A DNA stretch of 64,000 nucleotides from Pelomonas sp. Root1237 (lineage in GTDB: Bacteria; Pseudomonadota; Gammaproteobacteria; Burkholderiales; Burkholderiaceae_C). The notes under the pieces are model-generated. The model was not told the DNA's origin and searched no databases. It saw only the letters and a list, made by a program, of their open reading frames with translations. Shown here piece after piece: positions 1 through 64,000 of this stretch. The first letter of the stretch is position 1. Every line of letters starts with the position of its first letter. Where the stretch lies: positions 285,803 to 349,802 of the forward strand of contig NZ_LMDK01000016.1 in NCBI RefSeq assembly GCF_001425055.1, written 5' to 3'. The position numbers and the translations under genes were made by a program.

Positions 1-165
1 GGCCACCGCCGCGTCCACCACCTTGAGCATGACGGGCGTGATGTCCAGGCCGGTGCCGTCGCCTTCGATGTAGGGAATGATGGGCTGGTCGGGCACGTTC
101 AGCGTGAAGTCGGCGTTGACGGTGATCTTCTGGCCGCCTTCAGGCACCTTGATGTGTTGGGACAT
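1..165 (-). CDS. icd: Isocitrate dehydrogenase (NADP), N-terminal fragment
   Basis: Only the first 55 codons are inside the window; the gene continues past the left edge. The peptide starts [20 protein letters not shown] and reaches [10 protein letters not shown] at residues 30-39, the conserved N-terminal segment of the NADP-dependent isocitrate dehydrogenase that converts isocitrate to 2-oxoglutarate in the TCA cycle. The ATG at 165 is the natural start because the extra N-terminal residues before the [10 protein letters not shown] motif match the usual betaproteobacterial form. It is transcribed leftward, in the same direction as the hemN operon to its right, with a 63-bp gap. The catalytic residues lie outside the window, so activity cannot be judged here. 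Confidence 0.9.
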
Positions 166-228
166 GACGTGTGGGCTCCGCGCAAGAGACGAGACTAGGA
201 AACGAAACCCGGCGAGTTTATGGCCGGC

Positions 229-849
229 TCAGCAGGCCAGCAGGAGCCGCTGCCACACGCCGTGCACCAGCCCCCACGCCGCCCCCGCGGCCAGCATGAG
301 CCCGGCCAGGCGCAGCGCCAGCACCTCACCACCCGCGCCCTGCTTGAGCAGCCGCGCCCGCCATAGCGGCGCGATGACGAGGCCCGGCGTGCTGGCCAGC
401 GCAAAGCCGGCCATTGCCGCAGCGCCGCTCACGGGCGAGCCTGACAGCCCGGCCAGCAGCAGCGCCGCATGCAGCAGCCCACAGGGCATGGCCACCCAGG
501 CGATGCCGGTAGCGAAGGCATGGCGCGGCTGAGGGCGCCAGCGCACGGCGCCCAGCCACGCCGGCACGCGGCCACGCACCAACAGCGTCAGGCCGAACAG
601 CAGCAGTGCCGCCTGCAGCAAGGCCCAGGCGGGCTGCAGCAGCGTCACGCTCTGCGAGACACGTGCGAGCGCCTGGGCGGACGCTGCCGCCACCGCGCCC
701 CCGGCGGCATAACCCAGCAGTCGGCCGGCCAGCAGCCGCACGGGCCGGTGCCCCGCGGCGAGGGCGCAAGGCGCACTGCACATGGCCGCGCAGTGCGGCA
801 TGCCTGCCAGCCCCATCAGCGTGGCGGACAGGACCAGGGCCGCATCCAT
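229..849 (-). CDS. TauE/SafE (DsbD-like) membrane protein, 206 aa
   Basis: A very hydrophobic protein of about six membrane segments. Residues 16-28 read GMPHCAAMCSAPC, the paired-cysteine motif of the UreH/DsbD-type transmembrane family, usually annotated as sulfite exporter TauE/SafE. Family members next to cbb3 oxidase genes are thought to help copper or thiol handling during oxidase assembly; that role is inferred from context. Its ATG overlaps the hemN stop (TGATG at 851-847), so the two are translationally coupled and share the FNR-type promoter upstream of hemN. The substrate cannot be told from the sequence. Confidence 0.8.
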   Translation of the reverse strand: MDAALVLSATLMGLAGMPHCAAMCSAPCALAAGHRPVRLLAGRLLGYAAGGAVAAASAQALARVSQSVTLLQPAWALLQAALLLFGLTLLVRGRVPAWLGAVRWRPQPRHAFATGIAWVAMPCGLLHAALLLAGLSGSPVSGAAAMAGFALASTPGLVIAPLWRARLLKQGAGGEVLALRLAGLMLAAGAAWGLVHGVWQRLLLAC

Positions 850-2243
850 CAGATGATCTTGGAGAAGCGCTCGCGGCTGGCGTCGGCCTGCAGGTAGCGG
901 TCAAAGACCGACGCGACGGCGCGCACGAAATACCAGCCCAGCGGCGTGACCTGCAAGGCGTCGGGTTGCCGCTCGACCAGGCCCTGGTCGGCCAGCCGGG
1001 ACAAGCGCTCCAGCTCCGGCGCGAAGTAGGTGGCAACGTCGACGAGATAGGACGCCGCGATGGACTCGAACTCCAGCCGGCCCTGGCACATCAGCGCCAT
1101 GATGACGGCGCGGCGCAACAGGTCGTCGCGGGTCAAAGCCAGGCCGCGCTGCACGGGCAGCTGGTGTTGGTTCAGCGCATCCTCATACTCGGCCAGGGTC
1201 TTGGCGTTCTGCGCATACGTTGCGCCGACGCGGCTGATGGCCGAAACGCCCAGGCCGATGAGATCGCAATCAGGCTGCGTCGAATAGCCCTGGAAGTTGC
1301 GGTGCAGCAGGCCCTGGCGCTTGGCCACGGCCAGCGGGTCGTCGGGCAGCGCGAAATGGTCCATGCCGATGTAGGCATAGCCCTCGCCCAGCAATGCGCT
1401 GATCGCGCCCGACAGCATGGCCAGCTTGTCACCCGCCGGCGGCAGCAACTCGGCGACGATGCGGCGCTGCGGCTTGAAGCGCTGCGGCAGGTGGGCATAG
1501 GCATACATCGCGATGCGGTCGGGCCGGAGCTCGGCGACCTGGGCGATGGTGCGCGCGAAGGACGCCGGCGTCTGCAGCGGCAGGCCATAGATCAGGTCGA
1601 CGCTGATGGAGGCGAAACCCAGCTCACGCGCCCCGCGCATCAGGGCCGCGACAGAGGCCAGCGGCTGCACGCGGTGCACGGCTTTCTGCACGGCCGGGTC
1701 GAAGTCCTGCACGCCGAAGGACAGGCGGTTGAACCCGAGCCGGCGCAGGTGCGCCAGGCGCGCCAAATCCACCGTGCGCGGGTCCACCTCGATGGACAAC
1801 TCGGCGCCGGGCAGCAGTTTGAAGCGCCGGCGCAACGCGTCCATCAGCACGCTCAGTTCAGTGTCCGACAAAAAGGTCGGCGAGCCACCGCCCAGATGCA
1901 GTTGCGAGACGGGCGCGTGGCCGCCCAGGGCCTCGGCCACCAGGTCCATCTCCAGGTTCAACGCGGCCAGATAGGGCTGGGCGCGCTCGTGGTGCTTGGT
2001 GATGATCTTGTTGCAGGCGCAGTAGTAGCAGAGCTGCTCACAGAACGGGATGTGCACATAGACCGACAGCGGCTGCGCCGCGCCGCGCTGTGCCAGGGCC
2101 TGCAGGTGCTGGGGTGCCTGGTAGGCCTCGACGAAGCGGTCGGCCGTCGGGTAGGAGGTGTAGCGCGGGCCGGCCACGTCGTGGCGCCTGATGTTGGCGT
2201 CAAGGAGGTCGGGGTCCAGCGGTCTTTCGGTCACAGCAGCCAT
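849..2243 (-). CDS. hemN: Oxygen-independent coproporphyrinogen III oxidase
   Basis: A 464-residue radical SAM enzyme that decarboxylates two propionates of coproporphyrinogen III to give protoporphyrinogen IX without oxygen, allowing heme synthesis under anoxia. The N-terminal HemN segment GPRYTSYPTA is present at residues 25-34, followed by the cluster motif with cysteines C68, C72, C75 and C77 (FCEQLCYYCAC), then LGGGSPT near 118-123 and the late IGMDHFALPDD block. Length matches HemN proper (457 in E. coli), not the HemW/ChuW relatives. The ATG at 2243 is chosen because homology begins there; the frame stays open further upstream only as antisense to fnr. An FNR-type box lies 35 bp upstream. 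Confidence 0.96.
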   Translation of the reverse strand: MAAVTERPLDPDLLDANIRRHDVAGPRYTSYPTADRFVEAYQAPQHLQALAQRGAAQPLSVYVHIPFCEQLCYYCACNKIITKHHERAQPYLAALNLEMDLVAEALGGHAPVSQLHLGGGSPTFLSDTELSVLMDALRRRFKLLPGAELSIEVDPRTVDLARLAHLRRLGFNRLSFGVQDFDPAVQKAVHRVQPLASVAALMRGARELGFASISVDLIYGLPLQTPASFARTIAQVAELRPDRIAMYAYAHLPQRFKPQRRIVAELLPPAGDKLAMLSGAISALLGEGYAYIGMDHFALPDDPLAVAKRQGLLHRNFQGYSTQPDCDLIGLGVSAISRVGATYAQNAKTLAEYEDALNQHQLPVQRGLALTRDDLLRRAVIMALMCQGRLEFESIAASYLVDVATYFAPELERLSRLADQGLVERQPDALQVTPLGWYFVRAVASVFDRYLQADASRERFSKII

Positions 2244-2277
2244 GCGGCAACTGTGCCGATACCGCGGCTCGCCGGCC

Positions 2278-2291
2278 TTGATCCAGGTCAA
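2278..2291. promoter_or_regulatory. FNR-type box between hemN and fnr
   Basis: TTGATCCAGGTCAA matches the FNR/ANR consensus TTGATNNNNATCAA at 9 of 10 defined positions. It lies in the 84-bp divergent gap between hemN and fnr, 35 bp from the hemN start and 37 bp from the fnr start. It could therefore activate hemN and autoregulate fnr. The match is seen directly; binding is inferred. Confidence 0.8.
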
Positions 2292-2327
2292 GCGCGCAGT
2301 GCCGGCCCGGTCCAAGAATGCCAACCC

Positions 2328-3065
2328 ATGAGTCTTCCCTGCCCCACCGCCGCGCTCGAGCCGCTCAAGGTCGCCTGCGCCAGCTGCAATCTGCGCGAGC
2401 TCTGCCTGCCTGTGGGCTTGCGGGCCGCCGACCTGACCCGCCTGGATGGCCTCGTCGCCATGCGACGCAGCGTGCCGCGCGGCGGGTATCTGTTTCGCAA
2501 CGGTGAGAGCTTTGAAGCGTTGTACGCCGTGCGCACCGGCTTCTTCAAGACCCGCGTCGGCAGCGAGGATGGCCGCGACCAGGTCACCGGCTTCCAGATG
2601 GCCGGTGAGCTGCTCGGCCTGGACGGCATCAGCAGCGACCGTCACCACTGCGACGCCGTCGCGCTGGAGGACTCGTCCGTCTGCGTCATCCACTATTCCC
2701 AGCTGGAGGAGCTGTCACGCGAATTCAGCGTGCTGCAGCACTCCTTTCACAAGATCATGAGCCGGGAGATCGTGCGCGACCACGGCGTCATGCTGCTGCT
2801 CGGCAATATGCGGGCCGAGGAGCGCCTGGCGGCCTTCCTGCTGAACCTGACCCAGCGCCTGCAGGCACGCGGCTTCTCGGCATCCAGCCTCGTGCTGCGC
2901 ATGACGCGCGAAGAGATCGGCAGCTACCTCGGCCTGAAACTGGAAACCGTCAGCCGCACCTTCTCCAAATTCCAGGAGGACGGGCTGCTGGAGGTCAAGC
3001 AGCGCCAGCTGCGCATCCTCGACCAGGCCGGGCTTCAGGTCTTGGTGAACAACAGCCGCTGCTGA
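2328..3065 (+). CDS. fnr: FNR-family oxygen-responsive transcription regulator
   Basis: A 245-residue CRP/FNR regulator. All four cysteines that ligate the oxygen-labile [4Fe-4S] cluster in E. coli FNR have counterparts: C17, C20 and C26 in ACASCNLRELC, and C119 in SSVCVI. The C-terminal helix-turn-helix carries the ETVSR recognition pattern that reads TTGAT half-sites. It is therefore a true oxygen sensor of the FNR/ANR type and not a DNR/NnrR-like protein lacking the cysteines. The start ATG at 2328 gives the standard short N-terminus. It stands beside hemN and near ccoNOQP, the classical FNR targets, and matching boxes occur at several promoters in this window. Confidence 0.95.
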   Translation: MSLPCPTAALEPLKVACASCNLRELCLPVGLRAADLTRLDGLVAMRRSVPRGGYLFRNGESFEALYAVRTGFFKTRVGSEDGRDQVTGFQMAGELLGLDGISSDRHHCDAVALEDSSVCVIHYSQLEELSREFSVLQHSFHKIMSREIVRDHGVMLLLGNMRAEERLAAFLLNLTQRLQARGFSASSLVLRMTREEIGSYLGLKLETVSRTFSKFQEDGLLEVKQRQLRILDQAGLQVLVNNSRC

Positions 3066-3074
3066 AGCCAGACG

Positions 3075-3104
3075 AAAAAAGGCCCTGCGGGGGCGCGCAG
3101 GGCC
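3075..3104 (-). terminator. Rho-independent terminator of the BON gene
   Basis: A GC stem (GGCCCTGCG / CGCAGGGCC, 3081-3104) is flanked on the left by six A residues. Read on the minus strand it is a hairpin followed by a U tract, just after the stop of the leftward BON-domain gene. It may also slow transcripts arriving from fnr, but the plus-strand side has no T run. Confidence 0.75.
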
Positions 3105-3125
3105 TCGAGATCGAGGAAACGGCGG

Positions 3126-3470
3126 TCAGCCGACCTTGATCTCGTTGCGCACTTCCTTCACGCCGGGCACGGCCTGAACCAGCTTGATGGCCTTCTGGGC
3201 CAGGTCGGCGCTGGGTGCCGCGCCCTTGAGCACGACCACGCCAGCAGCGCTGCTGCTCACGGTCAGCGGCAGGGCTGCCAGATCCTTGTCCTGCTGCAAT
3301 ACGGCCTGGGCCTGGCTGGCAATCGTCGTGTCGCCGGCGGTTTGCGCCTGAGCAACCTGTTCGGCCGGGGCCGGCGTCGCCGGTGCTTGGTCAGCGGCAA
3401 AGGTTGCAGTGGCACTACCAGCCATCAAGGCGGCAGACAGCAGTCGGGCGAAGGTGGATGTTTGTCGCAT
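3126..3470 (-). CDS. Periplasmic BON-domain protein
   Basis: A 114-residue protein with a signal peptide (residues 1 to about 25, ending TATFAA) and an Ala/Pro/Gln-rich linker. A single BON domain follows, with the pattern LPLTVSSSAAGVVVLKGAAP and PGVKEVRNEIKV at the end. BON domains (as in OsmY and Kbp) bind membranes or peptidoglycan-associated ligands and are often stress induced. A strong ribosome site (AGGAGA) precedes the ATG at 3470. It is monocistronic, with its own terminator downstream. No specific partner can be named. Confidence 0.85.
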   Translation of the reverse strand: MRQTSTFARLLSAALMAGSATATFAADQAPATPAPAEQVAQAQTAGDTTIASQAQAVLQQDKDLAALPLTVSSSAAGVVVLKGAAPSADLAQKAIKLVQAVPGVKEVRNEIKVG

Positions 3471-3669
3471 GCAGATCTCCTGAGGATGCGTGAATCGAAA
3501 GCGATACCGGGGGGCACCACGAACAGGTTCAGCGCAAGGCCCGTGCCAGTTTCAGATTTACTCAGCAGATCAATGACTTAGGACAAAACCCGGTGCGACG
3601 GGACCCTTCAGCAACCATCAGCACCGGCCATTTTGTCGCCGGGCGGCGACGCCGCATGGCGATGCCGGC

Positions 3670-5076
3670 CTAAGTGCTTGATTCATCTGACGGTTTTCTG
3701 TCGCCCGAATCCGACGCGGCAGCTAGGGGGTCGGCGCGAAAGAGCTGCGGATCCAGCCCGTGCTTCTGCATCAGGCGATAAAACTCGGTGCGGTTGCGGT
3801 CGGCCAGGCGCGCGGCCTCGGCCACATGGCCCGAGGTCAGCTTCAGCAATTGATTGAGGTAGTCGCGCTCGAAGCGCTGCTTGGCGTGCTGGTAGCTCAG
3901 CACCTCCAGCGACGGCGTCTGCAGCGCGCGCTGCACCTGGGTCAGCGACACCAGCGGCGCCATGGCCAGCACGCAGACCTGTTCGACGACGTTGTAGAGC
4001 TGGCGCGCATTACCCGGCCAGGGCGCAGTCACCAACGCCTCCAGCGCATCCGGCGCAAAACCCTTGACCGGCCGGCGGTGCCGCTCGGCCAAGGTCTGCA
4101 GGAAGTGCTGGGCCAGCAGTGCGATGTCCTCGCGCCGCTCCGACAGCGGGGGCAGGCGCAGTTGCACGACATTGAGCCGGTAATAGAGGTCGGGGCGGAA
4201 CTGACCCTCGGCCATGGCGAGCTCCAGGTCGCGGTGGGTGGCGGACAGCACACGCACGTCCACCGCCACCGCCTCGTTGCTGCCCACCGGCCGCACGACA
4301 CGCTCCTGCAGCACACGCAACAACTTCACCTGCAAGGCCAGCGGCATGTCGCCGATCTCGTCCAGAAAGACCGTGCCGCCCTGCGCCGCGGGGATCAGCC
4401 CCTGGCGCTGTGCCTGCGCGCCGGTGAAGGCGCCCTTCACATGGCCGAACAGCTCGGATTCCAGCAGCGCCTCGGGGATGGCGGCGCAGTTCACCGCGAT
4501 GAAGGGCTTCGCTGCGCGCGGGCTGGCGCGGTGGATGGCGCGCGCCAGCAGCTCCTTGCCGGTGCCGCTGTCGCCCGAGATCAGCACGCTCGCGTCGGTC
4601 GCCGCCACCAGCCGCGCCTCGGACAGCACCTCGGCCATGCGCGGGCTGCGGCTGATGATCTCGCTGCGCCACGCAGCATCGCCGTCCAGCGGCGCCGGCC
4701 CCGTCACGTTCACCCGCAGCGCCTGGTTGATCTTGTCCAGCAGCCCCTTGCCGTCGAAGGGCTTGGTCAGATAGGCATGGGCACCCCGCGTCGTGGCCTC
4801 GACCGCATCGGGGATGTTGCCGTGGGCGGTCAGCAGGATGACCGGCAGCGACGGGTGCCGGGCGCGCACCTCGTCGAACAGGGCCAGGCCGTCCAGCCCC
4901 GGCAGGCGCACATCGGTGATGACGAGGGACGGCAGCCGCACGGCGAGGTGGGCGAGCGCAGCTTCGGCGCTGGCCACGGCCTGCACGGCATGGCCGGCAG
5001 CGGTCAGCCGCATCGTCATCAGGCGCAGCAGGTCGGCGTCGTCGTCGACGAGGAGGATGGTGGCTTGCGTGGTCAT
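3670..5076 (-). CDS. glrR: Sigma-54-dependent response regulator, GlrR/QseF type
   Basis: A 468-residue NtrC-family activator. The receiver domain (about 5-120) has the acidic pocket DDD at 11-13, phosphoacceptor D55 in ITDVRLPG and K105 in LTKPF. The AAA+ domain has Walker A GDSGTGKE (168-175) and GAFTGA (215-220), the loop that contacts sigma-54. A Fis-type helix-turn-helix follows near 420-455. The ATG at 5076 is preferred over a GTG at 5100 because homology starts at TTQATILLVDDD and a GGGG ribosome site precedes it. It is the last gene of the three-gene operon with the kinase and lipoprotein upstream, the order of E. coli glrK-qseG-glrR. Expected targets are sigma-54 promoters of envelope genes; none is evident in this window. 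Confidence 0.93.
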   Translation of the reverse strand: MTTQATILLVDDDADLLRLMTMRLTAAGHAVQAVASAEAALAHLAVRLPSLVITDVRLPGLDGLALFDEVRARHPSLPVILLTAHGNIPDAVEATTRGAHAYLTKPFDGKGLLDKINQALRVNVTGPAPLDGDAAWRSEIISRSPRMAEVLSEARLVAATDASVLISGDSGTGKELLARAIHRASPRAAKPFIAVNCAAIPEALLESELFGHVKGAFTGAQAQRQGLIPAAQGGTVFLDEIGDMPLALQVKLLRVLQERVVRPVGSNEAVAVDVRVLSATHRDLELAMAEGQFRPDLYYRLNVVQLRLPPLSERREDIALLAQHFLQTLAERHRRPVKGFAPDALEALVTAPWPGNARQLYNVVEQVCVLAMAPLVSLTQVQRALQTPSLEVLSYQHAKQRFERDYLNQLLKLTSGHVAEAARLADRNRTEFYRLMQKHGLDPQLFRADPLAAASDSGDRKPSDESST

Positions 5077-5086
5077 TGCTGCCCCT

Positions 5087-5548
5087 TTATCGCGGAGCAC
5101 CGGGCTTGCCCGGCAGGGTCTGCTCGATGGCCTTGAGGGCCTCGAGCTTCTCGTTGAGCTGCTCGTTGCGGCGCTGGCTCTCGCGCAGTTGCTGGTTGAG
5201 CTTGTCGATGTTGTCCTGCAGCCGCCGCTGCTCGGCCAGGCGGGTGGCCATCAGCGCGGCCAGCGGCTTGATCGGTTCGGCCGACGCGTCGGTCGCATTG
5301 GCGATCAGGTCGATCTGCGCCGCAGCCTGGGCCTGGTCTGCGCTGCTGCGCCCCTGGCTCAGGGCCAGGGCCTTGCGCAGATCCTCGGCATAGCCGACCA
5401 GCGCCTTCAGATCGTCGACCTGCGGCGGTGGCGCGGGCAGCTCCGGGCAGACAGGCGCAGGGGGCGGCGGAGCCGGCACGGGCGCTGGCGGGGCCGTCTG
5501 GCAGGCGGCCAGCAGCAGCAATGAGCCAATCTCAAGCAGTCTTCGCAT
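5087..5548 (-). CDS. qseG: QseG-like outer membrane lipoprotein
   Basis: A 153-residue predicted lipoprotein. The signal peptide ends in the lipobox LLAAC with the lipidated cysteine at residue 16. A Pro/Ala-rich linker follows, then a helical half with strong coiled-coil character (about 95-140, rich in Q, E, R, N, L). It sits between the kinase and the regulator, overlapping the kinase 3' end by 17 bp and ending 10 bp before the regulator. This is the position of QseG/YfhG, a lipoprotein that binds and modulates QseE in enterobacteria. Sequence similarity to QseG cannot be measured here; the name rests on synteny, lipobox and coiled coil. Confidence 0.75.
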   Translation of the reverse strand: MRRLLEIGSLLLLAACQTAPPAPVPAPPPPAPVCPELPAPPPQVDDLKALVGYAEDLRKALALSQGRSSADQAQAAAQIDLIANATDASAEPIKPLAALMATRLAEQRRLQDNIDKLNQQLRESQRRNEQLNEKLEALKAIEQTLPGKPGAPR

Positions 5549-7037
5549 GGGGTATCTCAATCCGGAAATGGGCACCGCCATCGCTGGCCAGCAGCCGGCA
5601 GCTGCCGCCGTGGGCCTGCACGATCTCGCGCACGATGGACAAGCCGATGCCACTGCCGCGGCGCGCGCCGGGCGCCTGGTTGCGGCCTTGGTAGAAGGGG
5701 TCGAAGATGCGCTCGGCATCCTCGGCTGCCACGCCGGGACCGGCGTCGATGCAGTCGATGCAAAACTTGCGGTCGTCCTGTTCCAGGGTCAGCACGATGA
5801 CGCCCCCGGGCGGGCTGAAGCGCAGTGCGTTGGCCAGCAGATTGGCCAGCACGATGGCCAGCTTGGCGTCGTCGACAAGGGCGTTGCAGGCCGCGGCGTC
5901 AATGCGTACCTGCAGGCCCCGGGTCTGCCAGAGCAGGCGCTGTTCATCCACCACACGCGCCAGCAACGCCTTGAGGTCGGTCGCGCGGCGCTGCAGTTGC
6001 GCAGAGTTGGAGGCCAGCGTCTGGTAGCGCAGCAGGTCCTCGATCTGGCCCTGCAGGGCGGCGCTGTTGTCGCCGAGGATGCGCACGATCTCGGTCTGAT
6101 CCGGCGTCAGCGGGCCGGCAACGCCCTCGCGCAGCAGGGCCGCGCCTTCGCGGATGGAGGCCATCGGCGTTTTCAGCTCATGCGAGATGTGGCGCACGAA
6201 GCGCGTCTTGTCCGACTCCAGCGTGGCCAGGCGTTGGCGCAGCCACTCCAGCTGGCGCCCGAGCCGGCGCAGGTCGGCCGGGCCGCGCACCTCCACGGGC
6301 TCGTCGAAGCGGTTGTCGCCCAACCGGCCGATGGCCGCCTCGACATGGGCCAGAGGCCGCAGCAGCCAGTGTCCAAAGCCCAGCGCCAGCAGCACGGCCA
6401 GCGCGATGGCGCCCAGCACCAGGGCGCTGATGAGGCGCCGCTGCTGCTCCAGTTCGGCCAGCACCGCGTCGCTGCGGCGGTCCACGGCGCGCTGGCTCTG
6501 CTCGGTCAGGGTCTCGTTGAGGCCGTGCAGGCGCGCGAATACCGGTGTCAGCCGCCGCAGTGCCGTGGACCGAGTGCGGGTCGGGCCTGGGTTCTGCAGC
6601 ACCTCCCAGGCCGCTTCGGCCTGCCTGCCCCAGTCGGCGAACAGCTGCTTCGATGCCGGCTCGGTCAGCGTGCCGGCCAATGTCGCCTGCGTGGCCTTGG
6701 CGTCTGCCCAGGCGGCCTGGAAGCGTTCGCGCAGGCTGGCGTCGTCGAGCACCAGGAACTGCCGCGCACTGCGCTCCATGGCCACGGTGCGTTCGGACAG
6801 CCGCTGCACCTGGGCGCTCAGACTGGCGGCGTCCTGCGCGGCTTCGCGGCTCTGCAGGGCGACATGCTCGAGTGCGAACATGGCCTGGGCCGCCGCGCCG
6901 CCCAGCAGCGCCGTGATCAGCAAAAAGGCGGCCAGCAGGCACTGGTGGAAGGACAGCCCGCGCAGGCCACCGCCGCGCGGGCGTTGCCAGGTCGGTTCGG
7001 GTGCGGAGGAGGCAGCGGCCAGCGTGGCGGAGGACAT
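5532..7037 (-). CDS. glrK: Sensor histidine kinase, GlrK/QseE type
   Basis: A 501-residue membrane kinase. TM1 spans about 31-55, TM2 about 202-225, with a helical sensor region between them. A HAMP segment follows TM2, then the HisKA domain with phosphoacceptor H286 in ISHELKTP. The catalytic ATPase domain has the N box (NLLANALRFSPPGG) and two G boxes (GPGVAAEDAERIFDP, GSGIGLSIV). First gene of the operon with the QseG-like lipoprotein and the GlrR-like regulator, so the three form one envelope-sensing system. The N-terminal 25 residues are low-complexity and could be shorter if a later start is used. A 16-bp inverted repeat lies in the divergent promoter region upstream. Confidence 0.93.
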   Translation of the reverse strand: MSSATLAAASSAPEPTWQRPRGGGLRGLSFHQCLLAAFLLITALLGGAAAQAMFALEHVALQSREAAQDAASLSAQVQRLSERTVAMERSARQFLVLDDASLRERFQAAWADAKATQATLAGTLTEPASKQLFADWGRQAEAAWEVLQNPGPTRTRSTALRRLTPVFARLHGLNETLTEQSQRAVDRRSDAVLAELEQQRRLISALVLGAIALAVLLALGFGHWLLRPLAHVEAAIGRLGDNRFDEPVEVRGPADLRRLGRQLEWLRQRLATLESDKTRFVRHISHELKTPMASIREGAALLREGVAGPLTPDQTEIVRILGDNSAALQGQIEDLLRYQTLASNSAQLQRRATDLKALLARVVDEQRLLWQTRGLQVRIDAAACNALVDDAKLAIVLANLLANALRFSPPGGVIVLTLEQDDRKFCIDCIDAGPGVAAEDAERIFDPFYQGRNQAPGARRGSGIGLSIVREIVQAHGGSCRLLASDGGAHFRIEIPHAKTA

Positions 7038-7095
7038 CTTGGGCGCCGCATCCTAGGTGCGCAAACGGCACGTGATCGGACCTCGCCGGCTGGCT

Positions 7096-7111
7096 TTGCA
7101 TCACGATGCAA
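7096..7111. promoter_or_regulatory. Inverted repeat in the glrK/ndh divergent promoter
   Basis: TTGCATCACGATGCAA consists of perfect 7-bp arms around a 2-bp centre. It lies 59 bp before the kinase start and 68 bp before the NADH dehydrogenase start, where an operator would be expected. It does not fit the FNR consensus (TTGAT). I cannot assign a regulator. Confidence 0.55.
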
Positions 7112-7178
7112 CCAGCCTGCCGCCATTTGAAAAACAGCCATGCTGCGGCGCAACAAACCGAGCGTAGGATGGCTGTCC

Positions 7179-8537
7179 ATGCGTCCTCAAGTCCTGATCA
7201 TTGGCTGCGGCTTCGGCGGCCTGGAGGCGGCGCGCGCCCTGCGCACCACCGACGTCGACATCACCCTCGTCGACAAGACCAACCACCACCTCTTCCAGCC
7301 CCTGCTCTACCAGGTGGCCACGGCGGGCCTGTCGGCGCCGTCGATTGCGGCGCCCATCCGCCACCTCTTCCGCGGCCAGCGCAATGTGACGACGCTGATG
7401 GGCGAGATCGTCGCCATCGACGCCACCGCGCGAACCGCCACGCTGAAGGATGGCGCCACGCTGCGCTGGGACCACCTCATCGTCGCCGCTGGCGCCACGC
7501 ACAGCTATTTCGGCCGCGATGACTGGGCCGAGCACGCGCCGGGGCTGAAGACGCTGAGCGACGCCTTCGAGATTCGCCGCCGCGTGCTGCTGGCCTTCGA
7601 GGCCGCCGAACGTGAAGCAAATGGCGAGGACGATCCCGCCCAGCGCGCCGCCCTGCTGCAGTTCGTCGTTGTCGGCGGCGGGCCGACCGGGGTCGAACTG
7701 GCCGGCACCTTCGCCGAGATCGCCCGCCACACCCTGCCCGGTGAATTCCGCCGCATCGACCCACGACAGGCGCGCGTGCTGCTGGTGGAGGGCAGCCCGC
7801 GTGTGCTGCAGGCCATGCCCGAGAGCTTGAGCGAACGCGCCCGCGAGCAACTGGGCGCGCTCGGCGTGGACGTGCGCCTGAACGCCCGTGTGACCGGTAT
7901 CGACGCCGAGGGGCTGGACATCACGACGCCAACCGGCCCGGAGCGCCTGCACAGCCGCTGCGTCGTCTGGGCCGCCGGCGTGGCGGCCTCGCCCCTGGGC
8001 CGTGCGCTGGCCGATGCAACCGGCTGCACGCTGGACCGCGCCGGCCGTGTGGTCGTCGAGCCCGACCTGAGCGTGAAGGGCCAGGCCAACATCCAGGTCA
8101 TCGGCGACCTCGCCGCCGCGCAGAGCCACGCACCCGGCCAGCCTCCGAAGCCCGTGCCCGGCGTGTCACCCGGCGCCAAGCAGATGGGCCGGCACGCCGC
8201 CGCCAACATCCAGCGCCGGCTGCGCGGCGAGGCGACGCAGGCCTTTCGCTACCGCGACTACGGCAACCTCGCCACCATCGGCCGCCACAGCGCCGTCGTC
8301 GACCTGGGCACGCCGGCCGGGTCGCTGCGCTTCTCGGGCCTGCCCGCCTGGCTGTTCTGGCTGTTCGCCCACGTCTATTTCCTGATCGGCTTCCGCAACC
8401 GCTTCGTCGTGCTGGTGGACTGGGCCTGGGCCTACTGGACGCATGACCGCAACGCACGCGTGGTGGCAGGCGCCGGGCTCAGCGAGGCCAGCCCGGCGCG
8501 TGACGCCCAGGCTTGTCCTCGTCGCCGGGCAGGCTGA
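7179..8537 (+). CDS. ndh: Type II NADH dehydrogenase (non-proton-pumping)
   Basis: A 452-residue flavoprotein. Two Rossmann dinucleotide sites are visible: IIGCGFGG at 7-14 for FAD and VVVGGGPTGVELAG about 160 residues later for NADH. Other NDH-2 signatures are NHHLFQPLLYQVATAGLS and the WAAGV segment. The C-terminus has the hydrophobic/aromatic stretch (LPAWLFWLFAHVYFLIGF) that anchors NDH-2 to the inner membrane. It passes electrons from NADH to quinone without pumping protons. The ATG at 7179 is chosen because the protein then begins RPQVLIIGCG and an AGGA site lies 9 bp upstream. Its end overlaps the convergent 97-aa cco-locus gene by 59 bp. Confidence 0.93.
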   Translation: MRPQVLIIGCGFGGLEAARALRTTDVDITLVDKTNHHLFQPLLYQVATAGLSAPSIAAPIRHLFRGQRNVTTLMGEIVAIDATARTATLKDGATLRWDHLIVAAGATHSYFGRDDWAEHAPGLKTLSDAFEIRRRVLLAFEAAEREANGEDDPAQRAALLQFVVVGGGPTGVELAGTFAEIARHTLPGEFRRIDPRQARVLLVEGSPRVLQAMPESLSERAREQLGALGVDVRLNARVTGIDAEGLDITTPTGPERLHSRCVVWAAGVAASPLGRALADATGCTLDRAGRVVVEPDLSVKGQANIQVIGDLAAAQSHAPGQPPKPVPGVSPGAKQMGRHAAANIQRRLRGEATQAFRYRDYGNLATIGRHSAVVDLGTPAGSLRFSGLPAWLFWLFAHVYFLIGFRNRFVVLVDWAWAYWTHDRNARVVAGAGLSEASPARDAQACPRRRAG

Positions 8538-8772
8538 TCAGCAGCAGCGCCAGGCTGGCGCCAAAGGCGATGACGGCCCAGAAGATCAGGAAGCTGAGGG
8601 TGTAGACGGCCTGGGTCGACAACTGCACGGGCGCAGTGCCAAACCAGCGCAGGTCGGCCGGGTCGACGACGGCGAACACCAGGGCCTCCAGCACGCCAGC
8701 CGCAAGGAAGGACGACCAGGCCACGGCCATCGCAAAGCGCTTGATGCGCGTGGGGCCGGCGGCGCCGTTCAT
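8479..8772 (-). CDS. Small membrane protein at end of cco operon
   Basis: A 97-residue protein with two predicted membrane helices (about 12-35 and 52-80) and a charged tail (PGDEDKPGRHAPGWPR). Its ATG overlaps the stop of the short ccoH gene by 4 bp, so it belongs to the same transcript and is probably translated with it. No catalytic or metal-binding motif is visible. Conserved small membrane proteins follow ccoGH in several Burkholderiales, and a role in oxidase assembly is a context inference only. Its 3' end runs into the convergent ndh gene. Confidence 0.7.
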   Translation of the reverse strand: MNGAAGPTRIKRFAMAVAWSSFLAAGVLEALVFAVVDPADLRWFGTAPVQLSTQAVYTLSFLIFWAVIAFGASLALLLISLPGDEDKPGRHAPGWPR

Positions 8773-9032
8773 CTCTTCAGGCCCGCCGTGCCCGTGGCGG
8801 CATGGTTGCGGGCGACCAGGGCCGGTACCGCATCACCGGCACGGGCGCGCAGGTCGGCGGGCTCGGTGGCATCGGCAGCCTGGGCGGTGCGGTGCAGCTC
8901 CAGCGGCGGGTCGGGGTGGCGGATGGCCAGCGCCAGCGTGAAGAAACTGGCAACGACGACGATCGCCGGGCCCCCGACCACGAGCCAGACCATGGGCTCG
9001 CGCCAGGCGGAGGAGGGATTCAGGGCGGACAT
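8769..9032 (-). CDS. ccoH: Short FixH/CcoH-like cbb3 assembly protein
   Basis: An 87-residue protein with one membrane helix (about 14-36, REPMVWLVVGGPAIVVVASF) followed by a short periplasmic tail. The WREPMVWLVVGGPA start is typical of FixH. Classical FixH/CcoH is about 150-165 residues with a larger periplasmic domain, so this is a reduced form. CcoH is needed for stable assembly of the cbb3 oxidase. The ATG at 9032 has a good upstream GGAG site and lies 16 bp after ccoG. It overlaps the next gene by 4 bp. Confidence 0.75.
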   Translation of the reverse strand: MSALNPSSAWREPMVWLVVGGPAIVVVASFFTLALAIRHPDPPLELHRTAQAADATEPADLRARAGDAVPALVARNHAATGTAGLKR

Positions 9033-9048
9033 GGGGTTCTCCTCGCCG

Positions 9049-10512
9049 TCAGCGCGGCAGCACGAAAGTGGACTTCTCGACGACGGTCTCGGCGGCCGAT
9101 CCACCGGTGTCATCGCTGATGCGGCTGAAGCGGCTGATGCGCCAGCGCATGGGATGGGCGCCGGCCTTGAGTTGCTGCGCCGTCTCGGGCGGCACGCGCA
9201 GGGCCACCGCCACCCAGCGCGCCTCGGCGGGGCCCAGGTCCACGGTGGCGGCCTGGGTCAGCGCCAGGCCGGGGAGGCCCTCGGCTTCGATGCGGTAGCG
9301 CTGGGGCGACTCGGTCGCGTTCATGACCTGCAGGCGGTAGACGTTTTCGATCCAGCCGTCCTCGACGAGTCGGGCCATCGAAGCGCGGTCGCGCACGATG
9401 TCGACGCGGAAGCTGTGCCGCGACAGCAGGCTCCACATCAGGGCCGTGCAGATGACGAGCAGCACGGCGGTGTAGATCAGCACGCGCGGTCGCAAAACAT
9501 GCTGCCAGCGCTGCGCGCGCGTCAGGCGCTGCTCCAGGCCGTTCTCGGTGTCGTAGCGGATGAGGCCACGCTCGGTGCCCATCTTGTCCATGACGCCGTT
9601 GCAGACGTCGATGCAGGCCGCGCAGCCGATGCATTCGTACTGCAGGCCGTCGCGGATGTCGATGCCGGTCGGGCAGACCTGCACGCACAGGTTGCAGTCG
9701 ATGCAGTCCCCCACGGGAGCGGCGGCGCTGCGCACCTCGCCCTTCTTGCCGCGCTGCGCGTTCTTGCCGCGCGGCTCGCCGCGCTCCGGGTCATAGCTGA
9801 CGATCAGCGTGTCGCGGTCGAACATCGCGCTCTGGAAGCGCGCGTACGGGCACATGTACTTGCAGACCTGCTCGCGCATGTAGCCGGCGTTGCCGTAGGT
9901 GGCGAAGCCGTAGAACAGCACCCAGAAGGTTTCCCACGGTCCCATGCCGAACGCGAGGACCTCGCGCGCCAGTGTCTGGATGGGCGTGAAGTAGCCAACG
10001 AAGGTGAAGCCGGTCCACAGGCCCAGCGCGATCCAGGCGGACTGCTTGCCCGCCTTGCGCCAGAGCTTGGTCCAGGACCACGGCGCCTTTTGCAGCCGCA
10101 GCCGCGCGTTGCGGTCGCCCTCGAACCAGCGCTCGATGAGCATGAACAGCTCGGTGTAGACCGTCTGTGGGCAGGCGTAGCCGCACCACAGGCGCCCGGC
10201 CACGGCGGTGAACAGGAAGAGCGCGTAGGCCGAGATCATCAGCAAGCCCGTGAGGTACACGAAGTCCTGCGGATACAGCACCAGGCCGAAGATGTAGAAG
10301 CGCCGCGAGCCCAGGTCGAAGAGCACGGCCTGCCTCTCGCCCCAACTGAGCCAGGGCAGGCCGTAGAACACGAGTTGGGTCAGCGCGACGATGGCCCAGC
10401 GCCAGCGGGCGTAGAAGCCGTCCACCGACCGCGGGTGGATCTTGTCCTCCGACTTGTAGAGGCGGATGACTTGGACGGCATCGCCCGGACCGGGCGCGGA
10501 GGGAACAGGCAT
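9049..10512 (-). CDS. ccoG: cbb3 oxidase maturation iron-sulfur membrane protein
   Basis: A 487-residue RdxA/FixG/CcoG protein with several N-terminal membrane segments and the WCGYACPQ motif in the membrane part. A dicluster ferredoxin domain reads CIDCNLCVQVCPTG and CIGCAACIDVC, followed by a further membrane helix (ILIYTAVLLVICTALMWSL) and a C-terminal Ig-like periplasmic domain. CcoG reduces Cu(II) for delivery to the CuB site of cbb3 oxidase (established in Rhodobacter). It lies 5 bp after ccoP in the operon. All cluster cysteines are present, so it looks functional. Confidence 0.95.
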   Translation of the reverse strand: MPVPSAPGPGDAVQVIRLYKSEDKIHPRSVDGFYARWRWAIVALTQLVFYGLPWLSWGERQAVLFDLGSRRFYIFGLVLYPQDFVYLTGLLMISAYALFLFTAVAGRLWCGYACPQTVYTELFMLIERWFEGDRNARLRLQKAPWSWTKLWRKAGKQSAWIALGLWTGFTFVGYFTPIQTLAREVLAFGMGPWETFWVLFYGFATYGNAGYMREQVCKYMCPYARFQSAMFDRDTLIVSYDPERGEPRGKNAQRGKKGEVRSAAAPVGDCIDCNLCVQVCPTGIDIRDGLQYECIGCAACIDVCNGVMDKMGTERGLIRYDTENGLEQRLTRAQRWQHVLRPRVLIYTAVLLVICTALMWSLLSRHSFRVDIVRDRASMARLVEDGWIENVYRLQVMNATESPQRYRIEAEGLPGLALTQAATVDLGPAEARWVAVALRVPPETAQQLKAGAHPMRWRISRFSRISDDTGGSAAETVVEKSTFVLPR

Positions 10513-10517
10513 GGGAC

Positions 10518-11435
10518 TCAGGGGGAAGCGATGACGCCTTGCGACTGCGACAGACCCCAGACATAGGACGCAAGCACGCGGATCTGCTCGGGCGTCAGCC
10601 GCTCGCCATGGGCCGGCATCACGTTGTGCTTGCCGTTGTTGACCATGGCCGTGACGGCTTCCTCACCCCAGCCATGCAGCCAGACCTTGTCGCTCAGGTT
10701 GGGCGCCCCCAGGGCCGGGTTGCCCTGGCCGCCGGGGCCGTGGCAGGCCGCGCAGGCGGTGAACTTGGGCTTGCCGAGCTGGGCGTAGAGCGCGTTGTGC
10801 GGGCTGCCCGACAGCGACAGCACGTAGTGGGCGACGTTGCGCACATCCTCCGCCGCGCCCACTGCCGGGGCCATCACGGGCATGTTGCCCTCGCGGCCCT
10901 TGGTGATGGTCTCGGTGATGGTTTCGGGCGAGCCGCCCCACAGCCAGTCGGTGTCGGTCAGGTTGGGGAAGCCCTTGGAACCCTTGGCGTCGGCGCCGTG
11001 GCACTGCGCGCAGTTGTTGGCGAACAGCCGCTCGCCAATGGCGTGGGCCTTGGGATCCTTGGCGAGTTGCTCCGGGGTCTTGTCGGCGAAGGCGGCATAG
11101 ACCGGCGCCATGGTGGCGCGCGCCTGTGCCAGGTCGTTGGCGTGCTCGCCCAGGCTCGTCCAACCCAGCTTGCCGGCCTGGTTGCCCAGCCCTGGATAGA
11201 GCGCCAGGTAGATGCCGGAGAAGACGATGGTCAGCACGAACAGGCCCATCCACCAGGCCGGCAGCGGGTTGTTGAGTTCGCGCAGGTCCTCGTCCCAGAC
11301 GTGGCCCGTCGTGTTGTCCGAGGCCATCACCTGGCGGCGGCTGGCGATGATGAGCAGAATGCCGCAGAAGATGAGGCCGCCAATGGTGCCAATGGCGATG
11401 AAGAGGGACCAGCCGCCGTTGAAGAAGTCGCTCAT
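10518..11435 (-). CDS. ccoP: cbb3 oxidase diheme cytochrome c subunit
   Basis: A 305-residue membrane-anchored diheme cytochrome c. It has two N-terminal helices (about 10-31 and 61-82) and two c-type heme sites, CAQCH at 142-146 and CAACH at 228-232. Methionine ligand candidates are NMPVM (184-188) and VMP near 272. CcoP feeds electrons from soluble cytochromes into the oxidase. The start overlaps the ccoQ stop by 4 bp (ATGA), and the end lies 5 bp before ccoG, so ccoNOQPGH read as one operon. Confidence 0.96.
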   Translation of the reverse strand: MSDFFNGGWSLFIAIGTIGGLIFCGILLIIASRRQVMASDNTTGHVWDEDLRELNNPLPAWWMGLFVLTIVFSGIYLALYPGLGNQAGKLGWTSLGEHANDLAQARATMAPVYAAFADKTPEQLAKDPKAHAIGERLFANNCAQCHGADAKGSKGFPNLTDTDWLWGGSPETITETITKGREGNMPVMAPAVGAAEDVRNVAHYVLSLSGSPHNALYAQLGKPKFTACAACHGPGGQGNPALGAPNLSDKVWLHGWGEEAVTAMVNNGKHNVMPAHGERLTPEQIRVLASYVWGLSQSQGVIASP

Positions 11436-11563
11436 TGCTCATCTCCTTCGAGGGGCAGGCGGGCGGCGTCGTCGAAGCGGCCGCGCCAGGCCCAGGCGAT
11501 GATGCCGAGGAAGACGGCCAGCGACACGAGAGTCACGGCCACACGGAGTTCGTTGATGCCCAT
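11432..11563 (-). CDS. ccoQ: cbb3 oxidase subunit CcoQ
   Basis: A 43-residue protein read directly from the sequence: start MGINELRVAVTLVSL, one membrane helix (about 8-26), then WRGRFDDAARLPLEG and stop. Size, single helix and position between ccoO and ccoP are diagnostic of CcoQ, which stabilises the core complex. A GGAG ribosome site lies upstream. Its TGA overlaps the ccoP ATG. Confidence 0.93.
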   Translation of the reverse strand: MGINELRVAVTLVSLAVFLGIIAWAWRGRFDDAARLPLEGDEQ

Positions 11564-11575
11564 GGTGCGGGCTCC

Positions 11576-12199
11576 TTACTTGTTCGCGGTGCCAAGCACC
11601 TGCAGATAGGCCACCAGCGCGTCGAGCTCGGTCTTGCCCGTCACGTCCTGGGAGGAGGCCTTCACCTCCGCCTCGGTGTAGGGCACGCCCAGCATGCGCA
11701 TCGCCGCGAGGCGCGCCGGCATGCCGGCTGCGTCCACCGGTGCATTTACCAGCCAGGGGTAGGCCGGCATGTTGGACTCGGGCACCAGGTCGCGTGGGTT
11801 GTTCAGGTGGATGCGATGCCAGTCGTCGCTGTACTTGGCGCCGACGCGATGCAGGTCGGGCCCGGTGCGCTTGCTGCCCCACTGGAAGGGGTGGTCGTAG
11901 ACGAACTCGCCCGCAGTAGAGTACTTGCCATAACGCAGCGTCTCGGCGGCAAGCGGGCGGATCATCTGCGAGTGGCAGTTGTAGCAACCCTCGCGCAGAT
12001 AGATGTCGCGCCCGGCAAGCTGCAGCGCCGTGTAGGGCTTGAGGCCGGGCGCAGCCTCGGTGGTGGAGCGCTGGAAGAACAGCGGCACGATCTCGACGAC
12101 GCCGCCAACCAGCACGGTCAGCAGCACCAGCACGATCATCAGCAGGTTGCTGGTCTCGATGCGCTGGTGGCCGGAGACGGATGAAGTTTGTGTGCTCAT
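11576..12199 (-). CDS. ccoO: cbb3 oxidase monoheme cytochrome c subunit
   Basis: A 207-residue subunit with one N-terminal membrane helix (about 18-40) and a single c-type heme site CYNCH at 72-76. The following NMPAYPWL supplies the methionine ligand. CcoO transfers electrons from CcoP to the CcoN active site. The ATG at 12199 is chosen because homology begins at the short cytosolic N-terminus. A dispersed repeat fills the 170-bp gap to ccoN, so the oxidase genes are separated there by non-coding DNA instead of the usual tight junction. Confidence 0.96.
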
Positions 12200-12240
12200 G
12201 TCATTTGCTCCGCCGCGTGTAGCGGCGCTTGAAATTTGCG

Positions 12241-12358
12241 GGCCGAGCGCCGGGCCGCTCCCAAGCCGGCCCGCGTTGGGCGACGTACCTGCCGGTCGAA
12301 CCGGCAGGTATCGCCGTCCCCGCGGGGGACCGGCCAACGTACTCGTTGGACGAGGGGC
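12241..12358 (-). repeat. Dispersed hairpin repeat, copy A
   Basis: Read on the minus strand, this intergenic element shares a skeleton with copies at 18837, 21977 and 26239. The skeleton is CCCCTCG, a variable hairpin, GGTCCCCCG(C/A)GGGGACGGCGAT, a second hairpin, then GTCGCC/ATCGCC and GCGGGCCGGCT plus GGGAGCGGCCC. In this copy the second hairpin has arms ACCTGCCGG (12287-12295) and CCGGCAGGT (12301-12309). The arm bases differ entirely from the other copies while pairing is kept. It lies between ccoN and ccoO, within an operon. Confidence 0.85.
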
Positions 12359-12369
12359 TGCATGTCAGT

Positions 12370-13818
12370 TCAGGCGTGAGCCAGCGCGGGGACCGGGATG
12401 CGCACGGACTGCGAATTGCCGGCCTGCACGGTCTTGATGACGTTCCAGCTCATGATCAGCATGCCGCCGAGGTAGAGCAGGCCACCGCTGAGACGGATCA
12501 CGTAGAAGGGCCAGGTCGCCTTGACGCTCTCGACGAAGGTGTAGACCAGCGTGCCGTCGGGGTTGACCGCGCGCCACATCAGGCCCTGCATGACGCCGGC
12601 GATCCACATCGCGGCGATGTAGAGCACGATGCCCAGCGTCGCGATCCAGAAGTGCAACTCGATGGCACGCTTGGAGTACATCTGCGTGCGGCCGAACATG
12701 CGCGGGATCAGGTGGTAGAGCGAGCCCATCGAGATGAGGCCCACCCAGCCCAGCGCCCCGCTGTGCACGTGGCCCACCGTCCAATCGGTGTAGTGCGACA
12801 GCGCGTTGACGGTCTTGATGGACATCATCGGCCCCTCGAAGGTCGACATGCCGTAGAACGACAGCGCGACGATGAGGAACTTCAGGATGGGGTCGTCACG
12901 CAGCTTGTGCCAGGCACCCGACAACGTCATGACGCCGTTGATCATGCCGCCCCAGCTCGGCGCCAGCAGCACCAGGCTGAAGATCATGCCGACGCTCTGC
13001 GCCCAGTCCGGCAGCGCCGTGTAGTGCAGGTGGTGGGGGCCCGCCCACATATAAGTGAAGATCAGCGCCCAGAAGTGGACGATGGACAGGCGGTAGCTGT
13101 AGACGGGGCGCTCGGCCTGCTTGGGGATGTAGTAATACATCATCCCGAGGAAGCCCGCGGTCAGGAAGAAGCCCACCGCGTTATGGCCGTACCACCACTG
13201 CACCATGGCGTCCTGCACACCGGCGTAGGCCGAATAGCTTTTCCAGAAGCTGACCGGGATCACCGCGCCGTTGACGAGGTGCAGCAGGGCCACAGCGAGG
13301 ATGAAGGCACCGAAGAACCAGTTGGCCACGTAGATGTGACGGATCTTGCGGCGCCCCACGGTGCCGAAGAACACGATGGCGTAGGACACCCAGGCAATGG
13401 TGATCAGCACGCCGATGGGCCATTCCAGCTCGGCATATTCCTTGCCGCGTGTGAAGCCCAGCGGCAGCGTGATGGCCGCAGCCACGATGACCAGCTGCCA
13501 GCACCAGAAGTGAAACCACGCCAGGCCCGGCGCGAACAGGCGGGTCTGGCCGGTGCGCTGCACGACGTGGTAGCTGGTCGCCATCAGTGCGCAGCCACCG
13601 AACGCGAAGATGACCGCGTTGGTATGCAGGGGCCGCAGCCGCCCGTAGCTCAACCAGGGGATGCCTGCGCCGAGATCGGGCCAGGCCAGTTGCGCCGCAA
13701 TGATGACGCCCACCAGCATGCCCACCACGCCCCACAGAACGGCGGCCAGCGCAAATGCGCGTACCGGTCCGTCTTCGTATACCGCCCCAGTGGTGGCCAG
13801 CGCCTTTTCGTTCGCCAT
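12370..13818 (-). CDS. ccoN: cbb3 oxidase catalytic subunit I
   Basis: A 482-residue polytopic heme-copper oxidase subunit. Histidine ligands are visible in order: H65 in LHTNAVIF (low-spin heme b), the CuB histidine in [10 protein letters not shown], the paired histidines of GPHHLHYT, and the late [10 protein letters not shown] for the hemes. Together with CcoO/P it reduces oxygen to water with high affinity in the inner membrane. The ATG at 13818 is preceded by AAGGAG. The promoter region (13819-13864 plus the end of ccoS) carries an FNR-type box, fitting induction under low oxygen. Confidence 0.97.
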
Positions 13819-13864
13819 CGCGACTCCTTCAGTCTGATGCAAACGATTCTTCGCGCGGGGGCTC

Positions 13865-14014
13865 CTAGACGCCTTGATCCTCGTCAAGCAGGATGCGTTC
13901 AGCCTCGTGTTCGAAGCCGTCCAGTTGCCCGGAGTGCACAGCCCAGCCGAACACCGCCACGATGAGCAGCACCAGCACGACCGAGAAGGGGATGAGGAGA
14001 TACAGGATGTCCAT
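13865..14014 (-). CDS. ccoS: cbb3 oxidase maturation protein CcoS
   Basis: A 49-residue protein starting [20 protein letters not shown], with one N-terminal helix, then [20 protein letters not shown]. This is the FixS/CcoS pattern (short helix, aromatic FxWAxxxGQ(F/L)(D/E)). CcoS is needed for cofactor insertion into cbb3 oxidase. Its ATG overlaps the ccoI stop (TGATG). Its last codons, LLDEDQG, contain the FNR-type box that probably drives ccoN, so the coding and regulatory functions overlap. Confidence 0.92.
13874..13887. promoter_or_regulatory. FNR-type box upstream of ccoN, inside ccoS
   Basis: TTGATCCTCGTCAA matches TTGATNNNNATCAA at 9 of 10 defined positions. Its centre is about 63 bp before the ccoN ATG, a normal distance for an FNR-activated promoter. 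It lies entirely within the 3' codons of ccoS. Confidence 0.82.
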
Positions 14015-16221
14015 CAGCGCGCCAATCTCTGGGCATTGAGCACGACGAACAGCGAACTCGCTGCCATGCCCAGGCCCGCCGCCAGCGGCGGCAGCCAGCC
14101 GCTCAGCGCCAGCGGCACGCAGGCCAGGTTGTAGAGCGCCGCCCAGGCGAGGTTCTGACGCAGCACGCGGCGCGTCCTGTGCGCCAGCGCGAGCGCCTGC
14201 GGGATGGCCATCAGCTGGTTGGACACCAGCAGCGCATCTGCGGCACCGCGCGCCAGCATGGCGCCCTGCCCCATGGCGATGCGCACGTCCGCCGCGGCCA
14301 GCACCGGCGCGTCGTTGATGCCGTCGCCGACCATCAGCACGCGCTCGCCGCGCGCCTGCCAGTCACGCAGAGCAGCAAGCTTGGACTCGGGCGTGGCGCC
14401 CGCGCGCCAGTGGGCAATGTCCAGCAACGCCGCCATGCGCGCGACCGCCGCCGGCTGGTCGCCCGATAGCAGGCGCACGCGCCTGCCCTGGGCGCGCAAG
14501 GCCTTGATCGTTGCCGCTGCATCGGCGCGTGGTGCCTCGGCAAGGTCCAGCCACAGCACGCAGTCGCCGCAGCCCACGGGGCCAAACGCCAGCCGCGCAG
14601 CCGGATCGGGCCGCGCGCTGACCCAGGCCGGCGCACCCAGGCGCCAGACCCGGCCGGTCGCGTCGCGCGCCTCCACGCCGCGGCCGGCGACTTCGCGCAC
14701 GTCCGCCCAGCTGCCGGCACTTCCGTCGGCCAGCGCCTGCGCCACCGGGTGGCGCGACAGCCCGGCCAGGCTGCGGGCGACGTTCAGCAGCGCGTCGGCA
14801 TCGGCGCCCTGGGCCCAGTGGCGACGCAGCTGCAGCCGGTCCTCGCTGAGCGTGCCGGTCTTGTCGAAGACGACGGTGTCGATGGTGCACAGCCGTTCCA
14901 GCGCCGCCAGGTCCGTCAGCAGCAACCCGCGCCGAGCAAGCGCGCCGCTGGCCGCGAGCCAGGCCGCAGGCGCGGCCAGGGTCAGCGCGCAGGGGCAGGT
15001 GACGATCAGCACGGCCACGGCCACTGCGATGGCGCGTGAAGGATCCAGCCACCACCAGCCGACGCCCGCCAGCAGCGCCAGCAGCAGCACGACCGCCGTG
15101 AAGCCCGCGGCGACGCGGTCCAACACGCCGTTGACAAAAGGCCGCTGGCTCTGGGCCTGCTGCATCAATCGCACGATGCCCTGCGCCGTCGTGTCTGCAC
15201 CCACGCGCAGCACGCTGACGATGAGCGAGCCGTCGAGGTTGATGCTGCCCGCCACGACCGCATCGCCCACCGTCTTGGCGACCGGCGCGGATTCGCCCGT
15301 CAGCAGGGCCTCGTCGGCCCAGCCCTGGCCGGACAGCACACGGCCGTCGGCCGCGAAGGCCTCGCCGGCCGCGACGCGGATGCGATCACCCACGCGCAGC
15401 GCCTCGGGCGCGACGCGTTCACTGCTGCCGTCATCACGCAGCCGCTCGGCCGCCGTTGGCATCGCACCGGCGACCGCTTCCAGCGCATCCGCCGCACGAT
15501 GCCGCGCCCCCAGTTCGAACCAGCGCGCCAGCAGCAGCAGCGCGACGAACATCGTCAGCGAATCGAAGTAGACCTCGTGGCCCAAAGGCCCGCCGGGGTC
15601 GAACAAGGCGCCGGTGCTGGCCACGAAGGTGACGGCGATGCCCAACGCCACCGGCACATCCATGCCCAGCCGGCCTGCCCTCAGTTGCCGCAAGGCGCCA
15701 ACCATGAAGGGGGCGGCCGAAAAGGCCATGACAGGCAGCGTCAGCACCCAGCTGGCCCAGCGCAGCAGGCGGTCCAGGTCGGCGCTGAGCTCACCCGGGG
15801 CGGCAACGTAGGCCGGCGTCGCCATCATCATGACCTGCATCATCAGGAAGGCGGCGACAAAGAGCCGCCACAGGGCCTGGCGCCTTTCCTGCCTGCGCAG
15901 CTCGCGCGCCGGCGCTGCGACGTCGGGCGTGGCCCGGTAGCCCGCCACCTGCAGCGCGGCCAGCACGTCGGCGAGCGTGAGCTGTGAAGGCAACCACTGC
16001 AAGGCCAGCCGGGCCGACGCCGGATTGACACTGGCACCGCGCACGCCTGGCAGCGTCAGCAGCGCCGCTTCGATCAACCCCGAGCAGGCCGCGCAATGCA
16101 TGCCCGCCACCTGGAATTGCGACAGCGCCACACCGCCCGGGCCATCGGGCCAGGTCGTGAAGGGGGCGAGGAGGCGGGCGTCGGCATCAGCCGCACACAA
16201 GCCGGGAGGGGGTGCACTCAC
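14014..16221 (-). CDS. ccoI: Copper-translocating P1B-ATPase for cbb3 assembly
   Basis: A 735-residue P-type ATPase of the CcoI/FixI class. An N-terminal heavy-metal domain has GMHCAACSG (C43, C46). The membrane metal site is CPC (409-411). The cytoplasmic domains have TGES (308-311), phosphorylation site DKTGT (453-457), an SRHP motif and GDGINDAP. It exports Cu(I) to the periplasm for the CuB centre of cbb3 oxidase. The best start is a GTG at 16221, with weak ribosome-site support. It is directly coupled to ccoS, the usual ccoI-ccoS arrangement, upstream of ccoN. Confidence 0.94.
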   Translation of the reverse strand: MSAPPPGLCAADADARLLAPFTTWPDGPGGVALSQFQVAGMHCAACSGLIEAALLTLPGVRGASVNPASARLALQWLPSQLTLADVLAALQVAGYRATPDVAAPARELRRQERRQALWRLFVAAFLMMQVMMMATPAYVAAPGELSADLDRLLRWASWVLTLPVMAFSAAPFMVGALRQLRAGRLGMDVPVALGIAVTFVASTGALFDPGGPLGHEVYFDSLTMFVALLLLARWFELGARHRAADALEAVAGAMPTAAERLRDDGSSERVAPEALRVGDRIRVAAGEAFAADGRVLSGQGWADEALLTGESAPVAKTVGDAVVAGSINLDGSLIVSVLRVGADTTAQGIVRLMQQAQSQRPFVNGVLDRVAAGFTAVVLLLALLAGVGWWWLDPSRAIAVAVAVLIVTCPCALTLAAPAAWLAASGALARRGLLLTDLAALERLCTIDTVVFDKTGTLSEDRLQLRRHWAQGADADALLNVARSLAGLSRHPVAQALADGSAGSWADVREVAGRGVEARDATGRVWRLGAPAWVSARPDPAARLAFGPVGCGDCVLWLDLAEAPRADAAATIKALRAQGRRVRLLSGDQPAAVARMAALLDIAHWRAGATPESKLAALRDWQARGERVLMVGDGINDAPVLAAADVRIAMGQGAMLARGAADALLVSNQLMAIPQALALAHRTRRVLRQNLAWAALYNLACVPLALSGWLPPLAAGLGMAASSLFVVLNAQRLAR

Positions 16222-16255
16222 GCCGCCAATCTAGATGGCCCGCCCCGCCGCCCCC

Positions 16256-16269
16256 ATGACCTGGGTCAA
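16256..16269. promoter_or_regulatory. Degenerate FNR-like site between ccoI and cupin gene
   Basis: ATGACCTGGGTCAA matches the FNR consensus at 7 of 10 defined positions. It lies 35 bp before the ccoI start and 62 bp before the cupin gene start. Position suits a role for either gene, but the match is weak and it should be treated as a candidate only. Confidence 0.35.
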
Positions 16270-16330
16270 GCTTTTGCGGGAACACATATTGCGTGTGCTC
16301 CACCGCCTGCAGCACTTCAGGAGGTCACTC

Positions 16331-16783
16331 ATGTCGGATCTGTCGATACCCGTGGACGCCGCCAACGACGCGTCCGCCACACAGTTCTCCCATGTCAAGC
16401 CCGGGGACACGCCCTGGCGCCCCGACGGGCTGAGAGATTTCTTCCTCTACCGCGACCTGGGCGTGGCCGAGGCCACGGCGGGCAAGGTCATCGCGCACCT
16501 TGTGAAGGCGAACATGGCCCCTGAAAAGGGCACGGGATGGCACCGCCATGAGGCGGAGTTCCAGATCGTGCTGATGACCAAGGGCTGGGCCAAGTTCATG
16601 TACGGCGACCAGGTGACGCTCGTCGAGGCCGGCGACTGCGTGCACCAGCGCCCCGGCATCGTGCATTACCTGTTCGACTACTCGCCGGACATGGAGTACC
16701 TGGAGATCGTCTCGCCGGCGGACTTCAAGACGGTGGACGCGCCGGCGCCTTGTGAAGTGCCGGCGCCTTCGACCTGGCCCTAG
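16331..16783 (+). CDS. Cupin-domain protein
   Basis: A 150-residue small cupin. The first cupin motif is GWHRHEAEFQIVLMTKGWAKF, with metal ligand candidates H71, H73 and E77. The second motif follows at GDCVHQRPGIVHYLFDYS, with a further histidine. Start ATG 16331 is fixed by a strong AGGAGG site. Substrate and catalytic role cannot be inferred; many such single-domain cupins bind metal and small ligands or act as sensors. It ends convergently with the GST gene, the two stop codons sharing the palindrome CTAG at 16780-16783. A weak FNR-like site lies upstream. Confidence 0.85.
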   Translation: MSDLSIPVDAANDASATQFSHVKPGDTPWRPDGLRDFFLYRDLGVAEATAGKVIAHLVKANMAPEKGTGWHRHEAEFQIVLMTKGWAKFMYGDQVTLVEAGDCVHQRPGIVHYLFDYSPDMEYLEIVSPADFKTVDAPAPCEVPAPSTWP

Positions 16784-17517
16784 AAATCCATGTCGAGCTG
16801 CTCGATCTCGTCCGGCTCCAGCCGGGCCGCGGCCGTCCACTCCTTGAGCTCCGGCATGGCGCTGATGGCCTTGCAATAGGCCATGCAGGCGGGATTCAAC
16901 GGCACGTCATAGGTCATGAAGCGCGTGACGACCGGCGCAAAGAAGGCGTCGGCCGCACCGCGCTTGGCACCAAACAGATAGGGGCCGCCGTAGCGCGCCA
17001 GGCAGTCGGTCCAGATCTCGGTGATGCGCTCAATGTCGGGCTTGGCCCCGGCCCAGATCTTGTGGCGCGGAAAGTGGCCCTTGAGGTTCATGGGCAGCGA
17101 CGCGCGCAAATTGGCAAAGCCGGAGTTCATCTCGCCGCAGATGGCCCGCGCATGGGCCCGCGCGACGCGGTCCGCGGGCCACAGGCCGGCTTTGGGGAAA
17201 AGCTCGTTCAGATACTCGGCAATGGCCATGTTGTTCCAGACCGTCACGCCGTCATGCCGCAGGCAGGGCACGCGGATGGAGGGCGCCAGCAGCAGCAGTT
17301 CCTTGCGCGCATCCTCATCGTCGGGCGAGACCATGATCTCATCGAAGGCCAGGCCGGCGAAGCGCGTCAGCAGCCAGCCGCGCAGCGACCACGAGGAGTA
17401 GTTCTTGCTGCTCAGCGTCAGCGTGGCCGCGGGTGTCGCGGCCTTGGATTTTCGCGCCGGTGCTGGAGCGGTTTTCACCGCCTTGGCGGCGGGGCGGGTC
17501 GGCGTGGCAACAGGCAT
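16780..17517 (-). CDS. Glutathione S-transferase family protein
   Basis: A 245-residue protein whose first ~32 residues are Ala/Lys/Pro-rich, followed by a thioredoxin-like GST N-domain (LTLSSKNYSSWSLRGWLLT, then RVPCLRHDGVTVWNNMAIAEYL) and an all-helical C-domain. The SSxNYSSWSLR start is typical of a proteobacterial GST subgroup with an N-terminal serine pair as the catalytic candidate. It would conjugate glutathione or act as a thiol reductase; substrate unknown. ATG 17517 has a good AAGGAG site. The low-complexity N-terminal extension is odd for a cytosolic GST and could be a tether or an over-long start. Confidence 0.87.
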   Translation of the reverse strand: MPVATPTRPAAKAVKTAPAPARKSKAATPAATLTLSSKNYSSWSLRGWLLTRFAGLAFDEIMVSPDDEDARKELLLLAPSIRVPCLRHDGVTVWNNMAIAEYLNELFPKAGLWPADRVARAHARAICGEMNSGFANLRASLPMNLKGHFPRHKIWAGAKPDIERITEIWTDCLARYGGPYLFGAKRGAADAFFAPVVTRFMTYDVPLNPACMAYCKAISAMPELKEWTAAARLEPDEIEQLDMDF

Positions 17518-17620
17518 GGCGTCTCCTTCTCGGTCTGGGCACCCCATCGACGCAAGGCCCATGCCATGCTGGCGCGCTCCTTGCGTCGCTCCTGGCATCA
17601 CCGGCCTTGCAGGAGCAACC

Positions 17621-18835
17621 ATGTACCCCGCCTACCAGGCCCATACCGATCTGCTGTGGCCGCTGCGCATGGCCACGCGCATGTCGATTCCCTTCCTGCA
17701 GCAGCCCGGCATTGCTGACGCCAGCTGGTTGCCAGCGCGCCAGTGGTCGGCGGCAGGCAAGGTCTTCGAGCTGGCTCAGATCACCCACACCCGCCCGCCC
17801 TGGCGCATTGGTGAGATCGTCAGCGGCGACGAGCGCTGGCCTGTCACCGAAGAAGCCACGCTGACCACGCCCTTTGCGACGCTGCTGCGCTTTCGCAAGG
17901 AAGGCGCGCCTGAGCAACCCAAAGTGATGGTGGTGGCGCCGATGTCGGGCCACTTCGCCACGCTGCTGCGCGAGACGGTGCGCACGCTACTGCAGGACCA
18001 TGATGTCTACATCACCGACTGGCACAACGTGCGCGACGTGCCGCTGGTGGCCGGCCGCTTCGGGCTGGACGAGTACACCGGCCACTTGATCGACTTCCTG
18101 GCCGCCATCGGCCCGCAGGCCCACGTGGTGGCCGTCTGCCAGCCCTGTGTCAGCGCACTGGCGGCCGTGGCGCTGATGGCCGAGGACGACCACCCTGCCA
18201 CGCCAGCCAGCCTGACGCTGATGGCCGGCCCCATCGATTGCCGCGTCAGCCCCACCGCCGTCAACGAACTTGCCACCAGCAAGCCCATCTCGTGGTTCAA
18301 GAAGAACCTGATCAGCCATGTGCCCTGGCAGCACGCGGGCGCGGGGCGGCGCGTCTACCCGGGCTTCGTGCAGCTGTCGGCCTTCATGAGCATGAACAAG
18401 GACAGGCACACCAACGCCTTCAAGGACTACTACAAGCACCTCGTCGCCGATGAGTTCGACAAGGCCGAGGTCACGCGCGTGTTCTACGAGGAATACCTGG
18501 CCGTGGCCGACCTCGCGGCCGACTTCTACCTGGAAACAGTGGAGCGCGTCTTCCAGACCTACGACCTGCCACGCGGCGAGATGTTCTTCAGGGGCCGGCG
18601 TGTGAACCCGGCGGCCATCCGCCGCACCGCTTTGCTGACCGTGGAGGGTGAGCGCGACGACATCTGCGCTGTCGGCCAGACGCTGGCCGCCCAGGACCTC
18701 GCCAGCAGCCTGCGCGCCTATATGCGCACCCACTACATCCAGCCCAACGTCGGCCACTACGGCGTGTTCAGCGGGCGGCGCTGGCAGCACCAGGTCTATC
18801 CGCTGGTGCGGCACGTCATTCAGGTGTCGCAATAG
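17621..18835 (+). CDS. phaZ: Intracellular poly(3-hydroxybutyrate) depolymerase
   Basis: A 404-residue protein of the PhaZ1 (intracellular, amorphous-PHB) family, starting MYPAYQAHTDLLWPLR. The nucleophile is a cysteine, C176, in AVCQPCVSAL, where Ralstonia PhaZ1 has its catalytic Cys in a lipase-like box. The conserved HYGVFSGRRW close to the C-terminus supplies the histidine. It degrades native PHB granules for carbon mobilisation, implying the organism stores PHB. Start ATG 17621 follows an AGGAG site. It is monocistronic, divergent from the GST gene with only 103 bp between starts, and followed by repeat copy B. Confidence 0.94.
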   Translation: MYPAYQAHTDLLWPLRMATRMSIPFLQQPGIADASWLPARQWSAAGKVFELAQITHTRPPWRIGEIVSGDERWPVTEEATLTTPFATLLRFRKEGAPEQPKVMVVAPMSGHFATLLRETVRTLLQDHDVYITDWHNVRDVPLVAGRFGLDEYTGHLIDFLAAIGPQAHVVAVCQPCVSALAAVALMAEDDHPATPASLTLMAGPIDCRVSPTAVNELATSKPISWFKKNLISHVPWQHAGAGRRVYPGFVQLSAFMSMNKDRHTNAFKDYYKHLVADEFDKAEVTRVFYEEYLAVADLAADFYLETVERVFQTYDLPRGEMFFRGRRVNPAAIRRTALLTVEGERDDICAVGQTLAAQDLASSLRAYMRTHYIQPNVGHYGVFSGRRWQHQVYPLVRHVIQVSQ

Positions 18836-18836
18836 G

Positions 18837-18974
18837 CGCCCCTCGCCCAGTTGCGCGTCGCTGAACGCGAGCGCATCTGGTCGGTCCCCCGAGGGGACGG
18901 CGATGCTCTCGGCATCGAGCCGAGAGCACATCGCCAACGCGGGCCGGCTCGGGAGCGGCCCAGCGCTCGGCCCG
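18837..18974 (+). repeat. Dispersed hairpin repeat, copy B
   Basis: Plus-strand copy of the intergenic element described at 12241-12358. Hairpin 2 has arms GCTCTCGGC (18905-18913) and GCCGAGAGC (18919-18927) around loop ATCGA, embedded in GGCGAT...ACATCGCC. Hairpin 1 (about 18846-18882) pairs CCAG/CTGG and TGCGC/GCGCA across a TGAAC loop. The right end, GGGCCGGCTCGGGAGCGGCCC, can form a third stem. It fills the gap between phaZ and the sodB terminator. Confidence 0.85.
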
Positions 18975-18990
18975 AAAGGCCGAACCAACG

Positions 18991-19019
18991 AAAAAGGCCG
19001 GCATCGGCCGGCCTTTGTT
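18991..19019. terminator. Bidirectional terminator between phaZ and sodB
   Basis: Perfect 10-bp arms AAAGGCCGGC (18993-19002) and GCCGGCCTTT (19007-19016) surround ATCG, with A residues on the left and TTTGTT on the right. The convergent phaZ and sodB genes end on either side, so it can serve both. Confidence 0.85.
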
Positions 19020-19032
19020 CGGGGCGAATCGC

Positions 19033-19620
19033 TCAGGCGAAGTTGGCTTCAGCGAACTGCCAGTTCACGAGATTGCTCAGGAAGGTCTCGACGAACTTGG
19101 GGCGCAGGTTGCGGTAGTCGATGTAGTAGGCGTGTTCCCACACGTCGACGGTCAGCAGCGCCTTGTCAGCGCCGGTCAGCGGCGTGCCGGCGGCGCCGGT
19201 GTTGACGATGTCGACAGAGCCGTCGGCCTTCTTCACCAGCCACGTCCAGCCCGAGCCGAAGTTGCCAACGGCGCTCTTGACGAAGGCTTCCTTGAAGGCG
19301 GCATAGCTGCCCCACTTGGCGTTGATGGCGTCGGCCAGCGCGCTGCTGGGCTCGCCGCCACCTTGCGGCTTCATGCAGTTCCAGAAGAAGGTGTGGTTCC
19401 AGATCTGGGCGGCGTTGTTGTAGATCGGACCCGGGTTCGGTGCCTTCTTGATGATCTCTTCCAGCGTCAGGGCTTCGTACTCGGTGCCCTTTTGCAGGTT
19501 GTTGAGGTTCACGACGTAAGCGTTGTGGTGCTTGCCGTGGTGGAACTCCAGCGTTTCCTTGCTGTAGTGCGGGGCCAGCGAGTCGATCGGGTAAGGCAGC
19601 GGGGGCAGCGTGTGTTCCAT
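19033..19620 (-). CDS. sodB: Superoxide dismutase (Fe)
   Basis: A 195-residue Fe/Mn-type superoxide dismutase. Metal ligands are H27 (EFHHGKHH), a histidine in IWNHTFFWNCM, and the aspartate and histidine of DVWEHAYYIDY. The block NNAAQIWNHTFFW followed by a Gly-rich MKPQGGG, and GAAGTPL later, favour the iron form. It removes superoxide in the cytosol, fitting next to a high-oxygen-affinity respiratory chain. ATG 19620 follows a GAGGA site. Its own terminator lies just downstream; xseA lies 57 bp upstream in the same direction. Confidence 0.95.
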   Translation of the reverse strand: MEHTLPPLPYPIDSLAPHYSKETLEFHHGKHHNAYVVNLNNLQKGTEYEALTLEEIIKKAPNPGPIYNNAAQIWNHTFFWNCMKPQGGGEPSSALADAINAKWGSYAAFKEAFVKSAVGNFGSGWTWLVKKADGSVDIVNTGAAGTPLTGADKALLTVDVWEHAYYIDYRNLRPKFVETFLSNLVNWQFAEANFA

Positions 19621-19677
19621 CGTGGAGTCCTCAGGTGTTGGGGGGAAGGGAAACGCAAAGATTGTAGGGAGAGCCAA

Positions 19678-20979
19678 TCACCCCTGCGGCGAAGGCTGTA
19701 CCCCCAGAACGCGCAAGTCGAGGCTGCCGTCGGCCAGCACCGCGCGCACCTCGGCGCCGGGCAGCAAGGCATGCACGGACGTCACCGCGCCGCCGGCGCC
19801 GTCGTCCAGCCAGGCGTAGCCGCGCGCCAGCACATGCTGCGGGTCCAGGGCCTGCAGCCGGGCCTGCAGCGCGTCCAGCCGGGTGTGCTGGCGCGCCAGG
19901 ATCTCGTGGTGCGCGCGTTCATGGCGCTGCTCCAGGTGGGTCAGCCGCTGGCCTTGCAACTCGACGCGCCGGCGTGGCGCCGCGCCGGCACGCTGGGCCA
20001 GCAGATCCAGCAGGCGCCGTTGGCGGGCCAGCACGTCACTGGGGCGGGACAGGCGCAGCGCGAGTCGATCCAGGCGCTGGGCGAGGGTCTGCAGGCGGTG
20101 GTCGATGCGCAGGGTCAGGCTGCGCTCCAGCGCACCGAGGTGCTGCAGCAGGCTGGCGCGCGACGGCGCCGCCAGCTCGGCGGCGGCCGTGGGCGTGGGC
20201 GCGCGCAGGTCGGCGGCCAGGTCGCACAGTGTCACGTCGGTCTCGTGGCCGACGCCGCAGACGATGGGCAGGGCCGAATTGGCCACCGCGCGGACGACGC
20301 GTTCGTCATTGAAGGCCCACAGGTCCTCCAGCGAGCCGCCGCCGCGCACCAGCAGCAGCACGTCGACCTCGGCCCGCTCGTTGGCGCGCCTCAGCGCTTC
20401 GACCAGCGCCGGCGGCGCTTCGACGCCCTGCACCGGACTCGGGTAGACCAGCACCTCGACCTGGGGCGCTCGCCGCGCCAGCGCCGTCAGCACATCGTGC
20501 AGGGCTGCACCGGCCGTCGACGTGATGACGCCGATGCGGCGCGGGTGGGTGGGCAGCGCGCGCTTGGTGTCGGCATCGAACAGGCCCTCGGCCGTCAGCC
20601 GCGCCCGCAGCGCGAGGAACTGCTCGTACAGCGTGCCGGCACCGGCACGGCGCATGGCCTCGACGACGAACTGCAGCTCGCCGCGCGGCTCGTAGACAGC
20701 GACGCGGCCGCGCACCTCGACCAGCACGCCTTCGGCCGGCGCAAAGTCCAGCATGGCGGCGGCGCGGCGGAACATCGCGCAGCGCAGGCTGGCGGCCTGG
20801 CCGTCGGCGTCCTTCAGTCCGAAATAGCAGTGGCCGCTGGCGGCGCGCGTGAAGCCAGTGATCTCGCCGCCAACGGCGACGACCGAGAAGCGCTCAGCCA
20901 GGCTCTGGCTCACCGCCTCCAGCAAACCAGCCACGCCCCAGACACGACGATTTGAAGCGGCTTCGCGGGGCTCAATCAC
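19678..20979 (-). CDS. xseA: Exodeoxyribonuclease VII large subunit
   Basis: A protein of about 433 residues that, with XseB, degrades single-stranded DNA from both ends. The OB-fold N-domain begins RVWGVAGLLEAVSQSLAERF and contains ASGHCYFGLKD. The catalytic core shows RIGVITSTAGAALHDVL, LLLVRGGGSLEDLWAFNDE and PIVCGVGHETDVTLCD. A long helical region follows, then the LARGYAWL C-terminal motif. The start is uncertain: the GTG at 20979 gives the normal short N-terminus, while a TTG at 21045 would add 22 residues of unusual composition. No xseB is in the window, as is common in this order. Confidence 0.92.
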   Translation of the reverse strand: MIEPREAASNRRVWGVAGLLEAVSQSLAERFSVVAVGGEITGFTRAASGHCYFGLKDADGQAASLRCAMFRRAAAMLDFAPAEGVLVEVRGRVAVYEPRGELQFVVEAMRRAGAGTLYEQFLALRARLTAEGLFDADTKRALPTHPRRIGVITSTAGAALHDVLTALARRAPQVEVLVYPSPVQGVEAPPALVEALRRANERAEVDVLLLVRGGGSLEDLWAFNDERVVRAVANSALPIVCGVGHETDVTLCDLAADLRAPTPTAAAELAAPSRASLLQHLGALERSLTLRIDHRLQTLAQRLDRLALRLSRPSDVLARQRRLLDLLAQRAGAAPRRRVELQGQRLTHLEQRHERAHHEILARQHTRLDALQARLQALDPQHVLARGYAWLDDGAGGAVTSVHALLPGAEVRAVLADGSLDLRVLGVQPSPQG

Positions 20980-21350
20980 GCGCAAACCCAATGCCGGCGC
21001 GGGCCGGGAAGTCCACAGCCGCGCCAATACTGGGCTGGCGGGCAATTTCGGCTCATTTCGCCCGTCACAGAGCTGTCATGAGCACATAAGGCCTTGTTTT
21101 TCAATTCGAATTCCACTGCTCAAACTTGAGGCAACTTGTCCAAGGCCTTGATTTGACGGCCTCTGCAGGCCAGCGCCGCTGCGTTGCCCACAAAGTTATC
21201 CACAGTAACGGTGGATTGTGAGAACGCTTTCGCAGTGGCGGAGATCGGCCGAGGCGCGCAAGGCTGGGGCCATAATCCCGCGCACTCATCCGGCCGTCAG
21301 CGGCCGTTTTTGTGACCGGCCTGCTGGCCTTTTTATCGACGGGGACGCCC
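20980..21350. other. Non-coding gap with a DnaA box and AT-rich patch
   Basis: This 371-bp stretch between the divergent xseA and exbB genes holds no convincing gene. It contains a perfect consensus DnaA box TTATCCACA at 21196-21204, a palindrome AATTCGAATT at 21103-21112 and a local AT-rich segment (about 21095-21120), unusual for this GC-rich window. Promoters for both genes must lie here. A TTG at 21045 and a GTG at 21312 are possible alternative starts for the two flanking genes. Confidence 0.5.
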
Positions 21351-21968
21351 TTGTTTTCGATCATACAAGCCGCCGGTTGGCCGATCTGGCCCTTGCTCCT
21401 GTGCTCCGTGGTGGCCCTGGCCCTGATCATCGAAAGGCTGTCCAGCCTGCGCGCCAGCCGCATCCTGCCGCCGCGGCTGCTGGAGGACGTCATGAACGTC
21501 AGCGCCCAGCAACTGCCCGCGCCCGACATGGTCGACCGCCTGGCCGAAAACTCGCTGCTCGGCGAGGTGCTGGCTTCCGGCCTGCGCGCCGTCACGGCCG
21601 AGCCGCAGATGCCCGAGGGCAAGCTGCGGCTGGTGTTCGAATTTGCCGGCCGACGCGCCGTGCACCAGCTCGAGCGCTACATGAACACCCTGGGCACCAT
21701 CGCCACGGCCGCGCCGCTGCTGGGGCTGATGGGCACCGTGGTCGGCATGATCGAGATCTTTGGCAGCCAGACACCCGGCGGCGGGAACCCCGCGCAGCTG
21801 GCGCACGGCATCTCCATCGCCCTCTACAACACGGCCTTCGGCCTGATGATTGCCATCCCCTCGCTGATGTTCTACCGCTACTTCCGCGGCCGCATCGAGG
21901 AATATGTACTGGAGCTTGAAGCCGCTGCAGACCGTCTGCTGGGCCAACTGCGCCGCTACACGGCCTGA
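21351..21968 (+). CDS. exbB: ExbB/TolQ-family proton channel protein
   Basis: A 205-residue MotA/TolQ/ExbB protein with one N-terminal helix (IWPLLLCSVVALALIIERL) and two later helices around TLGTIATAAPLLGLMGTVVG and ALYNTAFGLMIAIPSLMFY. It forms the proton channel with ExbD. The TTG at 21351 (product MFSIIQAAGWPIWP) is favoured because it restores the usual N-terminus and has GGGGAC upstream; a GTG at 21312 is the alternative. It is followed by exbD, but a repeat copy lies between them. A second, separate ExbB/ExbD set occurs at 27.9-29.6 kb. This copy, placed before lpxK, is the envelope-linked one conserved in betaproteobacteria. Confidence 0.88.
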   Translation: MFSIIQAAGWPIWPLLLCSVVALALIIERLSSLRASRILPPRLLEDVMNVSAQQLPAPDMVDRLAENSLLGEVLASGLRAVTAEPQMPEGKLRLVFEFAGRRAVHQLERYMNTLGTIATAAPLLGLMGTVVGMIEIFGSQTPGGGNPAQLAHGISIALYNTAFGLMIAIPSLMFYRYFRGRIEEYVLELEAAADRLLGQLRRYTA

Positions 21969-21976
21969 AATGGACT

Positions 21977-22101
21977 GCCCCTCGTCTGGTCTCGCCCCGC
22001 TGAACGCGGGCGCGCCCAACCGGTCCCCCGAGGGGACGGCGATGCTTGCGGCATTGAGCCGCAAGCACATCGCCTGCGGGCCGGCTAGGGGCGGCCCGGC
22101 G
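21977..22101 (+). repeat. Dispersed hairpin repeat, copy C
   Basis: Same skeleton as copies A, B and D: GCCCCTCG, hairpin 1 (CGCCCCGC / GCGGGCG around TGAAC), GGTCCCCCGAGGGGACGGCGAT, then hairpin 2. Hairpin 2 has arms GCTTGCGGC (22044-22052) and GCCGCAAGC (22058-22066) around ATTGA, followed by ACATCGCC and GCGGGCCGGCT. It separates exbB from exbD in what should be one operon. Confidence 0.85.
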
Positions 22102-22147
22102 CCGGTCCGCGGCGTGAGGCGCTGCACACAACGGATGAACTGACATC

Positions 22148-22564
22148 ATGAGATTCCGCTCCCCACACCGCGAGCCGCCGGAGATCAACCTCATCCCGTT
22201 CATCGACGTGCTGTTGGTGATCCTGATCTTCCTGATGCTGTCAACGACGTACTCCAAGTTCACCGAGCTGCAGATCACCCTGCCCTCGGCCGATGCGGAG
22301 AAGTTGAAGGACAGGCCGCAGGAGGTCATCGTCGGCATCGCCGCCGATGGCCGCTTCGTCATCAACCGCCAGCCGGTGGAAGGCCGCTCGGTGGACATCC
22401 TGATCGCCGCGCTGCGCCAGGCCTCCGGCGGCAACGCCGACGCGTCGCTGATCATCTCGGCCGACGCCGCCACGCCTCACCAGGCCGTCATCAACGTGAT
22501 GGACGCCGCGCGCCGTGTCGGCCTGACGCGTGTCACCTTCGCTGCCCAAACCGACGCTCGCTGA
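22148..22564 (+). CDS. exbD: ExbD/TolR-family protein
   Basis: A 138-residue protein with a short cytosolic N-terminus, one membrane helix (INLIPFIDVLLVILIFLMLS, with the functional aspartate in FIDV) and a periplasmic domain ending [15 protein letters not shown]. ExbD/TolR proteins couple proton flow through ExbB/TolQ to periplasmic work. The EINLIPFIDVLLVLLIFLMLSTTY pattern is the lpxK-linked ExbD type. Its last 35 bp overlap the start of lpxK, indicating translational coupling. Confidence 0.9.
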   Translation: MRFRSPHREPPEINLIPFIDVLLVILIFLMLSTTYSKFTELQITLPSADAEKLKDRPQEVIVGIAADGRFVINRQPVEGRSVDILIAALRQASGGNADASLIISADAATPHQAVINVMDAARRVGLTRVTFAAQTDAR

Positions 22565-23573
22565 CCGCCTCCAGCAAGAGTGGCTGACCGGCGGGCCGCT
22601 GTCGGTCGCCCTGCTGCCGCTGAGCTGGCTCTACCGCACGCTGCTGGCGCTGCGCCGGTTGGCCTATGCCATTGGTTTCAAGCGCGTCGAAACGCTGCCT
22701 GTGCCCGTCATCGTCGTCGGCAACTGGATCGTCGGCGGTGCCGGCAAGACGCCGACGACGCTGGCCCTGCTGGCGATGTTGCGCACGCGCGGCCTGCGCG
22801 CTGGCGTCGTCTCGCGTGGCTACGGGCGCGAGAGTGACGGCGTGCGTCTCGTCACTGGTGTATCGACGGCCCGTGAAGTCGGGGATGAGCCCCTGCTCAT
22901 CCATCTGCGCAGCGGCGTGCCTGTGGCGGTTGGCCGCGACCGCGTCGCCGCGGCGCGCGCCCTGTTGGCTGCCGAGCCCGGGTTGCAGCTGCTGGTCAGC
23001 GACGACGGCCTGCAGCATTGGCGGCTGCCGCGCAACCTGAGCTTGCTGGTCTTCGATGAGCGCGGCCTGGGCAATGGCCGCCTGCTGCCCGCGGGCCCCT
23101 TGCGCCAGCCGCCTGCGACGCTGGCGGCTGACGAGCTCGTCGTCTACAACGCGCCGCAGCCGAGCACCGCCCTGCCCGGCTTCGTCGCCGGGCGCCGCCT
23201 GGCTGGCGCGGTGACGCTGGCCGACTGGTGGGCCGGCAAACCGGCGCAGATGGACACGCTGCTGGCCTTGCGCGAGCGGCCGGGGCTGCTTGCCGTTGCC
23301 GGCGTGGCAAGGCCGCAGCGCTTCTTCGACATGCTGGCAGCGCTTGGATTGCGCTTTGACAGCCTGGCCCTGCCCGACCACGCCGACTTCGGGAGCCTGC
23401 CTTGGCCCCCCGACGCGGCCGCCGTCCTGCTGACCGAGAAAGACGCCGTGAAGCTGTCGCCCGAGCGCGTCGGCGCCCTGCCCGTCTGGGTCGTGGCGCT
23501 AGACTTCTCGCCCGGTGCCGGCTTCGAGGCCGCGCTGGACACCCAACTGCAAAAACTCTTCGCTCTCGCCTGA
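22530..23573 (+). CDS. lpxK: Tetraacyldisaccharide 4'-kinase (lipid A)
   Basis: A 347-residue inner-membrane-associated kinase that adds the 4'-phosphate of lipid A. The P-loop is [13 protein letters not shown] (64-76), followed by [22 protein letters not shown] and [11 protein letters not shown], all LpxK signatures. An N-terminal hydrophobic helix ([17 protein letters not shown]) anchors it. Start GTG 22530 overlaps exbD by 35 bp; its stop overlaps the next ATG (TGATG). The order exbB-exbD-lpxK-trm112-kdsB is the conserved LPS-precursor block. Confidence 0.94.
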
Positions 23574-23788
23574 TGGATCAACGCCTCATCGAAATGCTGG
23601 TCTGCCCGCTGTGCAAGGGGCCGCTGACGCTGCTGCGTGAAGGTGCCGGACTGGAATTGCCGGCCCTGGCCTGCCGCGCCGACCGCCTGGCCTTCCCCGT
23701 TCGCGACGGCATCCCGCTGATGCTGGAGAGCGAGGCCAAGGCCTGGGACCCGGACGCCCCCGCGCCACCGGTCGTACTGGCGCCATGA
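23573..23788 (+). CDS. Trm112/YcaR-family small protein
   Basis: A 71-residue protein starting [20 protein letters not shown], with the CPLC pair, a third cysteine in [20 protein letters not shown] and an acidic end. This is the YcaR/Trm112-like family found between lpxK and kdsB in most proteobacteria; the fourth zinc cysteine is missing, as in many bacterial members. Function is not established in bacteria. Both ends overlap neighbours (TGATG with lpxK, ATGA with kdsB). Confidence 0.88.
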
Positions 23789-24618
23789 GCGCCGCGCCGG
23801 GCCGCCCCAAGCAAGCTCGCTCCCGCTTGGCGGGAGTGAGCCCGGACATGGGATGCCCTGTGGGCATCCCATGCCTGGCGAACGCCTGGCCGCGCTGTCG
23901 GCCAGGCAAGGCCGCAGCGACGCGGCTGCCGAACAAACCGCTGGCCGACATTGCCGGCCTGCCGATGATCGTGCGCGTGGCGCGCCGCGCGGCCGAGTCC
24001 GGTGCCAGCCAGATCGTCGTGGCGACCGATGCGCCCGAAGTCGCGGCCGCCTGCGCCACCCACGGTGTGCGCGCGCTGATGACGCGAGCCGACCATCCGT
24101 CCGGTAGTGACCGTCTCGCCGAAGCCGTCGAGCAGCTCGGGCTGGCTGACGACGCCGTTGTCGTCAACGTGCAAGGTGACGAACCGCTGATCGCACCGGC
24201 CATGATCGACGCCTGCGCACTGATGCTGGCCGCCCAGGCCGACTGCGTGATGGCCACCGTCGCGCATGCGCTGACCGATCCTTCTGAGTTCGCGAACCCG
24301 AATGTCGTCAAGCTGGTCACCGACAAGGCCGGCCGTGCGCTGTATTTCTCACGCGCGCCCATCGCCTGGTGGCGCGACGGCGGCGGCCAGCCCAACGGCG
24401 CGCTGCGCCATGTCGGCCTGTATGCCTACCGCGCCGGCTTCCTGCGTCGCTTCCCCACGCTGGCCGTCAGCCCCCTGGAGCAGATCGAGTCGCTGGAGCA
24501 GTTGCGCGTGCTCTGGCACGGCGAGCGCATCGCCGTGCATGTGAGCGACGAGCGGCCCGGACCAGGCGTGGACACACCCGAGGATCTGGAGCGCGTGAGG
24601 CGTCTCATCGAGGGTTGA
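23785..24618 (+). CDS. kdsB: CMP-Kdo synthetase with replaced N-terminus
   Basis: From residue 45 on this is a normal KdsB, which activates Kdo for [60 protein letters not shown] and [11 protein letters not shown]. The first ~44 residues ([15 protein letters not shown]... to RCRPGKAAA) are not KdsB-like. The hallmark strand VVIIPARxAS is absent; aligned positions read RPGKAA, so the catalytic arginine of PAR is replaced by lysine. The protein is 277 residues against about 250 usually. The foreign part is encoded by a three-hairpin repeat cluster (23815-23907). The frame stays open throughout, so it may be made, but activity is doubtful unless another start or copy exists. Confidence 0.85.
23815..23907 (+). 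repeat. Three-hairpin repeat cluster inside kdsB
   Basis: Three successive hairpins are visible. The first has arms GCTCGCTCCCG (23815-23825) and CGGGAGTGAGC (23831-23841). The second has CATGGGATGCCC (23847-23858) and GGGCATCCCATG (23862-23873). The third has GCCTGGCCG (23884-23892) and CGGCCAGGC (23899-23907). The second is bordered by GGA...CC so that it reads GGACA...TGCC, the same frame as two hairpins in repeat copy D at 26.3-26.4 kb. It occupies codons 11-41 of the kdsB frame. Confidence 0.85.
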
Positions 24619-24666
24619 CGCGGGTCTGCGGCGTCAGGCTCAGATAAGGCCGCATGCGATACTTGA

Positions 24667-25371
<705 letters not shown>

Positions 25372-25391
25372 GCGTTCTCACCCCAAGAACA

Positions 25392-25422
25392 AGCCGCGGC
25401 GCGCATGCCCCGCGGCTTTTTT
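25392..25422 (+). terminator. Rho-independent terminator of adk
   Basis: Arms AGCCGCGG (25392-25399) and CCGCGGCT (25410-25417) are followed directly by a T run ending at 25422. It lies 20 bp after the adk stop. Confidence 0.9.
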
Positions 25423-25433
25423 GTCGTCCACAA

Positions 25434-25449
25434 TTGACGTTTACGTCAA
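25434..25449. promoter_or_regulatory. Palindromic operator upstream of SDR gene
   Basis: TTGACGTTTACGTCAA has perfect 7-bp arms (TTGACGT / ACGTCAA) around TT. It sits 29 bp before the dehydrogenase start, between the adk terminator and the ribosome site. It resembles, from memory, the MerR-family LiuR operators of branched-chain amino acid and fatty acid degradation genes, which would fit the product. Confidence 0.65.
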
Positions 25450-25478
25450 CCGTTCCCCATACCCAGGAGATCCTCATC

Positions 25479-26237
25479 ATGGAAATTGCAGGCAAGGTGT
25501 TCATCGTCACCGGCGGCGCCTCGGGCCTCGGTGAAGGCACGGCCCGCATGCTGGCGGCCCACGGTGCCAAGGTCGTCATCGCCGATCTGCAGGCCGAACG
25601 TGGCCAGGCCGTGGCCGCCGAGCTCGGTGGCCTCTTCGTCAAATGCGACGTCAGCCAGGAGGCTGATGGTCAAGCTGCCGTCGCTGCAGCCACGGGCCTG
25701 GGCAAGCTGGTCGGCCTCGTCAACTGCGCCGGCATCGCGCCGGCCATCAAGACAGTCGGCAAGGATGGCGCCCACCCGCTGGCGGCCTTCAGCAAGACCA
25801 TCACGGTCAACCTGATCGGCAGCTTCAACATGATCCGCCTGGCCGCCGAGGCCATGGCCAGGAACGAGCCGGAACCGACTGGAGAGCGCGGCGTGCTGAT
25901 CTCGACGGCGTCGGTCGCGGCCTATGACGGCCAGATCGGCCAGGCGGCCTATTCGGCGTCCAAGGGCGGTGTGGTCGGCATGACGCTGCCCATCGCCCGC
26001 GACCTGGCTCGCAACGGCATCCGCAACATGACCATCGCCCCAGGTATTTTCGGCACGCCGATGCTGTTCGGCATGCCCCAGGAGGTGCAGGACGCGCTGG
26101 CCGCGAGCGTCCCCTTCCCGAGCCGCCTGGGCAAGCCCGAGGACTACGCCAAGCTCGTGCACCAGATCGTCACCAACGACATGCTGAACGGCGAGGTCAT
26201 CCGCCTGGACGGCGCGATCCGCCTGGCACCGAAATAA
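25479..26237 (+). CDS. SDR dehydrogenase, 3-hydroxyacyl-CoA type II-like
   Basis: A 252-residue short-chain dehydrogenase. The cofactor motif is TGGASGLG (11-18), with NCAG at 82-85 and catalytic Ser near 143-145, Y158 and K162 (YSASK). The start [20 protein letters not shown] and the segment [19 protein letters not shown] resemble 3-hydroxy-2-methylbutyryl/3-hydroxyacyl-CoA dehydrogenases of the HSD10 type. These act on short-chain hydroxyacyl-CoAs in isoleucine or fatty acid breakdown. ATG 25479 follows AGGAGA. It is a single-gene unit with a palindromic operator. FabG-like activity cannot be excluded from sequence alone. Confidence 0.87.
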
Positions 26238-26238
26238 C

Positions 26239-26475
26239 GCCCCTCGTCCGGTCTTGCAGACCGCGCTGCGGCTATGCCGCAACTCTTCGGCAGGCACAAG
26301 ACGCCCACTGGGCGTCTTGTGTCCGGCCTCAGCCCCCGAGGGGACGGCGATGCTTGCGGCATCGAGCCGCAAGCACATCGCCAAGCGGGCCGGCTCGGTG
26401 AACTGGAGTCGGACACAAGCAGTCCCTGCGGACTGCTTGTGCCTACGGAAGGCCATGGGCCTCTGGCCCATGGCA
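26239..26475 (+). repeat. Dispersed hairpin repeat, copy D, with extra hairpins
   Basis: The core matches copies A-C: CCCCTCG at 26241, CCCCGAGGGGACGGCGAT, hairpin 2 with arms GCTTGCGGC (26353-26361) and GCCGCAAGC (26367-26375), ACATCGCC, GCGGGCCGGCT. Here the hairpin-1 slot is filled by several stems: GGTCT/AGACC, TGCGGC-TAT-GCCGCA, and CACAAGACGCCC-ACT-GGGCGTCTTGTG (26296-26322). After the core come CACAAGCAGTCC-CTGC-GGACTGCTTGTG (26415-26442) and GCCATGGGCC-TCT-GGCCCATGGC (26453-26475). No gene is present in the whole 26238-26543 interval. Confidence 0.85.
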
Positions 26476-26492
26476 GGCCGGGCAGCGGAATG

Positions 26493-26525
26493 AAAAAGGG
26501 CCTGGTTCGCACCAGGCCCTTTTCA
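26493..26525. terminator. Bidirectional terminator after TPR gene
   Basis: AAAAGGGCCTGGT and ACCAGGCCCTTTT surround TCGC, giving a strong stem with A and T runs on both sides. It lies 19 bp beyond the stop of the leftward TPR gene. Confidence 0.9.
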
Positions 26526-26543
26526 TTTAGAGATCCCCAACGA

Positions 26544-27803
26544 TCAGCGCTTGGCTGAACGCGACTGGATGACCCACAGGCGCGCGAGGTCAGCGGCGCC
26601 TTCATTGCCCTTGACCGATTTCCAGGCCGCCTGTGCCTTGGCGCTTTCGCCAGCCAGCTGGTGGGCCAGGCCGAGGTAGAGCTTGGCGTCTTCGGGGCGC
26701 TTCAGATCGCCCTTGGCGATACCTTGTTCGATCTGCTCGATGCCCTTCTTGGCGTTGCCGCCAAAGGCATTGGCCAGCCCCAGCTTGACGAACTCGTTGC
26801 CGTCCTTGGCATCCGCGGCAGCCTTCTCGTTGGCCGCTGCAGCGGCCTTGGCTTCGCCGATTTTCTTGACCATCAGGTCGGCCAGGCGCTTGTGGCGGGC
26901 GCCTTCGGCTCCCTGACCCAGCACGCCCGCAGCCATGCCCTTGTCGACGACCTGCTTGCCCTCTTCCGGATAGCCGGCCTGAGCGGCCAGCTGGGCCATC
27001 TCCATGTAGTCCTCGGCACCGCGCGACATGTTGCCCGTGACCAGGCGCAGGCGATAAAGATCCAGCGCGTAGCGGCTGCTGTCGAAGCTCTTCTTCTGCG
27101 GCAGGCCGCCCAGGATCTGGGCCCACAGTTTGGGATCCGGATAGAAGTTCAGCAGCTTCTCGGTCGCCACGGATTCCGCGTTGCCGTCGCCCTTCTTCTG
27201 GGCCGCGAACAGCAGCAGGTTGAGCTTGTCCTTGGGTGGCGCACGGCCGGCACGCTCGTCGGCAGCGATTTCGTCCAGCGTGTCCTTGATGGTCGATGTC
27301 ATGTCGCCGGACAGGAACTGCGCGTTCTGCTGCACCTGCTTCATGGTCGGGCTGTTGCCGCCTTCCTTGAAGTAGCGCTGCGCCCAGGTCAGGGCCTTGC
27401 CGTTGTCGCGGTTGCGCAGATAGGTGCCAGCGATGGCCTCCATGTACTGCAGCTGCTGGGCCTGGCCCAGCTTGCCCGCGCCTTTGAGCACGTCAAAGGA
27501 GCGCGCCATCGTGTCGGGATCGTTGGCGCCCATCGCGGCGGAGAAACGCACACCTTCGATGGCGTTGGTTTCGCCGGCGGTGCGTCCACCCACGGCTTCG
27601 GCATCGCGCAGCTTGCCCAGCGCTTCCTTGTACTTGCCGGCCTTGACCAACTTGCTGGCCTCGGTCAGCGGCGTGCCGACTTCCTTGCGCACGCTGTCCT
27701 GGGCGGCCGCCTGGCTGAAGCCGAACTCCGCGCCGGGCGCGCCGTTCAGGGTCAGGGCCAGGGCGCCAACGGCGACGGCCACCATGGTTTTCAGAGTCTT
27801 CAA
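26544..27803 (-). CDS. TPR-repeat periplasmic protein of the TonB locus
   Basis: A 419-residue secreted protein: signal peptide (about 1-35), then helical repeats of TPR character (for example ASKLVKAGKYKEALGKLRDA, NAFGGNAKKGIEQIEQGIAKGD, KLYLGLAHQLAGESAKAQAAW). Genes of this type follow exbB-exbD-exbD in many proteobacteria with large TonB receptors (TtpC/TonB-linked TPR proteins). It probably scaffolds the energising complex in the periplasm. The TTG at 27803 is chosen for its AGGAG site 6 bp upstream; an in-frame ATG at 27770 would cut the signal peptide. A terminator-like hairpin separates it from exbD, implying reduced readthrough. Confidence 0.82.
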   Translation of the reverse strand: MKTLKTMVAVAVGALALTLNGAPGAEFGFSQAAAQDSVRKEVGTPLTEASKLVKAGKYKEALGKLRDAEAVGGRTAGETNAIEGVRFSAAMGANDPDTMARSFDVLKGAGKLGQAQQLQYMEAIAGTYLRNRDNGKALTWAQRYFKEGGNSPTMKQVQQNAQFLSGDMTSTIKDTLDEIAADERAGRAPPKDKLNLLLFAAQKKGDGNAESVATEKLLNFYPDPKLWAQILGGLPQKKSFDSSRYALDLYRLRLVTGNMSRGAEDYMEMAQLAAQAGYPEEGKQVVDKGMAAGVLGQGAEGARHKRLADLMVKKIGEAKAAAAANEKAAADAKDGNEFVKLGLANAFGGNAKKGIEQIEQGIAKGDLKRPEDAKLYLGLAHQLAGESAKAQAAWKSVKGNEGAADLARLWVIQSRSAKR

Positions 27804-27821
27804 CTTGCTCTCCTGCAAAGC

Positions 27822-27850
27822 AAAAACGCGCCGCCCTTTCGGGCAGCGCG
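27822..27850 (-). terminator. Terminator/attenuator between exbD and TPR gene
   Basis: On the minus strand CGCGCTGCCC-GAAA-GGGCGGCGCG forms a stem with one mismatch and is followed by five T. It lies 35 bp after exbD and just before the TPR gene ribosome site. It may end most tonB-exbBD transcripts and lower TPR gene expression. Confidence 0.75.
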
Positions 27851-27884
27851 CATCACAGTATCGTGGTCAGCGGTCCCGCAGACG

Positions 27885-28325
27885 TCACTTGACGAATTGC
27901 TCGTTACCAACCATGCCCATCTTCTTGACGCTGTTACGCTGGGCCGAGGCCATTACCGCCGCAACGACGCCGTAGTCCACCAGCTTGTTCGGCTTGATAT
28001 GGATTTCAGGCTGATCGCTGATCGGCATCGCGCCGATTTCCTGCATCTTGGCGTCGACTGCGTCCTTGCTGTTCGCCAGCGCAGCTTCATCCCAGTAGAC
28101 AGTGCCGTCGAAGTCGATCATGACGGTGTGCACGACCGGGTCTTGCTGAGGCGGCGTCGTGCTCGGCGGTGGCATGTCCAGGTTGACCGTATGCAGCTGG
28201 ATGGGGATGGTGATGATGAGCATCACCAGCAGCACCAGCATCACGTCAATCAGCGGCGTCGTGTTGACGTCCATCATGACTTCGGGGTCACCATCTCCCG
28301 ACGAACTTCCGACATTCATTCCCAT
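27885..28325 (-). CDS. exbD: ExbD-family protein, second copy of TonB operon
   Basis: A 146-residue ExbD with N-terminal MGMNVGSSSGDGDPEV, one membrane helix carrying the key aspartate (NTTPLIDVMLVLLVMLIITI), and a periplasmic domain containing VDAKMQEIGAMP and IHIKPNKLVDY. It is paired with another ExbD directly upstream (gap 15 bp) that has nearly the same first ten residues but only partial similarity after the helix. Tandem exbD genes are typical of TonB systems that serve large SusC-type or oligosaccharide/peptide receptors. It probably forms ExbB-ExbD hetero-complexes. Confidence 0.9.
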   Translation of the reverse strand: MGMNVGSSSGDGDPEVMMDVNTTPLIDVMLVLLVMLIITIPIQLHTVNLDMPPPSTTPPQQDPVVHTVMIDFDGTVYWDEAALANSKDAVDAKMQEIGAMPISDQPEIHIKPNKLVDYGVVAAVMASAQRNSVKKMGMVGNEQFVK

Positions 28326-28340
28326 GTTTGACTCCTGGGA

Positions 28341-28766
28341 TCAGTTGCGAGCCGGCGGCTCGGTGACGAAGTTGACCTTCATGATGCCGGCACGCTGGCT
28401 GGCGAAGATCACGCGACCGACCGACTCGTAGCGCGCCTTGTCGTCGCCGCGAATATGCACCTCGGGCTGCGGGTTCTTGACCGACTCCTTGCCGAGGCGC
28501 TTGACCAGCTCCTCCATGTCGGGAATCAGCTTGGTACCCCAGTAGACGTCGCCGTCCTTGCTGACCGAGATTTCGATGTTTTCCGGTTTGGTGACGCGAA
28601 TCTGGTTGGTCTCCTTGGGGAGATTCACCGCGATCGACTGCGTCACCACCGGCACGGTGATGAGGAAGATGATCAACAGCACCAACATCACGTCCACGAG
28701 GGGCGTGGTGTTGATGGTCGAGACCACCTCGTCATCGCCGGAAGAGGATCCGACGTTCATGCCCAT
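28341..28766 (-). CDS. exbD: ExbD-family protein, first copy of TonB operon
   Basis: A 141-residue ExbD: N-terminus MGMNVGSSSGDDEVV, helix with INTTPLVDVMLVLLIIFLIT, then a periplasmic domain (VTQSIAVNLPKETNQ, RYESVGRVIFASQRAG). It uses the proton gradient together with the ExbB protein upstream to energise TonB. Gap to exbB is 38 bp, to the second exbD 15 bp. The shared N-terminus with the second copy indicates a gene duplication followed by periplasmic divergence. Confidence 0.92.
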   Translation of the reverse strand: MGMNVGSSSGDDEVVSTINTTPLVDVMLVLLIIFLITVPVVTQSIAVNLPKETNQIRVTKPENIEISVSKDGDVYWGTKLIPDMEELVKRLGKESVKNPQPEVHIRGDDKARYESVGRVIFASQRAGIMKVNFVTEPPARN

Positions 28767-28804
28767 GGCATTGGCTCCTTTACGAGCGGCTGCTCAGGGA
28801 TGAA

Positions 28805-29629
28805 TTAGCGCTTGGCGACCGAGCGGTTGCCCATCAGCACGCCGTGCAGATCGCCGGCGAAGGAACGAACCTGGCTCATGACACCCTTGTTGCGGTTCAC
28901 CAGCCAGTTGTAGCCCAGCACGGCCGGAACGGCGACGACCAGACCGATAGCGGTCATGATCAGCGCGGCGCCCACGGGGCCGGCGACCTTGTCGATGGAA
29001 GCCTGGCCAGCCAGACCGATGGCGGTCAGCGCGTTCAGGATGCCCCACACCGTACCGAACAGGCCGATGAAGGGAGCGGTCGAGCCGACGGTCGCCAGGA
29101 AGCCCAGGCCGGCGGAGATCTTGGTGTTGACGTCGGCAACGGCGCGGTCGACGTTCATCGTCACCCAGCTGCTGTGGTCGATGTTCTCGGTCAGGGCGCC
29201 CTCATGGTGCTCCGAAGCCTCGATGGCGGTGGTGGCGATGTAGCGGAAGGCGCTTTCTTCCTTCAGGCTGCGGATGCCATCGGCCAGGCTGGCCTTCTTG
29301 AAGAAGGTGGCGCGGACTTCCTTGGCTTCGGAGGACAGCTTGCTCGTGTCCCACAGGCGCACGACCAGGATGTACCAGGAACCCATGGACATCATGGCCA
29401 GGATGAACAGCACGACCTGGTCGACAACGTTGCCATGGGCAACGATGTTGGCCAGACCATAGGGGTTGTCTTGCGGCTTGGAGGCGGCAGCAGCCGGAGC
29501 GGCGGCGGCGTCAACCACGGCGGCCGAGGCGGCGTCGGCCGGCTTCTGATCTTGCGCGTGGGCAGGCGAAACGGCCAGGGTCGCGACCATGGCGATGGCG
29601 GCAAGGAAGCCGGTGATGCGAGAAATCAT
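28805..29629 (-). CDS. exbB: ExbB-family proton channel with N-terminal extension
   Basis: A 274-residue MotA/TolQ/ExbB protein. A signal peptide (about 1-25) and an Ala/Pro-rich periplasmic extension precede the first channel helix (VVLFILAMMSMGSWYILVV). Two later helices lie in GLGFLATVGSTAPFIGLFGTVWG and AALIMTAIGLVVAVPAVLGY. The extended N-terminus is typical of ExbB in TonB operons of this layout and differs from the short ExbB at 21.4 kb. It forms the channel that, with ExbD, drives TonB. Confidence 0.93.
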   Translation of the reverse strand: MISRITGFLAAIAMVATLAVSPAHAQDQKPADAASAAVVDAAAAPAAAASKPQDNPYGLANIVAHGNVVDQVVLFILAMMSMGSWYILVVRLWDTSKLSSEAKEVRATFFKKASLADGIRSLKEESAFRYIATTAIEASEHHEGALTENIDHSSWVTMNVDRAVADVNTKISAGLGFLATVGSTAPFIGLFGTVWGILNALTAIGLAGQASIDKVAGPVGAALIMTAIGLVVAVPAVLGYNWLVNRNKGVMSQVRSFAGDLHGVLMGNRSVAKR

Positions 29630-29708
29630 GGAGTCAACTCCTAGGAAAAATTCTGTTTTGATGCGGTTCTGAAAGCGCCGGTCTGGCGCCGGGTTCTAAG
29701 CAGGTCTC

Positions 29709-30350
29709 TTAGTCGATCTTGAACTGGAACTCCTGCTCGAACACGTGATCGCCCGGGCATTCGTAGGTGTCACGCAGAGTAGCTTCGATGGCCTGGATCA
29801 GGGCGCGCTGCGCCTTGCGATCCACGCCACCACGCTGCGAGGTGATTTCAACGGCTGTGACACGGCCTGCCTTCACGGTGGCGATAGCCTTGTACAGAGC
29901 TTCGCCGCTCCAGTTGACCGACGGCATTTCAGGCTTGCCCATCTTGGTGCAGACCATGGCCGCCTTGACGGGGCCTGTGCGAGCAGGCGGAGGCGGTGCA
30001 GCGACCACCGGCGGCGGTGCCGGGCGAATGTCGGCGGCTGGCGGTTGAACCTGCGTGGAAACGATGGCCGGGGCCGGCGGCGCGGGTGCGGTCACCTGGA
30101 ACTCGGGCGGCGGCACGAAAGGCGGAGGCGGCGCCTTGAGATCCGGCGGCGGAGGCACCACCTTCTCTGGCGGCGGCGGCGGTTTGACCTTCTCTTCGAT
30201 CACCTTGACGTCGATGGGACCGGTGACCTTCTTGACGATATCGCGAGCCAGACCGCTGGCCAGCGCGTAGATGGCCACGACGTGGATCAGGACGACGATG
30301 CCGAAGCCCGTGAACCGGGATGCGCCCTGCTTCTCCTGCGCAAAATTCAT
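29709..30350 (-). CDS. tonB: TonB energy transducer
   Basis: A 213-residue TonB: cytosolic start, one membrane helix (about 17-39), a proline-rich spacer (about 55-125, runs of PPPPP), and a C-terminal domain with PSVNWSGEALYKAIATVKAG and TLRDTYECPGDH. Two cysteines in the C-domain could form a disulfide. It carries energy from ExbB/ExbD to outer-membrane receptors; the large receptor at 31.5-34.2 kb is the obvious client. First gene of the operon; ATG 30350 follows AAGGAG. Confidence 0.92.
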   Translation of the reverse strand: MNFAQEKQGASRFTGFGIVVLIHVVAIYALASGLARDIVKKVTGPIDVKVIEEKVKPPPPPEKVVPPPPDLKAPPPPFVPPPEFQVTAPAPPAPAIVSTQVQPPAADIRPAPPPVVAAPPPPARTGPVKAAMVCTKMGKPEMPSVNWSGEALYKAIATVKAGRVTAVEITSQRGGVDRKAQRALIQAIEATLRDTYECPGDHVFEQEFQFKID

Positions 30351-30775
30351 GCGCGCTCCTTCTTGCAACTACAAATCACAGTCAATGACTCTTCTCGGAC
30401 AAGCGGCCACCGCCACGGCGAAAGTTGCGCTCCTGCCGTGAACTGGTTCCCGAAGGGCGTGGATTCTAAATCGCGGAAGCAACGATTCCGCCTCGTCGAA
30501 AACACGCAGTGCCGCCGGTGTGTAAAGCCTCTTTACACCTGTTCAAGGCAAAAAAAACGCCCGGTGGCAGTAGAGCCGTCGGGCACGCGTTTCATCGCCA
30601 CGAACCAGGCGCAGCGAGAGACTACACCACCGGCCAAATCTGGCCATGCCGGCATCTTAGCCGTCGCTTTTGTCACGACTTCCTGGGGCTAACCCGGGCA
30701 AGCGAAACAGCGCGATTACATGCATCTGGACACAAAAGGCGGACAAAGCCGGAGGGTTCAGGCGAGGCCACCCTT
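30351..30775. other. Non-coding gap upstream of tonB
   Basis: No gene is supported in this 425-bp stretch between tonB and the oxygenase gene. It holds an inverted repeat GTGTAAAG-CCT-CTTTACAC at 30520-30538, a possible operator 170 bp before tonB. A minus-strand terminator at 30550-30584 lies beside it. The tonB promoter must lie in the left part. I see no clear Fur-type palindrome. Confidence 0.5.
30550..30584 (-). terminator. Terminator downstream of the 2OG oxygenase gene
   Basis: On the minus strand GCCCGACGGC-TCTACT-GCCACCGGGC forms an imperfect stem followed by eight T. It lies about 190 bp after the oxygenase stop and before tonB, separating the two units. Confidence 0.7.
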
Positions 30776-31477
30776 TCAAGCAGCAATCAACCACCCGGTG
30801 ATGGCGTTGCGTTGGCCCTGGGCAAACGGCGGCACATAGGAGACGAAGTGGGTTTGCGGCACTGCAAACAGCGAGAGTGAATTGAAATGCGGGAAGAAGC
30901 TGTCGCTGACGGTGCCGTCGCGCTCGCTGAAGTTCAGCAGACCGCCCCAGTCCGGTCGCCATTGCCGCGTCAGGTTGATGACATAGGCCAGGCGTCGGTC
31001 TTCGATGTCAACGTGATCGTCGTGGGCGAGCAGGAAGCTCCCCGGGGCATACATCGTCGCCTGGGCGTACACGCGGTTGACCTCCCGCACGCCGGTGATG
31101 TCGCGCATCACGTTCAGAAAGTTCTCATCGGCCATCCAGCGTATGAAACGTGCCAGTAGCCCGGTTTCGCCGCGATTCAATGAATCCGCGAGGGATTCAG
31201 TAAAAAAGGAGAACTGAAATTGGCGGCGAGCGACTTCCATGATGCCGTTGCTCAGATGGTTTCGCTGGTTTTCGCCGAGCCCGCGCAGTTGCTCGCCCGT
31301 CAGCCGACGGTCGCCCTCAGCGTCGCGATAGCACAAGCTCCAGTCGATAGCTTCGACGGCGCGAGCCAAGGCATCGGCGACATCCGGCTTGAAGAAGTCG
31401 CGGATCAGTAGGCGGCGGTCACGGCCGAACTGTGCAGTGAGCTGGTTCAGGTCGAGAGCCGGATTGATGTAGTCCAT
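30776..31477 (-). CDS. 2-oxoglutarate/Fe(II) oxygenase family protein
   Basis: A 233-residue prolyl-4-hydroxylase-like dioxygenase. The iron facial triad is visible: HDDHVD (H152, D154 or H155/D157) and distal H210 in VPQTHFVSYV, with R223 in QRNAITGWL as the 2-oxoglutarate anchor. The GGLLNF and FNSLSLFAVP segments fit the family core. Such genes often neighbour TonB-dependent receptors (PiuC-like or halogenase clusters), but the substrate is unknown. ATG 31477 is preferred; a TTG at 31495 would lie inside the terminator T run of the upstream receptor gene. No good ribosome site is visible. Confidence 0.82.
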   Translation of the reverse strand: MDYINPALDLNQLTAQFGRDRRLLIRDFFKPDVADALARAVEAIDWSLCYRDAEGDRRLTGEQLRGLGENQRNHLSNGIMEVARRQFQFSFFTESLADSLNRGETGLLARFIRWMADENFLNVMRDITGVREVNRVYAQATMYAPGSFLLAHDDHVDIEDRRLAYVINLTRQWRPDWGGLLNFSERDGTVSDSFFPHFNSLSLFAVPQTHFVSYVPPFAQGQRNAITGWLIAA

Positions 31478-31496
31478 GGAAAGGTTGAACGTCAAT

Positions 31497-31521
31497 AAAA
31501 AAGCAGGCCCGAAGGCCTGCT
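31497..31521 (-). terminator. Terminator of the TonB-dependent receptor gene
   Basis: On the minus strand GCAGGCC-TTCG-GGCCTGC (31503-31520) is followed by six T. It lies 25 bp after the receptor stop and immediately before the oxygenase start, so the oxygenase gene depends on readthrough or an internal promoter. Confidence 0.88.
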
Positions 31522-31544
31522 GGATTCTGTTCGATCGATGCGGA

Positions 31545-34223
31545 TCAGAACTTGTAGTTGGCTCGCACGTAGAAGCTGCGGCCCTTGACGTCGGCGTAGG
31601 TCGGATCGAAGCCCACCTGGAAGTAGTCTTCCTGGACCGTGACCGGCGGCTTCTTGTCGAGCAGGTTCAGAACGCCGGCCGTGAGGGTCAGATTCTTCAC
31701 GCCCTTGTACTGACCTTGAAGGCTCCAGAGGTCGTACTTCGGCACGTGATGAACTTCGTCGTAGTCGCGGTACCCGCTTTGACGGAAGTAGCGCACACCA
31801 GCCGCCCAGGCGTCGGTATCCCAGTCGAGGCTGAAGTTTTGCTTGACGCGAACCACCGGGCCGCCGCGCAGGTACTTGCCGAGGTTGTCCTCGACGTCGC
31901 CAGTCACCACATTGGTCTCACTGCTCTTGGTCACGACCGTGGCTTCCCAGTTCGGCGTGAAGTTACCGAAACCGGTACGCATGCGGTACTTGGCAGACAG
32001 ATCGAAGCCTTGAGCCGTGGCTTGGCCGACGTTTTCGAGAGACGCGTTGACGTAGTCGAGATAGCCCTGCGAATTCTTGATAAGCCGGTTGGCGTAGACC
32101 GAAGTGCTGGTCGTCGGGCCAGTCTGGTTCTTGTACCAGTCCTTCAGGATGTCGTCGCCCGACAAAGTCTTGATGCCGTCGGTGATCTTGATGCTGAAGT
32201 AGCCGACCTCCATCGACAGATCTTTGATCGGCTCAAAGACGACGCCGATGGTGCCGGTCTTGGACTTTTCAGGCTTGAGGTCGCGGTTGCTGTTGTTCTT
32301 CACCGTCAACTGCGTGTCGCAGTAGTTGGTGTTGGGGAATCCAGCGCAACCCTTGAGCGTGTTGTAGTACGGATCGTTGAAGTTGCCGCCCGTGTTGGTT
32401 AAGGCAGCTGGGGCGTAAAGGTTGTCCAGCGCCGGTGCACGGAAGCCCTTGCCGAAGGAGGCGCGGACCAGCAGCTCCTTCATTGGCGTCCATCGCATGC
32501 CGACCTTGGGGCTGGTGGAGGACAGATTGGGCGAGCTGAACGCGCCGTCGCGCGATTCGCCTTTGGCGCCGGTGTAGCGGTCAGCGCGAACGGCGGCGTT
32601 GAATTCCAGGTTCTTGATGACAGGCAGGTTCAGCTCGGCGTAGATGCCCAGCGTCTTGCGCTCACCGCTGACCTTGCCGGCCGTGCCCGAGCCGCCGACG
32701 ATGTCGCCCGAGCCCGCAATTTCGGAGTAGCCGTCGAGGTATTTCTCCTTGCGCAGATCCAGGCCGGTGGCGATGGCGGCGTTGCCGCCCGCCATCGGGA
32801 ACAACTCGCGCGACAGCGAGAAGTCGAAGGCGTCCAACGTCGTCTTTGAGGCCCGGTTGTTGCCGTGCAACTCGGCCTCTTTCAGCTTGGCCAGACCGAC
32901 GGCGTCGTTCGGCCCGAAGGGATTCACGAGGCCGGTCTTGAGCACGCGGACAAGTTCCGTGTCGGAGAAATTGCCGGTCAGGAAGTCTTCAATGGCCTTG
33001 GACGACGCGCGCATCAGGCCGGCCTTGTAGTCCCAGCCGGCGAGCGTGCCTTCGGCGCCGACCAGGGCGCGGGTCATGTCGTTGGTGACCTTGGTCAGAC
33101 GCTGGCCGCCGTCAACCATGCGCCAGGCAATGACGAGGTCGCCGCGGTAGCCCTTGCTGGAAGACGCATCCACAGCAGCGGTGGGGTAGTACTTTCCGCC
33201 CGCGGGGTAGAGGTAATCGTCACGGCCCGAGGTGCTGGACGGCGTTTGCGAAGAGCCGAGGATGATCTCGTTGCGCGAGTAGGACAGCTCTGCGAACAGC
33301 AGATGGTCGGAACTCAGTTCAGCCGTACCGCGCAGCAACCCGCCCATGCGGTTGGAGGCCGGCACGATGTCGATCTTGCTGGTGTAGTCGTAACGGCAGT
33401 TGGAGCCGCCAGGGAAGCTGTCCGGAGGCGCGCAATTCGGGAAGCCGGCGACGCCAGGGATGTAGGCGCCGGTCTCAGCGTTATAGGCGTTGGCAGGGAA
33501 GGTGTTACCCGACGACTTGACAACACCCAGGTCCGGCCGGTTGCCGGTCTTGGCGAAGGGGCGGTCGGCTGCACGGATGACGTCGTATTCCTGGAAGCTG
33601 AACGTGCCCAGGATGTTGAACTTGTCCTTGGCGAGGTCACCGAAGCCGATGCCGCCCTGCGCCGACGCAATCGTGCCACCGGTGTGCTGAGGCTGCTCGT
33701 AGCTGACCGTCACCTCGCCACCGCGGAAGTCCTTGCGGGTGATGAAATTGATGACGCCGCCGATGGCGTCGGAGCCATAGGTGGACGACGCGCCGTCGCG
33801 CAGGATTTCAATTCGCTCGATGGCAGCCAGGGGAACAGCGTTCAAGTCGACGCCAGCGCCTGCAAAGGGATAGATGGCCAGGCGGCGGCCGTTCAGCAGC
33901 ACCAGCGTGCGTTCACGCCCGAGGCCGCGCAGGGAGGCGCCAGACTGGCCGGTGGCAGCCGAGTCGCCGATGGACTCGCCTAGGGAGCGGCCACCACCAT
34001 TGTTGGAACTCAGGCGGTCCACAAGTTCTTGAACGTTGGACGCGCCGGACTTGTCAATTGACTCTCGGGTCACGATAGTCAAAGGCACCGCGGTTTCAGC
34101 ATCGATGCGCTTGATGCTAGAGCCGGTGACCTCGATGCGTTCGAGCTTCTGCGCATCCTGGGCCAGCGCGCTCGTTGCGGCCAAGGCCAGGACGGCGCTG
34201 GTGATGATGGATTTTTTGAACAT
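31545..34223 (-). CDS. TonB-dependent outer membrane receptor
   Basis: An 892-residue receptor: signal peptide (about 1-21, ending TSALA), a TonB-box-like LERIEVTGSSIKR, a plug domain (VQELVDRLSSNNGG, SLRGLGRERTLVLLNGRRLA, IERIEILRDGASSTYGSDAI), then a long beta-barrel. The barrel includes the receptor signature RASFGKGFRAPALDNLYAP, and the protein ends in the aromatic RSFYVRANYKF. It belongs to the siderophore-like/oligomer receptor group with an SSIKR plug start, common in peptide, polysaccharide or siderophore uptake. The ligand cannot be fixed. ATG 34223 has AGGAG 5 bp upstream. Nearby tonB-exbB-exbD genes supply energy. Confidence 0.93.
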   Translation of the reverse strand: MFKKSIITSAVLALAATSALAQDAQKLERIEVTGSSIKRIDAETAVPLTIVTRESIDKSGASNVQELVDRLSSNNGGGRSLGESIGDSAATGQSGASLRGLGRERTLVLLNGRRLAIYPFAGAGVDLNAVPLAAIERIEILRDGASSTYGSDAIGGVINFITRKDFRGGEVTVSYEQPQHTGGTIASAQGGIGFGDLAKDKFNILGTFSFQEYDVIRAADRPFAKTGNRPDLGVVKSSGNTFPANAYNAETGAYIPGVAGFPNCAPPDSFPGGSNCRYDYTSKIDIVPASNRMGGLLRGTAELSSDHLLFAELSYSRNEIILGSSQTPSSTSGRDDYLYPAGGKYYPTAAVDASSSKGYRGDLVIAWRMVDGGQRLTKVTNDMTRALVGAEGTLAGWDYKAGLMRASSKAIEDFLTGNFSDTELVRVLKTGLVNPFGPNDAVGLAKLKEAELHGNNRASKTTLDAFDFSLSRELFPMAGGNAAIATGLDLRKEKYLDGYSEIAGSGDIVGGSGTAGKVSGERKTLGIYAELNLPVIKNLEFNAAVRADRYTGAKGESRDGAFSSPNLSSTSPKVGMRWTPMKELLVRASFGKGFRAPALDNLYAPAALTNTGGNFNDPYYNTLKGCAGFPNTNYCDTQLTVKNNSNRDLKPEKSKTGTIGVVFEPIKDLSMEVGYFSIKITDGIKTLSGDDILKDWYKNQTGPTTSTSVYANRLIKNSQGYLDYVNASLENVGQATAQGFDLSAKYRMRTGFGNFTPNWEATVVTKSSETNVVTGDVEDNLGKYLRGGPVVRVKQNFSLDWDTDAWAAGVRYFRQSGYRDYDEVHHVPKYDLWSLQGQYKGVKNLTLTAGVLNLLDKKPPVTVQEDYFQVGFDPTYADVKGRSFYVRANYKF

Positions 34224-34447
34224 TGACACTCCTGAATGGATGGATGCCCGCCTTTGTGGTGAGGCGGTGCTGGCCCTGGGTAGGGCCGATCCTTGGCCTG
34301 AGCGATCAGCTCAGATTTGGGGTGCCGGAAGTTTGTGCGGTCGCAGCATCGCCCCCCTCCCCGTACATGCACCTAGGACCGCGCCAATCGGCGGTAAGCC
34401 ATTGATACGAAACGGTTTCTCGGAGTTACGAGGCCTAGTGTCAAACC

Positions 34448-36287
<1,840 letters not shown>

Positions 36288-36295
<8 letters not shown>

Positions 36296-37727
36296 CGGCG
36301 ACCCCCTTGCGCTGGAAGACGCGCGGCCGGGTGGAGCGGGCCTTGGGATCGAAAGCGTCGCGCACGCCATCGGCAAACAGATTGGCCGCCAACACCAGGC
36401 CAACCATGAAACCGAAGGCCGCCGCGAAACTCCACCAGACCACCGGGTCGCGCGACATCTCGGCGCGGGCCAGGTTGATCATGCTGCCGAAGCTGTTCAT
36501 GACCGGGTCGACGCCGACGCCGACATAGGTCAGCACGGCTTCGTACAAGATGAGTTCGGAGAAGCTGAGCACGACCGTGATCAGCACCAGGTGCATGACG
36601 TTGGGCACGATGTGGCGGGCCATGATCGCCAAGTCGCCGACGCCAAAGGCCGTCGCCGCCTGCACGTAGTCAAGCTCGCGCAGCTTCAAGGTCTCGGCGC
36701 GCACGAGGCGGCACAGGCCGGCCCAGCCGGTCAGGCCGAGGATGAGGCAGAGCATCAGCATCTTCAGGTCCGAGCGCTCGGCGGCCGTCTCGAAGAGCTC
36801 GGGGTTCTTGTCCAGAAAGACCTGGACCATCAGCACGCAGGCGGCGATCAGCAGCACATTGGGCACCGAGCTCAGCATCGTGTAGAGGTACTGGATGGCC
36901 TCGTCGACCCAGCCCTTGTAGTAGCCGGCCAGCACGCCGAGCAGCAGCGCGATGGGCAGTGTGGCCAGCGTAGCCAGCGCGCCAATGACGAAGGCCGTGC
37001 GCACACTCTTGAGGGCTTGCACGAGCACGTCATTGCCGGTGCGGTCGGTGCCGAAGACGTGGTAGTGCGGCATCAGCGCGATGACGGGCCCGGCCAGCAG
37101 CGCGATGACGGCCAGCATGATCAGCATGGCACGCAGCGGGTAGTAGGTGCGGTCGGCAGCAAGATCGGCCAGCCCGTGGCGCCAGCCACCGTGATGACGG
37201 GCCAGGGCCGCGGCGGTCAGAACGACCATCACCCCGACGGCCAGCAGGCCGCCCGCCAGGCCCAGGCCAGCGCGCGCAACGACGTCGGCCGACCATTGCG
37301 TCGCCGGGTCGGTCAGGTGCGCGCCACCGAACTGCAGGCGCGGGTAGTCGCGGCTCACTTGGCCCTGGGCGTCGGTGACGCTTTCCTTGTTGAAGCCACG
37401 TGTGCCCAGCGGCAATGAGTAGCTGACCTCACGCATGCCGATCTGGCGCTGCAGGACCAGGTCGAGCAGCGACAGCGTGCGCGTGTCGTAGACGGCGGCC
37501 TCACCTTGGCCCGACAGCAGCGCATGCCGAAGGTGGATGCTGTCGGCCAGCGTGAGGAGCAGGAAGAGCGCCATGACAACGCCGGCACACGCGGCGACCG
37601 GATCACGCAGCACGCGCCGCCACGTCGCACGCAGATTGGCTTGGCGCCTCACCCGCAACGCGTAAGCGACGACGGCCGCTGCCACCAGCCACAGCGCGAT
37701 GTCGGTCCAGAGCAGCACCAGTTTCAT
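36288..37727 (-). CDS. yejE: Peptide ABC importer permease, YejE-like
   Basis: A 479-residue inner-membrane permease of the DppC/YejE family, longer than the usual ~300-340 residues. An extra N-terminal helix and a periplasmic segment (about 60-160) precede the standard core. The core includes HVFGTDRTGNDVLVQALKS and the ATPase-contact loop RAETLKLRELDYVQAATAFG. It pairs with the YejB-like permease. Its ATG at 37727 has poor ribosome-site support, and a short GC-rich repeat separates it from the upstream permease. Confidence 0.9.
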
Positions 37728-37735
37728 GTCCGCGC

Positions 37736-37800
37736 GGCCGTCCGAAGGGCATGAGCGCCCCCTCGGGGGGCAGTAAACGAAGTGAACGTGAGGGCCATCG
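37736..37800 (+). repeat. Short intergenic GC-hairpin repeat in ABC operon
   Basis: The gap between the two permease genes contains GCCCCC-TCG-GGGGGC (37757-37771) followed by AGTAAACGAAGTGAACGTGAGGG. Similar strings (GCCCCCTCGGGGGGCAG followed by an AGCGAGCG-like tail) are familiar from intergenic regions of other Burkholderiales. Only one copy is in this window. Confidence 0.55.
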
Positions 37801-38784
37801 TCATGAAAGCCTCACCCGCGGATCCACCCAGGTGTAGGCGATGTCGATCAACGCATTGCTGGCGATGTAGAGCAGCGCGCCGAGGAAGACCATGGAACGC
37901 ACGATGGCGAAATCCTGACCCGTGATGGCCTCGATGACGAAGGCACCCAGGCCCGGTATGCCGAAGAAGCTCTCGAACACCAGGCTGCCGAGGAAAACGT
38001 AGGGCAGATAGCTGCCGGCGCTGGTGATGATGGGAATGAGGGCATTGCGCAGCACATGGCGGCTCAGCACCCGGCCCTCGCTCAGGCCCTTGGCGCGTGC
38101 GGTGCGCACATAGTCCTTGCCCATCTCCTCCAGGAACATCGCGCGGTACAGCCGCGCCTCGCCACCCAGCCGCGACAGCAGCGACAGCAGGATGGGCAGG
38201 GCCAGGAACCTGACCGCATCCAGCCCCGGCGCGAAGCCGTTCATCGGCACCAGCCTGAGCACACGCGCAAACAGGAACTGGCCGACGATGATGTAGAACA
38301 GGCTGCTGATGGACAGCATCAGCACGCACAGCACCACGCCCCAGAAGTCGATCTTGCTGTGCCGGAAGAACACCAGCAGCAGCGCGAAGGCGATGCTGAC
38401 GATGACCTGCAGGATGAACAGAGGCAGTGCCAGCTGCAGGCTGACGCCCATGCGCACCTTGATCTCGTGGCCGATGTTGATGGCCTGGCGCGCATCGCTC
38501 TTGCCGAAGTCCAGTGCGAACAGGCTGATGGAACGGTCCCACAGGATGGTGTGCGTAACGCGCTCCGCCCCAGGCTTGCTGGCGTCGAAGTACAGCGGCT
38601 TGTCATAGCCGCGCTGGGTCTTCCATTTCTCGATCTGCTCCTGCGTGACGCGCTTGCCGCCGATGTTCAGCCGTGCCATGTCGTCGGGCGTGTTGACCGA
38701 GAAGAACAGGAAGAAGGTGAAGAGATTGACACCGACGAGGATGGCCAGGCCATAGCCCAGGCGGCGCAGCATGAAGCCCAGCAT
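37801..38784 (-). CDS. yejB: Peptide ABC importer permease, YejB-like
   Basis: A 327-residue DppB/YejB-family permease with about six helices. It starts MLGFMLRRLGYGLAILVGVN and has the loop EEMGKDYVRTARAKGLSEGR that contacts the ATPase. The late PGLGAFVIEAITGQDFAIVR is typical. Its ATG overlaps the stop of the substrate-binding protein (TGATG), so the two are coupled. It lies upstream of the YejE-like permease with 73 bp and a repeat between. Confidence 0.93.
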   Translation of the reverse strand: MLGFMLRRLGYGLAILVGVNLFTFFLFFSVNTPDDMARLNIGGKRVTQEQIEKWKTQRGYDKPLYFDASKPGAERVTHTILWDRSISLFALDFGKSDARQAINIGHEIKVRMGVSLQLALPLFILQVIVSIAFALLLVFFRHSKIDFWGVVLCVLMLSISSLFYIIVGQFLFARVLRLVPMNGFAPGLDAVRFLALPILLSLLSRLGGEARLYRAMFLEEMGKDYVRTARAKGLSEGRVLSRHVLRNALIPIITSAGSYLPYVFLGSLVFESFFGIPGLGAFVIEAITGQDFAIVRSMVFLGALLYIASNALIDIAYTWVDPRVRLS

Positions 38785-40997
38785 CAGGCTTTCCTCTCGG
38801 TGGCTTGTTCACGGGCCTGCCAGGCGCGACGCGTCGCGATGAAGACAGCCAGCCCACCGCCTGCCAGCAGCAGCAGCGGCCACCAGACCGGCCGATTCCA
38901 CTCGGCGATGCTGCGCGTGCGCTCCTGCGCATCCACGCGCAGGTAGCGGGCGCGGTCACGCACGACGACGCCCGGCTTGCCGTTGTGCACCCAGCGCTGG
39001 AAAGCCACGCCAGAGTAGCTCCAGAAACCCCAGGCCCATGGCGAGTCCTGGCGGGCGACGTCGTTCATCTGCGCCATGACCCGCGCCTTTTCAGGCCCGT
39101 CCTCCAGCGACTGCAGCTTGCGGAACAGGCGGTCGAACTCCGGGTTGGCGTAGTTGGCCGTGTTCTCGCCCTCGTGCAGGCTCTTGCTGTTGGGCCCATA
39201 GAGCAGGAACAGGAAGTTCTCGGCATCGGGGTAGTCGGCGAACCAACCCCACCAAAAGATCTGGTGCTTGCCCTTGAGGATCTTTTCCTGGAACTGGTTG
39301 AAGTCGGTCGCACGGATGTCGAGCTGGATGCCGAGCTTGGCGAACTGGCGCACCATCCAGTCGTTCTCGGCCTTGAGTTCGGGCGTGATGACGCGCTGGA
39401 AGTCGTAGTTCAGCACCAGCGGCTTGCCGGTCTTCACGTCACGGCCGTCGGGGTAGCCGGCTTCGGCCATCAGCTTGAGGGCGTCCTGCAGCGGCCGGCG
39501 CACGGGCTTGCCGTTGACGAGTGTGTGCGTCACCGGGTTGAACTCACCGGGCTCGCCCTCCTTCGATCCGAACACACCCGGCGGGATGGGGCCGTGGGCC
39601 GCGTCGCCGCCCTTGTCGCGGAAGATGCGGCCATAGCCCTCCTCCCAGTCGATGGCAATCGAGATGGCCTGGCGCAGCGCGCGGTTGCGCTTCTGCTGTT
39701 CGGGCGTGTCGCCCTTGCCAACGACCGGGTCCAGCCAGTTGAAGCCGAGGTACCAACTGCTGATGTCGACATCCATCGGCAGCTGGAAGCCACGCTGCTC
39801 GAAGAAGGCTCGCACTTCGTCGGAGTCGTCGCGGTCGACCGCGAGGTTCACGCCCCAGTCGGCGCGGTCCATCTCGGGCAGGTCGAGATAGCCCTGCTTG
39901 AACAGCTCCTTGATCGGCACCTTCTCCTTCACGTTGATGGCCACGACCTTGTCGACGAAGGGCACGCGCTTGCCGCAATCCGCCAGCCGCCCGGCCTCAG
40001 CGTCGCCGGGGCTGCCGTCGCAGGGGTAGGTGTCGGGCCGATAGTTTGGGTTGCGGCTCATCACATGGCGGCGGTCCTGCACATACTCCGTCATCATGAA
40101 GGGGCCACTGCCCACCGGCCACTGATTCCAGGTCAGCGAATTGGCGGCCATGCCGGGCTGGGCGTAGAAGGCGTCCACCTCCCAGGGGATGGCGGCCGTG
40201 AAGTTGGTGGCCAGCCAGTAGCGCCACTGCGGGTAGCGGCCCTTGAGGCGGATGCGCAGCAGGTGGTCGCCCACGGCCTGAGCACCGGCGAGCGGCCAGC
40301 GGCGCAAGTCCAGGAAGGGCTTGTCCGCCAGGCTCTCGGCTTGGCCGGCCAGCTGGCTGGCGCTTTCGCGCTTTATCTGCGCAACATAGTCCTTCAGGCC
40401 CAGGACATGCTCGGAGAACACGGCCTGGACCGGGGTCTCGATGCGCGGGTTGGCGTGGCGCTTGAGCGCATAGACGAAATCCTCGGCGACCACCTCGCGC
40501 GTGCCCAGCTGCTTGAAATCGAAGGGGCTGCGCTTGTCACCCAGCTCGCCGGGCGTGAGGTGGTGGTAGAGGTAGCCGCCCTTGGCGTCTTTCGCAAAGG
40601 CCGGGTGGGGCGACCACTTCAGGCCCGGGCGGATGGGAATGTCGTAGACCGCCTCGGCGATCTGCTCGTCCGGCGCGTCGTCGGGCAGGCGCTGGCCCTT
40701 GGCATCGAGGTAGTAGGGCTGCGCCAGTCCGGCGGCCGCGCGTGGGATCAGCGTGTAGGGCCGCTTCAGCGGGTGGTAGCCGTAGGGCGGCTCGCTGATC
40801 TCGTAGGTGTAGGTGCTTTCGGGGGCCGTGTACGACGAGGTCGGATCCAGATAGCGCGGCGAGCGCTCGGCAAAGGCCATGTAGAGCGTGTTCTCGCGCT
40901 CGGCGCCGAGAGGATGGGGGCTGTTGTTGCAACCGGACAGCAGGCCGAACGCCAACGCGCTCAAGGCTCTCACCGCCCAACCGAAAACTCCCGCCAC
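38784..40997 (-). CDS. yejA: Peptide-binding lipoprotein with C-terminal membrane anchor
   Basis: A ~737-residue family 5 solute-binding protein, large for the family (500-600 usual). The predicted lipobox is LLSGC. The core shows KRHANPRIETPVQAVFSEHV, PVGSGPFMMTEYVQDRR and WWGWFADYPDAENFLFLLYG. The C-terminus has a second anchor, a membrane helix (RPVWWPLLLLAGGGLAVFIA) with a basic tail, so both ends may be membrane-attached. A GTG at 40997 fits the signal peptide; the frame extends to a TTG at 41078. Together with YejB/E/F it would import peptides, possibly murein-derived. Confidence 0.88.
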   Translation of the reverse strand: MAGVFGWAVRALSALAFGLLSGCNNSPHPLGAERENTLYMAFAERSPRYLDPTSSYTAPESTYTYEISEPPYGYHPLKRPYTLIPRAAAGLAQPYYLDAKGQRLPDDAPDEQIAEAVYDIPIRPGLKWSPHPAFAKDAKGGYLYHHLTPGELGDKRSPFDFKQLGTREVVAEDFVYALKRHANPRIETPVQAVFSEHVLGLKDYVAQIKRESASQLAGQAESLADKPFLDLRRWPLAGAQAVGDHLLRIRLKGRYPQWRYWLATNFTAAIPWEVDAFYAQPGMAANSLTWNQWPVGSGPFMMTEYVQDRRHVMSRNPNYRPDTYPCDGSPGDAEAGRLADCGKRVPFVDKVVAINVKEKVPIKELFKQGYLDLPEMDRADWGVNLAVDRDDSDEVRAFFEQRGFQLPMDVDISSWYLGFNWLDPVVGKGDTPEQQKRNRALRQAISIAIDWEEGYGRIFRDKGGDAAHGPIPPGVFGSKEGEPGEFNPVTHTLVNGKPVRRPLQDALKLMAEAGYPDGRDVKTGKPLVLNYDFQRVITPELKAENDWMVRQFAKLGIQLDIRATDFNQFQEKILKGKHQIFWWGWFADYPDAENFLFLLYGPNSKSLHEGENTANYANPEFDRLFRKLQSLEDGPEKARVMAQMNDVARQDSPWAWGFWSYSGVAFQRWVHNGKPGVVVRDRARYLRVDAQERTRSIAEWNRPVWWPLLLLAGGGLAVFIATRRAWQAREQATERKA

Positions 40998-41123
40998 GCC
41001 GACACCCTCAAACGACAAGCGCCCCGGCGGCAGGCCGAGGCGATAGCGGGAATCATAGTCGGGCACTCGTCTATACAACGCTGCCCGCCCCCGAGAAAGC
41101 GGCGAGGAAAACCCGGGGTGACT

Positions 41124-42113
41124 TCAGTGATGGTGATGGTCGTGACCGCAGTCGTCGCCGCAGTCGTCATCGTGGTGATGCGCGCCGTGCGCCAGGCGCG
41201 GGTCCGACTGCCAGCCCAGGATGGCCTCGCGCCGCTGCACATAGAGCTCCACCGTGCCACCGACCGGCAGGCAGACCTTGGTGCGCACATGGCCGAAAGG
41301 CAGTCCCGTCAGCACCGGCGTCTTGGTGCGGGCGCGCAGCGCGGCGACGGCGTCCTTGATGCCATAACCACGATCCAGCGGCGACTTGGCTGCGCCGCTG
41401 AAGTCGCCCAGCAGCACTGCGGCCTGCGCATCGATGACGCCGGCCTGCTGCAGCTGCAGCAGCATGCGCTCGACGCGGTAGGGATGCTCGTTGACGTCTT
41501 CGAGGAACAGGATGCCGCCCTTGACCTTGGGCCAGTGCGGCGTGCCCAGCAGCGAGCACAGCACGCTGAGGTTGCCCCCCCAGAGCCGCCCGCGCGCCTC
41601 CAGGCCGTCGAAGCCACCGGTCGGCTCGCGGAAGCCTACGGCCTCCAGCGCGCCGCTCATGGCTTCCAGGAAGCAATCGCGGGTGACCTCGTCGACACCG
41701 CCATCGGCCTCACTGCGGCCGAAGTCGTCACAAGCCAGCGGCCCGGCCCACATGGACAGCCCCTTGTGGCGGGCGATCAGGCCGTTCTGCAGCGCGGTGA
41801 GGTCGCTGTAGCCGACCCAGCGCGTGCCCTGCTCGATGCTGCGCGCGATGCGGCCCCAGTCGAGCTGGTCGAGCAGGCGCGTCAGGCCGTAGCCACCACG
41901 CGTGGCCAGTGCCACCGAAGGCGCAGCATCGGCAATGCGATGCAGGGCCGCGAGGCGCGCCGCGTCGTCGCCAGCGAAGCGTTGATGCTTGGCCAGCGCA
42001 TCGGCGTCGGTGCTGACCTCGAAGCCCAGCTGCGTCAGCCGCCTGGCGGCGCGCTTCAGCGGCTCGGCCTTGGCCAGGACACCCGACGGCGTGAACAACG
42101 TGAGTGAGGTCAT
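41124..42113 (-). CDS. ldcA: LD-carboxypeptidase (S66) with His-rich tail
   Basis: A 329-residue S66 serine peptidase of the LdcA/MccF type, which trims the terminal D-Ala from murein tetrapeptides in recycling. Nucleophile S103 lies in WVGYSDLTAL, the acidic and basic partners in FLEDVNEHPYR and GLPFGHVRTK. The last ~22 residues are His/Asp/Cys-rich (AHHHDDDCGDDCGHDHHHH), a likely metal-binding tail not part of the family fold. The start ATG 42113 is only 5 bp from a large inverted-repeat element that supplies its whole upstream region. Proximity to the peptide importer suggests use of imported murein peptides. Confidence 0.92.
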   Translation of the reverse strand: MTSLTLFTPSGVLAKAEPLKRAARRLTQLGFEVSTDADALAKHQRFAGDDAARLAALHRIADAAPSVALATRGGYGLTRLLDQLDWGRIARSIEQGTRWVGYSDLTALQNGLIARHKGLSMWAGPLACDDFGRSEADGGVDEVTRDCFLEAMSGALEAVGFREPTGGFDGLEARGRLWGGNLSVLCSLLGTPHWPKVKGGILFLEDVNEHPYRVERMLLQLQQAGVIDAQAAVLLGDFSGAAKSPLDRGYGIKDAVAALRARTKTPVLTGLPFGHVRTKVCLPVGGTVELYVQRREAILGWQSDPRLAHGAHHHDDDCGDDCGHDHHHH

Positions 42114-42117
42114 CAAA

Positions 42118-42381
42118 GGGCCTGTTGAAGTCAAGGAAATCGGTGCGAGAGGGCTTGCGCGGGTGCAGGGCTAGGCGTGCGACGCCGCCTGGGCTCATGC
42201 CCAGGCCAGGCGCACAACAACGCCATGAGCCCGTGCAGGCCCTCTCCCGAAGGGTTGTCACTCAAAAGCCCGCGCGCGGCGTTGCGAAGCCTCGCTGGGA
42301 TCAACCCCAGCTTCGACTTCGCGCCTTGCTCGCGGGCTTTTGAGTGGCAACGCATCCGACTTCCTTGGCTTCAACAGGCCC
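42118..42381. repeat. 264-bp three-armed inverted-repeat element
   Basis: Outer arms of 26 bp (42118-42143 and 42356-42381, 24 of 26 complementary, starting GGGCCTGTTGAAG) enclose two large hairpins. Hairpin 1 pairs 42147-42163 with 42230-42246 (GAGAGGGC...), with an inner stem CCTGGGC-TCAT-GCCCAGG at 42189-42206. Hairpin 2 pairs 42255-42274 with 42331-42350 (TTGTCACTCAAAAGCCCGCG, 19 of 20). No gene is encoded. The element fills the tadA-ldcA gap almost exactly, ending on the tadA stop codon. No clear target duplication is seen. Confidence 0.9.
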
Positions 42382-42920
42382 TATTCGTCCAGTTCGGTCG
42401 CTTCGCCGGTCGGGATCAAGCCCTGACGTTCGGCACGGCGCGCACGTGCGGCCTCGCGGCGTTCGGTGAAGAAGTCGCGCAGCAGCTGCGCCGACGCGTC
42501 CGCCAACAGCCCGCCTTCGACGGCGGTGTGGTGATTGAGCTGCGCCTGGCCGAACAAGTCGATGACCGAGCCGGCCACGCCCGTCTTCGGGTCGCGCGCC
42601 GCGAACACGACGCGCTTGAAGCGCGCATGCATCAGCGCCATCGCACACATCGCGCAGGGCTCCAGCGTCACGAAGAGCTCGCACTCGGGCAGGCGGTAGT
42701 TCTCCAGCAAAGTGGCGGCGTGGCGCAGCGCGACGATCTCGGCATGGGCCGTCGGATCATGCGTCGTGATCGGGCGGTTGTAGCCGGTGGCGATGACCTG
42801 ATCACCGCGCATGATGACGGCGCCCACCGGGACCTCACCCACCAGCCAGGCGTTCTGCGCCTGGTCCAGTGCGAGCCGCATGGCTTGCTCGTCGGCTGGC
42901 GTGAAGATAGGCACTGTCAT
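42381..42920 (-). CDS. tadA: tRNA-specific adenosine deaminase
   Basis: A 179-residue deaminase that makes inosine at the wobble position of tRNA-Arg(ACG). Zinc site: H59-A-E61 and PCAMC (88-92), with the catalytic glutamate E61. The core SVIDLFGQAQLNHHTAVEGG is TadA-specific. The C-terminus (REAARARRAERQGLIPTGEATELDE) is variable. Its stop codon touches the inverted-repeat element, so the original 3' flank has been replaced. ATG 42920 has no strong ribosome site, but homology begins there. Confidence 0.95.
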   Translation of the reverse strand: MTVPIFTPADEQAMRLALDQAQNAWLVGEVPVGAVIMRGDQVIATGYNRPITTHDPTAHAEIVALRHAATLLENYRLPECELFVTLEPCAMCAMALMHARFKRVVFAARDPKTGVAGSVIDLFGQAQLNHHTAVEGGLLADASAQLLRDFFTERREAARARRAERQGLIPTGEATELDE

Positions 42921-42933
42921 GAAGGCAGGCAGT

Positions 42934-43446
42934 TTAGAGCGATGCCGCTGACCGAGACGCCTGGTCGTAAAGCCCCGACAGCAACCGCATCAGCTGCGCG
43001 CTGTCGCCGATGTCCTGGTTCTGCTGGCCGCTGTCCGCCAGCGCCTCCATCAGGCAGCGCTCACGCACCTGGCGGTAGGCCTCGCACAGCGCCTGGCCCT
43101 GCTCGGTGGTTGAGAAGAAGGCCTCCTTGCCGATTTTCTCGCTGCTCACCAGCCCCATGCCGACCAGCTTGCGCAGCGAGTAGGCGACGACATGGGTGTC
43201 CTCCACGTTCAGCACGAAGCAGATGTCGGCCAGCTTCTTCTTGCGGTCGCGGTGGTTGACGTGGTGCAGCAGCGAAATGTCCAGCGCCGCCAGGTCTTTC
43301 ATGCCGGCGGCGGCCATGCAGCGCACCATCCAGCGGTTGAAGGCATTGCTGACGACGATGAGGCCGAACTCGAACTCCGACAGCTCGGCGCTCTTTTCAG
43401 ACACCAGATGCGAGGAAGACACGATGCTGCGAACCATGATTGACAT
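42934..43446 (-). CDS. MarR-like winged-helix regulator of pxp operon
   Basis: A 170-residue regulator: N-terminal helices (SSSHLVSEKSAELSEFEFGL, NAFNRWMVRCMAAAG), then a winged helix (ISLLHHVNHRDRKKKLADIC, VVAYSLRKLVGMGLVSSEK). This matches the predicted MarR-type wHTH proteins often found beside 5-oxoprolinase genes. It is divergent from pxpB with 48 bp between starts, and a palindrome CGTATACG lies in that gap, suggesting local control and autoregulation. The effector may be 5-oxoproline. The ATG at 43446 is likely; another at 43437 is possible. Confidence 0.82.
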   Translation of the reverse strand: MSIMVRSIVSSSHLVSEKSAELSEFEFGLIVVSNAFNRWMVRCMAAAGMKDLAALDISLLHHVNHRDRKKKLADICFVLNVEDTHVVAYSLRKLVGMGLVSSEKIGKEAFFSTTEQGQALCEAYRQVRERCLMEALADSGQQNQDIGDSAQLMRLLSGLYDQASRSAASL

Positions 43447-43460
43447 GATAAACACGTCTC

Positions 43461-43480
43461 GAATACAAATCGTATACGTT
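43461..43480. promoter_or_regulatory. Candidate operator between regulator and pxpB
   Basis: GAATACAAATCGTATACGTT contains the palindrome CGTATACG (43471-43478) in an unusually AT-rich 48-bp divergent gap. The position suits a site for the adjacent regulator controlling both directions. Confidence 0.55.
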
Positions 43481-43494
43481 TTATTGAAATTCAA

Positions 43495-44154
43495 ATGAGT
43501 ACCGCGCTGCCCGACCTCCTCATTCGCCCCCTGGGCGAAGCGGCGCTGTGCTGCGCGGTCGATGCACCCATCGCGATCGAACACCAGCAGCGCATCTGGC
43601 AACTCGGCGCAGGCCTGGCGCAGGCCGAAGGCGTACTCGGCCTGATCCCGGGCATGAACAACCTGACGCTGACCTTCGACCCGCTGCACACCGACGGTCA
43701 GGCGCTCGAGCAGGCCGCCCGCGCGCTTTGGGCCAGGCCGCTGCGGCGCCAGCAGGCGGGCCGCCTCGTCGAGATTCCCGTCAACTACGGCGGCGCGCAT
43801 GGCCCCGACCTGGGCGACGTCGCCACGCACTGCGGCCTCTCGGTCGACGAGGTCGTGCAACGCCACACCGAGGCCGAGTACATCGTCTACTTCATCGGCT
43901 TCCAGCCCGGCTTTGCCTACCTCGGCGGGCTGGACGCCTCGTTGCACACGCCGCGCCGCAGCGAGCCCCGCACGGCAGTGCCGGCTGGCAGCGTCGGCAT
44001 CGGCGGCGCGCAGACCGGCATCTATCCGCTGGCCACGCCGGGAGGTTGGCAGCTCATCGGCCACACCGCCCTGCCCCTGTTTGACCCCAAGGCCGAGCCG
44101 CCCACGCTGCTCGCACCGGGTGACCGCGTGCGCTTCGTGGCGGACCTCGCATGA
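43495..44154 (+). CDS. pxpB: 5-oxoprolinase subunit PxpB
   Basis: A 219-residue KipI-like subunit. Signatures are LGEAALCCAV near the start, IPGMNNLTLTFDP, and the cyclophilin-like core YIVYFIGFQPGFAYLGGLD, PAGSVGIGGAQTGIYPLATPGGW. With PxpC and PxpA it opens 5-oxoproline to glutamate using ATP, a damage-clearance and nitrogen-salvage reaction. First gene of the operon; its stop overlaps pxpC by 4 bp. Formerly annotated as allophanate hydrolase subunit 1. Confidence 0.94.
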   Translation: MSTALPDLLIRPLGEAALCCAVDAPIAIEHQQRIWQLGAGLAQAEGVLGLIPGMNNLTLTFDPLHTDGQALEQAARALWARPLRRQQAGRLVEIPVNYGGAHGPDLGDVATHCGLSVDEVVQRHTEAEYIVYFIGFQPGFAYLGGLDASLHTPRRSEPRTAVPAGSVGIGGAQTGIYPLATPGGWQLIGHTALPLFDPKAEPPTLLAPGDRVRFVADLA

Positions 44155-45083
44155 TCGAGTTGCTGCGCGCCGGCCCGCTGACCACCGTGCAGGACCTCGG
44201 CCGCGAGGCCTGGCGCGACCGCGGCATCAGCCGCTGCGGGGCGCTGGACGACATCGCGCTCGCCTGGGGCAATCTGCTCGTCGGCAACCCCGTCGACGAC
44301 GCCGGCCTCGAGTTCACCCTCGGCCCCGCCACACTGCGCTTTGGAGCCGACTGCTGCATTGCCGTCACCGGCACCGATGCCGACGCCAGCCTCGACGGCC
44401 GCCCGCTGCGCCCCTGGTGGCGGCAGCGCGTGCAGGCCGGCCAGACGCTCAAGCTCGCCGCGCCGCGCGAGCGCATGCGCAGCTATCTGCTGGTTTCCGG
44501 CGGCATCGCGCTGCCCGCCGCCCTGGGCTCGCGCAGCACCGACCTCAAGGCCGGCTTCGGCGGGCTCGGTGGTCGCGCGCTGCGCGATGGCGATGTGCTG
44601 CCGCTGGCCGCGCCCGAGCGCTTGCCCGCTCGCAGCATCGGCATCCGCGCGCCTGACTGGGGCGCGAGCGTGCGCGTGCTGCCCGGCCCCGAGCACAAGG
44701 ACTTCTCTGCCACTGCGCGCGAAGCTTTCTGGGCGGCCGACTGGCAGCTCACGCCGCAAAGCAATCGCATGGGTTACCGCTTTGCCGGACCCGCCCTGAA
44801 GCGCGAGCGCGGCGCCGAGCTGGCCTCGCACGGCGTGCTGCCTGGCGTCATCCAGGTGCCGCCCTCGGGCCAGCCCATCGTCTTGCTGGCCGATGCGCAG
44901 ACGACAGGCGGCTATCCCAAGATCGGCGTCGTCATCCGCGCCGACCTGTGGAAGCTCGGCCAGCTGCGCCTCGGCGCCACATTGCGCTTCACCCCCTGCA
45001 CCACCGACGAGGCCCTCGCCGCACTGCGCGAGCGCCAGGCCACGCTGGCCCAACTGAGGACTGCCCTATGCATGTCGACCTGA
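44151..45083 (+). CDS. pxpC: 5-oxoprolinase subunit PxpC
   Basis: A 310-residue KipA-like subunit: [20 protein letters not shown] at the start, [18 protein letters not shown], and late [20 protein letters not shown]. It forms the ATP-dependent 5-oxoprolinase with PxpB and PxpA. It overlaps pxpB by 4 bp and pxpA by 16 bp, so the three subunits are coupled. Confidence 0.94.
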
Positions 45084-45802
45084 ACGCCGACCTCGGCGAA
45101 GGCGCACCCGACGACGCCGAGCTGCTGGCCCTCGTCAGCTCCGCCAACATCGCCTGCGGCTGGCATGCCGGCGGTGCGCGGCTGATGCAGACGACCGTGG
45201 TCGCAGCACTGGAACGCGGCGTGGCCATCGGCGCCCACCCCAGCTACCCCGACCGCGAGAACTTCGGCCGCAGCGAGATGCAGCTCGCACCGGCCGATGT
45301 GAAAGCCGACCTGATCTACCAGATCGGTGCCCTCGACGCCCTGGTGCGCGCGGCCGGCGGCCGACTGCATCACGTCAAGCCGCACGGCGCCCTCTACAAC
45401 CAGGCCGCGCGTGATCCGGCATTGGCCGATGCTGTCGCCGCCGCCGTGCTCGACGTCAACCCAGCACTGGCTCTCTACGGCCTTGCCGGCAGTGAACTGC
45501 TGAAAGCGGCCGAGCGCACCGGCCTGCGCGCCGTGGCCGAGGTGTTTGCCGACCGCGGCTACCGCGCCGACGGCAGCCTGGTGCCGCGCAGCCTGCCCGG
45601 CGCCTTCGTCGAAGACACCGACGAAGCCGTCGCCCGCACGCTGCGCATGGTGCGCGAAGGTGTCGTGCAGGCCGTCACCGGAGAGATCGTTCCCTTGCAG
45701 GCCCAGACCATCTGCCTGCATGGCGACGGCGCCCACGCCCTCGCTTTCGCCCGGGCGCTGAACCAAGCCCTCACCCAAGCCGGCGTGCAACTGCGCCCCT
45801 GA
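45068..45802 (+). CDS. pxpA: 5-oxoprolinase subunit PxpA
   Basis: A 244-residue LamB/YcsF-family subunit. Metal/active-site acids appear at the start, [10 protein letters not shown], followed by [26 protein letters not shown] and [10 protein letters not shown]. It completes the 5-oxoprolinase. The ATG at 45068 overlaps pxpC by 16 bp. Gene order B-C-A is common in proteobacteria. Confidence 0.95.
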
Positions 45803-45816
45803 CCGGAGTCTTTTTC

Positions 45817-46533
45817 ATGACTGCAGACGTTTCCCTGTGGCCGCTGATCGGCGTCGCCGTCGTCATCGTCGGCTTCGTGCTGCGCTTCAACCCCGTCCTC
45901 GTCGTCGCGGTGGCCGGCATCGCGACCGGCCTCGCGGCCAAGCTGCCGCCGGACCTCATCCTCGCCAAGCTCGGCACCGGCTTCGTAAAGACGCGCAACC
46001 TGCCGCTGACCCTGCTGCTGCCCCTGCCCATCATCGGCCTGCTGGAGCGCCACGGCCTGCGCGAACGTGCCCAGACTTGGATCGCAGGCATACGCTCGGC
46101 GACGGCGGGCCGTCTGCTGGTCGTCTACCTCTTCATCCGCGAGACCGCCGCGGCGCTGGGCCTGACGTCGCTGGGCGGCCATGCCCCGATGGTTCGGCCC
46201 CTGGTCGCGCCCATGACCGAAGCCGCCGCCGAGAAGACCCACGGCCCCGTGCCGCAGGCCGTGCGCGACAAGTGGAAGGCCATGGCCGCAGCGACCGACA
46301 ACGTCGGCCTCTTTTTCGGCGAGGACATCTTCGTCGCCTTCGGCTCCATCGTGCTGATGCAGACCTTCCTGGCCGAGAACGGCATCGTCACCGACCCGCT
46401 GCACATCGCCCTCTGGGGCATCCCGACCGCCATCGCCGCCTTCGTCATCCACGCCGCGCGGCTGATCCGGATGGACCATCGCCTGCCGCAGGACATCGCC
46501 CGCGCCCGTGCTGAAGAGGAAGCCAAGCCATGA
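45817..46533 (+). CDS. 5-oxoproline transporter subunit, DUF969 family
   Basis: A 238-residue membrane protein with about five helices (for example PLIGVAVVIVGFVLRFNPV, NLPLTLLLPLPIIGLLERHG). DUF969 and DUF979 proteins always occur as a pair next to pxp genes and are thought to form a 5-oxoproline permease. It starts 14 bp after pxpA and overlaps the DUF979 gene by 4 bp. The function is assigned from conserved context. Confidence 0.85.
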   Translation: MTADVSLWPLIGVAVVIVGFVLRFNPVLVVAVAGIATGLAAKLPPDLILAKLGTGFVKTRNLPLTLLLPLPIIGLLERHGLRERAQTWIAGIRSATAGRLLVVYLFIRETAAALGLTSLGGHAPMVRPLVAPMTEAAAEKTHGPVPQAVRDKWKAMAAATDNVGLFFGEDIFVAFGSIVLMQTFLAENGIVTDPLHIALWGIPTAIAAFVIHAARLIRMDHRLPQDIARARAEEEAKP

Positions 46534-47489
46534 CCGCCCTCCTCAAGCTCGACCAGCTCTTCCTGCTGACCGGCGCCGCGCTGCTCATCGTCGCCTGGCT
46601 GACCTGCCGCGACCACAGCAACCCGCGGCGCTGGAGCAGCGGCCTGCTCTGGGCCTTGTGGGCCGTCATCTACCTGGTCGGCGACAACCTGCCGCCCGTC
46701 GTCTGCGGGTTGATCGTCCTCATGCTTGCCGCACTCGGCGGCCTGGGCGGCGTGTCCTTCGGCAAGCATCCGGCACGCGAGCCCGCCGAGCGCCAGGCCA
46801 GCGCGGCGCGCCTGGGCAACAAGCTCTTCCTGCCCATCCTGGCCATCACGACACTGGCGCTGGTCGGCACGCTGACCTTGAAGGACGTCCACGTCGGCGG
46901 CCTGCTGCTCGTCGAACCCAAGAACGTCACGCTGATCAGCGTCGGCCTCGGCGCACTGGTCGGCCTGGTTGGCGCCTTGTGGATGACGCGCGAACGTCCC
47001 ATGCAGGCCCTGCGCGAGGCGCGCCGCCTGCTGGAGACCATGGGGCCGGCGGTCCTGCTGCCGCAGCTGCTGGCCACGCTGGGCCTGTTGTTCACCGATG
47101 CTGGTGTCGGCAAGGCCGTGGCCCATCTCACCACCAGCTATATCCCCGTCGACAACGCCTTGTTCGCGGTGGCAGCCTACGCCCTGGGCATGGCGCTGTT
47201 CACCATGGTCATGGGCAATGCTTTCGCGGCCTTCCCGGTCATGACGGCCGGCATCGGCATCCCCATCCTGCTTGGCATGCACCACGGCAACCCGGCCGTG
47301 ATGGCCGCCATCGGCATGTTCTGCGGCTACTGCGGCACACTGATGACGCCCATGGCCGCCAACTTCAACATCATCCCCGCCGCCCTGCTCGAGCTGAAGG
47401 ACAAGAACGCCGTCATCCGCGCGCAATGGCCCACGGCGCTGATGCTGCTGGGCGTCAACATCGTCCTCCTCAAGGTGCTGATGTTCTGA
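46530..47489 (+). CDS. 5-oxoproline transporter subunit, DUF979 family
   Basis: A 319-residue membrane protein with about eight to ten helices. Recognisable parts are FLLTGAALLIVAWLTCRDH at the start and NAFAAFPVMTAGIGIPILLG and FCGYCGTLMTPMAANFNIIP near the end. It is the partner of the DUF969 protein. Its stop overlaps the start of the DUF72 gene (TGATG), placing that gene in the same transcript. Confidence 0.85.
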   Translation: MTALLKLDQLFLLTGAALLIVAWLTCRDHSNPRRWSSGLLWALWAVIYLVGDNLPPVVCGLIVLMLAALGGLGGVSFGKHPAREPAERQASAARLGNKLFLPILAITTLALVGTLTLKDVHVGGLLLVEPKNVTLISVGLGALVGLVGALWMTRERPMQALREARRLLETMGPAVLLPQLLATLGLLFTDAGVGKAVAHLTTSYIPVDNALFAVAAYALGMALFTMVMGNAFAAFPVMTAGIGIPILLGMHHGNPAVMAAIGMFCGYCGTLMTPMAANFNIIPAALLELKDKNAVIRAQWPTALMLLGVNIVLLKVLMF

Positions 47490-48472
47490 TGCAGGACGAG
47501 CTGTTCGGCGGCCCGCCCGAGAAGCGGCCGCGCGGTGTGCAACCCGCGCCGCCGGTGCCCGAAGACCTGGCGCTGGCAGCAAGTCTGTCGCCACACATCC
47601 ATCTCGGCACGTCGACCTGGAGCTACCCCGGCTGGGAGGGGCTGGTCTGGGCTGGCAGGCACAGCGAGGCGACGCTGTCCAAGACCGGCCTCACGGCCTA
47701 TGCCGCCCACCCGCTGCTGCGCGCCGTGGGCATCGACCGCGGCTTCTACCGGCCGATTGCGGCCAGCGACTTCGAGCGCCACGCGCAGCAGGTGCCCAAG
47801 GGCTTTCGATTCACGGTCAAGGCACCCAGCCTCGTCACGGATGCGCTGCTGCGCAGCGAGGACGGACGCGGCCAGGAACTCAACCCGCTGTTCCTGGATC
47901 CGACGGCGGCAATGCAGGATTTCATCGAGCCCGCTTTCGAAGGCCTGAGCGCCACGATAGGCGCCCTCGTCTTCCAGCTCAGCCCCTTGCCCGGGCCGCT
48001 GCTTGCGCGCATGAGCGAGCAGTTCGACCGGCTGCATGCACTGCTGCTGGCCCTGCCCAAGCCACCCGCCGGCGTCATCGCTGTCGAGGTGCGCGACGCG
48101 GCCTGGCTGACTCCGGATCTCGCGGCCCTGCTGCGCGACACGGGCGCGCGCTACTGCGTCGGCCTGCATCCCAAGCTGCCGCCGCTGGCCGAGCAACTGC
48201 CGCTGCTGCGCGCGCTGTGGCCGGGGCCGCTGGTGGTGCGATGGAACCTGAACCGCCTGCACGGCCCCTATGGCTACGAAGAGGCCGAGAAGCGCTATGG
48301 CGAGTTCAACGAGATGCTGGACCCCGACTCCGAGACGCGCGCCGAATTGGCCCGCATCATCCGCGGCACCGCGGGCGCCGGGCAGGACGCCTTCATCACC
48401 ATTTCCAACAAGGCCGAAGGCTCGGCGCCGCTGAGCGTTCGGGCACTCGCTCAAGCCATCGTCGACGGCTGA
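47489..48472 (+). CDS. DUF72 family protein
   Basis: A 327-residue TIM-barrel-like DUF72 protein: HLGTSTWSYPGWEGLVWAGR at the N-terminus, FRFTVKAPSLVTDALL, IAVEVRDAAWLT and GPLVVRWNLNRLHGPYGYEEA. DUF72 (YecE) proteins have no settled function; some are linked to DNA or cofactor chemistry by context. It is coupled to the DUF979 gene by a TGATG overlap, which is not a usual pxp partner, so the link may be positional only. Confidence 0.85.
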   Translation: MQDELFGGPPEKRPRGVQPAPPVPEDLALAASLSPHIHLGTSTWSYPGWEGLVWAGRHSEATLSKTGLTAYAAHPLLRAVGIDRGFYRPIAASDFERHAQQVPKGFRFTVKAPSLVTDALLRSEDGRGQELNPLFLDPTAAMQDFIEPAFEGLSATIGALVFQLSPLPGPLLARMSEQFDRLHALLLALPKPPAGVIAVEVRDAAWLTPDLAALLRDTGARYCVGLHPKLPPLAEQLPLLRALWPGPLVVRWNLNRLHGPYGYEEAEKRYGEFNEMLDPDSETRAELARIIRGTAGAGQDAFITISNKAEGSAPLSVRALAQAIVDG

Positions 48473-48473
48473 C

Positions 48474-48662
48474 TCAGCGCTTGGCCGGCAGCTGGGGCTC
48501 CGGCAGATTGCCGCCCTCTGCTTCCCAGCGACTGACATCTTCGCGATGCTGCTTACCGTCGTGGCGCACGCGGCGTTGGTGATGCTTCTGGCCCAGGTGC
48601 TGGACCAGCTTCATGGTCAGGGCCGAGGTGGCGAGGACGGCAAGAACGGGCTTGAGGATCAT
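48474..48662 (-). CDS. Small hypothetical protein, 62 aa
   Basis: A short protein with a hydrophobic start (MILKPVLAVLATSALTMKLV) and a basic, His-rich middle (HLGQKHHQRRVRHDGKQH). A clear GGAGG ribosome site precedes the ATG. It ends 2 bp from the DUF72 stop, convergently. It could be a small membrane-anchored protein. No family recognised. Confidence 0.5.
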   Translation of the reverse strand: MILKPVLAVLATSALTMKLVQHLGQKHHQRRVRHDGKQHREDVSRWEAEGGNLPEPQLPAKR

Positions 48663-48754
48663 GGTGGCCTCCGCTGGCAGGGGTTGCTTGATCGTGGTCG
48701 ATCCGCAACCACGCGCCCGTCGGCCGCCAGCTTCAAGGGCTGTAGGAGCAGACC

Positions 48755-49297
48755 TCAGCCCTGCAGCGGCCAACGTGCAATGACGTCATGCTGCGTCAGG
48801 CCCTGGGGGCTGGAAACGAGGACGAGCTCGCTCGCCGTCCAGCCCGCCAGGTCGACCTCCCAGGCAGGCGCCGGGCGCTTGTCGTAGCGCAGCGTCAGAT
48901 GGGGCTCATAGTCCTTCACTGCCGGCAGGCCATGGTCGACCAGTCGATCAGCCAGCGCGTCGCGCAGCTCGCGCACCGCCTCCAGGCTCTGGCCGCCGGT
49001 CAGGACGAAGGGGTGCTGGCGTGCGCCTTCGCGACCCCAGCTCGCAAAGCGCTCGAAGCCGACGTCGAAGGCCGGCCAGACAAGCTCGGCCGCCGCGCGC
49101 ATCGCCTGCGCCACGAGCTGCGGGTCAGGCTCACCCTCGAAGCGGCCGAAGTAGTGCAGCGTGATGTGGAAGATGCGGCTCGGCCTGAACCGCGGCACGA
49201 GGCCGCGCGCCACATGTTCGGCGGCTGCGGCGCGCGCAATGCGCTCGGCCGCCTGTTCATCCGGCCGCAGCGCGAAGAAGAGCTTGTGGCCGGCCAC
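48755..49297 (-). CDS. thpR: RNA 2',3'-cyclic phosphodiesterase (2H family)
   Basis: A ~180-residue 2H phosphoesterase (LigT/ThpR). The two catalytic H-x-T-x motifs are present: IFHITLHYFGRF and EPHLTLRYDK. The N-terminus HKLFFALRPDEQAAERI is standard. It opens 2',3'-cyclic phosphates and can ligate tRNA halves in vitro. The GTG at 49297 gives the normal length but has weak ribosome-site support. A small membrane protein gene ends 4 bp upstream in the same direction. Confidence 0.87.
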   Translation of the reverse strand: MAGHKLFFALRPDEQAAERIARAAAAEHVARGLVPRFRPSRIFHITLHYFGRFEGEPDPQLVAQAMRAAAELVWPAFDVGFERFASWGREGARQHPFVLTGGQSLEAVRELRDALADRLVDHGLPAVKDYEPHLTLRYDKRPAPAWEVDLAGWTASELVLVSSPQGLTQHDVIARWPLQG

Positions 49298-49301
49298 GGC
49301 C

Positions 49302-49517
49302 TCAATTGGTGGCAGCGGAGGCGGCCTCGGCCGCACGCTTGGCGGCTTCGTCGATGCTGCTCTGCACCTGCTCGCCAACGGCCTTTGGCATGGGCAGGGC
49401 GGCACTGGCCGCCGGTGAACCAGGCGGCGGCTTCAAGGCCGAGGCCTGCTTCTTGACCAGCGACAGCACGATGGCCGCGACGATGACGAGGGCGAGAAGG
49501 CTGAAGGCTGCGCGCAT
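49302..49517 (-). CDS. Small membrane protein, 71 aa
   Basis: A 71-residue protein with one N-terminal helix (MRAAFSLLALVIVAAIVLSL), then a short linker and an Ala/Lys-rich helical tail (IDEAAKRAAEAASAATN). A GGAGC site precedes the ATG. It probably shares a transcript with thpR. Its first ~19 codons are duplicated at 56561-56617, the other end of a 7.1-kb segment. Function unknown. Confidence 0.65.
   Translation of the reverse strand: MRAAFSLLALVIVAAIVLSLVKKQASALKPPPGSPAASAALPMPKAVGEQVQSSIDEAAKRAAEAASAATN
49461..49500 (+). repeat. 40-bp direct repeat, left copy
   Basis: Positions 49461-49500 (begins CGACAGCACGATGGCCGCGA) match 56561-56600 at 39 of 40 bases, exactly 7100 bp away in the same orientation. 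The left copy is the 5' coding end of the 71-aa membrane protein gene, read on the minus strand. Confidence 0.9.
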
Positions 49518-49620
49518 GAATTGCTCCGTGAAGGCGCGGCAGCTTAACGCTCCGGCCGCGAACCCTGAAGCCCACGTGCCACGCAACGCTGCCGCAACGC
49601 CTGGCCACCACAGTCGCTGC

Positions 49621-49833
49621 ATGTCGATGGACGAGAACACCACCCGGCTGCGAGCACTCGCGGCGCCGCGCTGCGGTCTGCTCACCTGGTGGGCACCGGG
49701 GCCGGGTGCGTTCAGCGCCCGCGTGGTGCTGGACGATGGCAGCCAGCGCGACTTCGACAGCCCCTTCGAGCTGGCGCGCTTCCTGAGCACCCCTATGTCG
49801 AATGCACCGGCCACGTCGAGCGGCCTGCGCTGA
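49621..49833 (+). CDS. Small hypothetical protein, 70 aa
   Basis: A 70-residue cytosolic protein, MSMDENTTRLRALAAPRCGL, then LTWWAPGPGAFSARVVLDDG and an FDSPFELARFLSTP segment. The composition looks like a folded small domain and not a shadow frame. It ends 18 bp before the large SARP regulator, so the two may be co-expressed. No ribosome site of note and no family recognised. Confidence 0.5.
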   Translation: MSMDENTTRLRALAAPRCGLLTWWAPGPGAFSARVVLDDGSQRDFDSPFELARFLSTPMSNAPATSSGLR

Positions 49834-49850
49834 CCTCGCACAATCCGCGC

Positions 49851-52800
49851 ATGCAAGAACCGTCGGGTGCCGAGCTGGAGTTGCGCGTGTTGGGGCCGGT
49901 GCGCCTTTGGCGCGGTGGCCATCCCGTGGCGTTGACGAACCGCAAGACGCAGGCGCTGCTGCTGGTGCTCGCGCTGGACGGCGGCGCCAGCCGCCCGCAT
50001 TTGTGCGCGCTGCTGTGGCCGGATCTGGACGAACCCAGCGCGCGCCGCAACCTGCGCCGCGAGTTGGCGCGGCTGCGCGAGGCGGGCGTGCCCGAATCCT
50101 TTCGGGCCGATGACGACCATCTGCACCCTGGCGATACGCTGCGTTGCGACCTGCTGCTGGCCGAAGCCATGCCCGAGCTGGCGCTTGCGGGCTGGCCGGG
50201 CGAGCTGGCGGACGGCCTGCAGCTGGACGACGCGCCGCAGTTCGCGCCGTGGCTGAGCGCCGCGCGCGAGCGGGCACTGCGACTGCGGCTGCGCGCGCTG
50301 GAGGCCGCGGCCGCAGCCGCCGAGGTGCGCGCCGACCTGCCCGCCACGCTGGGCTATGTGCAGACCCTGCTGAGCGAGGACGGCCTGCAGGAGCGGCATC
50401 ACCGCCAGGCCATGCGCCTGCTGGCTGCCACTGGCCAGCGCGAGGCGGCATTGCGCCAGTTTGAGCGCTGCCAGGCCATGCTGGCGGCCGAGCTGGGGCT
50501 GGCGCCCATGCCCGAGACCGTGGCGCTGGCGCAGTCGCTGCGCGGCAGCGCGCCGGCTGCCCCGCCCTTGCCCATCCGCCCCCCGCAGGCCTGGCCGGAG
50601 CGCCTGCCCTTCGTCGGCCGGGCCACCGAGGTGGCGCGGCTGCAAGGCGCCTGGGCGCGCCGCACCGCAGTCGTCATCGTCGGCGAGGCTGGCGTCGGCA
50701 AGACCCGCCTGGCCACCGATTTCGCGGCCTCGCAGGGCGCCTATGCGCTGGTGCGCTGCCGCAGCGGCGACCATGACATCGCCTTCGGTGCCTGTGCCCG
50801 CGTGCTGCGCGTGCTGGCTGGCGAGCCGCCCGACCTGCGCGGGCTGGACGACTGGATCGTGGCCGAAGTGACCCGGCTGCTGCCCGAACTGGGCCCGGCA
50901 CCGGCGCCGCTGCGCACGCAGGCCGAGCGGCTGCGCTTCGACGAGGCCTGCATCCAGGCCTGGCTGGCGCTGTCGCGCGGCGCCTTCGACGCCCTCGTGC
51001 TGGATGACTGGCAGCTGGCCGACCCCGCCAGCCGCACGCTGCTGGCCCGCGCCGCCGCACGCCGCCGCGAGGCCGGCTCGGAAGGCACCATCGAGCTGGT
51101 TTGCTGGCGCGGCGCCAGCGACGACCCCGAACTGCTGGGCTTCAGCGCGGCACTCGCGGCCGAGACGGTCGCGCTCGGTCCCTTGTCGGCGGAAGCGGTG
51201 TACGAGCTGGTGCGCCAATTGTCCGGCGCCGCCGACCCGGTGCGCTTTGCCGAGCGCCTGTGCAGCGCCACCGGCGGCCACCCCTACTTCATCTCGGAGA
51301 CGCTGCGCGACCTGGCCGAGACTGCGGTGCTGGACGTCGACGAGCAAGGCCGCTGGCGCACTCCGTTCGACGCCGTGACGCAGGACTACCGCGAGCTGCC
51401 CATGCCCGCCAGCGTGCGCGAGGCCGTGCTGGCGCGGGTGCGCCGACTGGACGCGCAGACGGCACGCCTGCTCGAAGCGGCCGCGCTGGCCGGTGAGCCT
51501 TTCGGTGCCGCCTGGCTGGCCTCGGCCTGCGCGCTGTCGGAACTCGAGACGGTGCAGGCGCTGGAGCAGGCAGCACGCGCCCAGCTCGTGCGGGCCCATG
51601 CGGCCGGCGGCTATGCCTGGGCGCACGACCTGGCACGCCAGGCGCTGGACTCGGCCCTGGAGCCGGTGCGGCGGCGCCTGGTGCACCACCGCCTGGCGCT
51701 GGGGGCCGAAGCGCTGGGCGCAACCGCCGAGGCCGCGCGCCATTTCGAAGCCTGCGGCGAGCCCCGACGTGCCGTCGCCCACCGGCTGGCCGCTGGCGAT
51801 GCCGCCCGCGCGCTGGCGGCACTGGGCGAAGCGGCGCGGCACTGGCAACACGGCTTGGCCGACGAGCCGACGCCGCCCCAGGCCGCCATGCTGCTGGCCC
51901 GTTTGCTGGAGGCTGAAAACGGCCTGGGCCGCCGCACCGAGGCCGAGGCCTGCCGGCAACGCCTGGAAGACCTGCGCGCAGGCACCGCACTGCCGCCCGA
52001 TGTCGAGGTGGACGCGGGCCACGCTCTCGCCCGCTATCTCGTGCGCGGCGAGGGCGCCCAGGCCGCACTCGCCCTGCTCGACGCGCTGCCCCTGCCGACC
52101 GACGACAGCCAGCGGCTGCGCGGCTTGTCGCTGCGCATGGACGCGCTGCAACGGCACGGCCGCATCGACGAGGCTCGCATGCTGGGCGATGAGGCGCTGG
52201 CCCTCGTCCACCCCGCCCACCCCGAGCGCGCGGAGCTGCTGGCATCGCTGGCCATGCTGGAGTTCTCCGCCGCGCATTTCGATGCGGCTGTCACGCGTGC
52301 CGACCAGTTCGTCACCGCCAGCCGGCAGCGCGGCGACGGCATGCTAATCGCCCGCAGCCTGCAATTGCGCGGCGCCTTCCAGGCCGAGCGCGGCAACGTG
52401 GACGCCGCCGAGGCCGACCTGCGTGAAGCCGCCGCGCTGGCCGGGCGCTTTGGCAACCGGCCCACGCAGCTGTTCTCCCTGTACAACCTGGCGGTCACTT
52501 TCCTGCAGCAAACGCGCCCCGGCGACGCGCTGCCGGTGGCCCTGGAAGGCTGGGCCTTGTGCGCCGACCAGAAGGGCAGCGAGGCCAGGACGATGTTCCG
52601 CGCGCTGTTCATCGACGCCTATTTCATGCTCGGCGACTGGGGCCGCACCTGGGCCCACATCGAGCCGGCCATCGACGAGATCATCGCCATCGGTCAGCCG
52701 ATGTCCATCGCCGGCATTGCGATGGCGGTGCTGGAGCCGATGGCGGTGCTGGGCCAGTGGCCACGCGCCGCGGCCCTGCTCGCGGCGCTGGACCACGATG

Positions 52801-53273
52801 CGCTGGCCCAGTCGCCGCAGGCTGGGCAGCCGGTCTGGCTGGCTTGCGCGGTGGGCGCGCTGCTGCGCGGTGAGGTGAGTGAAGCGCGAAGCTGGTTGCG
52901 GCGCCTGGGGCCGCCCGACGAACTCGAGAACCCACGTGTCCGGCAGCGGCTCGCGCTCGTGGACGCCCAACGCTGTTGCTGCGAAGGCGACCTCGCCGGC
53001 GCGCTGGCGCGGTTGCCCGACGACGACGCGCCGGGCATGAACGACGAACTGAGGCTGCGCATGCTGGCGGTGCGCTGCCGCGCCGGTGCCGACGCGTCAC
53101 AGCTGGCTCTGGCCCGGGCGGTGCTCGATGACCCCCGCACCAACGCCACCGCCGCGCTGGAGCTGGCGCAGGCGCTGGGCGGCAAGGTGCTCGCAGCCCG
53201 GTTGGAACGCCTGGGCGCCAGCCTGGCCGACTGGCCCGAGATCCAGGCCAGCTTGCGCACCACCTGGCTCTGA
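49851..53273 (+). CDS. SARP-type regulator with AAA ATPase and TPR repeats
   Basis: A 1140-residue multidomain regulator. Residues about 9-100 form an OmpR-like winged helix (LRVLGPVRLWRGGHPVALTN, RRNLRRELARLREAG), and 100-235 a bacterial transcriptional activator (BTAD) domain. An AAA/NACHT-like ATPase starts at FVGRATEVARLQ, with Walker A GEAGVGKT (278-285) and Walker B in FDALVLDDWQLAD. The C-terminal ~600 residues are TPR-like helical repeats. This AfsR/SARP-plus-TPR design is common in actinomycetes and in some Burkholderiales, where the signal and targets are mostly unknown. The neighbouring PEP-CTERM protein and protease are natural target candidates. ATG 49851 lacks a strong ribosome site. 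Confidence 0.9.
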   Translation: MQEPSGAELELRVLGPVRLWRGGHPVALTNRKTQALLLVLALDGGASRPHLCALLWPDLDEPSARRNLRRELARLREAGVPESFRADDDHLHPGDTLRCDLLLAEAMPELALAGWPGELADGLQLDDAPQFAPWLSAARERALRLRLRALEAAAAAAEVRADLPATLGYVQTLLSEDGLQERHHRQAMRLLAATGQREAALRQFERCQAMLAAELGLAPMPETVALAQSLRGSAPAAPPLPIRPPQAWPERLPFVGRATEVARLQGAWARRTAVVIVGEAGVGKTRLATDFAASQGAYALVRCRSGDHDIAFGACARVLRVLAGEPPDLRGLDDWIVAEVTRLLPELGPAPAPLRTQAERLRFDEACIQAWLALSRGAFDALVLDDWQLADPASRTLLARAAARRREAGSEGTIELVCWRGASDDPELLGFSAALAAETVALGPLSAEAVYELVRQLSGAADPVRFAERLCSATGGHPYFISETLRDLAETAVLDVDEQGRWRTPFDAVTQDYRELPMPASVREAVLARVRRLDAQTARLLEAAALAGEPFGAAWLASACALSELETVQALEQAARAQLVRAHAAGGYAWAHDLARQALDSALEPVRRRLVHHRLALGAEALGATAEAARHFEACGEPRRAVAHRLAAGDAARALAALGEAARHWQHGLADEPTPPQAAMLLARLLEAENGLGRRTEAEACRQRLEDLRAGTALPPDVEVDAGHALARYLVRGEGAQAALALLDALPLPTDDSQRLRGLSLRMDALQRHGRIDEARMLGDEALALVHPAHPERAELLASLAMLEFSAAHFDAAVTRADQFVTASRQRGDGMLIARSLQLRGAFQAERGNVDAAEADLREAAALAGRFGNRPTQLFSLYNLAVTFLQQTRPGDALPVALEGWALCADQKGSEARTMFRALFIDAYFMLGDWGRTWAHIEPAIDEIIAIGQPMSIAGIAMAVLEPMAVLGQWPRAAALLAALDHDALAQSPQAGQPVWLACAVGALLRGEVSEARSWLRRLGPPDELENPRVRQRLALVDAQRCCCEGDLAGALARLPDDDAPGMNDELRLRMLAVRCRAGADASQLALARAVLDDPRTNATAALELAQALGGKVLAARLERLGASLADWPEIQASLRTTWL

Positions 53274-53342
53274 ACAGGCGCGCCGCAACGGCGCGGCAAC
53301 GGCCGCGTTCTACCGTGGCGGCACCGCATCTCGGAGCACGCC

Positions 53343-54383
53343 ATGAAACTGATCGCATTCCTGATGGCCGGCCTGCCGGCCGGCAGCGCCCAGACCGACA
53401 ACGGCATCGACTGGACCGTGGCTGCGGTCGTGCCTGAACCGTGGCTGGTGGGCAGGCTGGCCCGGCGCCGGCTGACAACACGCAGGGCGCCGTTACTGAT
53501 CAGATGCGCACGACTTGCCGCGGCGGCCTCATTGCTGACCCTGTCGCTTTCAGCGACGGCGGCCGGTGTCTTTGTGGAGGCGCTCCTGCTCACGCAAAGT
53601 GCCGACAACGTCATCACGACCGGCTCCTGCACACCCGGCAGCACCGCTTCTTTCGAGTGCGTGGGGTTCGGTCGGTTCATCGGGCTCGGCTCGCCAACGA
53701 CGGACGCCGGCACTGTGACCCATCTGCGTTCGGTATTCGACGCCGGCAACGTCTCGCAGGTGCCAAACTTCGTGATGAACGCCAGGGCACACGCATTCGC
53801 ATCCTTCGGCCAACTGCACGCGTCCACCTTCGTCCAGATTCAAGGTGCGGGCGGCAACGACGTCTCCATCGGTGGACGCGCCACGGCGCAATTGACGGAT
53901 CGCGTGACCATCAACTCGACCGTGCTGCCCGCCGGAACCCCCGTGTCGGTCAAGGTGTTGATGGACGTGAGCGGGCAAGGCGGCGGGCGGCTCTCCTTCG
54001 GCATCAACCAGTTCAATCAAAACGTGGACGTGTCGGACGATTTCGGCGGCGACGCGTTGAAGGACTACGAAACGACCTTCTCCGCCAAAGTGGGTGAAAA
54101 GGTCAGCGTCACCTATGGGCTCGTGGCCTTTACGCGAATGTTTTCCAACGGCTGGGGGCCAGGCGATGTGCTCAATGGGCGCAACAACAGTGCCGACTAC
54201 GGCAACTCCGCCTACCTCTACATGGGCGGCCTGGACCCCGCGCTGGGCATCACGCTGCAAAGCGACAGCGGCTTCACCTACGCCGTGCCATCGGCGGTGC
54301 CCGAACCTGTCGCGGCATGGCTGCTGCTGATCGGGCTGCCTGTGCTGGCGTGGCGAACTCGCAGGCCGAATCGTCGCGTTTGA
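53343..54383 (+). CDS. PEP-CTERM sorted surface protein
   Basis: A 346-residue secreted protein with a C-terminal PEP-CTERM signal: VPEPVAAWLLLIGLPVLAW followed by RTRRPNRRV. The core is beta-rich with no enzyme motif. The N-terminus is odd: MKLIAFLMAGLPAGSAQTDN looks like one signal peptide, then AAVVPEPWLVGRLARRR resembles a truncated PEP-CTERM end. A second signal peptide (LAAAASLLTLSLSATAAG) begins only at about residue 58. The true start may be the GTG at 53448; alternatively the frame joins the remains of a first PEP-CTERM gene to a second. Export would be through the exosortase system, not encoded here. Confidence 0.78.
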   Translation: MKLIAFLMAGLPAGSAQTDNGIDWTVAAVVPEPWLVGRLARRRLTTRRAPLLIRCARLAAAASLLTLSLSATAAGVFVEALLLTQSADNVITTGSCTPGSTASFECVGFGRFIGLGSPTTDAGTVTHLRSVFDAGNVSQVPNFVMNARAHAFASFGQLHASTFVQIQGAGGNDVSIGGRATAQLTDRVTINSTVLPAGTPVSVKVLMDVSGQGGGRLSFGINQFNQNVDVSDDFGGDALKDYETTFSAKVGEKVSVTYGLVAFTRMFSNGWGPGDVLNGRNNSADYGNSAYLYMGGLDPALGITLQSDSGFTYAVPSAVPEPVAAWLLLIGLPVLAWRTRRPNRRV

Positions 54384-54539
54384 AGGGCGTGGCGCGGGGT
54401 GCCGGGCCGACAGGCACAAGTCAGGCACCCGTCAGGCACTTCATCCTTCTTCACCCGCTCGATACCAGCCGGCAGCCTGCCCACCGCAGCATCCCTCGGC
54501 GGCCCAGCCTTCTTCGGGCCGTCACCAGAAGGGAGGCGT

Positions 54540-56528
54540 ATGCAAAAGTCATTGATAGCGGCGGCTCGCATCGGCGGGGCTGTGGTTCTCGCTCTGCAGC
54601 TCTGCGTCGGCGCGTGCGCGGCGCCGCTGGAGGCCGACATCCAGCGCAAAGTGCGCGAGGCGACCTTTGAAGTCGTCCTGCCCAAGCCGGCCCAGGAGTC
54701 CGTCACCTACGACAAGCCCTGGCAGGAGCTGATTCCCTACCAGCTGCGCTCCGACAAGTACGTGTCGATAGGGACTGCCTTCGCCATCGGCCCGAACCAG
54801 TACGCCACGGCGATGCACGTGCTGATCGCAGCGTTCGGCGACTCGCGCGGCGAGCCGATGTTGCGCGACGCGGACGGCAGGCTCTATCCGATCGCGCAGA
54901 TCACCAAGGGCTCTATCGACCAGGACTTCGCGGTGTTCACGCTGGCCAAGCAGCCGGATCGTTCCGCCTTCCTGGAACTGAATGACAAGCCTGAGCTCAA
55001 CGAGACGGTCTACGCCGTCGGCAACGCACTCGGCGAGGGCGTCGTCATGCGGGAAGGGAACTACACGTCGGACACGCCGGAAGACGAGAGCGGGCGCTGG
55101 AAGTGGATGCGGTTCTCCGCGCCGATATCGGGCGGCAACAGCGGCGGACCACTGATCGACGTCAAGGGCAGCGTGATCGGTCTCGTGCGCGCCATGCGCA
55201 CCTCCGAGAACACGCTGAACATTGCCGTTCCCGCCGCACTCGTGAAGAGCGCGCCAGACCACCTGGTGAGCGTGGATTCGCGCGCCGTCGCCGGCTTTGC
55301 CGTCTTCGACAAGACGCGGTCGGGACGATTCAAGACGGACATCACTGCGCCAAAGAGCTTCGCCGAGCTGTCGGTGGCCTATATGAAGGCGGCGGACGAG
55401 TTCAATACGGCGCAGCTGCGCGGGCTGCTCGCCGACAACGCGAACGAGACTTTCCCCCGCGGCAGCGGCAGCGAACGGCTGCTTCACGGCCTCTACGAGC
55501 GCAGCGCGCCCGCCATCGTCGTGCAGAACGGCAACGGCAACTGGATCTTCACTCAGCCGAGCTACACGCGGCTCGATCTTGGCCGCGAGGGCTGGCAGGA
55601 CTCGGCCAACTTCAAGGGATACCTCGTGTTCCACCGGCACAAGCCGAACAACGTCAATCAGGCGAAGTGGTATTCGGACGCCCAGATGGCCAGGGAGGTG
55701 GTGCTCAAGGCGTCCCCGGCCACGATCCACATCAATGCCGAGAATGCCAAGATCGTTTCAATGGGCGCTCCCACCGAGGACACCCTCTTCACCGACTCCT
55801 GGGGCCGGGTCTGGCAAGTGCGCGCCTGGCACATCACCACCTGGTTCGGCAGCGACTGGCTGGTCGAATTCGACCTGCCCGTGCCCGACGGTACGGTCGG
55901 TTTCGAGAGCAGGGTCTCCACGCTGGGGCGCGATTTCCAGATCGAGCGGATGAAGCTGCTGACCGGCTTCTTCGCGGCGTCCTACGAAGGAAAGCTCTCG
56001 CAATGGGACCGCTTCCTGTCACAGCGGCCCCTGCTGCCCAAGCCGCTGGCGGCATCGGTGCTGCATATCGACTTTGGCCGCAGCTTCGCCTTCGACGATC
56101 GCCGCTTGGCTTTCAGCTACGGGCCCGAGTTGCAGAAGATCGATCAGGACGGCCGCCTGCGGCTGGACTTCGCATTCACCCGTGACGCCGCGGATGCCCA
56201 GTTGGGCATCGCAGGCATCGTGGCCTACAACGCCGACGAGAAGACCGAGATCGACGTCTTCCGCCATGGGACACCCGCAGAGGCCGGGAGCGAGGCTGCG
56301 AAGACGGAATGGCGCAAACGGCTGCATCACGCCCACCCCTACGACAGCGTTGCGCTGACCGCGAACGACAGGCAAATGATCAGCACGATCTATGGCGTTG
56401 CGGATACCCAGCCGGCCCCGGACGTCCTCTATACCTTCCAGTACCGCGCCGAGACCGGCACGCCGCAGGACCGGATGAAGGCCAAGCTCGACCTGCTGAT
56501 GCAACAGGCGAAGGTCAACGAGCGCTGA
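54540..56528 (+). CDS. Trypsin-like serine protease with large unknown C-domain
   Basis: A 662-residue exported protein. The signal peptide ends near residue 28. A chymotrypsin-fold domain (about 60-250) has the catalytic triad H93 (ATAMHV), D129 (DQDFAVF) and S201 (GGNSGGPL). The remaining ~410 residues (from about 280) form an unrecognised domain, with stretches such as LVFHRHKPNNVNQAKWYSDA. ATG 54540 has a strong GGGAGG site. It lies downstream of the PEP-CTERM gene within the repeat-bounded segment, so it may act on surface proteins. Substrate unknown. Confidence 0.85.
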   Translation: MQKSLIAAARIGGAVVLALQLCVGACAAPLEADIQRKVREATFEVVLPKPAQESVTYDKPWQELIPYQLRSDKYVSIGTAFAIGPNQYATAMHVLIAAFGDSRGEPMLRDADGRLYPIAQITKGSIDQDFAVFTLAKQPDRSAFLELNDKPELNETVYAVGNALGEGVVMREGNYTSDTPEDESGRWKWMRFSAPISGGNSGGPLIDVKGSVIGLVRAMRTSENTLNIAVPAALVKSAPDHLVSVDSRAVAGFAVFDKTRSGRFKTDITAPKSFAELSVAYMKAADEFNTAQLRGLLADNANETFPRGSGSERLLHGLYERSAPAIVVQNGNGNWIFTQPSYTRLDLGREGWQDSANFKGYLVFHRHKPNNVNQAKWYSDAQMAREVVLKASPATIHINAENAKIVSMGAPTEDTLFTDSWGRVWQVRAWHITTWFGSDWLVEFDLPVPDGTVGFESRVSTLGRDFQIERMKLLTGFFAASYEGKLSQWDRFLSQRPLLPKPLAASVLHIDFGRSFAFDDRRLAFSYGPELQKIDQDGRLRLDFAFTRDAADAQLGIAGIVAYNADEKTEIDVFRHGTPAEAGSEAAKTEWRKRLHHAHPYDSVALTANDRQMISTIYGVADTQPAPDVLYTFQYRAETGTPQDRMKAKLDLLMQQAKVNER

Positions 56529-56560
56529 TCGCGCGGCGGTACGCTCGCCCGACCGAACCG

Positions 56561-56617
56561 CGACAGCACGATGGCCGCGAGGATGACGAGGGCGAGAAGG
56601 CGGAGGGCCGCTTGCAT
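56561..56617 (-). pseudogene. Truncated copy of small membrane protein gene; right direct repeat
   Basis: On the minus strand from ATG 56617 the frame reads MQAALRLLALVILAAIVLSR, closely resembling the start of the 71-aa protein at 49302-49517, and then diverges. Bases 56561-56600 match 49461-49500 at 39 of 40 positions. The rest of the gene is missing and the frame runs antisense into the protease gene. It is best read as a leftover from the event that placed the 7.1-kb segment here. Confidence 0.75.
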
Positions 56618-56666
56618 GGCGGGATGTGGTTGAGTTGATGAGATGCACAGCCCCCTGCTGCCTCGC

Positions 56667-56680
56667 TTGATCCAGCGCAA
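56667..56680. promoter_or_regulatory. FNR-type box upstream of nirK
   Basis: TTGATCCAGCGCAA matches TTGATNNNNATCAA at 8 of 10 defined positions. It lies 54 bp before the nirK ATG, a usual distance for FNR/NnrR-type activation of nitrite reductase genes. Confidence 0.72.
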
Positions 56681-56734
56681 GGCCGCACCTACCTGTGCTG
56701 CCTAGCATGGCCCGAACCACAACGGAGACCCGCC

Positions 56735-58168
56735 ATGCTGCTGCGCCTGCTTCTGCTCGCCGCGATCACCACGTCCACGCTGGCTCAGGGCGCACCCGCT
56801 CTGCCAGTTGTACAGGCTCAGCTGACCAGCCCGCCCTTCGTGCCGCCACCGACCGGGCGCAAGTCGCCGGCCAAGGTGATCGTCGAGCTGGAGGTCGTCG
56901 AGAAAGACATGCCCATCTCGGAGGGCGTCAGCTACACCTTCTGGACCTTTGGCGGCACCGTGCCGGGCAGCTTCATCCGCGTGCGCCAGGGCGACACGGT
57001 GGAGTTCCACCTGAAGAACCACCCGAGCAGCAAGATGCCCCACAACATCGACCTGCACGGCGTCACCGGCCCCGGCGGCGGTGCGGCATCCAGCTTCACG
57101 GCGCCAGGCCATGAATCGCAGTTCACCTTCAAGGCCCTCAACGAAGGCATCTACGTCTACCACTGCGCCACCGCGCCGGTGGGCATGCACGTGGCCAATG
57201 GCATGTACGGCCTCATCCTCGTCGAACCGCCGCAGGGCCTGCCCAAGGTGGACCATGAGTTCTACGTCATGCAGGGCGACTTCTACACGACCGGCAAATA
57301 CCGCGAGAAGGGCCAGCAGCCCTTCGACATGGAGAAGGCCATCGCCGAGCAGCCGACCTATGTGCTGTTCAACGGCGCCGAGGGTGCGCTGACCGGTGAC
57401 AAGGCGATCAAGGCCAAGGTGGGCGAGAGCGTGCGCCTGTTCGTCGGCAACGGCGGCCCCAACCTGGTGTCGAGCTTCCACGTCATCGGCGCCATCTTCG
57501 ACAACGTGCGCTTCGAGGGCGGCACGCTGGCGCAGAAGAACGTGCAGACGACGCTGATCCCCGCCGGCGGCGCGGCCATCGTCGACTTCAAGGCCAAGGT
57601 GCCAGGCAGCTATGTGATGGTCGACCACTCCATCTTCCGCGCCTTCAACAAGGGCGCGCTGGCCATCCTGAAGATCGACGGTCCCGAGGACAAGAGCATC
57701 TATTCCGGCAAGGAGGTCGACTCGGTCTACCTGGGTGACCGCGCCGCTCCCAACCTCGGCGCCGTGACCACCGCCACCGCGGCCGCCGCGGGCGGCACCT
57801 TGACGGCCAAGGACCAGATCGCCGCCGGCCAGGCGCTGTTCGCCGGCACCTGCTCGGTCTGCCACCAGGCCAACGGCGCCGGGCTGCCGGGCGTGTTCCC
57901 GCCGCTGGCCAAGTCCGACTGGCTGGGGCAGGACGCCAAGCGCGCCGTCGGTGTCGTGCTGCACGGCCTGTCGGGCAAGGTCAAGGTCAACGGCAAGGAC
58001 TACGACTCGGTCATGCCGCCGATGAACCAGCTCAACGACGACGAGGTCGCCAACATCCTGACCTATGTGCTGAACAGCTGGGGCAATGTGGGCGGCAGCG
58101 TCTCGGCCGACGAGGTCAAGAAGCAGCGTGCCGCCAAGCCCGCCACCACCAACCAGGCAGCACACTGA
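56735..58168 (+). CDS. nirK: Copper nitrite reductase fused to cytochrome c
   Basis: A 477-residue periplasmic NirK that reduces nitrite to NO. Signal peptide about 1-20. Type 1 copper ligands are H103, C144, H152 and M157 ([23 protein letters not shown]). Type 2 ligands are H108, H143 and H298, with catalytic D106 and H249. A C-terminal class I cytochrome c domain has CSVCH (373-377) and a methionine in DSVMPPM. This two-cupredoxin-plus-heme fusion is known from Ralstonia pickettii and relatives, and lets the enzyme accept electrons directly. The ATG follows an FNR-type box; the stop overlaps nirV (TGATG). Confidence 0.96.
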
Positions 58169-58896
58169 TGGCCCTGGCCAGCGCGTTGCTGGGCTTGGCC
58201 GGCGCGGCCTATGTGGCCCTGCCGGCCGGCACGCTCAACAGCGTGCTGGCCCGCGACACCGACCGCGAACCGACGCGCGTCGCGGCCTTCCAGATGCGCG
58301 AGACGCCCGTCACGCGTAGCGAGTTCGGCCGCTTTCTGTCCACCCACACCGAATGGCAGGCCAGCCGCGCGCCTGAGGCCTTCGCCGGTGCCGGCTATCT
58401 GCGCCATTGGGCCGAGACCGGCGGTGATGACACCCCCGTCACCGAGGTCAGCTGGTTCGCCGCCCAGGCCTATTGCGAGTCCGAGGGCGGCCGACTGCCG
58501 ACCTGGTACGAATGGGAATACGCCGCCGCGGCCGACGCCACGCGCACCGACGCGCGCGGCGATCCGGCCTGGCTGGCGCGCATCCTGGGCTGGTATGCCC
58601 GCCCGGCCAACCGCGCGCTGCCAGCAGTAGGGGGCTCGGCGAACGTCTACGGCGTGCGCGACCTGCACGGCGTGGCCTGGGAATGGGTGGACGACTTCAA
58701 CGCCCTGCTCGTCAACGCTGACAGCCGCAGCGCCAGTGACCCGGACCGGCTGAAGTTCTGTGGCGCCGGCGCCATCGACCTGCAGGACCGCCAGAACTAC
58801 GCCGTGCTGATGCGCGTGGCGCTGCTTTCTTCTCTCAGCGCGGCCGACAGCACCGGCAGCCTGGGCTTTCGATGTGCTCGCGAGGTAAAGCCATGA
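58168..58896 (+). CDS. nirV: NirV-like formylglycine-generating-enzyme-fold protein
   Basis: A 242-residue protein of the FGE/sulfatase-modifying-factor fold. It shows FQMRETPVTRSEFGRFLSTH, the core DTPVTEVSWFAAQAYCESEG and RLPTWYEWEYAAAADA, and ends GSLGFRCAREVKP. An N-terminal hydrophobic segment (SALLGLAGAAYVALPAG) suggests export or anchoring. NirV is commonly encoded beside nirK; its exact role is not settled. It overlaps nirK by one base and the SCO gene by 4 bp, forming a three-gene operon. Confidence 0.87.
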   Translation: MALASALLGLAGAAYVALPAGTLNSVLARDTDREPTRVAAFQMRETPVTRSEFGRFLSTHTEWQASRAPEAFAGAGYLRHWAETGGDDTPVTEVSWFAAQAYCESEGGRLPTWYEWEYAAAADATRTDARGDPAWLARILGWYARPANRALPAVGGSANVYGVRDLHGVAWEWVDDFNALLVNADSRSASDPDRLKFCGAGAIDLQDRQNYAVLMRVALLSSLSAADSTGSLGFRCAREVKP

Positions 58897-59456
58897 AACG
58901 ATTTCTGATCTGGGCCTGGCTGTTGCTGGCCGGCGCGGCCATGGCCGCCCTGCCCGGCGATTCGGTCTACCAGCTGGATGCCAGGCTGACCAACCAACAG
59001 GGCCAGGTGATCCGCCTGGATGGCGGACGCGGCCAGCCGGTGCTGGTCAGCATGTTCTACACCTCCTGCCAGTTCGTCTGCCCGATGCTGATCGACGCGG
59101 CGCGCGACACCGAGGCGGCTCTGACCGAGGCCGAGCGCCGGCGCGTGAAGGTGCTGCTGATCAGCTTCGACCCGGCGCGCGACACGCCGGCCAAGCTGGA
59201 AGCCATGGCCAAGGAGCGTGGGCTGGACGCCTCGCAATGGACGTTGGCCCGCACCGACCCGGCCACGGTGCGCAAGATCGCCGCGCTGCTGAAGTTCCAG
59301 TACCGCGCCCTGCCCGACGGAGAGTTCAATCACAGCGCCGAGCTCATCCTGCTCGACGGCGAAGGCCGCATCACGGCGCGCACCTCCATGCTGGCCGGCG
59401 CGGATGCAAACATGGTCAACGCGATCCGCAAGCAGGTGGCGGCGCGCCAGCCCTGA
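58893..59456 (+). CDS. SCO1/SenC-family copper chaperone
   Basis: A 187-residue thioredoxin-fold protein with an N-terminal signal (about 1-18). The copper/thiol motif is C59 and C63 in TSCQFVCP, with the conserved histidine in FNHSAELIL. SCO proteins deliver copper or keep cysteines reduced for cupro-enzymes. Being coupled to nirK-nirV, it most likely serves the NirK copper sites, though cbb3 assembly is an alternative. No terminator is seen before the convergent gene 4 bp away. Confidence 0.88.
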   Translation: MKRFLIWAWLLLAGAAMAALPGDSVYQLDARLTNQQGQVIRLDGGRGQPVLVSMFYTSCQFVCPMLIDAARDTEAALTEAERRRVKVLLISFDPARDTPAKLEAMAKERGLDASQWTLARTDPATVRKIAALLKFQYRALPDGEFNHSAELILLDGEGRITARTSMLAGADANMVNAIRKQVAARQP

Positions 59457-59459
59457 CCG

Positions 59460-59903
59460 TCAACGGCGGCGCGTCGACACCACGAAGCGAACCAGCCGGC
59501 GCTGCGCGTCCGCCGTGACGCCAAAGGACAGCGTGCCCCAGTCCCGCTCGTACACCAGATAGACCGGCACGCTGCCGGGGCGAAAGCGCGGCGACGGGAT
59601 CTCAGTCTTGAAGTCGAGCCCGTAGTGCGCGCCGATGGCCGTGCCGTCGATGCCCCCGCCCTCGCGCGGTGTCGCGCTGAGGAAGATCGTGCCGTCGCCT
59701 ATGTCGGGGTCGGGCATGCGCAGGTCGATGACCTCATACGCCCCGCCCTTGCCTGCAGCCGGCGCCCAGGCCTCGATGGCGGCTGTGTCGGCATCCGGGT
59801 CCCGCACCAGGGTGACGCCGAGGAGGCTTGAGACCTTGGCGGGATCCAGCGCTGGCTCGGCCACCAACTGGTCAATCATTGCGAAGAGGGTCAGGTCGCT
59901 CAT
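59460..59903 (-). CDS. Hypothetical small protein, candidate immunity partner
   Basis: A 147-residue soluble protein without signal peptide or known motif, starting MSDLTLFAMIDQLVAEPALD and containing EVIDLRMPDPDIGDGTIFLS and YLVYERDWGTLSFGVT. It starts 36 bp after the HExxH gene in the same direction, the layout of an effector followed by its immunity gene. Small size, lack of enzyme motifs and acidic character fit that role, but nothing in the sequence proves it. The family is not recognised. Confidence 0.6.
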   Translation of the reverse strand: MSDLTLFAMIDQLVAEPALDPAKVSSLLGVTLVRDPDADTAAIEAWAPAAGKGGAYEVIDLRMPDPDIGDGTIFLSATPREGGGIDGTAIGAHYGLDFKTEIPSPRFRPGSVPVYLVYERDWGTLSFGVTADAQRRLVRFVVSTRRR

Positions 59904-59939
59904 GGGCTGGCGCTCCGAAAGGGATGCGGGCTTCAAAGA

Positions 59940-61382
59940 TCAGGGGAAGAGGGTCACGCCGCTCAGGTCAGCGTAATCGAGCTGCTTGGCCGGATCGGAC
60001 GCATGGGCACTGTTCCAGGTGTCGATATGGCCGCGGCCATAGTAGGTCTTGTAGTCTTCATGGGTCGTGCTGGTGATGAGGTCGCCAAACTCCTTGGCCA
60101 TCTCCTGGCGCGCCGTGGCCTCGTCGATGTCGCCTTTTTCCAGCTTGTCGTAGATCGCCATGAATTTGCCGGAGGCGTCGGCCGGCACCTCGCTCACCAC
60201 GCCCTCGGCCGCATGCTCCTTGGCGGCCCGGCAGGCCACGAGCTGGGCTTCGCCTTCGTCGATGAAGTCCACCTCGGTGGCCTTGCGCACATATTCCAGC
60301 CCGTCCGCCACGCTGTTCAGCGTGGGCTTGGGCGGCGGCATGAACAGCGCGTGGCCGGTCTCGTGCGCCAGCCCACCCAGGGCCTCGTCGAGCGGGTCGC
60401 TGGGGTCGATGGCGATGGTCTTGTTGACCTTGTCGCAGTAGCTACCCCCGCCCGGCTCGTTGAGCTTGATGACCCATTTGTCCTGCTGCAGCTTGACGAT
60501 ATTGGTCTTGAGCGTGGGCGACTGGGCCAGCTTCTCGTTGATCCCCTTGAGCCCCTTCTTGATGGTCTTGCTGCCCTTGGGCACTTTCTCCAGCGGCGTT
60601 TCGGCGAGCTGGTTGGTCTTGTCGACCACGGTCTGGGCCAACTTCTTCAGCTCGCTGTCCGACATCGGCTTGTCGGTCTTGCCGAGCTGGTTCTTCAGCG
60701 CCTGGTCGAGGATGCGCTTTTGCTCGTCGTTGAGCTTGGCCGAGCCCTTGAGCTGCTTCAGCTCGGTGCCCGTCGAGCCGAACTTTGCGGTGCCGCTGTC
60801 GACATTGGCCTTGCGCGCTACCGCCCTGGCGCAGTCGGCCACGGCAGTCTTGAATTCCGGCAAGGCCTTGATGGCGTCGACATAGGCCGTGATGGTCTTG
60901 GGGTCGGCGGGCAGCTTGGCCTTGGCCTGGGTGACCGCATCGAATGCGGCCGTCAATCCGCTCGGTGCCGTGGCCGGCAGGGCCTTGAGCGCCTTGTCGA
61001 TCTCCGCCTTGGTGTCGTCGTATTTCTTTTTCAGCTGCTGCATGGCCTTGGTCTCGGCCTTGAGGTAGTCAGCCACCTTCCTGCCCAGCACGTCCAGGGC
61101 CTTGGCAGCCAGCATGAAGTCCTGCAGGGTCTTGGGGTCAGCCACCAGGCCATTGCGGGCGCTCTGCACGGCGGCATGCGCTGATTCCACGCCGGGCGGC
61201 GCCGCACCGGGCACCTTGGCCAGATCGCCCTGCTCGAGCTTGAGCTTGGCGGCGTCGTACTTGCCCTTGGCCGTGGCCACCGGGTCGTTCTTCGTGGGTT
61301 TGGCGTCGACCGACTCCAGCACCTCGCGCACGGCGGTCCGGGCGCCTCCTCGCTTGGGCAACTGGTCGGGCGGCGTGGACAT
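59940..61382 (-). CDS. Repeat-containing zinc metallopeptidase-like protein
   Basis: A 480-residue Lys/Ala-rich protein without signal peptide. Two tandem repeats of about 78 residues (about 41-118 and 120-195) share KYD(A/D)xK, a P-G/A-x-AP-x-G turn, (A)DPKT and VAD at matching positions. The C-terminal domain has HETGH (340-344), the zinc-peptidase motif with catalytic E341, and a third-ligand candidate in IDEGEAQL (E376 or E378). The Gly/Ser patch GGGSYCDKVN precedes it. Cytosolic with no leader, it resembles polymorphic or secretion-delivered peptidase effectors. ATG 61382 follows AAGGAG. A small gene 36 bp downstream may be its immunity gene. Confidence 0.75.
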   Translation of the reverse strand: MSTPPDQLPKRGGARTAVREVLESVDAKPTKNDPVATAKGKYDAAKLKLEQGDLAKVPGAAPPGVESAHAAVQSARNGLVADPKTLQDFMLAAKALDVLGRKVADYLKAETKAMQQLKKKYDDTKAEIDKALKALPATAPSGLTAAFDAVTQAKAKLPADPKTITAYVDAIKALPEFKTAVADCARAVARKANVDSGTAKFGSTGTELKQLKGSAKLNDEQKRILDQALKNQLGKTDKPMSDSELKKLAQTVVDKTNQLAETPLEKVPKGSKTIKKGLKGINEKLAQSPTLKTNIVKLQQDKWVIKLNEPGGGSYCDKVNKTIAIDPSDPLDEALGGLAHETGHALFMPPPKPTLNSVADGLEYVRKATEVDFIDEGEAQLVACRAAKEHAAEGVVSEVPADASGKFMAIYDKLEKGDIDEATARQEMAKEFGDLITSTTHEDYKTYYGRGHIDTWNSAHASDPAKQLDYADLSGVTLFP

Positions 61383-61483
61383 GGGGAGCGCTCCTTCGGG
61401 GCGTCAAGGCCGCAGGGCCTCCGGCGGGATGGGGCGCGAGGATAGGAGCTCCCCGTGACCACGGTCAAGCCAGGACGCCGGCA

Positions 61484-62689
61484 TCACACAGGAGTTCCAA
61501 CGGCGATGCCGGGCGTCAGCAGGCGCTCCAGCAACTGCCGCACGCTGGTGATCTGGCTGCCGAAGGGCAGCCCGCCGCGGCCGCGGAAGAACAGACCCTT
61601 GTTGACCTCGCCCCGCAATGCCGACCCCAGGCGCTGGTCAATGCAGAACTGGCCCCAGCCCTTGAGGCCGTCGCGCAGGCCGCACTGGCTCAGGCAGTCG
61701 AAGGCCATCGTGCAGCGCTGCTTGAGCTGGGCCACGGCCTGCAGCCTTTCCTCGGCCTTCAGGTATTTGCGAAGCCACGGCGTCATCACCGCGCGGGCGG
61801 GCAGGCCGGCCACGCTGGTGAACTCGACCAGGTCCTCGTCACGCGCTTCCACCAGCACCTGCTTGAAGTTGGGGTGGGCGTCGCACTCCTCGGTGGCGAC
61901 GAAGGCCGTGCCGAGCTGGGCCGCGTCGGCGCCCAGGGACTGCAGGCGCTGGATGTCCTCGCAGCAGCGCACGCCGCCGGCGGCGATCAGCGGCACCTGG
62001 CCCTCCACGCCAGCGTCGCGGATCAGCTGGCGCACCGCAGGCAGCACGGTCTCGAAGTCGAAGCGCGCGTCGCTCAGGTCGGCCACGCGCGCCGCGCCCA
62101 GGTGGCCGGCGGCATGGCCCGGGTGCTCGATGATGATGGCGCTGGGGATGCGTTGGCGGCGCTCCCATTTGCGCCACAGCAGCGCCACGCCGCGCGCGTC
62201 GCTGAGGATGGGCACGAGGGCCGTATTGGGGTGATCCTGGGCCAGCTCGGGCAGGTCCAGCGGCAGGCCGGCACCCACCACCAGCGCGTCCACGCCCTCC
62301 TGCAGCGCCGTGCGCACCGAGGCCGCGTAGTCGCTCACCGCGCGCATCACGTTGACGGCCAGCAGGCCACGCCCGCCGGCAATCCCGCGGGCCAGGCGGA
62401 TCTCGCGCGCCAGTGCCTCCTGGTTGGCCTGCTGGATGACGGTCTTCTTGTTTTCGTCGCTGTCGCGCATGCCTTCGCTGCGCGCCATCAGGTCGGGGTG
62501 GTGGCGGCGCAGATCCACTGAGGCGATGGTGCCCCAGGCGCCCTGCGCGGCGACGCTGCCGGCCAGCCGATGGGCCGAGATGCCCACGCCCATGCCGCCC
62601 TGCACGATGGGCAGCAACTGCCGGCCGCGGATCAGCAGGGGTTTCAGGCTGGCCATGGCCATGCGGTCGAGAAGCGAAGGAGTGGTCAT
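61484..62689 (-). CDS. Nitronate monooxygenase-like FMN enzyme
   Basis: A 401-residue NMO/2-nitropropane-dioxygenase-family flavoenzyme with a TIM barrel. Visible features are PIVQGGMGVGISAHRLAG at the FMN entry, IIEHPGHAAGHLGA with the catalytic-type histidine, VPLIAAGGVRCCEDI and LGADAAQLGTAFVATEEC. The C-terminal part (CTMAFDCLSQCGLRDG, FCIDQRL) has cysteines typical of a subgroup often near denitrification and molybdopterin genes. It may oxidise nitronates or act as an NAD(P)H flavin reductase. ATG 62689 is favoured; no strong ribosome site. An FNR-type site lies upstream. Confidence 0.84.
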   Translation of the reverse strand: MTTPSLLDRMAMASLKPLLIRGRQLLPIVQGGMGVGISAHRLAGSVAAQGAWGTIASVDLRRHHPDLMARSEGMRDSDENKKTVIQQANQEALAREIRLARGIAGGRGLLAVNVMRAVSDYAASVRTALQEGVDALVVGAGLPLDLPELAQDHPNTALVPILSDARGVALLWRKWERRQRIPSAIIIEHPGHAAGHLGAARVADLSDARFDFETVLPAVRQLIRDAGVEGQVPLIAAGGVRCCEDIQRLQSLGADAAQLGTAFVATEECDAHPNFKQVLVEARDEDLVEFTSVAGLPARAVMTPWLRKYLKAEERLQAVAQLKQRCTMAFDCLSQCGLRDGLKGWGQFCIDQRLGSALRGEVNKGLFFRGRGGLPFGSQITSVRQLLERLLTPGIAVGTPV

Positions 62690-62747
62690 GGCGTAGGCGG
62701 ATGAAAGGCGGAAGGGGCGATGCTGGGCGCAAGCGCCACGCACCACT

Positions 62748-62761
62748 TTGATCTGGTGCAA
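62748..62761. promoter_or_regulatory. FNR-like box upstream of nitronate monooxygenase gene
   Basis: On the minus strand TTGCACCAGATCAA matches the FNR consensus at 8 of 10 defined positions. It lies between the moaA stop and the oxygenase start (59 bp away). Confidence 0.6.
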
Positions 62762-62776
62762 GGTCAGGTGGATTCG

Positions 62777-63877
62777 TCAACCGCCCAGCACATGCATGTC
62801 CGCACGCTCGGGCTGTAGCAGGCGCAGCTTGTCGCGCTGCTCGGAGTAGGCGTCGCCGCGCTGCGCCCAGATGCCGGCCAGGTGCTCCCGCAGCTCCGTC
62901 TCGCCGCCCTGGGAAGCGCGCAGCAACGGGCGCAGATCGTGGCCCTGGGGTGCGAACAGGCAGGTGAAGAGGCGGCCGTCCGCCGTCAGCCGGGCGCGCG
63001 TGCAGTCGCCGCAGAAGGCATGGCTGACGCTGCTGATGAAGCCGATCTCGCCCGCGCCGTCGGCGTAGCGCCAGCGCTGCGCCGTCTCGCCGCCACGGGT
63101 GGCGGGCAGCGGCAGCAGCGGCCAGCGCGCGGCGATGCGCGCACGCAGTTCGTCGCTGGGCAGCACCTCGTCCATCTTCCAGCCGTTGTGGCAACCGGCG
63201 TCCATGAACTCGATGAAGCGCAGCACCACGCTCGAGCCAAAGTGCTCGCGGAAGTGCCCGGCCAGCGGCAGCGCTTCGCCGTCGTTGACGCCACGGCGCA
63301 CCACCATGTTGACCTTGATGCGCTCGAAGCCCGCGCGCTGCGCCGCCTCCAGCCCGCGCAGCACCTCGGCCACGGGGAAGCCGACGTCGTTCATGCGCTG
63401 GAAGACGGCGTCATCCAGCGCATCGAGGCTCACTGTGAGGCGGTTCAGGCCGGCGTCGCGCAGCGCAGCGGCCTGGCCGGCCAGCAGGCTGCCGTTGGTC
63501 GTCAGCGCCAGGTCGGGCGGCGTGCCGTCCAGCGTGCGCAGCGCGGCCAGCTGGCGCACGAGCGTGGCCAGGTCGCGGCGCAGCAGCGGCTCGCCGCCGG
63601 TCAGGCGCAGCGTGCGCACGCCCAGGGCCAGGGCCTGGCGGGCGACTTGGGCGATCTCCTCGAAGTTCAGCAGCTGCGACTGCGGCAGGAAGCGGTGGCC
63701 GGGGCCGAAGCGGCTGCGCGGCATGCAGTAGCTGCAGCGGAAATTGCAGCGGTCGGTCAGCGAGATGCGCAGGTCGCGCCAGGGGCGCTGGCGGCGGTCG
63801 TGCAGCGTGCCGTCCAGCGGTGCCAGCGAGGCGATCACACGGGGCATCCAAAGCAAAGGGGCTGTCCTTGCGTCCAT
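62777..63877 (-). CDS. moaA: GTP 3',8-cyclase (molybdopterin synthesis)
   Basis: A ~366-residue radical SAM enzyme that makes the molybdopterin precursor from GTP. The SAM cluster is C44, C48, C51 (CNFRCSYC). The C-terminal cluster is in FCGDCTRARLTADGRLFTC. The GTP-binding arginines and final GG (HVLGG) are present. Its product is needed for nitrate reductase and other molybdoenzymes, fitting the denitrification theme. The start is uncertain: ATG 63877 or ATG 63847 (MPRVIASLAPLDG), neither with a clear ribosome site. Confidence 0.93.
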   Translation of the reverse strand: MDARTAPLLWMPRVIASLAPLDGTLHDRRQRPWRDLRISLTDRCNFRCSYCMPRSRFGPGHRFLPQSQLLNFEEIAQVARQALALGVRTLRLTGGEPLLRRDLATLVRQLAALRTLDGTPPDLALTTNGSLLAGQAAALRDAGLNRLTVSLDALDDAVFQRMNDVGFPVAEVLRGLEAAQRAGFERIKVNMVVRRGVNDGEALPLAGHFREHFGSSVVLRFIEFMDAGCHNGWKMDEVLPSDELRARIAARWPLLPLPATRGGETAQRWRYADGAGEIGFISSVSHAFCGDCTRARLTADGRLFTCLFAPQGHDLRPLLRASQGGETELREHLAGIWAQRGDAYSEQRDKLRLLQPERADMHVLGG

Positions 63878-64000
63878 GCCGGCATTCTGGGCAGCGGCCC
63901 CGGCCCGGCCCATCCGGCCGTGGCAGGACGAGGGCACCGGCGACCTACTCCTTTCGGGCGATGGCCGCCTCGTCCGCCCGCCGCGCACGCCGCGGCGGCA

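What the first reader, a model, noticed from the sequence alone, without database searches (positions are those of the whole stretch)
12241..26475. Dispersed intergenic hairpin element with compensatory stem changes
Four copies (12241-12358 on the minus strand, 18837-18974, 21977-22101, 26239-26399) share a fixed skeleton. They differ in a 9-bp stem: ACCTGCCGG/CCGGCAGGT, GCTCTCGGC/GCCGAGAGC, GCTTGCGGC/GCCGCAAGC (twice). Every copy keeps perfect pairing and a 5-nt loop of TTCGA, ATCGA or ATTGA, inside GGCGAT...ATCGCC. Outer strings CCCCTCG and CGAGGGG can also pair. Changing both strands of a stem together is the sign of selection on structure, not sequence. Two copies lie inside operons (ccoN/ccoO, exbB/exbD). 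It may be a structured RNA, a protein-binding repeat or a mobile repeat family. I know of no named family matching it.
Basis: partly seen in the sequence, partly recalled or inferred. Interest (0 to 1): 0.8.

Follow-up and report, generated by a model that had tools for sequence, protein, structure and literature searches.

The report
Hairpin repeat anchored after stop codons
This is a family of short, non-coding DNA repeats that fold into hairpins, has spread to about 150 places in one bacterial genome and to its relatives, and sits mostly directly behind the stop codon of a gene and pointing the same way, which hints at an effect on that gene's messenger RNA or at an unusual way of choosing where to land.

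Summary
The four copies belong to a repeat family with 147 copies in this Roseateles/Pelomonas genome. It is present in all 20 genus genomes searched and in some other genera. Hairpin modules are strongly supported by covariation: 20 of 40 pairs change on both sides in 76 copies. The element looks non-coding, has no Rfam match near a gathering score, and copy 3 has no match in the plasmid and phage collections.

This holds for 117 of 142 own copies, 25 of 28 in 1.2 Mb of a relative, 81 of 96 in other fetched loci and 26 of 30 in other genera. All three stop triplets are used. Orthologous spacers are often empty, flipped or of another type, so it is mobile. Best filing: a new family of small mobile palindromic repeats (REP/ERIC/YPAL kind) with an unusually strict positional rule. 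Cis action on the mRNA is inferred. The mobilising enzyme is unknown.

The parts
12237..12357 (-). Copy 1, short type, between ccoN (COX1) and ccoO (FixO); 5' end 12 nt after the ccoN stop; hairpin B at 12279-12315 (plus coordinates)
18839..18974 (+). Copy 2, medium type, convergent spacer; 5' end 3 nt after the stop of a PHB depolymerase-like gene; hairpin P 18884-18898, hairpin B 18899-18935, hairpin C 18941-18973
21978..22110 (+). Copy 3, medium type, between exbB and exbD; 5' end 9 nt after the exbB stop; hairpin P 22023-22037, hairpin B 22038-22074
26240..26479 (+). Copy 4, long type: no hairpin A, extra hairpin domain (about 26250-26332), hairpin B 26346-26382, and a different 3' module (about 26398-26479); 5' end 2 nt after the stop of a short-chain dehydrogenase gene
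12370..12372 (-). Stop codon of ccoN that precedes copy 1
   Evidence: ORF end
18833..18835 (+). Stop codon that precedes copy 2
   Evidence: ORF end
21966..21968 (+). Stop codon of exbB that precedes copy 3; orthologous sites without the element keep a stop here, followed by a 4-28 nt spacer
26235..26237 (+). Stop codon that precedes copy 4
   Evidence: ORF end

Best explanation
It is a family of small, non-coding, mobile repeats of Roseateles/Pelomonas and some related genera, about 105 to 275 nt long, built from GC-rich hairpin modules. SHOWN: 147 copies in this genome; hairpins kept by double changes; modules gained and lost; presence/absence, flips and type changes between species at orthologous spacers; 5' end anchored 0-12 nt behind a stop codon in sense orientation in more than four of five copies, whatever the stop triplet. 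INFERRED: copies are moved in trans by an enzyme not found here; copies that land directly behind a stop codon in sense are the ones retained because, as the first part of the 3'UTR or of an intercistronic region, their hairpins act in cis on the upstream message (on the terminating ribosome or on 3' decay), as reported for stop-proximal REPs and for ERIC. It is not a trans-acting RNA gene.
For: Copy number 147 and presence in all 20 genus genomes. Covariation: 157 double-change cells against 45.9 in shuffles and 14-32 when slid; 93.9% of cells paired against 33-42% when slid. Hairpin B: 100 of 142 stems with all nine standard pairs against a mean of 36 with shuffled arms. Position: 117 of 142, 25 of 28, 81 of 96, 26 of 30; the samples overlap in part. 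Orientation in codirectional spacers 77 sense to 15 antisense and 70 to 7. In convergent spacers, where both sides are stops, the 5' end is the nearer one in 37 of 42, with 1 tie and 4 the other way; 35 of 40 without two copies whose called frame runs into the element. Holding each copy's own spacer fixed, 114 of 132 observed against 43.3 expected, and 27 of 40 against 2.9 in spacers with 60 nt or more of free length. Mobility: exbB-exbD spacer occupied in 6 of 20 genomes, 4-28 nt long in 13, unreadable in 1; of 31 orthologous spacers in one relative, 10 same orientation, 5 reversed, 16 without it. In the five reversed cases the 5' end is 0-11 nt behind the stop of the other neighbour.
Against: No expression, stability or ribosome data, so the cis effect is untested. 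21 of 31 orthologous sites in the relative lack a same-orientation copy, so a strong benefit per site is unlikely and targeted insertion remains open. 25 of 142 own copies do not follow the rule, among them 15 antisense ones in codirectional spacers. No enzyme, clear target duplication or terminal inverted repeat was found. Gene calls come from a home-made caller. Copies are related, so cell counts exceed events. The palindromic arms could be kept alike by replication-based correction.
Confidence: 0.55

Rival explanations
1. Translation-aware targeting: the insertion process itself finds the place behind the stop codon (for example through ribosome-free nascent RNA, an R-loop displaced strand, or insertion at RNA level), and no function is needed.
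For: Stop triplets at the sites (TGA 93, TAG 13, TAA 11 of 117) match their use in 1002 genes of a relative (chi-square p 0.65), so no one DNA triplet is read. One orientation dominates. Orthologous spacers are re-used with flipped copies (5 of 31). A second, unrelated palindromic family also lies 9-23 nt from a stop in 12 of 12 copies.
Against: I know of no enzyme that does this; 0-12 nt is very sharp for an R-loop; no young insertions were seen; 25 of 142 copies do not follow the rule.
Confidence: 0.22
2. Passive tolerance: random insertion, with selection removing copies from genes, promoters and ribosome-binding sites, leaves only the few bases behind stop codons.
For: Spacers are short in these genomes (median about 50 nt codirectional); copies are rare in divergent spacers (4 of 145 script hits).
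Against: Conditional null 43.3 expected against 114 observed, 2.9 against 27 in long spacers; orientation 77:15 and 70:7; 5' end nearer in 37 of 42 convergent spacers.
Confidence: 0.08
3. The covariation is a product of palindrome correction (template switching within hairpins at replication), not of selection on a folded molecule.
For: Hairpin modules are gained, lost and swapped at orthologous sites (7 of 10 shared sites differ in type, read from the sequences), so replication slippage at the palindromes is likely.
Against: Loops vary while stems stay paired (columns 55-56 against 49-52 and 57-60); the same fold is kept in four other genera examined, including double changes in GGCGAT/ATCGCC. 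Neither point excludes it.
Confidence: 0.15
4. Trans-acting structured RNA gene or riboswitch present in many copies.
For: Conserved fold; Rfam would not list an undescribed class.
Against: 147 dispersed copies, module loss, species-specific presence; no Rfam match near a gathering score.
Confidence: 0.03

Closest known systems
E. coli REP elements within 15 nt of a stop codon (primary paper not read; seen as reference 17 discussed in passages of PMC12306157; its authors' names are recalled as Liang et al. 2015)
   Same: Short palindromes directly behind stop codons, in the position reported to stall ribosomes and lower expression.
   Different: In E. coli 260 of 496 (older set) or 446 of 4072 (newer set) lie within 15 nt; here 82-89% are anchored, in one orientation, and the element is 105-275 nt with several hairpins and conserved sequence.
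ERIC/IRU of enterobacteria (PMC2229807, section 10 and passages)
   Same: About 127 bp, hairpin RNA, co-transcribed; an orientation-dependent effect on the upstream message involving ribosomes is described.
   Different: That review lists terminal inverted repeats, target duplication and TA termini for ERIC; no sequence relation tested here; stop-codon anchoring not described in the passages read.
YPAL/RU-2 of Yersinia (PMC2229807, section 11)
   Same: About 168 bp, internal rather than terminal inverted repeats, not A+T-rich, empty and filled sites, linked to expression of upstream genes.
   Different: YPAL makes target duplications of 3-26 bp and has an open reading frame; neither was found here.
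GTAG- and CGTC-tagged REPs (PMC3733652, abstract and passages)
   Same: Dispersed intergenic palindromes; CGTC families have 8-9 bp stems, 4-5 nt loops and no dedicated transposase.
   Different: 20-40 bp single hairpins with a GTAG or CGTC tag; CGTC stems almost always begin with A-T pairs. Not so here.
Integron attC sites (recalled)
   Same: Palindromic, structure conserved more than sequence, located behind the stop codon of a cassette gene in fixed orientation.
   Different: No attC core box in the consensus, no arrays, dispersed over the chromosome.

Membership tests
GTAG-tagged REP mobilised by RAYT | RAYT (Y1_Tnp) gene flanked by the repeat | tested here: not met
   Y1_Tnp genes occur in 20 of 20 genus genomes, 40 matches listed. 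12 of these loci with about 1.5 kb on either side show only chance 2-mismatch hits to the 12-nt core; 4 stretches of 5-6 kb around the three own genes (one of them again) and one gene of a relative show none. The other matches were not looked at.
GTAG-tagged REP mobilised by RAYT | 20-40 bp hairpin with an unpaired GTAG tag | tested here: not met
   Consensus of 76 medium copies has no GTAG and is about 140 nt with four hairpins.
CGTC-tagged REP | CGTC tag followed by an 8-9 bp stem beginning with A-T pairs and a CCA-like tail | tested here: not met
   The only CGTC (complement of GACG) in the consensus adjoins CCCC, not A-T pairs.
Classical MITE (ERIC, RUP) | Terminal inverted repeats | tested here: not met
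   Ends CCCCTCG and CGGCCCG are not inverted copies.
Classical MITE (ERIC, RUP) | Target duplication | tested here: inconclusive
   None visible at the exbB-exbD empty sites or, but flanks are only 80-98% identical, so exact junctions are not settled.
YPAL/RU-2 | Internal inverted repeats, placed downstream of genes | tested here: met
YPAL/RU-2 | Sequence relation to the Yersinia element | not tested
   The Yersinia sequence was not at hand.
Stop-proximal REP (works like) | Hairpin element within 15 nt of the stop codon | tested here: met
   117 of 142 within 12 nt; repeated.
Stop-proximal REP (works like) | Ribosome stalling and mRNA cleavage | not testable with these tools
   Needs experiment.
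Any Rfam family | Score above gathering threshold | tested here: not met
   0 in the window; for copies 2 and 4 the E-value-mode hits lie far below gathering scores.
Integron attC | GTTRRRY core box (motif recalled) | tested here: not met
   No GTT in the consensus; read by eye, no attC search was run.

The most novel reading that the evidence does not exclude
A mobile repeat whose insertion reads translation: copies are placed directly behind in-frame stop codons, in the sense orientation and regardless of which stop triplet is present, so that the information used is the end of a translated frame rather than a DNA motif. More than one palindromic family in these genomes may share this route.
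Probability: 0.15. Interest if true: 0.9.

Novelty: new variant of a known kind. Interest (0 to 1): 0.62.

Why it matters
Stop-proximal palindromes are known in E. coli, but there only about half or a tenth of the REPs, depending on the set, lie within 15 nt of a stop (passages of PMC12306157). A family with 82-89% of copies anchored behind stop codons in one orientation, repeated across genera and with orthologous empty, filled and flipped sites, makes an old question testable: are such repeats retained there for an effect on the message, or does insertion follow translation? By my estimate (147 copies; gene density) some 2-3% of the gene ends of this genome carry one, including respiratory and transport operons.

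Tried and rejected
Coding: reading frames 0 and 1 through the element are about equally open, so a peptide is unlikely. Outer pairing CCCCTCG/CGAGGGG: 93.2% of cells pair, but no more than in shuffles (93.3%), with no double changes, and 19 and 14 of 76 copies break the two informative pairs. Strand of folding: A.C mismatches exceed G.T on the gene strand (82 to 25; 24 to 9 over distinct inner stems) and the opposite strand folds more stably in 109 of 142 copies, but unpaired columns show the same G-to-A excess (56 to 14), so I draw no strand conclusion. In hairpin B of relatives the excess was 24 to 15, not significant. RAYT link: not supported. The extra hairpin domain as a separate repeat: the loose pattern was too noisy to decide. 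Family-wide pattern count: chance hits hide low counts (one genome has 18 pattern hits and no model match), so only model searches are used for other genera. Plasmid and phage collections: no match of copy 3.

Rows dropped: one search lists 145 script hits, against 147 model copies; I used 142, leaving out two chance hits and one mis-anchored long copy. One search used 132 of the 142 (10 with a negative distance left out). could place a 3' end in 129 of 142. One search counts 30 script hits, of which one is a false reverse reading; one of the 30 loci (L382) gave no hit; two scored as misses read by eye as TGA plus 7 nt, but I keep 26 of 30. share some sequence of one relative, and holds orthologous copies of several species. 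Copies of the second family were not deduplicated between the calls.

Full report
WHAT IS THERE. The four copies are present as described. The core occurs 146 times in the 6.43-Mb genome by pattern with up to 3 mismatches, against 1 for the reversed control, and 147 times by a covariance model built from 31 copies. The model matches all 20 genus genomes searched (own included), 4 of 16 other genera of the family and 0 of 24 other families of the order (counts there are capped at 69 and the filters were strict). In five other-genus genomes searched again it found 46, 25, 46, 0 and 1 copies.

ANATOMY. From 5' to 3': CCCCTCG; hairpin A; hairpin P, GTCCCC-CGA-GGGGAC; hairpin B, GGCGAT-9 bp-5 nt-9 bp-AC-ATCGCC; a short linker; hairpin C, GGGCCG...CGGCCC, with GGCGCTCGGCCCG behind it. 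By the length before the core there are short, medium and long copies (34, 76 and 32 of 142); long ones carry an extra hairpin domain of about 80 nt, with or without hairpin A. In 76 medium copies 20 of 40 pairs have changes on both sides, 157 cells change on both sides (45.9 in shuffles, 14-32 when slid), and 93.9% of cells pair (33-42% when slid). For hairpin B, 100 of 142 stems have all nine standard pairs and 35 have eight; shuffled arms give 36 perfect stems on average and 49 at most in 200 shuffles.

POSITION. With my own gene calls the 5' end CCCCTCG lies 0-12 nt behind a stop codon of the same strand in 117 of 142 copies. This repeats in a contiguous 1.2-Mb sample of a relative (25 of 28), in deduplicated loci of other genomes, mostly of the genus and partly overlapping that sample (81 of 96), and in four other genera (26 of 30). 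In codirectional spacers the element is sense in 77 and antisense in 15, and 70 to 7; 6 of the antisense copies lie 4-8 nt from the start codon of the neighbour. In convergent spacers, where both neighbours are stop codons, the 5' end is nearer to its stop than the 3' end to the other in 37 of 42, with one tie and 4 the other way (35 of 40 without two copies with a negative distance). With each copy's own spacer held fixed, and uniform placement in either orientation that spares 15 nt before start codons in spacers of 30 nt or more, 43.3 of 132 would be anchored; 114 are. In spacers with 60 nt or more of free length the figures are 2.9 and 27 of 40. The stop triplets at the sites are TGA 93, TAG 13, TAA 11; against the use in 1002 called genes of the relative p is 0.65. 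TGAAATGRAG before CCCC is frequent: TGA at exactly 7 nt occurs 27 times, TAA or TAG there never (p 0.001), so a few bases to the left may belong to the element.

MOBILITY AND TURNOVER. At exbB-exbD 6 of 20 genus genomes carry the element, 13 have a 4-28 nt spacer and 1 was not readable. Of 31 orthologous spacers found in the relative, 10 hold the element in the same orientation, 5 in reverse and 16 lack it. In the reverse cases the 5' end lies 10, 11, 0, 2 and 5 nt behind the stop of the other neighbour. At 117 pattern hits in some 5,500 spacers (my estimate), chance re-use of 21 spacers would give fewer than one. Three of the 16 hold another palindromic repeat instead. At 7 of the 10 shared sites the type differs, in 6 of them by the extra domain (types read from the sequences). 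Copy 3 has no match in plasmid or phage collections.

HOW IT PROBABLY WORKS. Apparently non-coding, by position transcribed with the upstream gene, hairpins within reach of the terminating ribosome: this is the arrangement for which E. coli REPs within 15 nt of a stop were reported to stall ribosomes (PMC12306157, passages), and an orientation-dependent, ribosome-linked destabilisation by ERIC is described (PMC2229807, section 10). I take retention for a cis effect as most likely, but targeted insertion is a serious rival, because the preferred site is not one DNA triplet, and because a second palindromic family shows the same location in 12 of 12 copies.

NOVELTY. No Rfam match near a gathering score. 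Searches for Burkholderiales, Pelomonas, Roseateles, Rubrivivax or Leptothrix repeats and for stop-codon-proximal repeats listed no paper whose title or abstract start describes it; subscription papers and preprints are not covered. Of the papers I saw passages of PMC12306157, PMC3733652, PMC7509114 and PMC2267715, and passages plus sections 10 and 11 of PMC2229807; the rest only as listings.

LIMITS. Home-made gene calls; related copies; flanks in relatives only about 80-98% identical, so exact junctions are not settled; no expression data.

Noticed in passing
G002 (L298-L357) and orthologues of own C16:190051, C16:192482, C16:394390, C19:222216: A second palindromic repeat (GCAACCACAGAGGCACAGAG...CTCTGTGGTTGC, about 75 nt) sits 9-23 nt from a stop codon in 12 of 12 copies (7 and 5), all in codirectional spacers, sometimes in the very spacer that holds the first element in another species.
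   Followed up: partly
A2 columns 8/44 and 13/39 (hairpin A): Two mismatches inside the stem are mostly C opposite T or T opposite C, with the sides exchanged between copies (39 and 28 of 76 at 8/44, C.C or T.T only 3; 41 and 13 of 76 at 13/39).
   Followed up: partly
A2 alignment, all columns: G-to-A changes exceed C-to-T on the gene strand, more so in unpaired columns (56 to 14) than in paired ones (66 to 38); probably in part a subfamily effect.
   Followed up: partly
window 26398-26479; L094 near 10751-10831: 11 matches in the own stretches carry a different 3' module with further hairpins (GAACTGGAGTCGGACACAAG...), so the longest form is about 275 nt.
   Followed up: partly
L367 (own C19:328174) and counterparts in genus genomes: A conserved RAYT-like Y1_Tnp gene, with the same downstream neighbour sequence in six of the 12 loci fetched, without the element in about 1.5 kb on either side.
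   Followed up: partly
window 42117-42382: Inverted repeats including CACTCAAAAGCCCGCG; a similar sequence is seen in a spacer of a relative (L262), so probably another repeat family.
   Followed up: no
own C20:167437 and three others: In four copies the called reading frame runs 26 nt into the element, where medium copies have a TGA inside hairpin A, so some copies may supply the stop codon.
   Followed up: no
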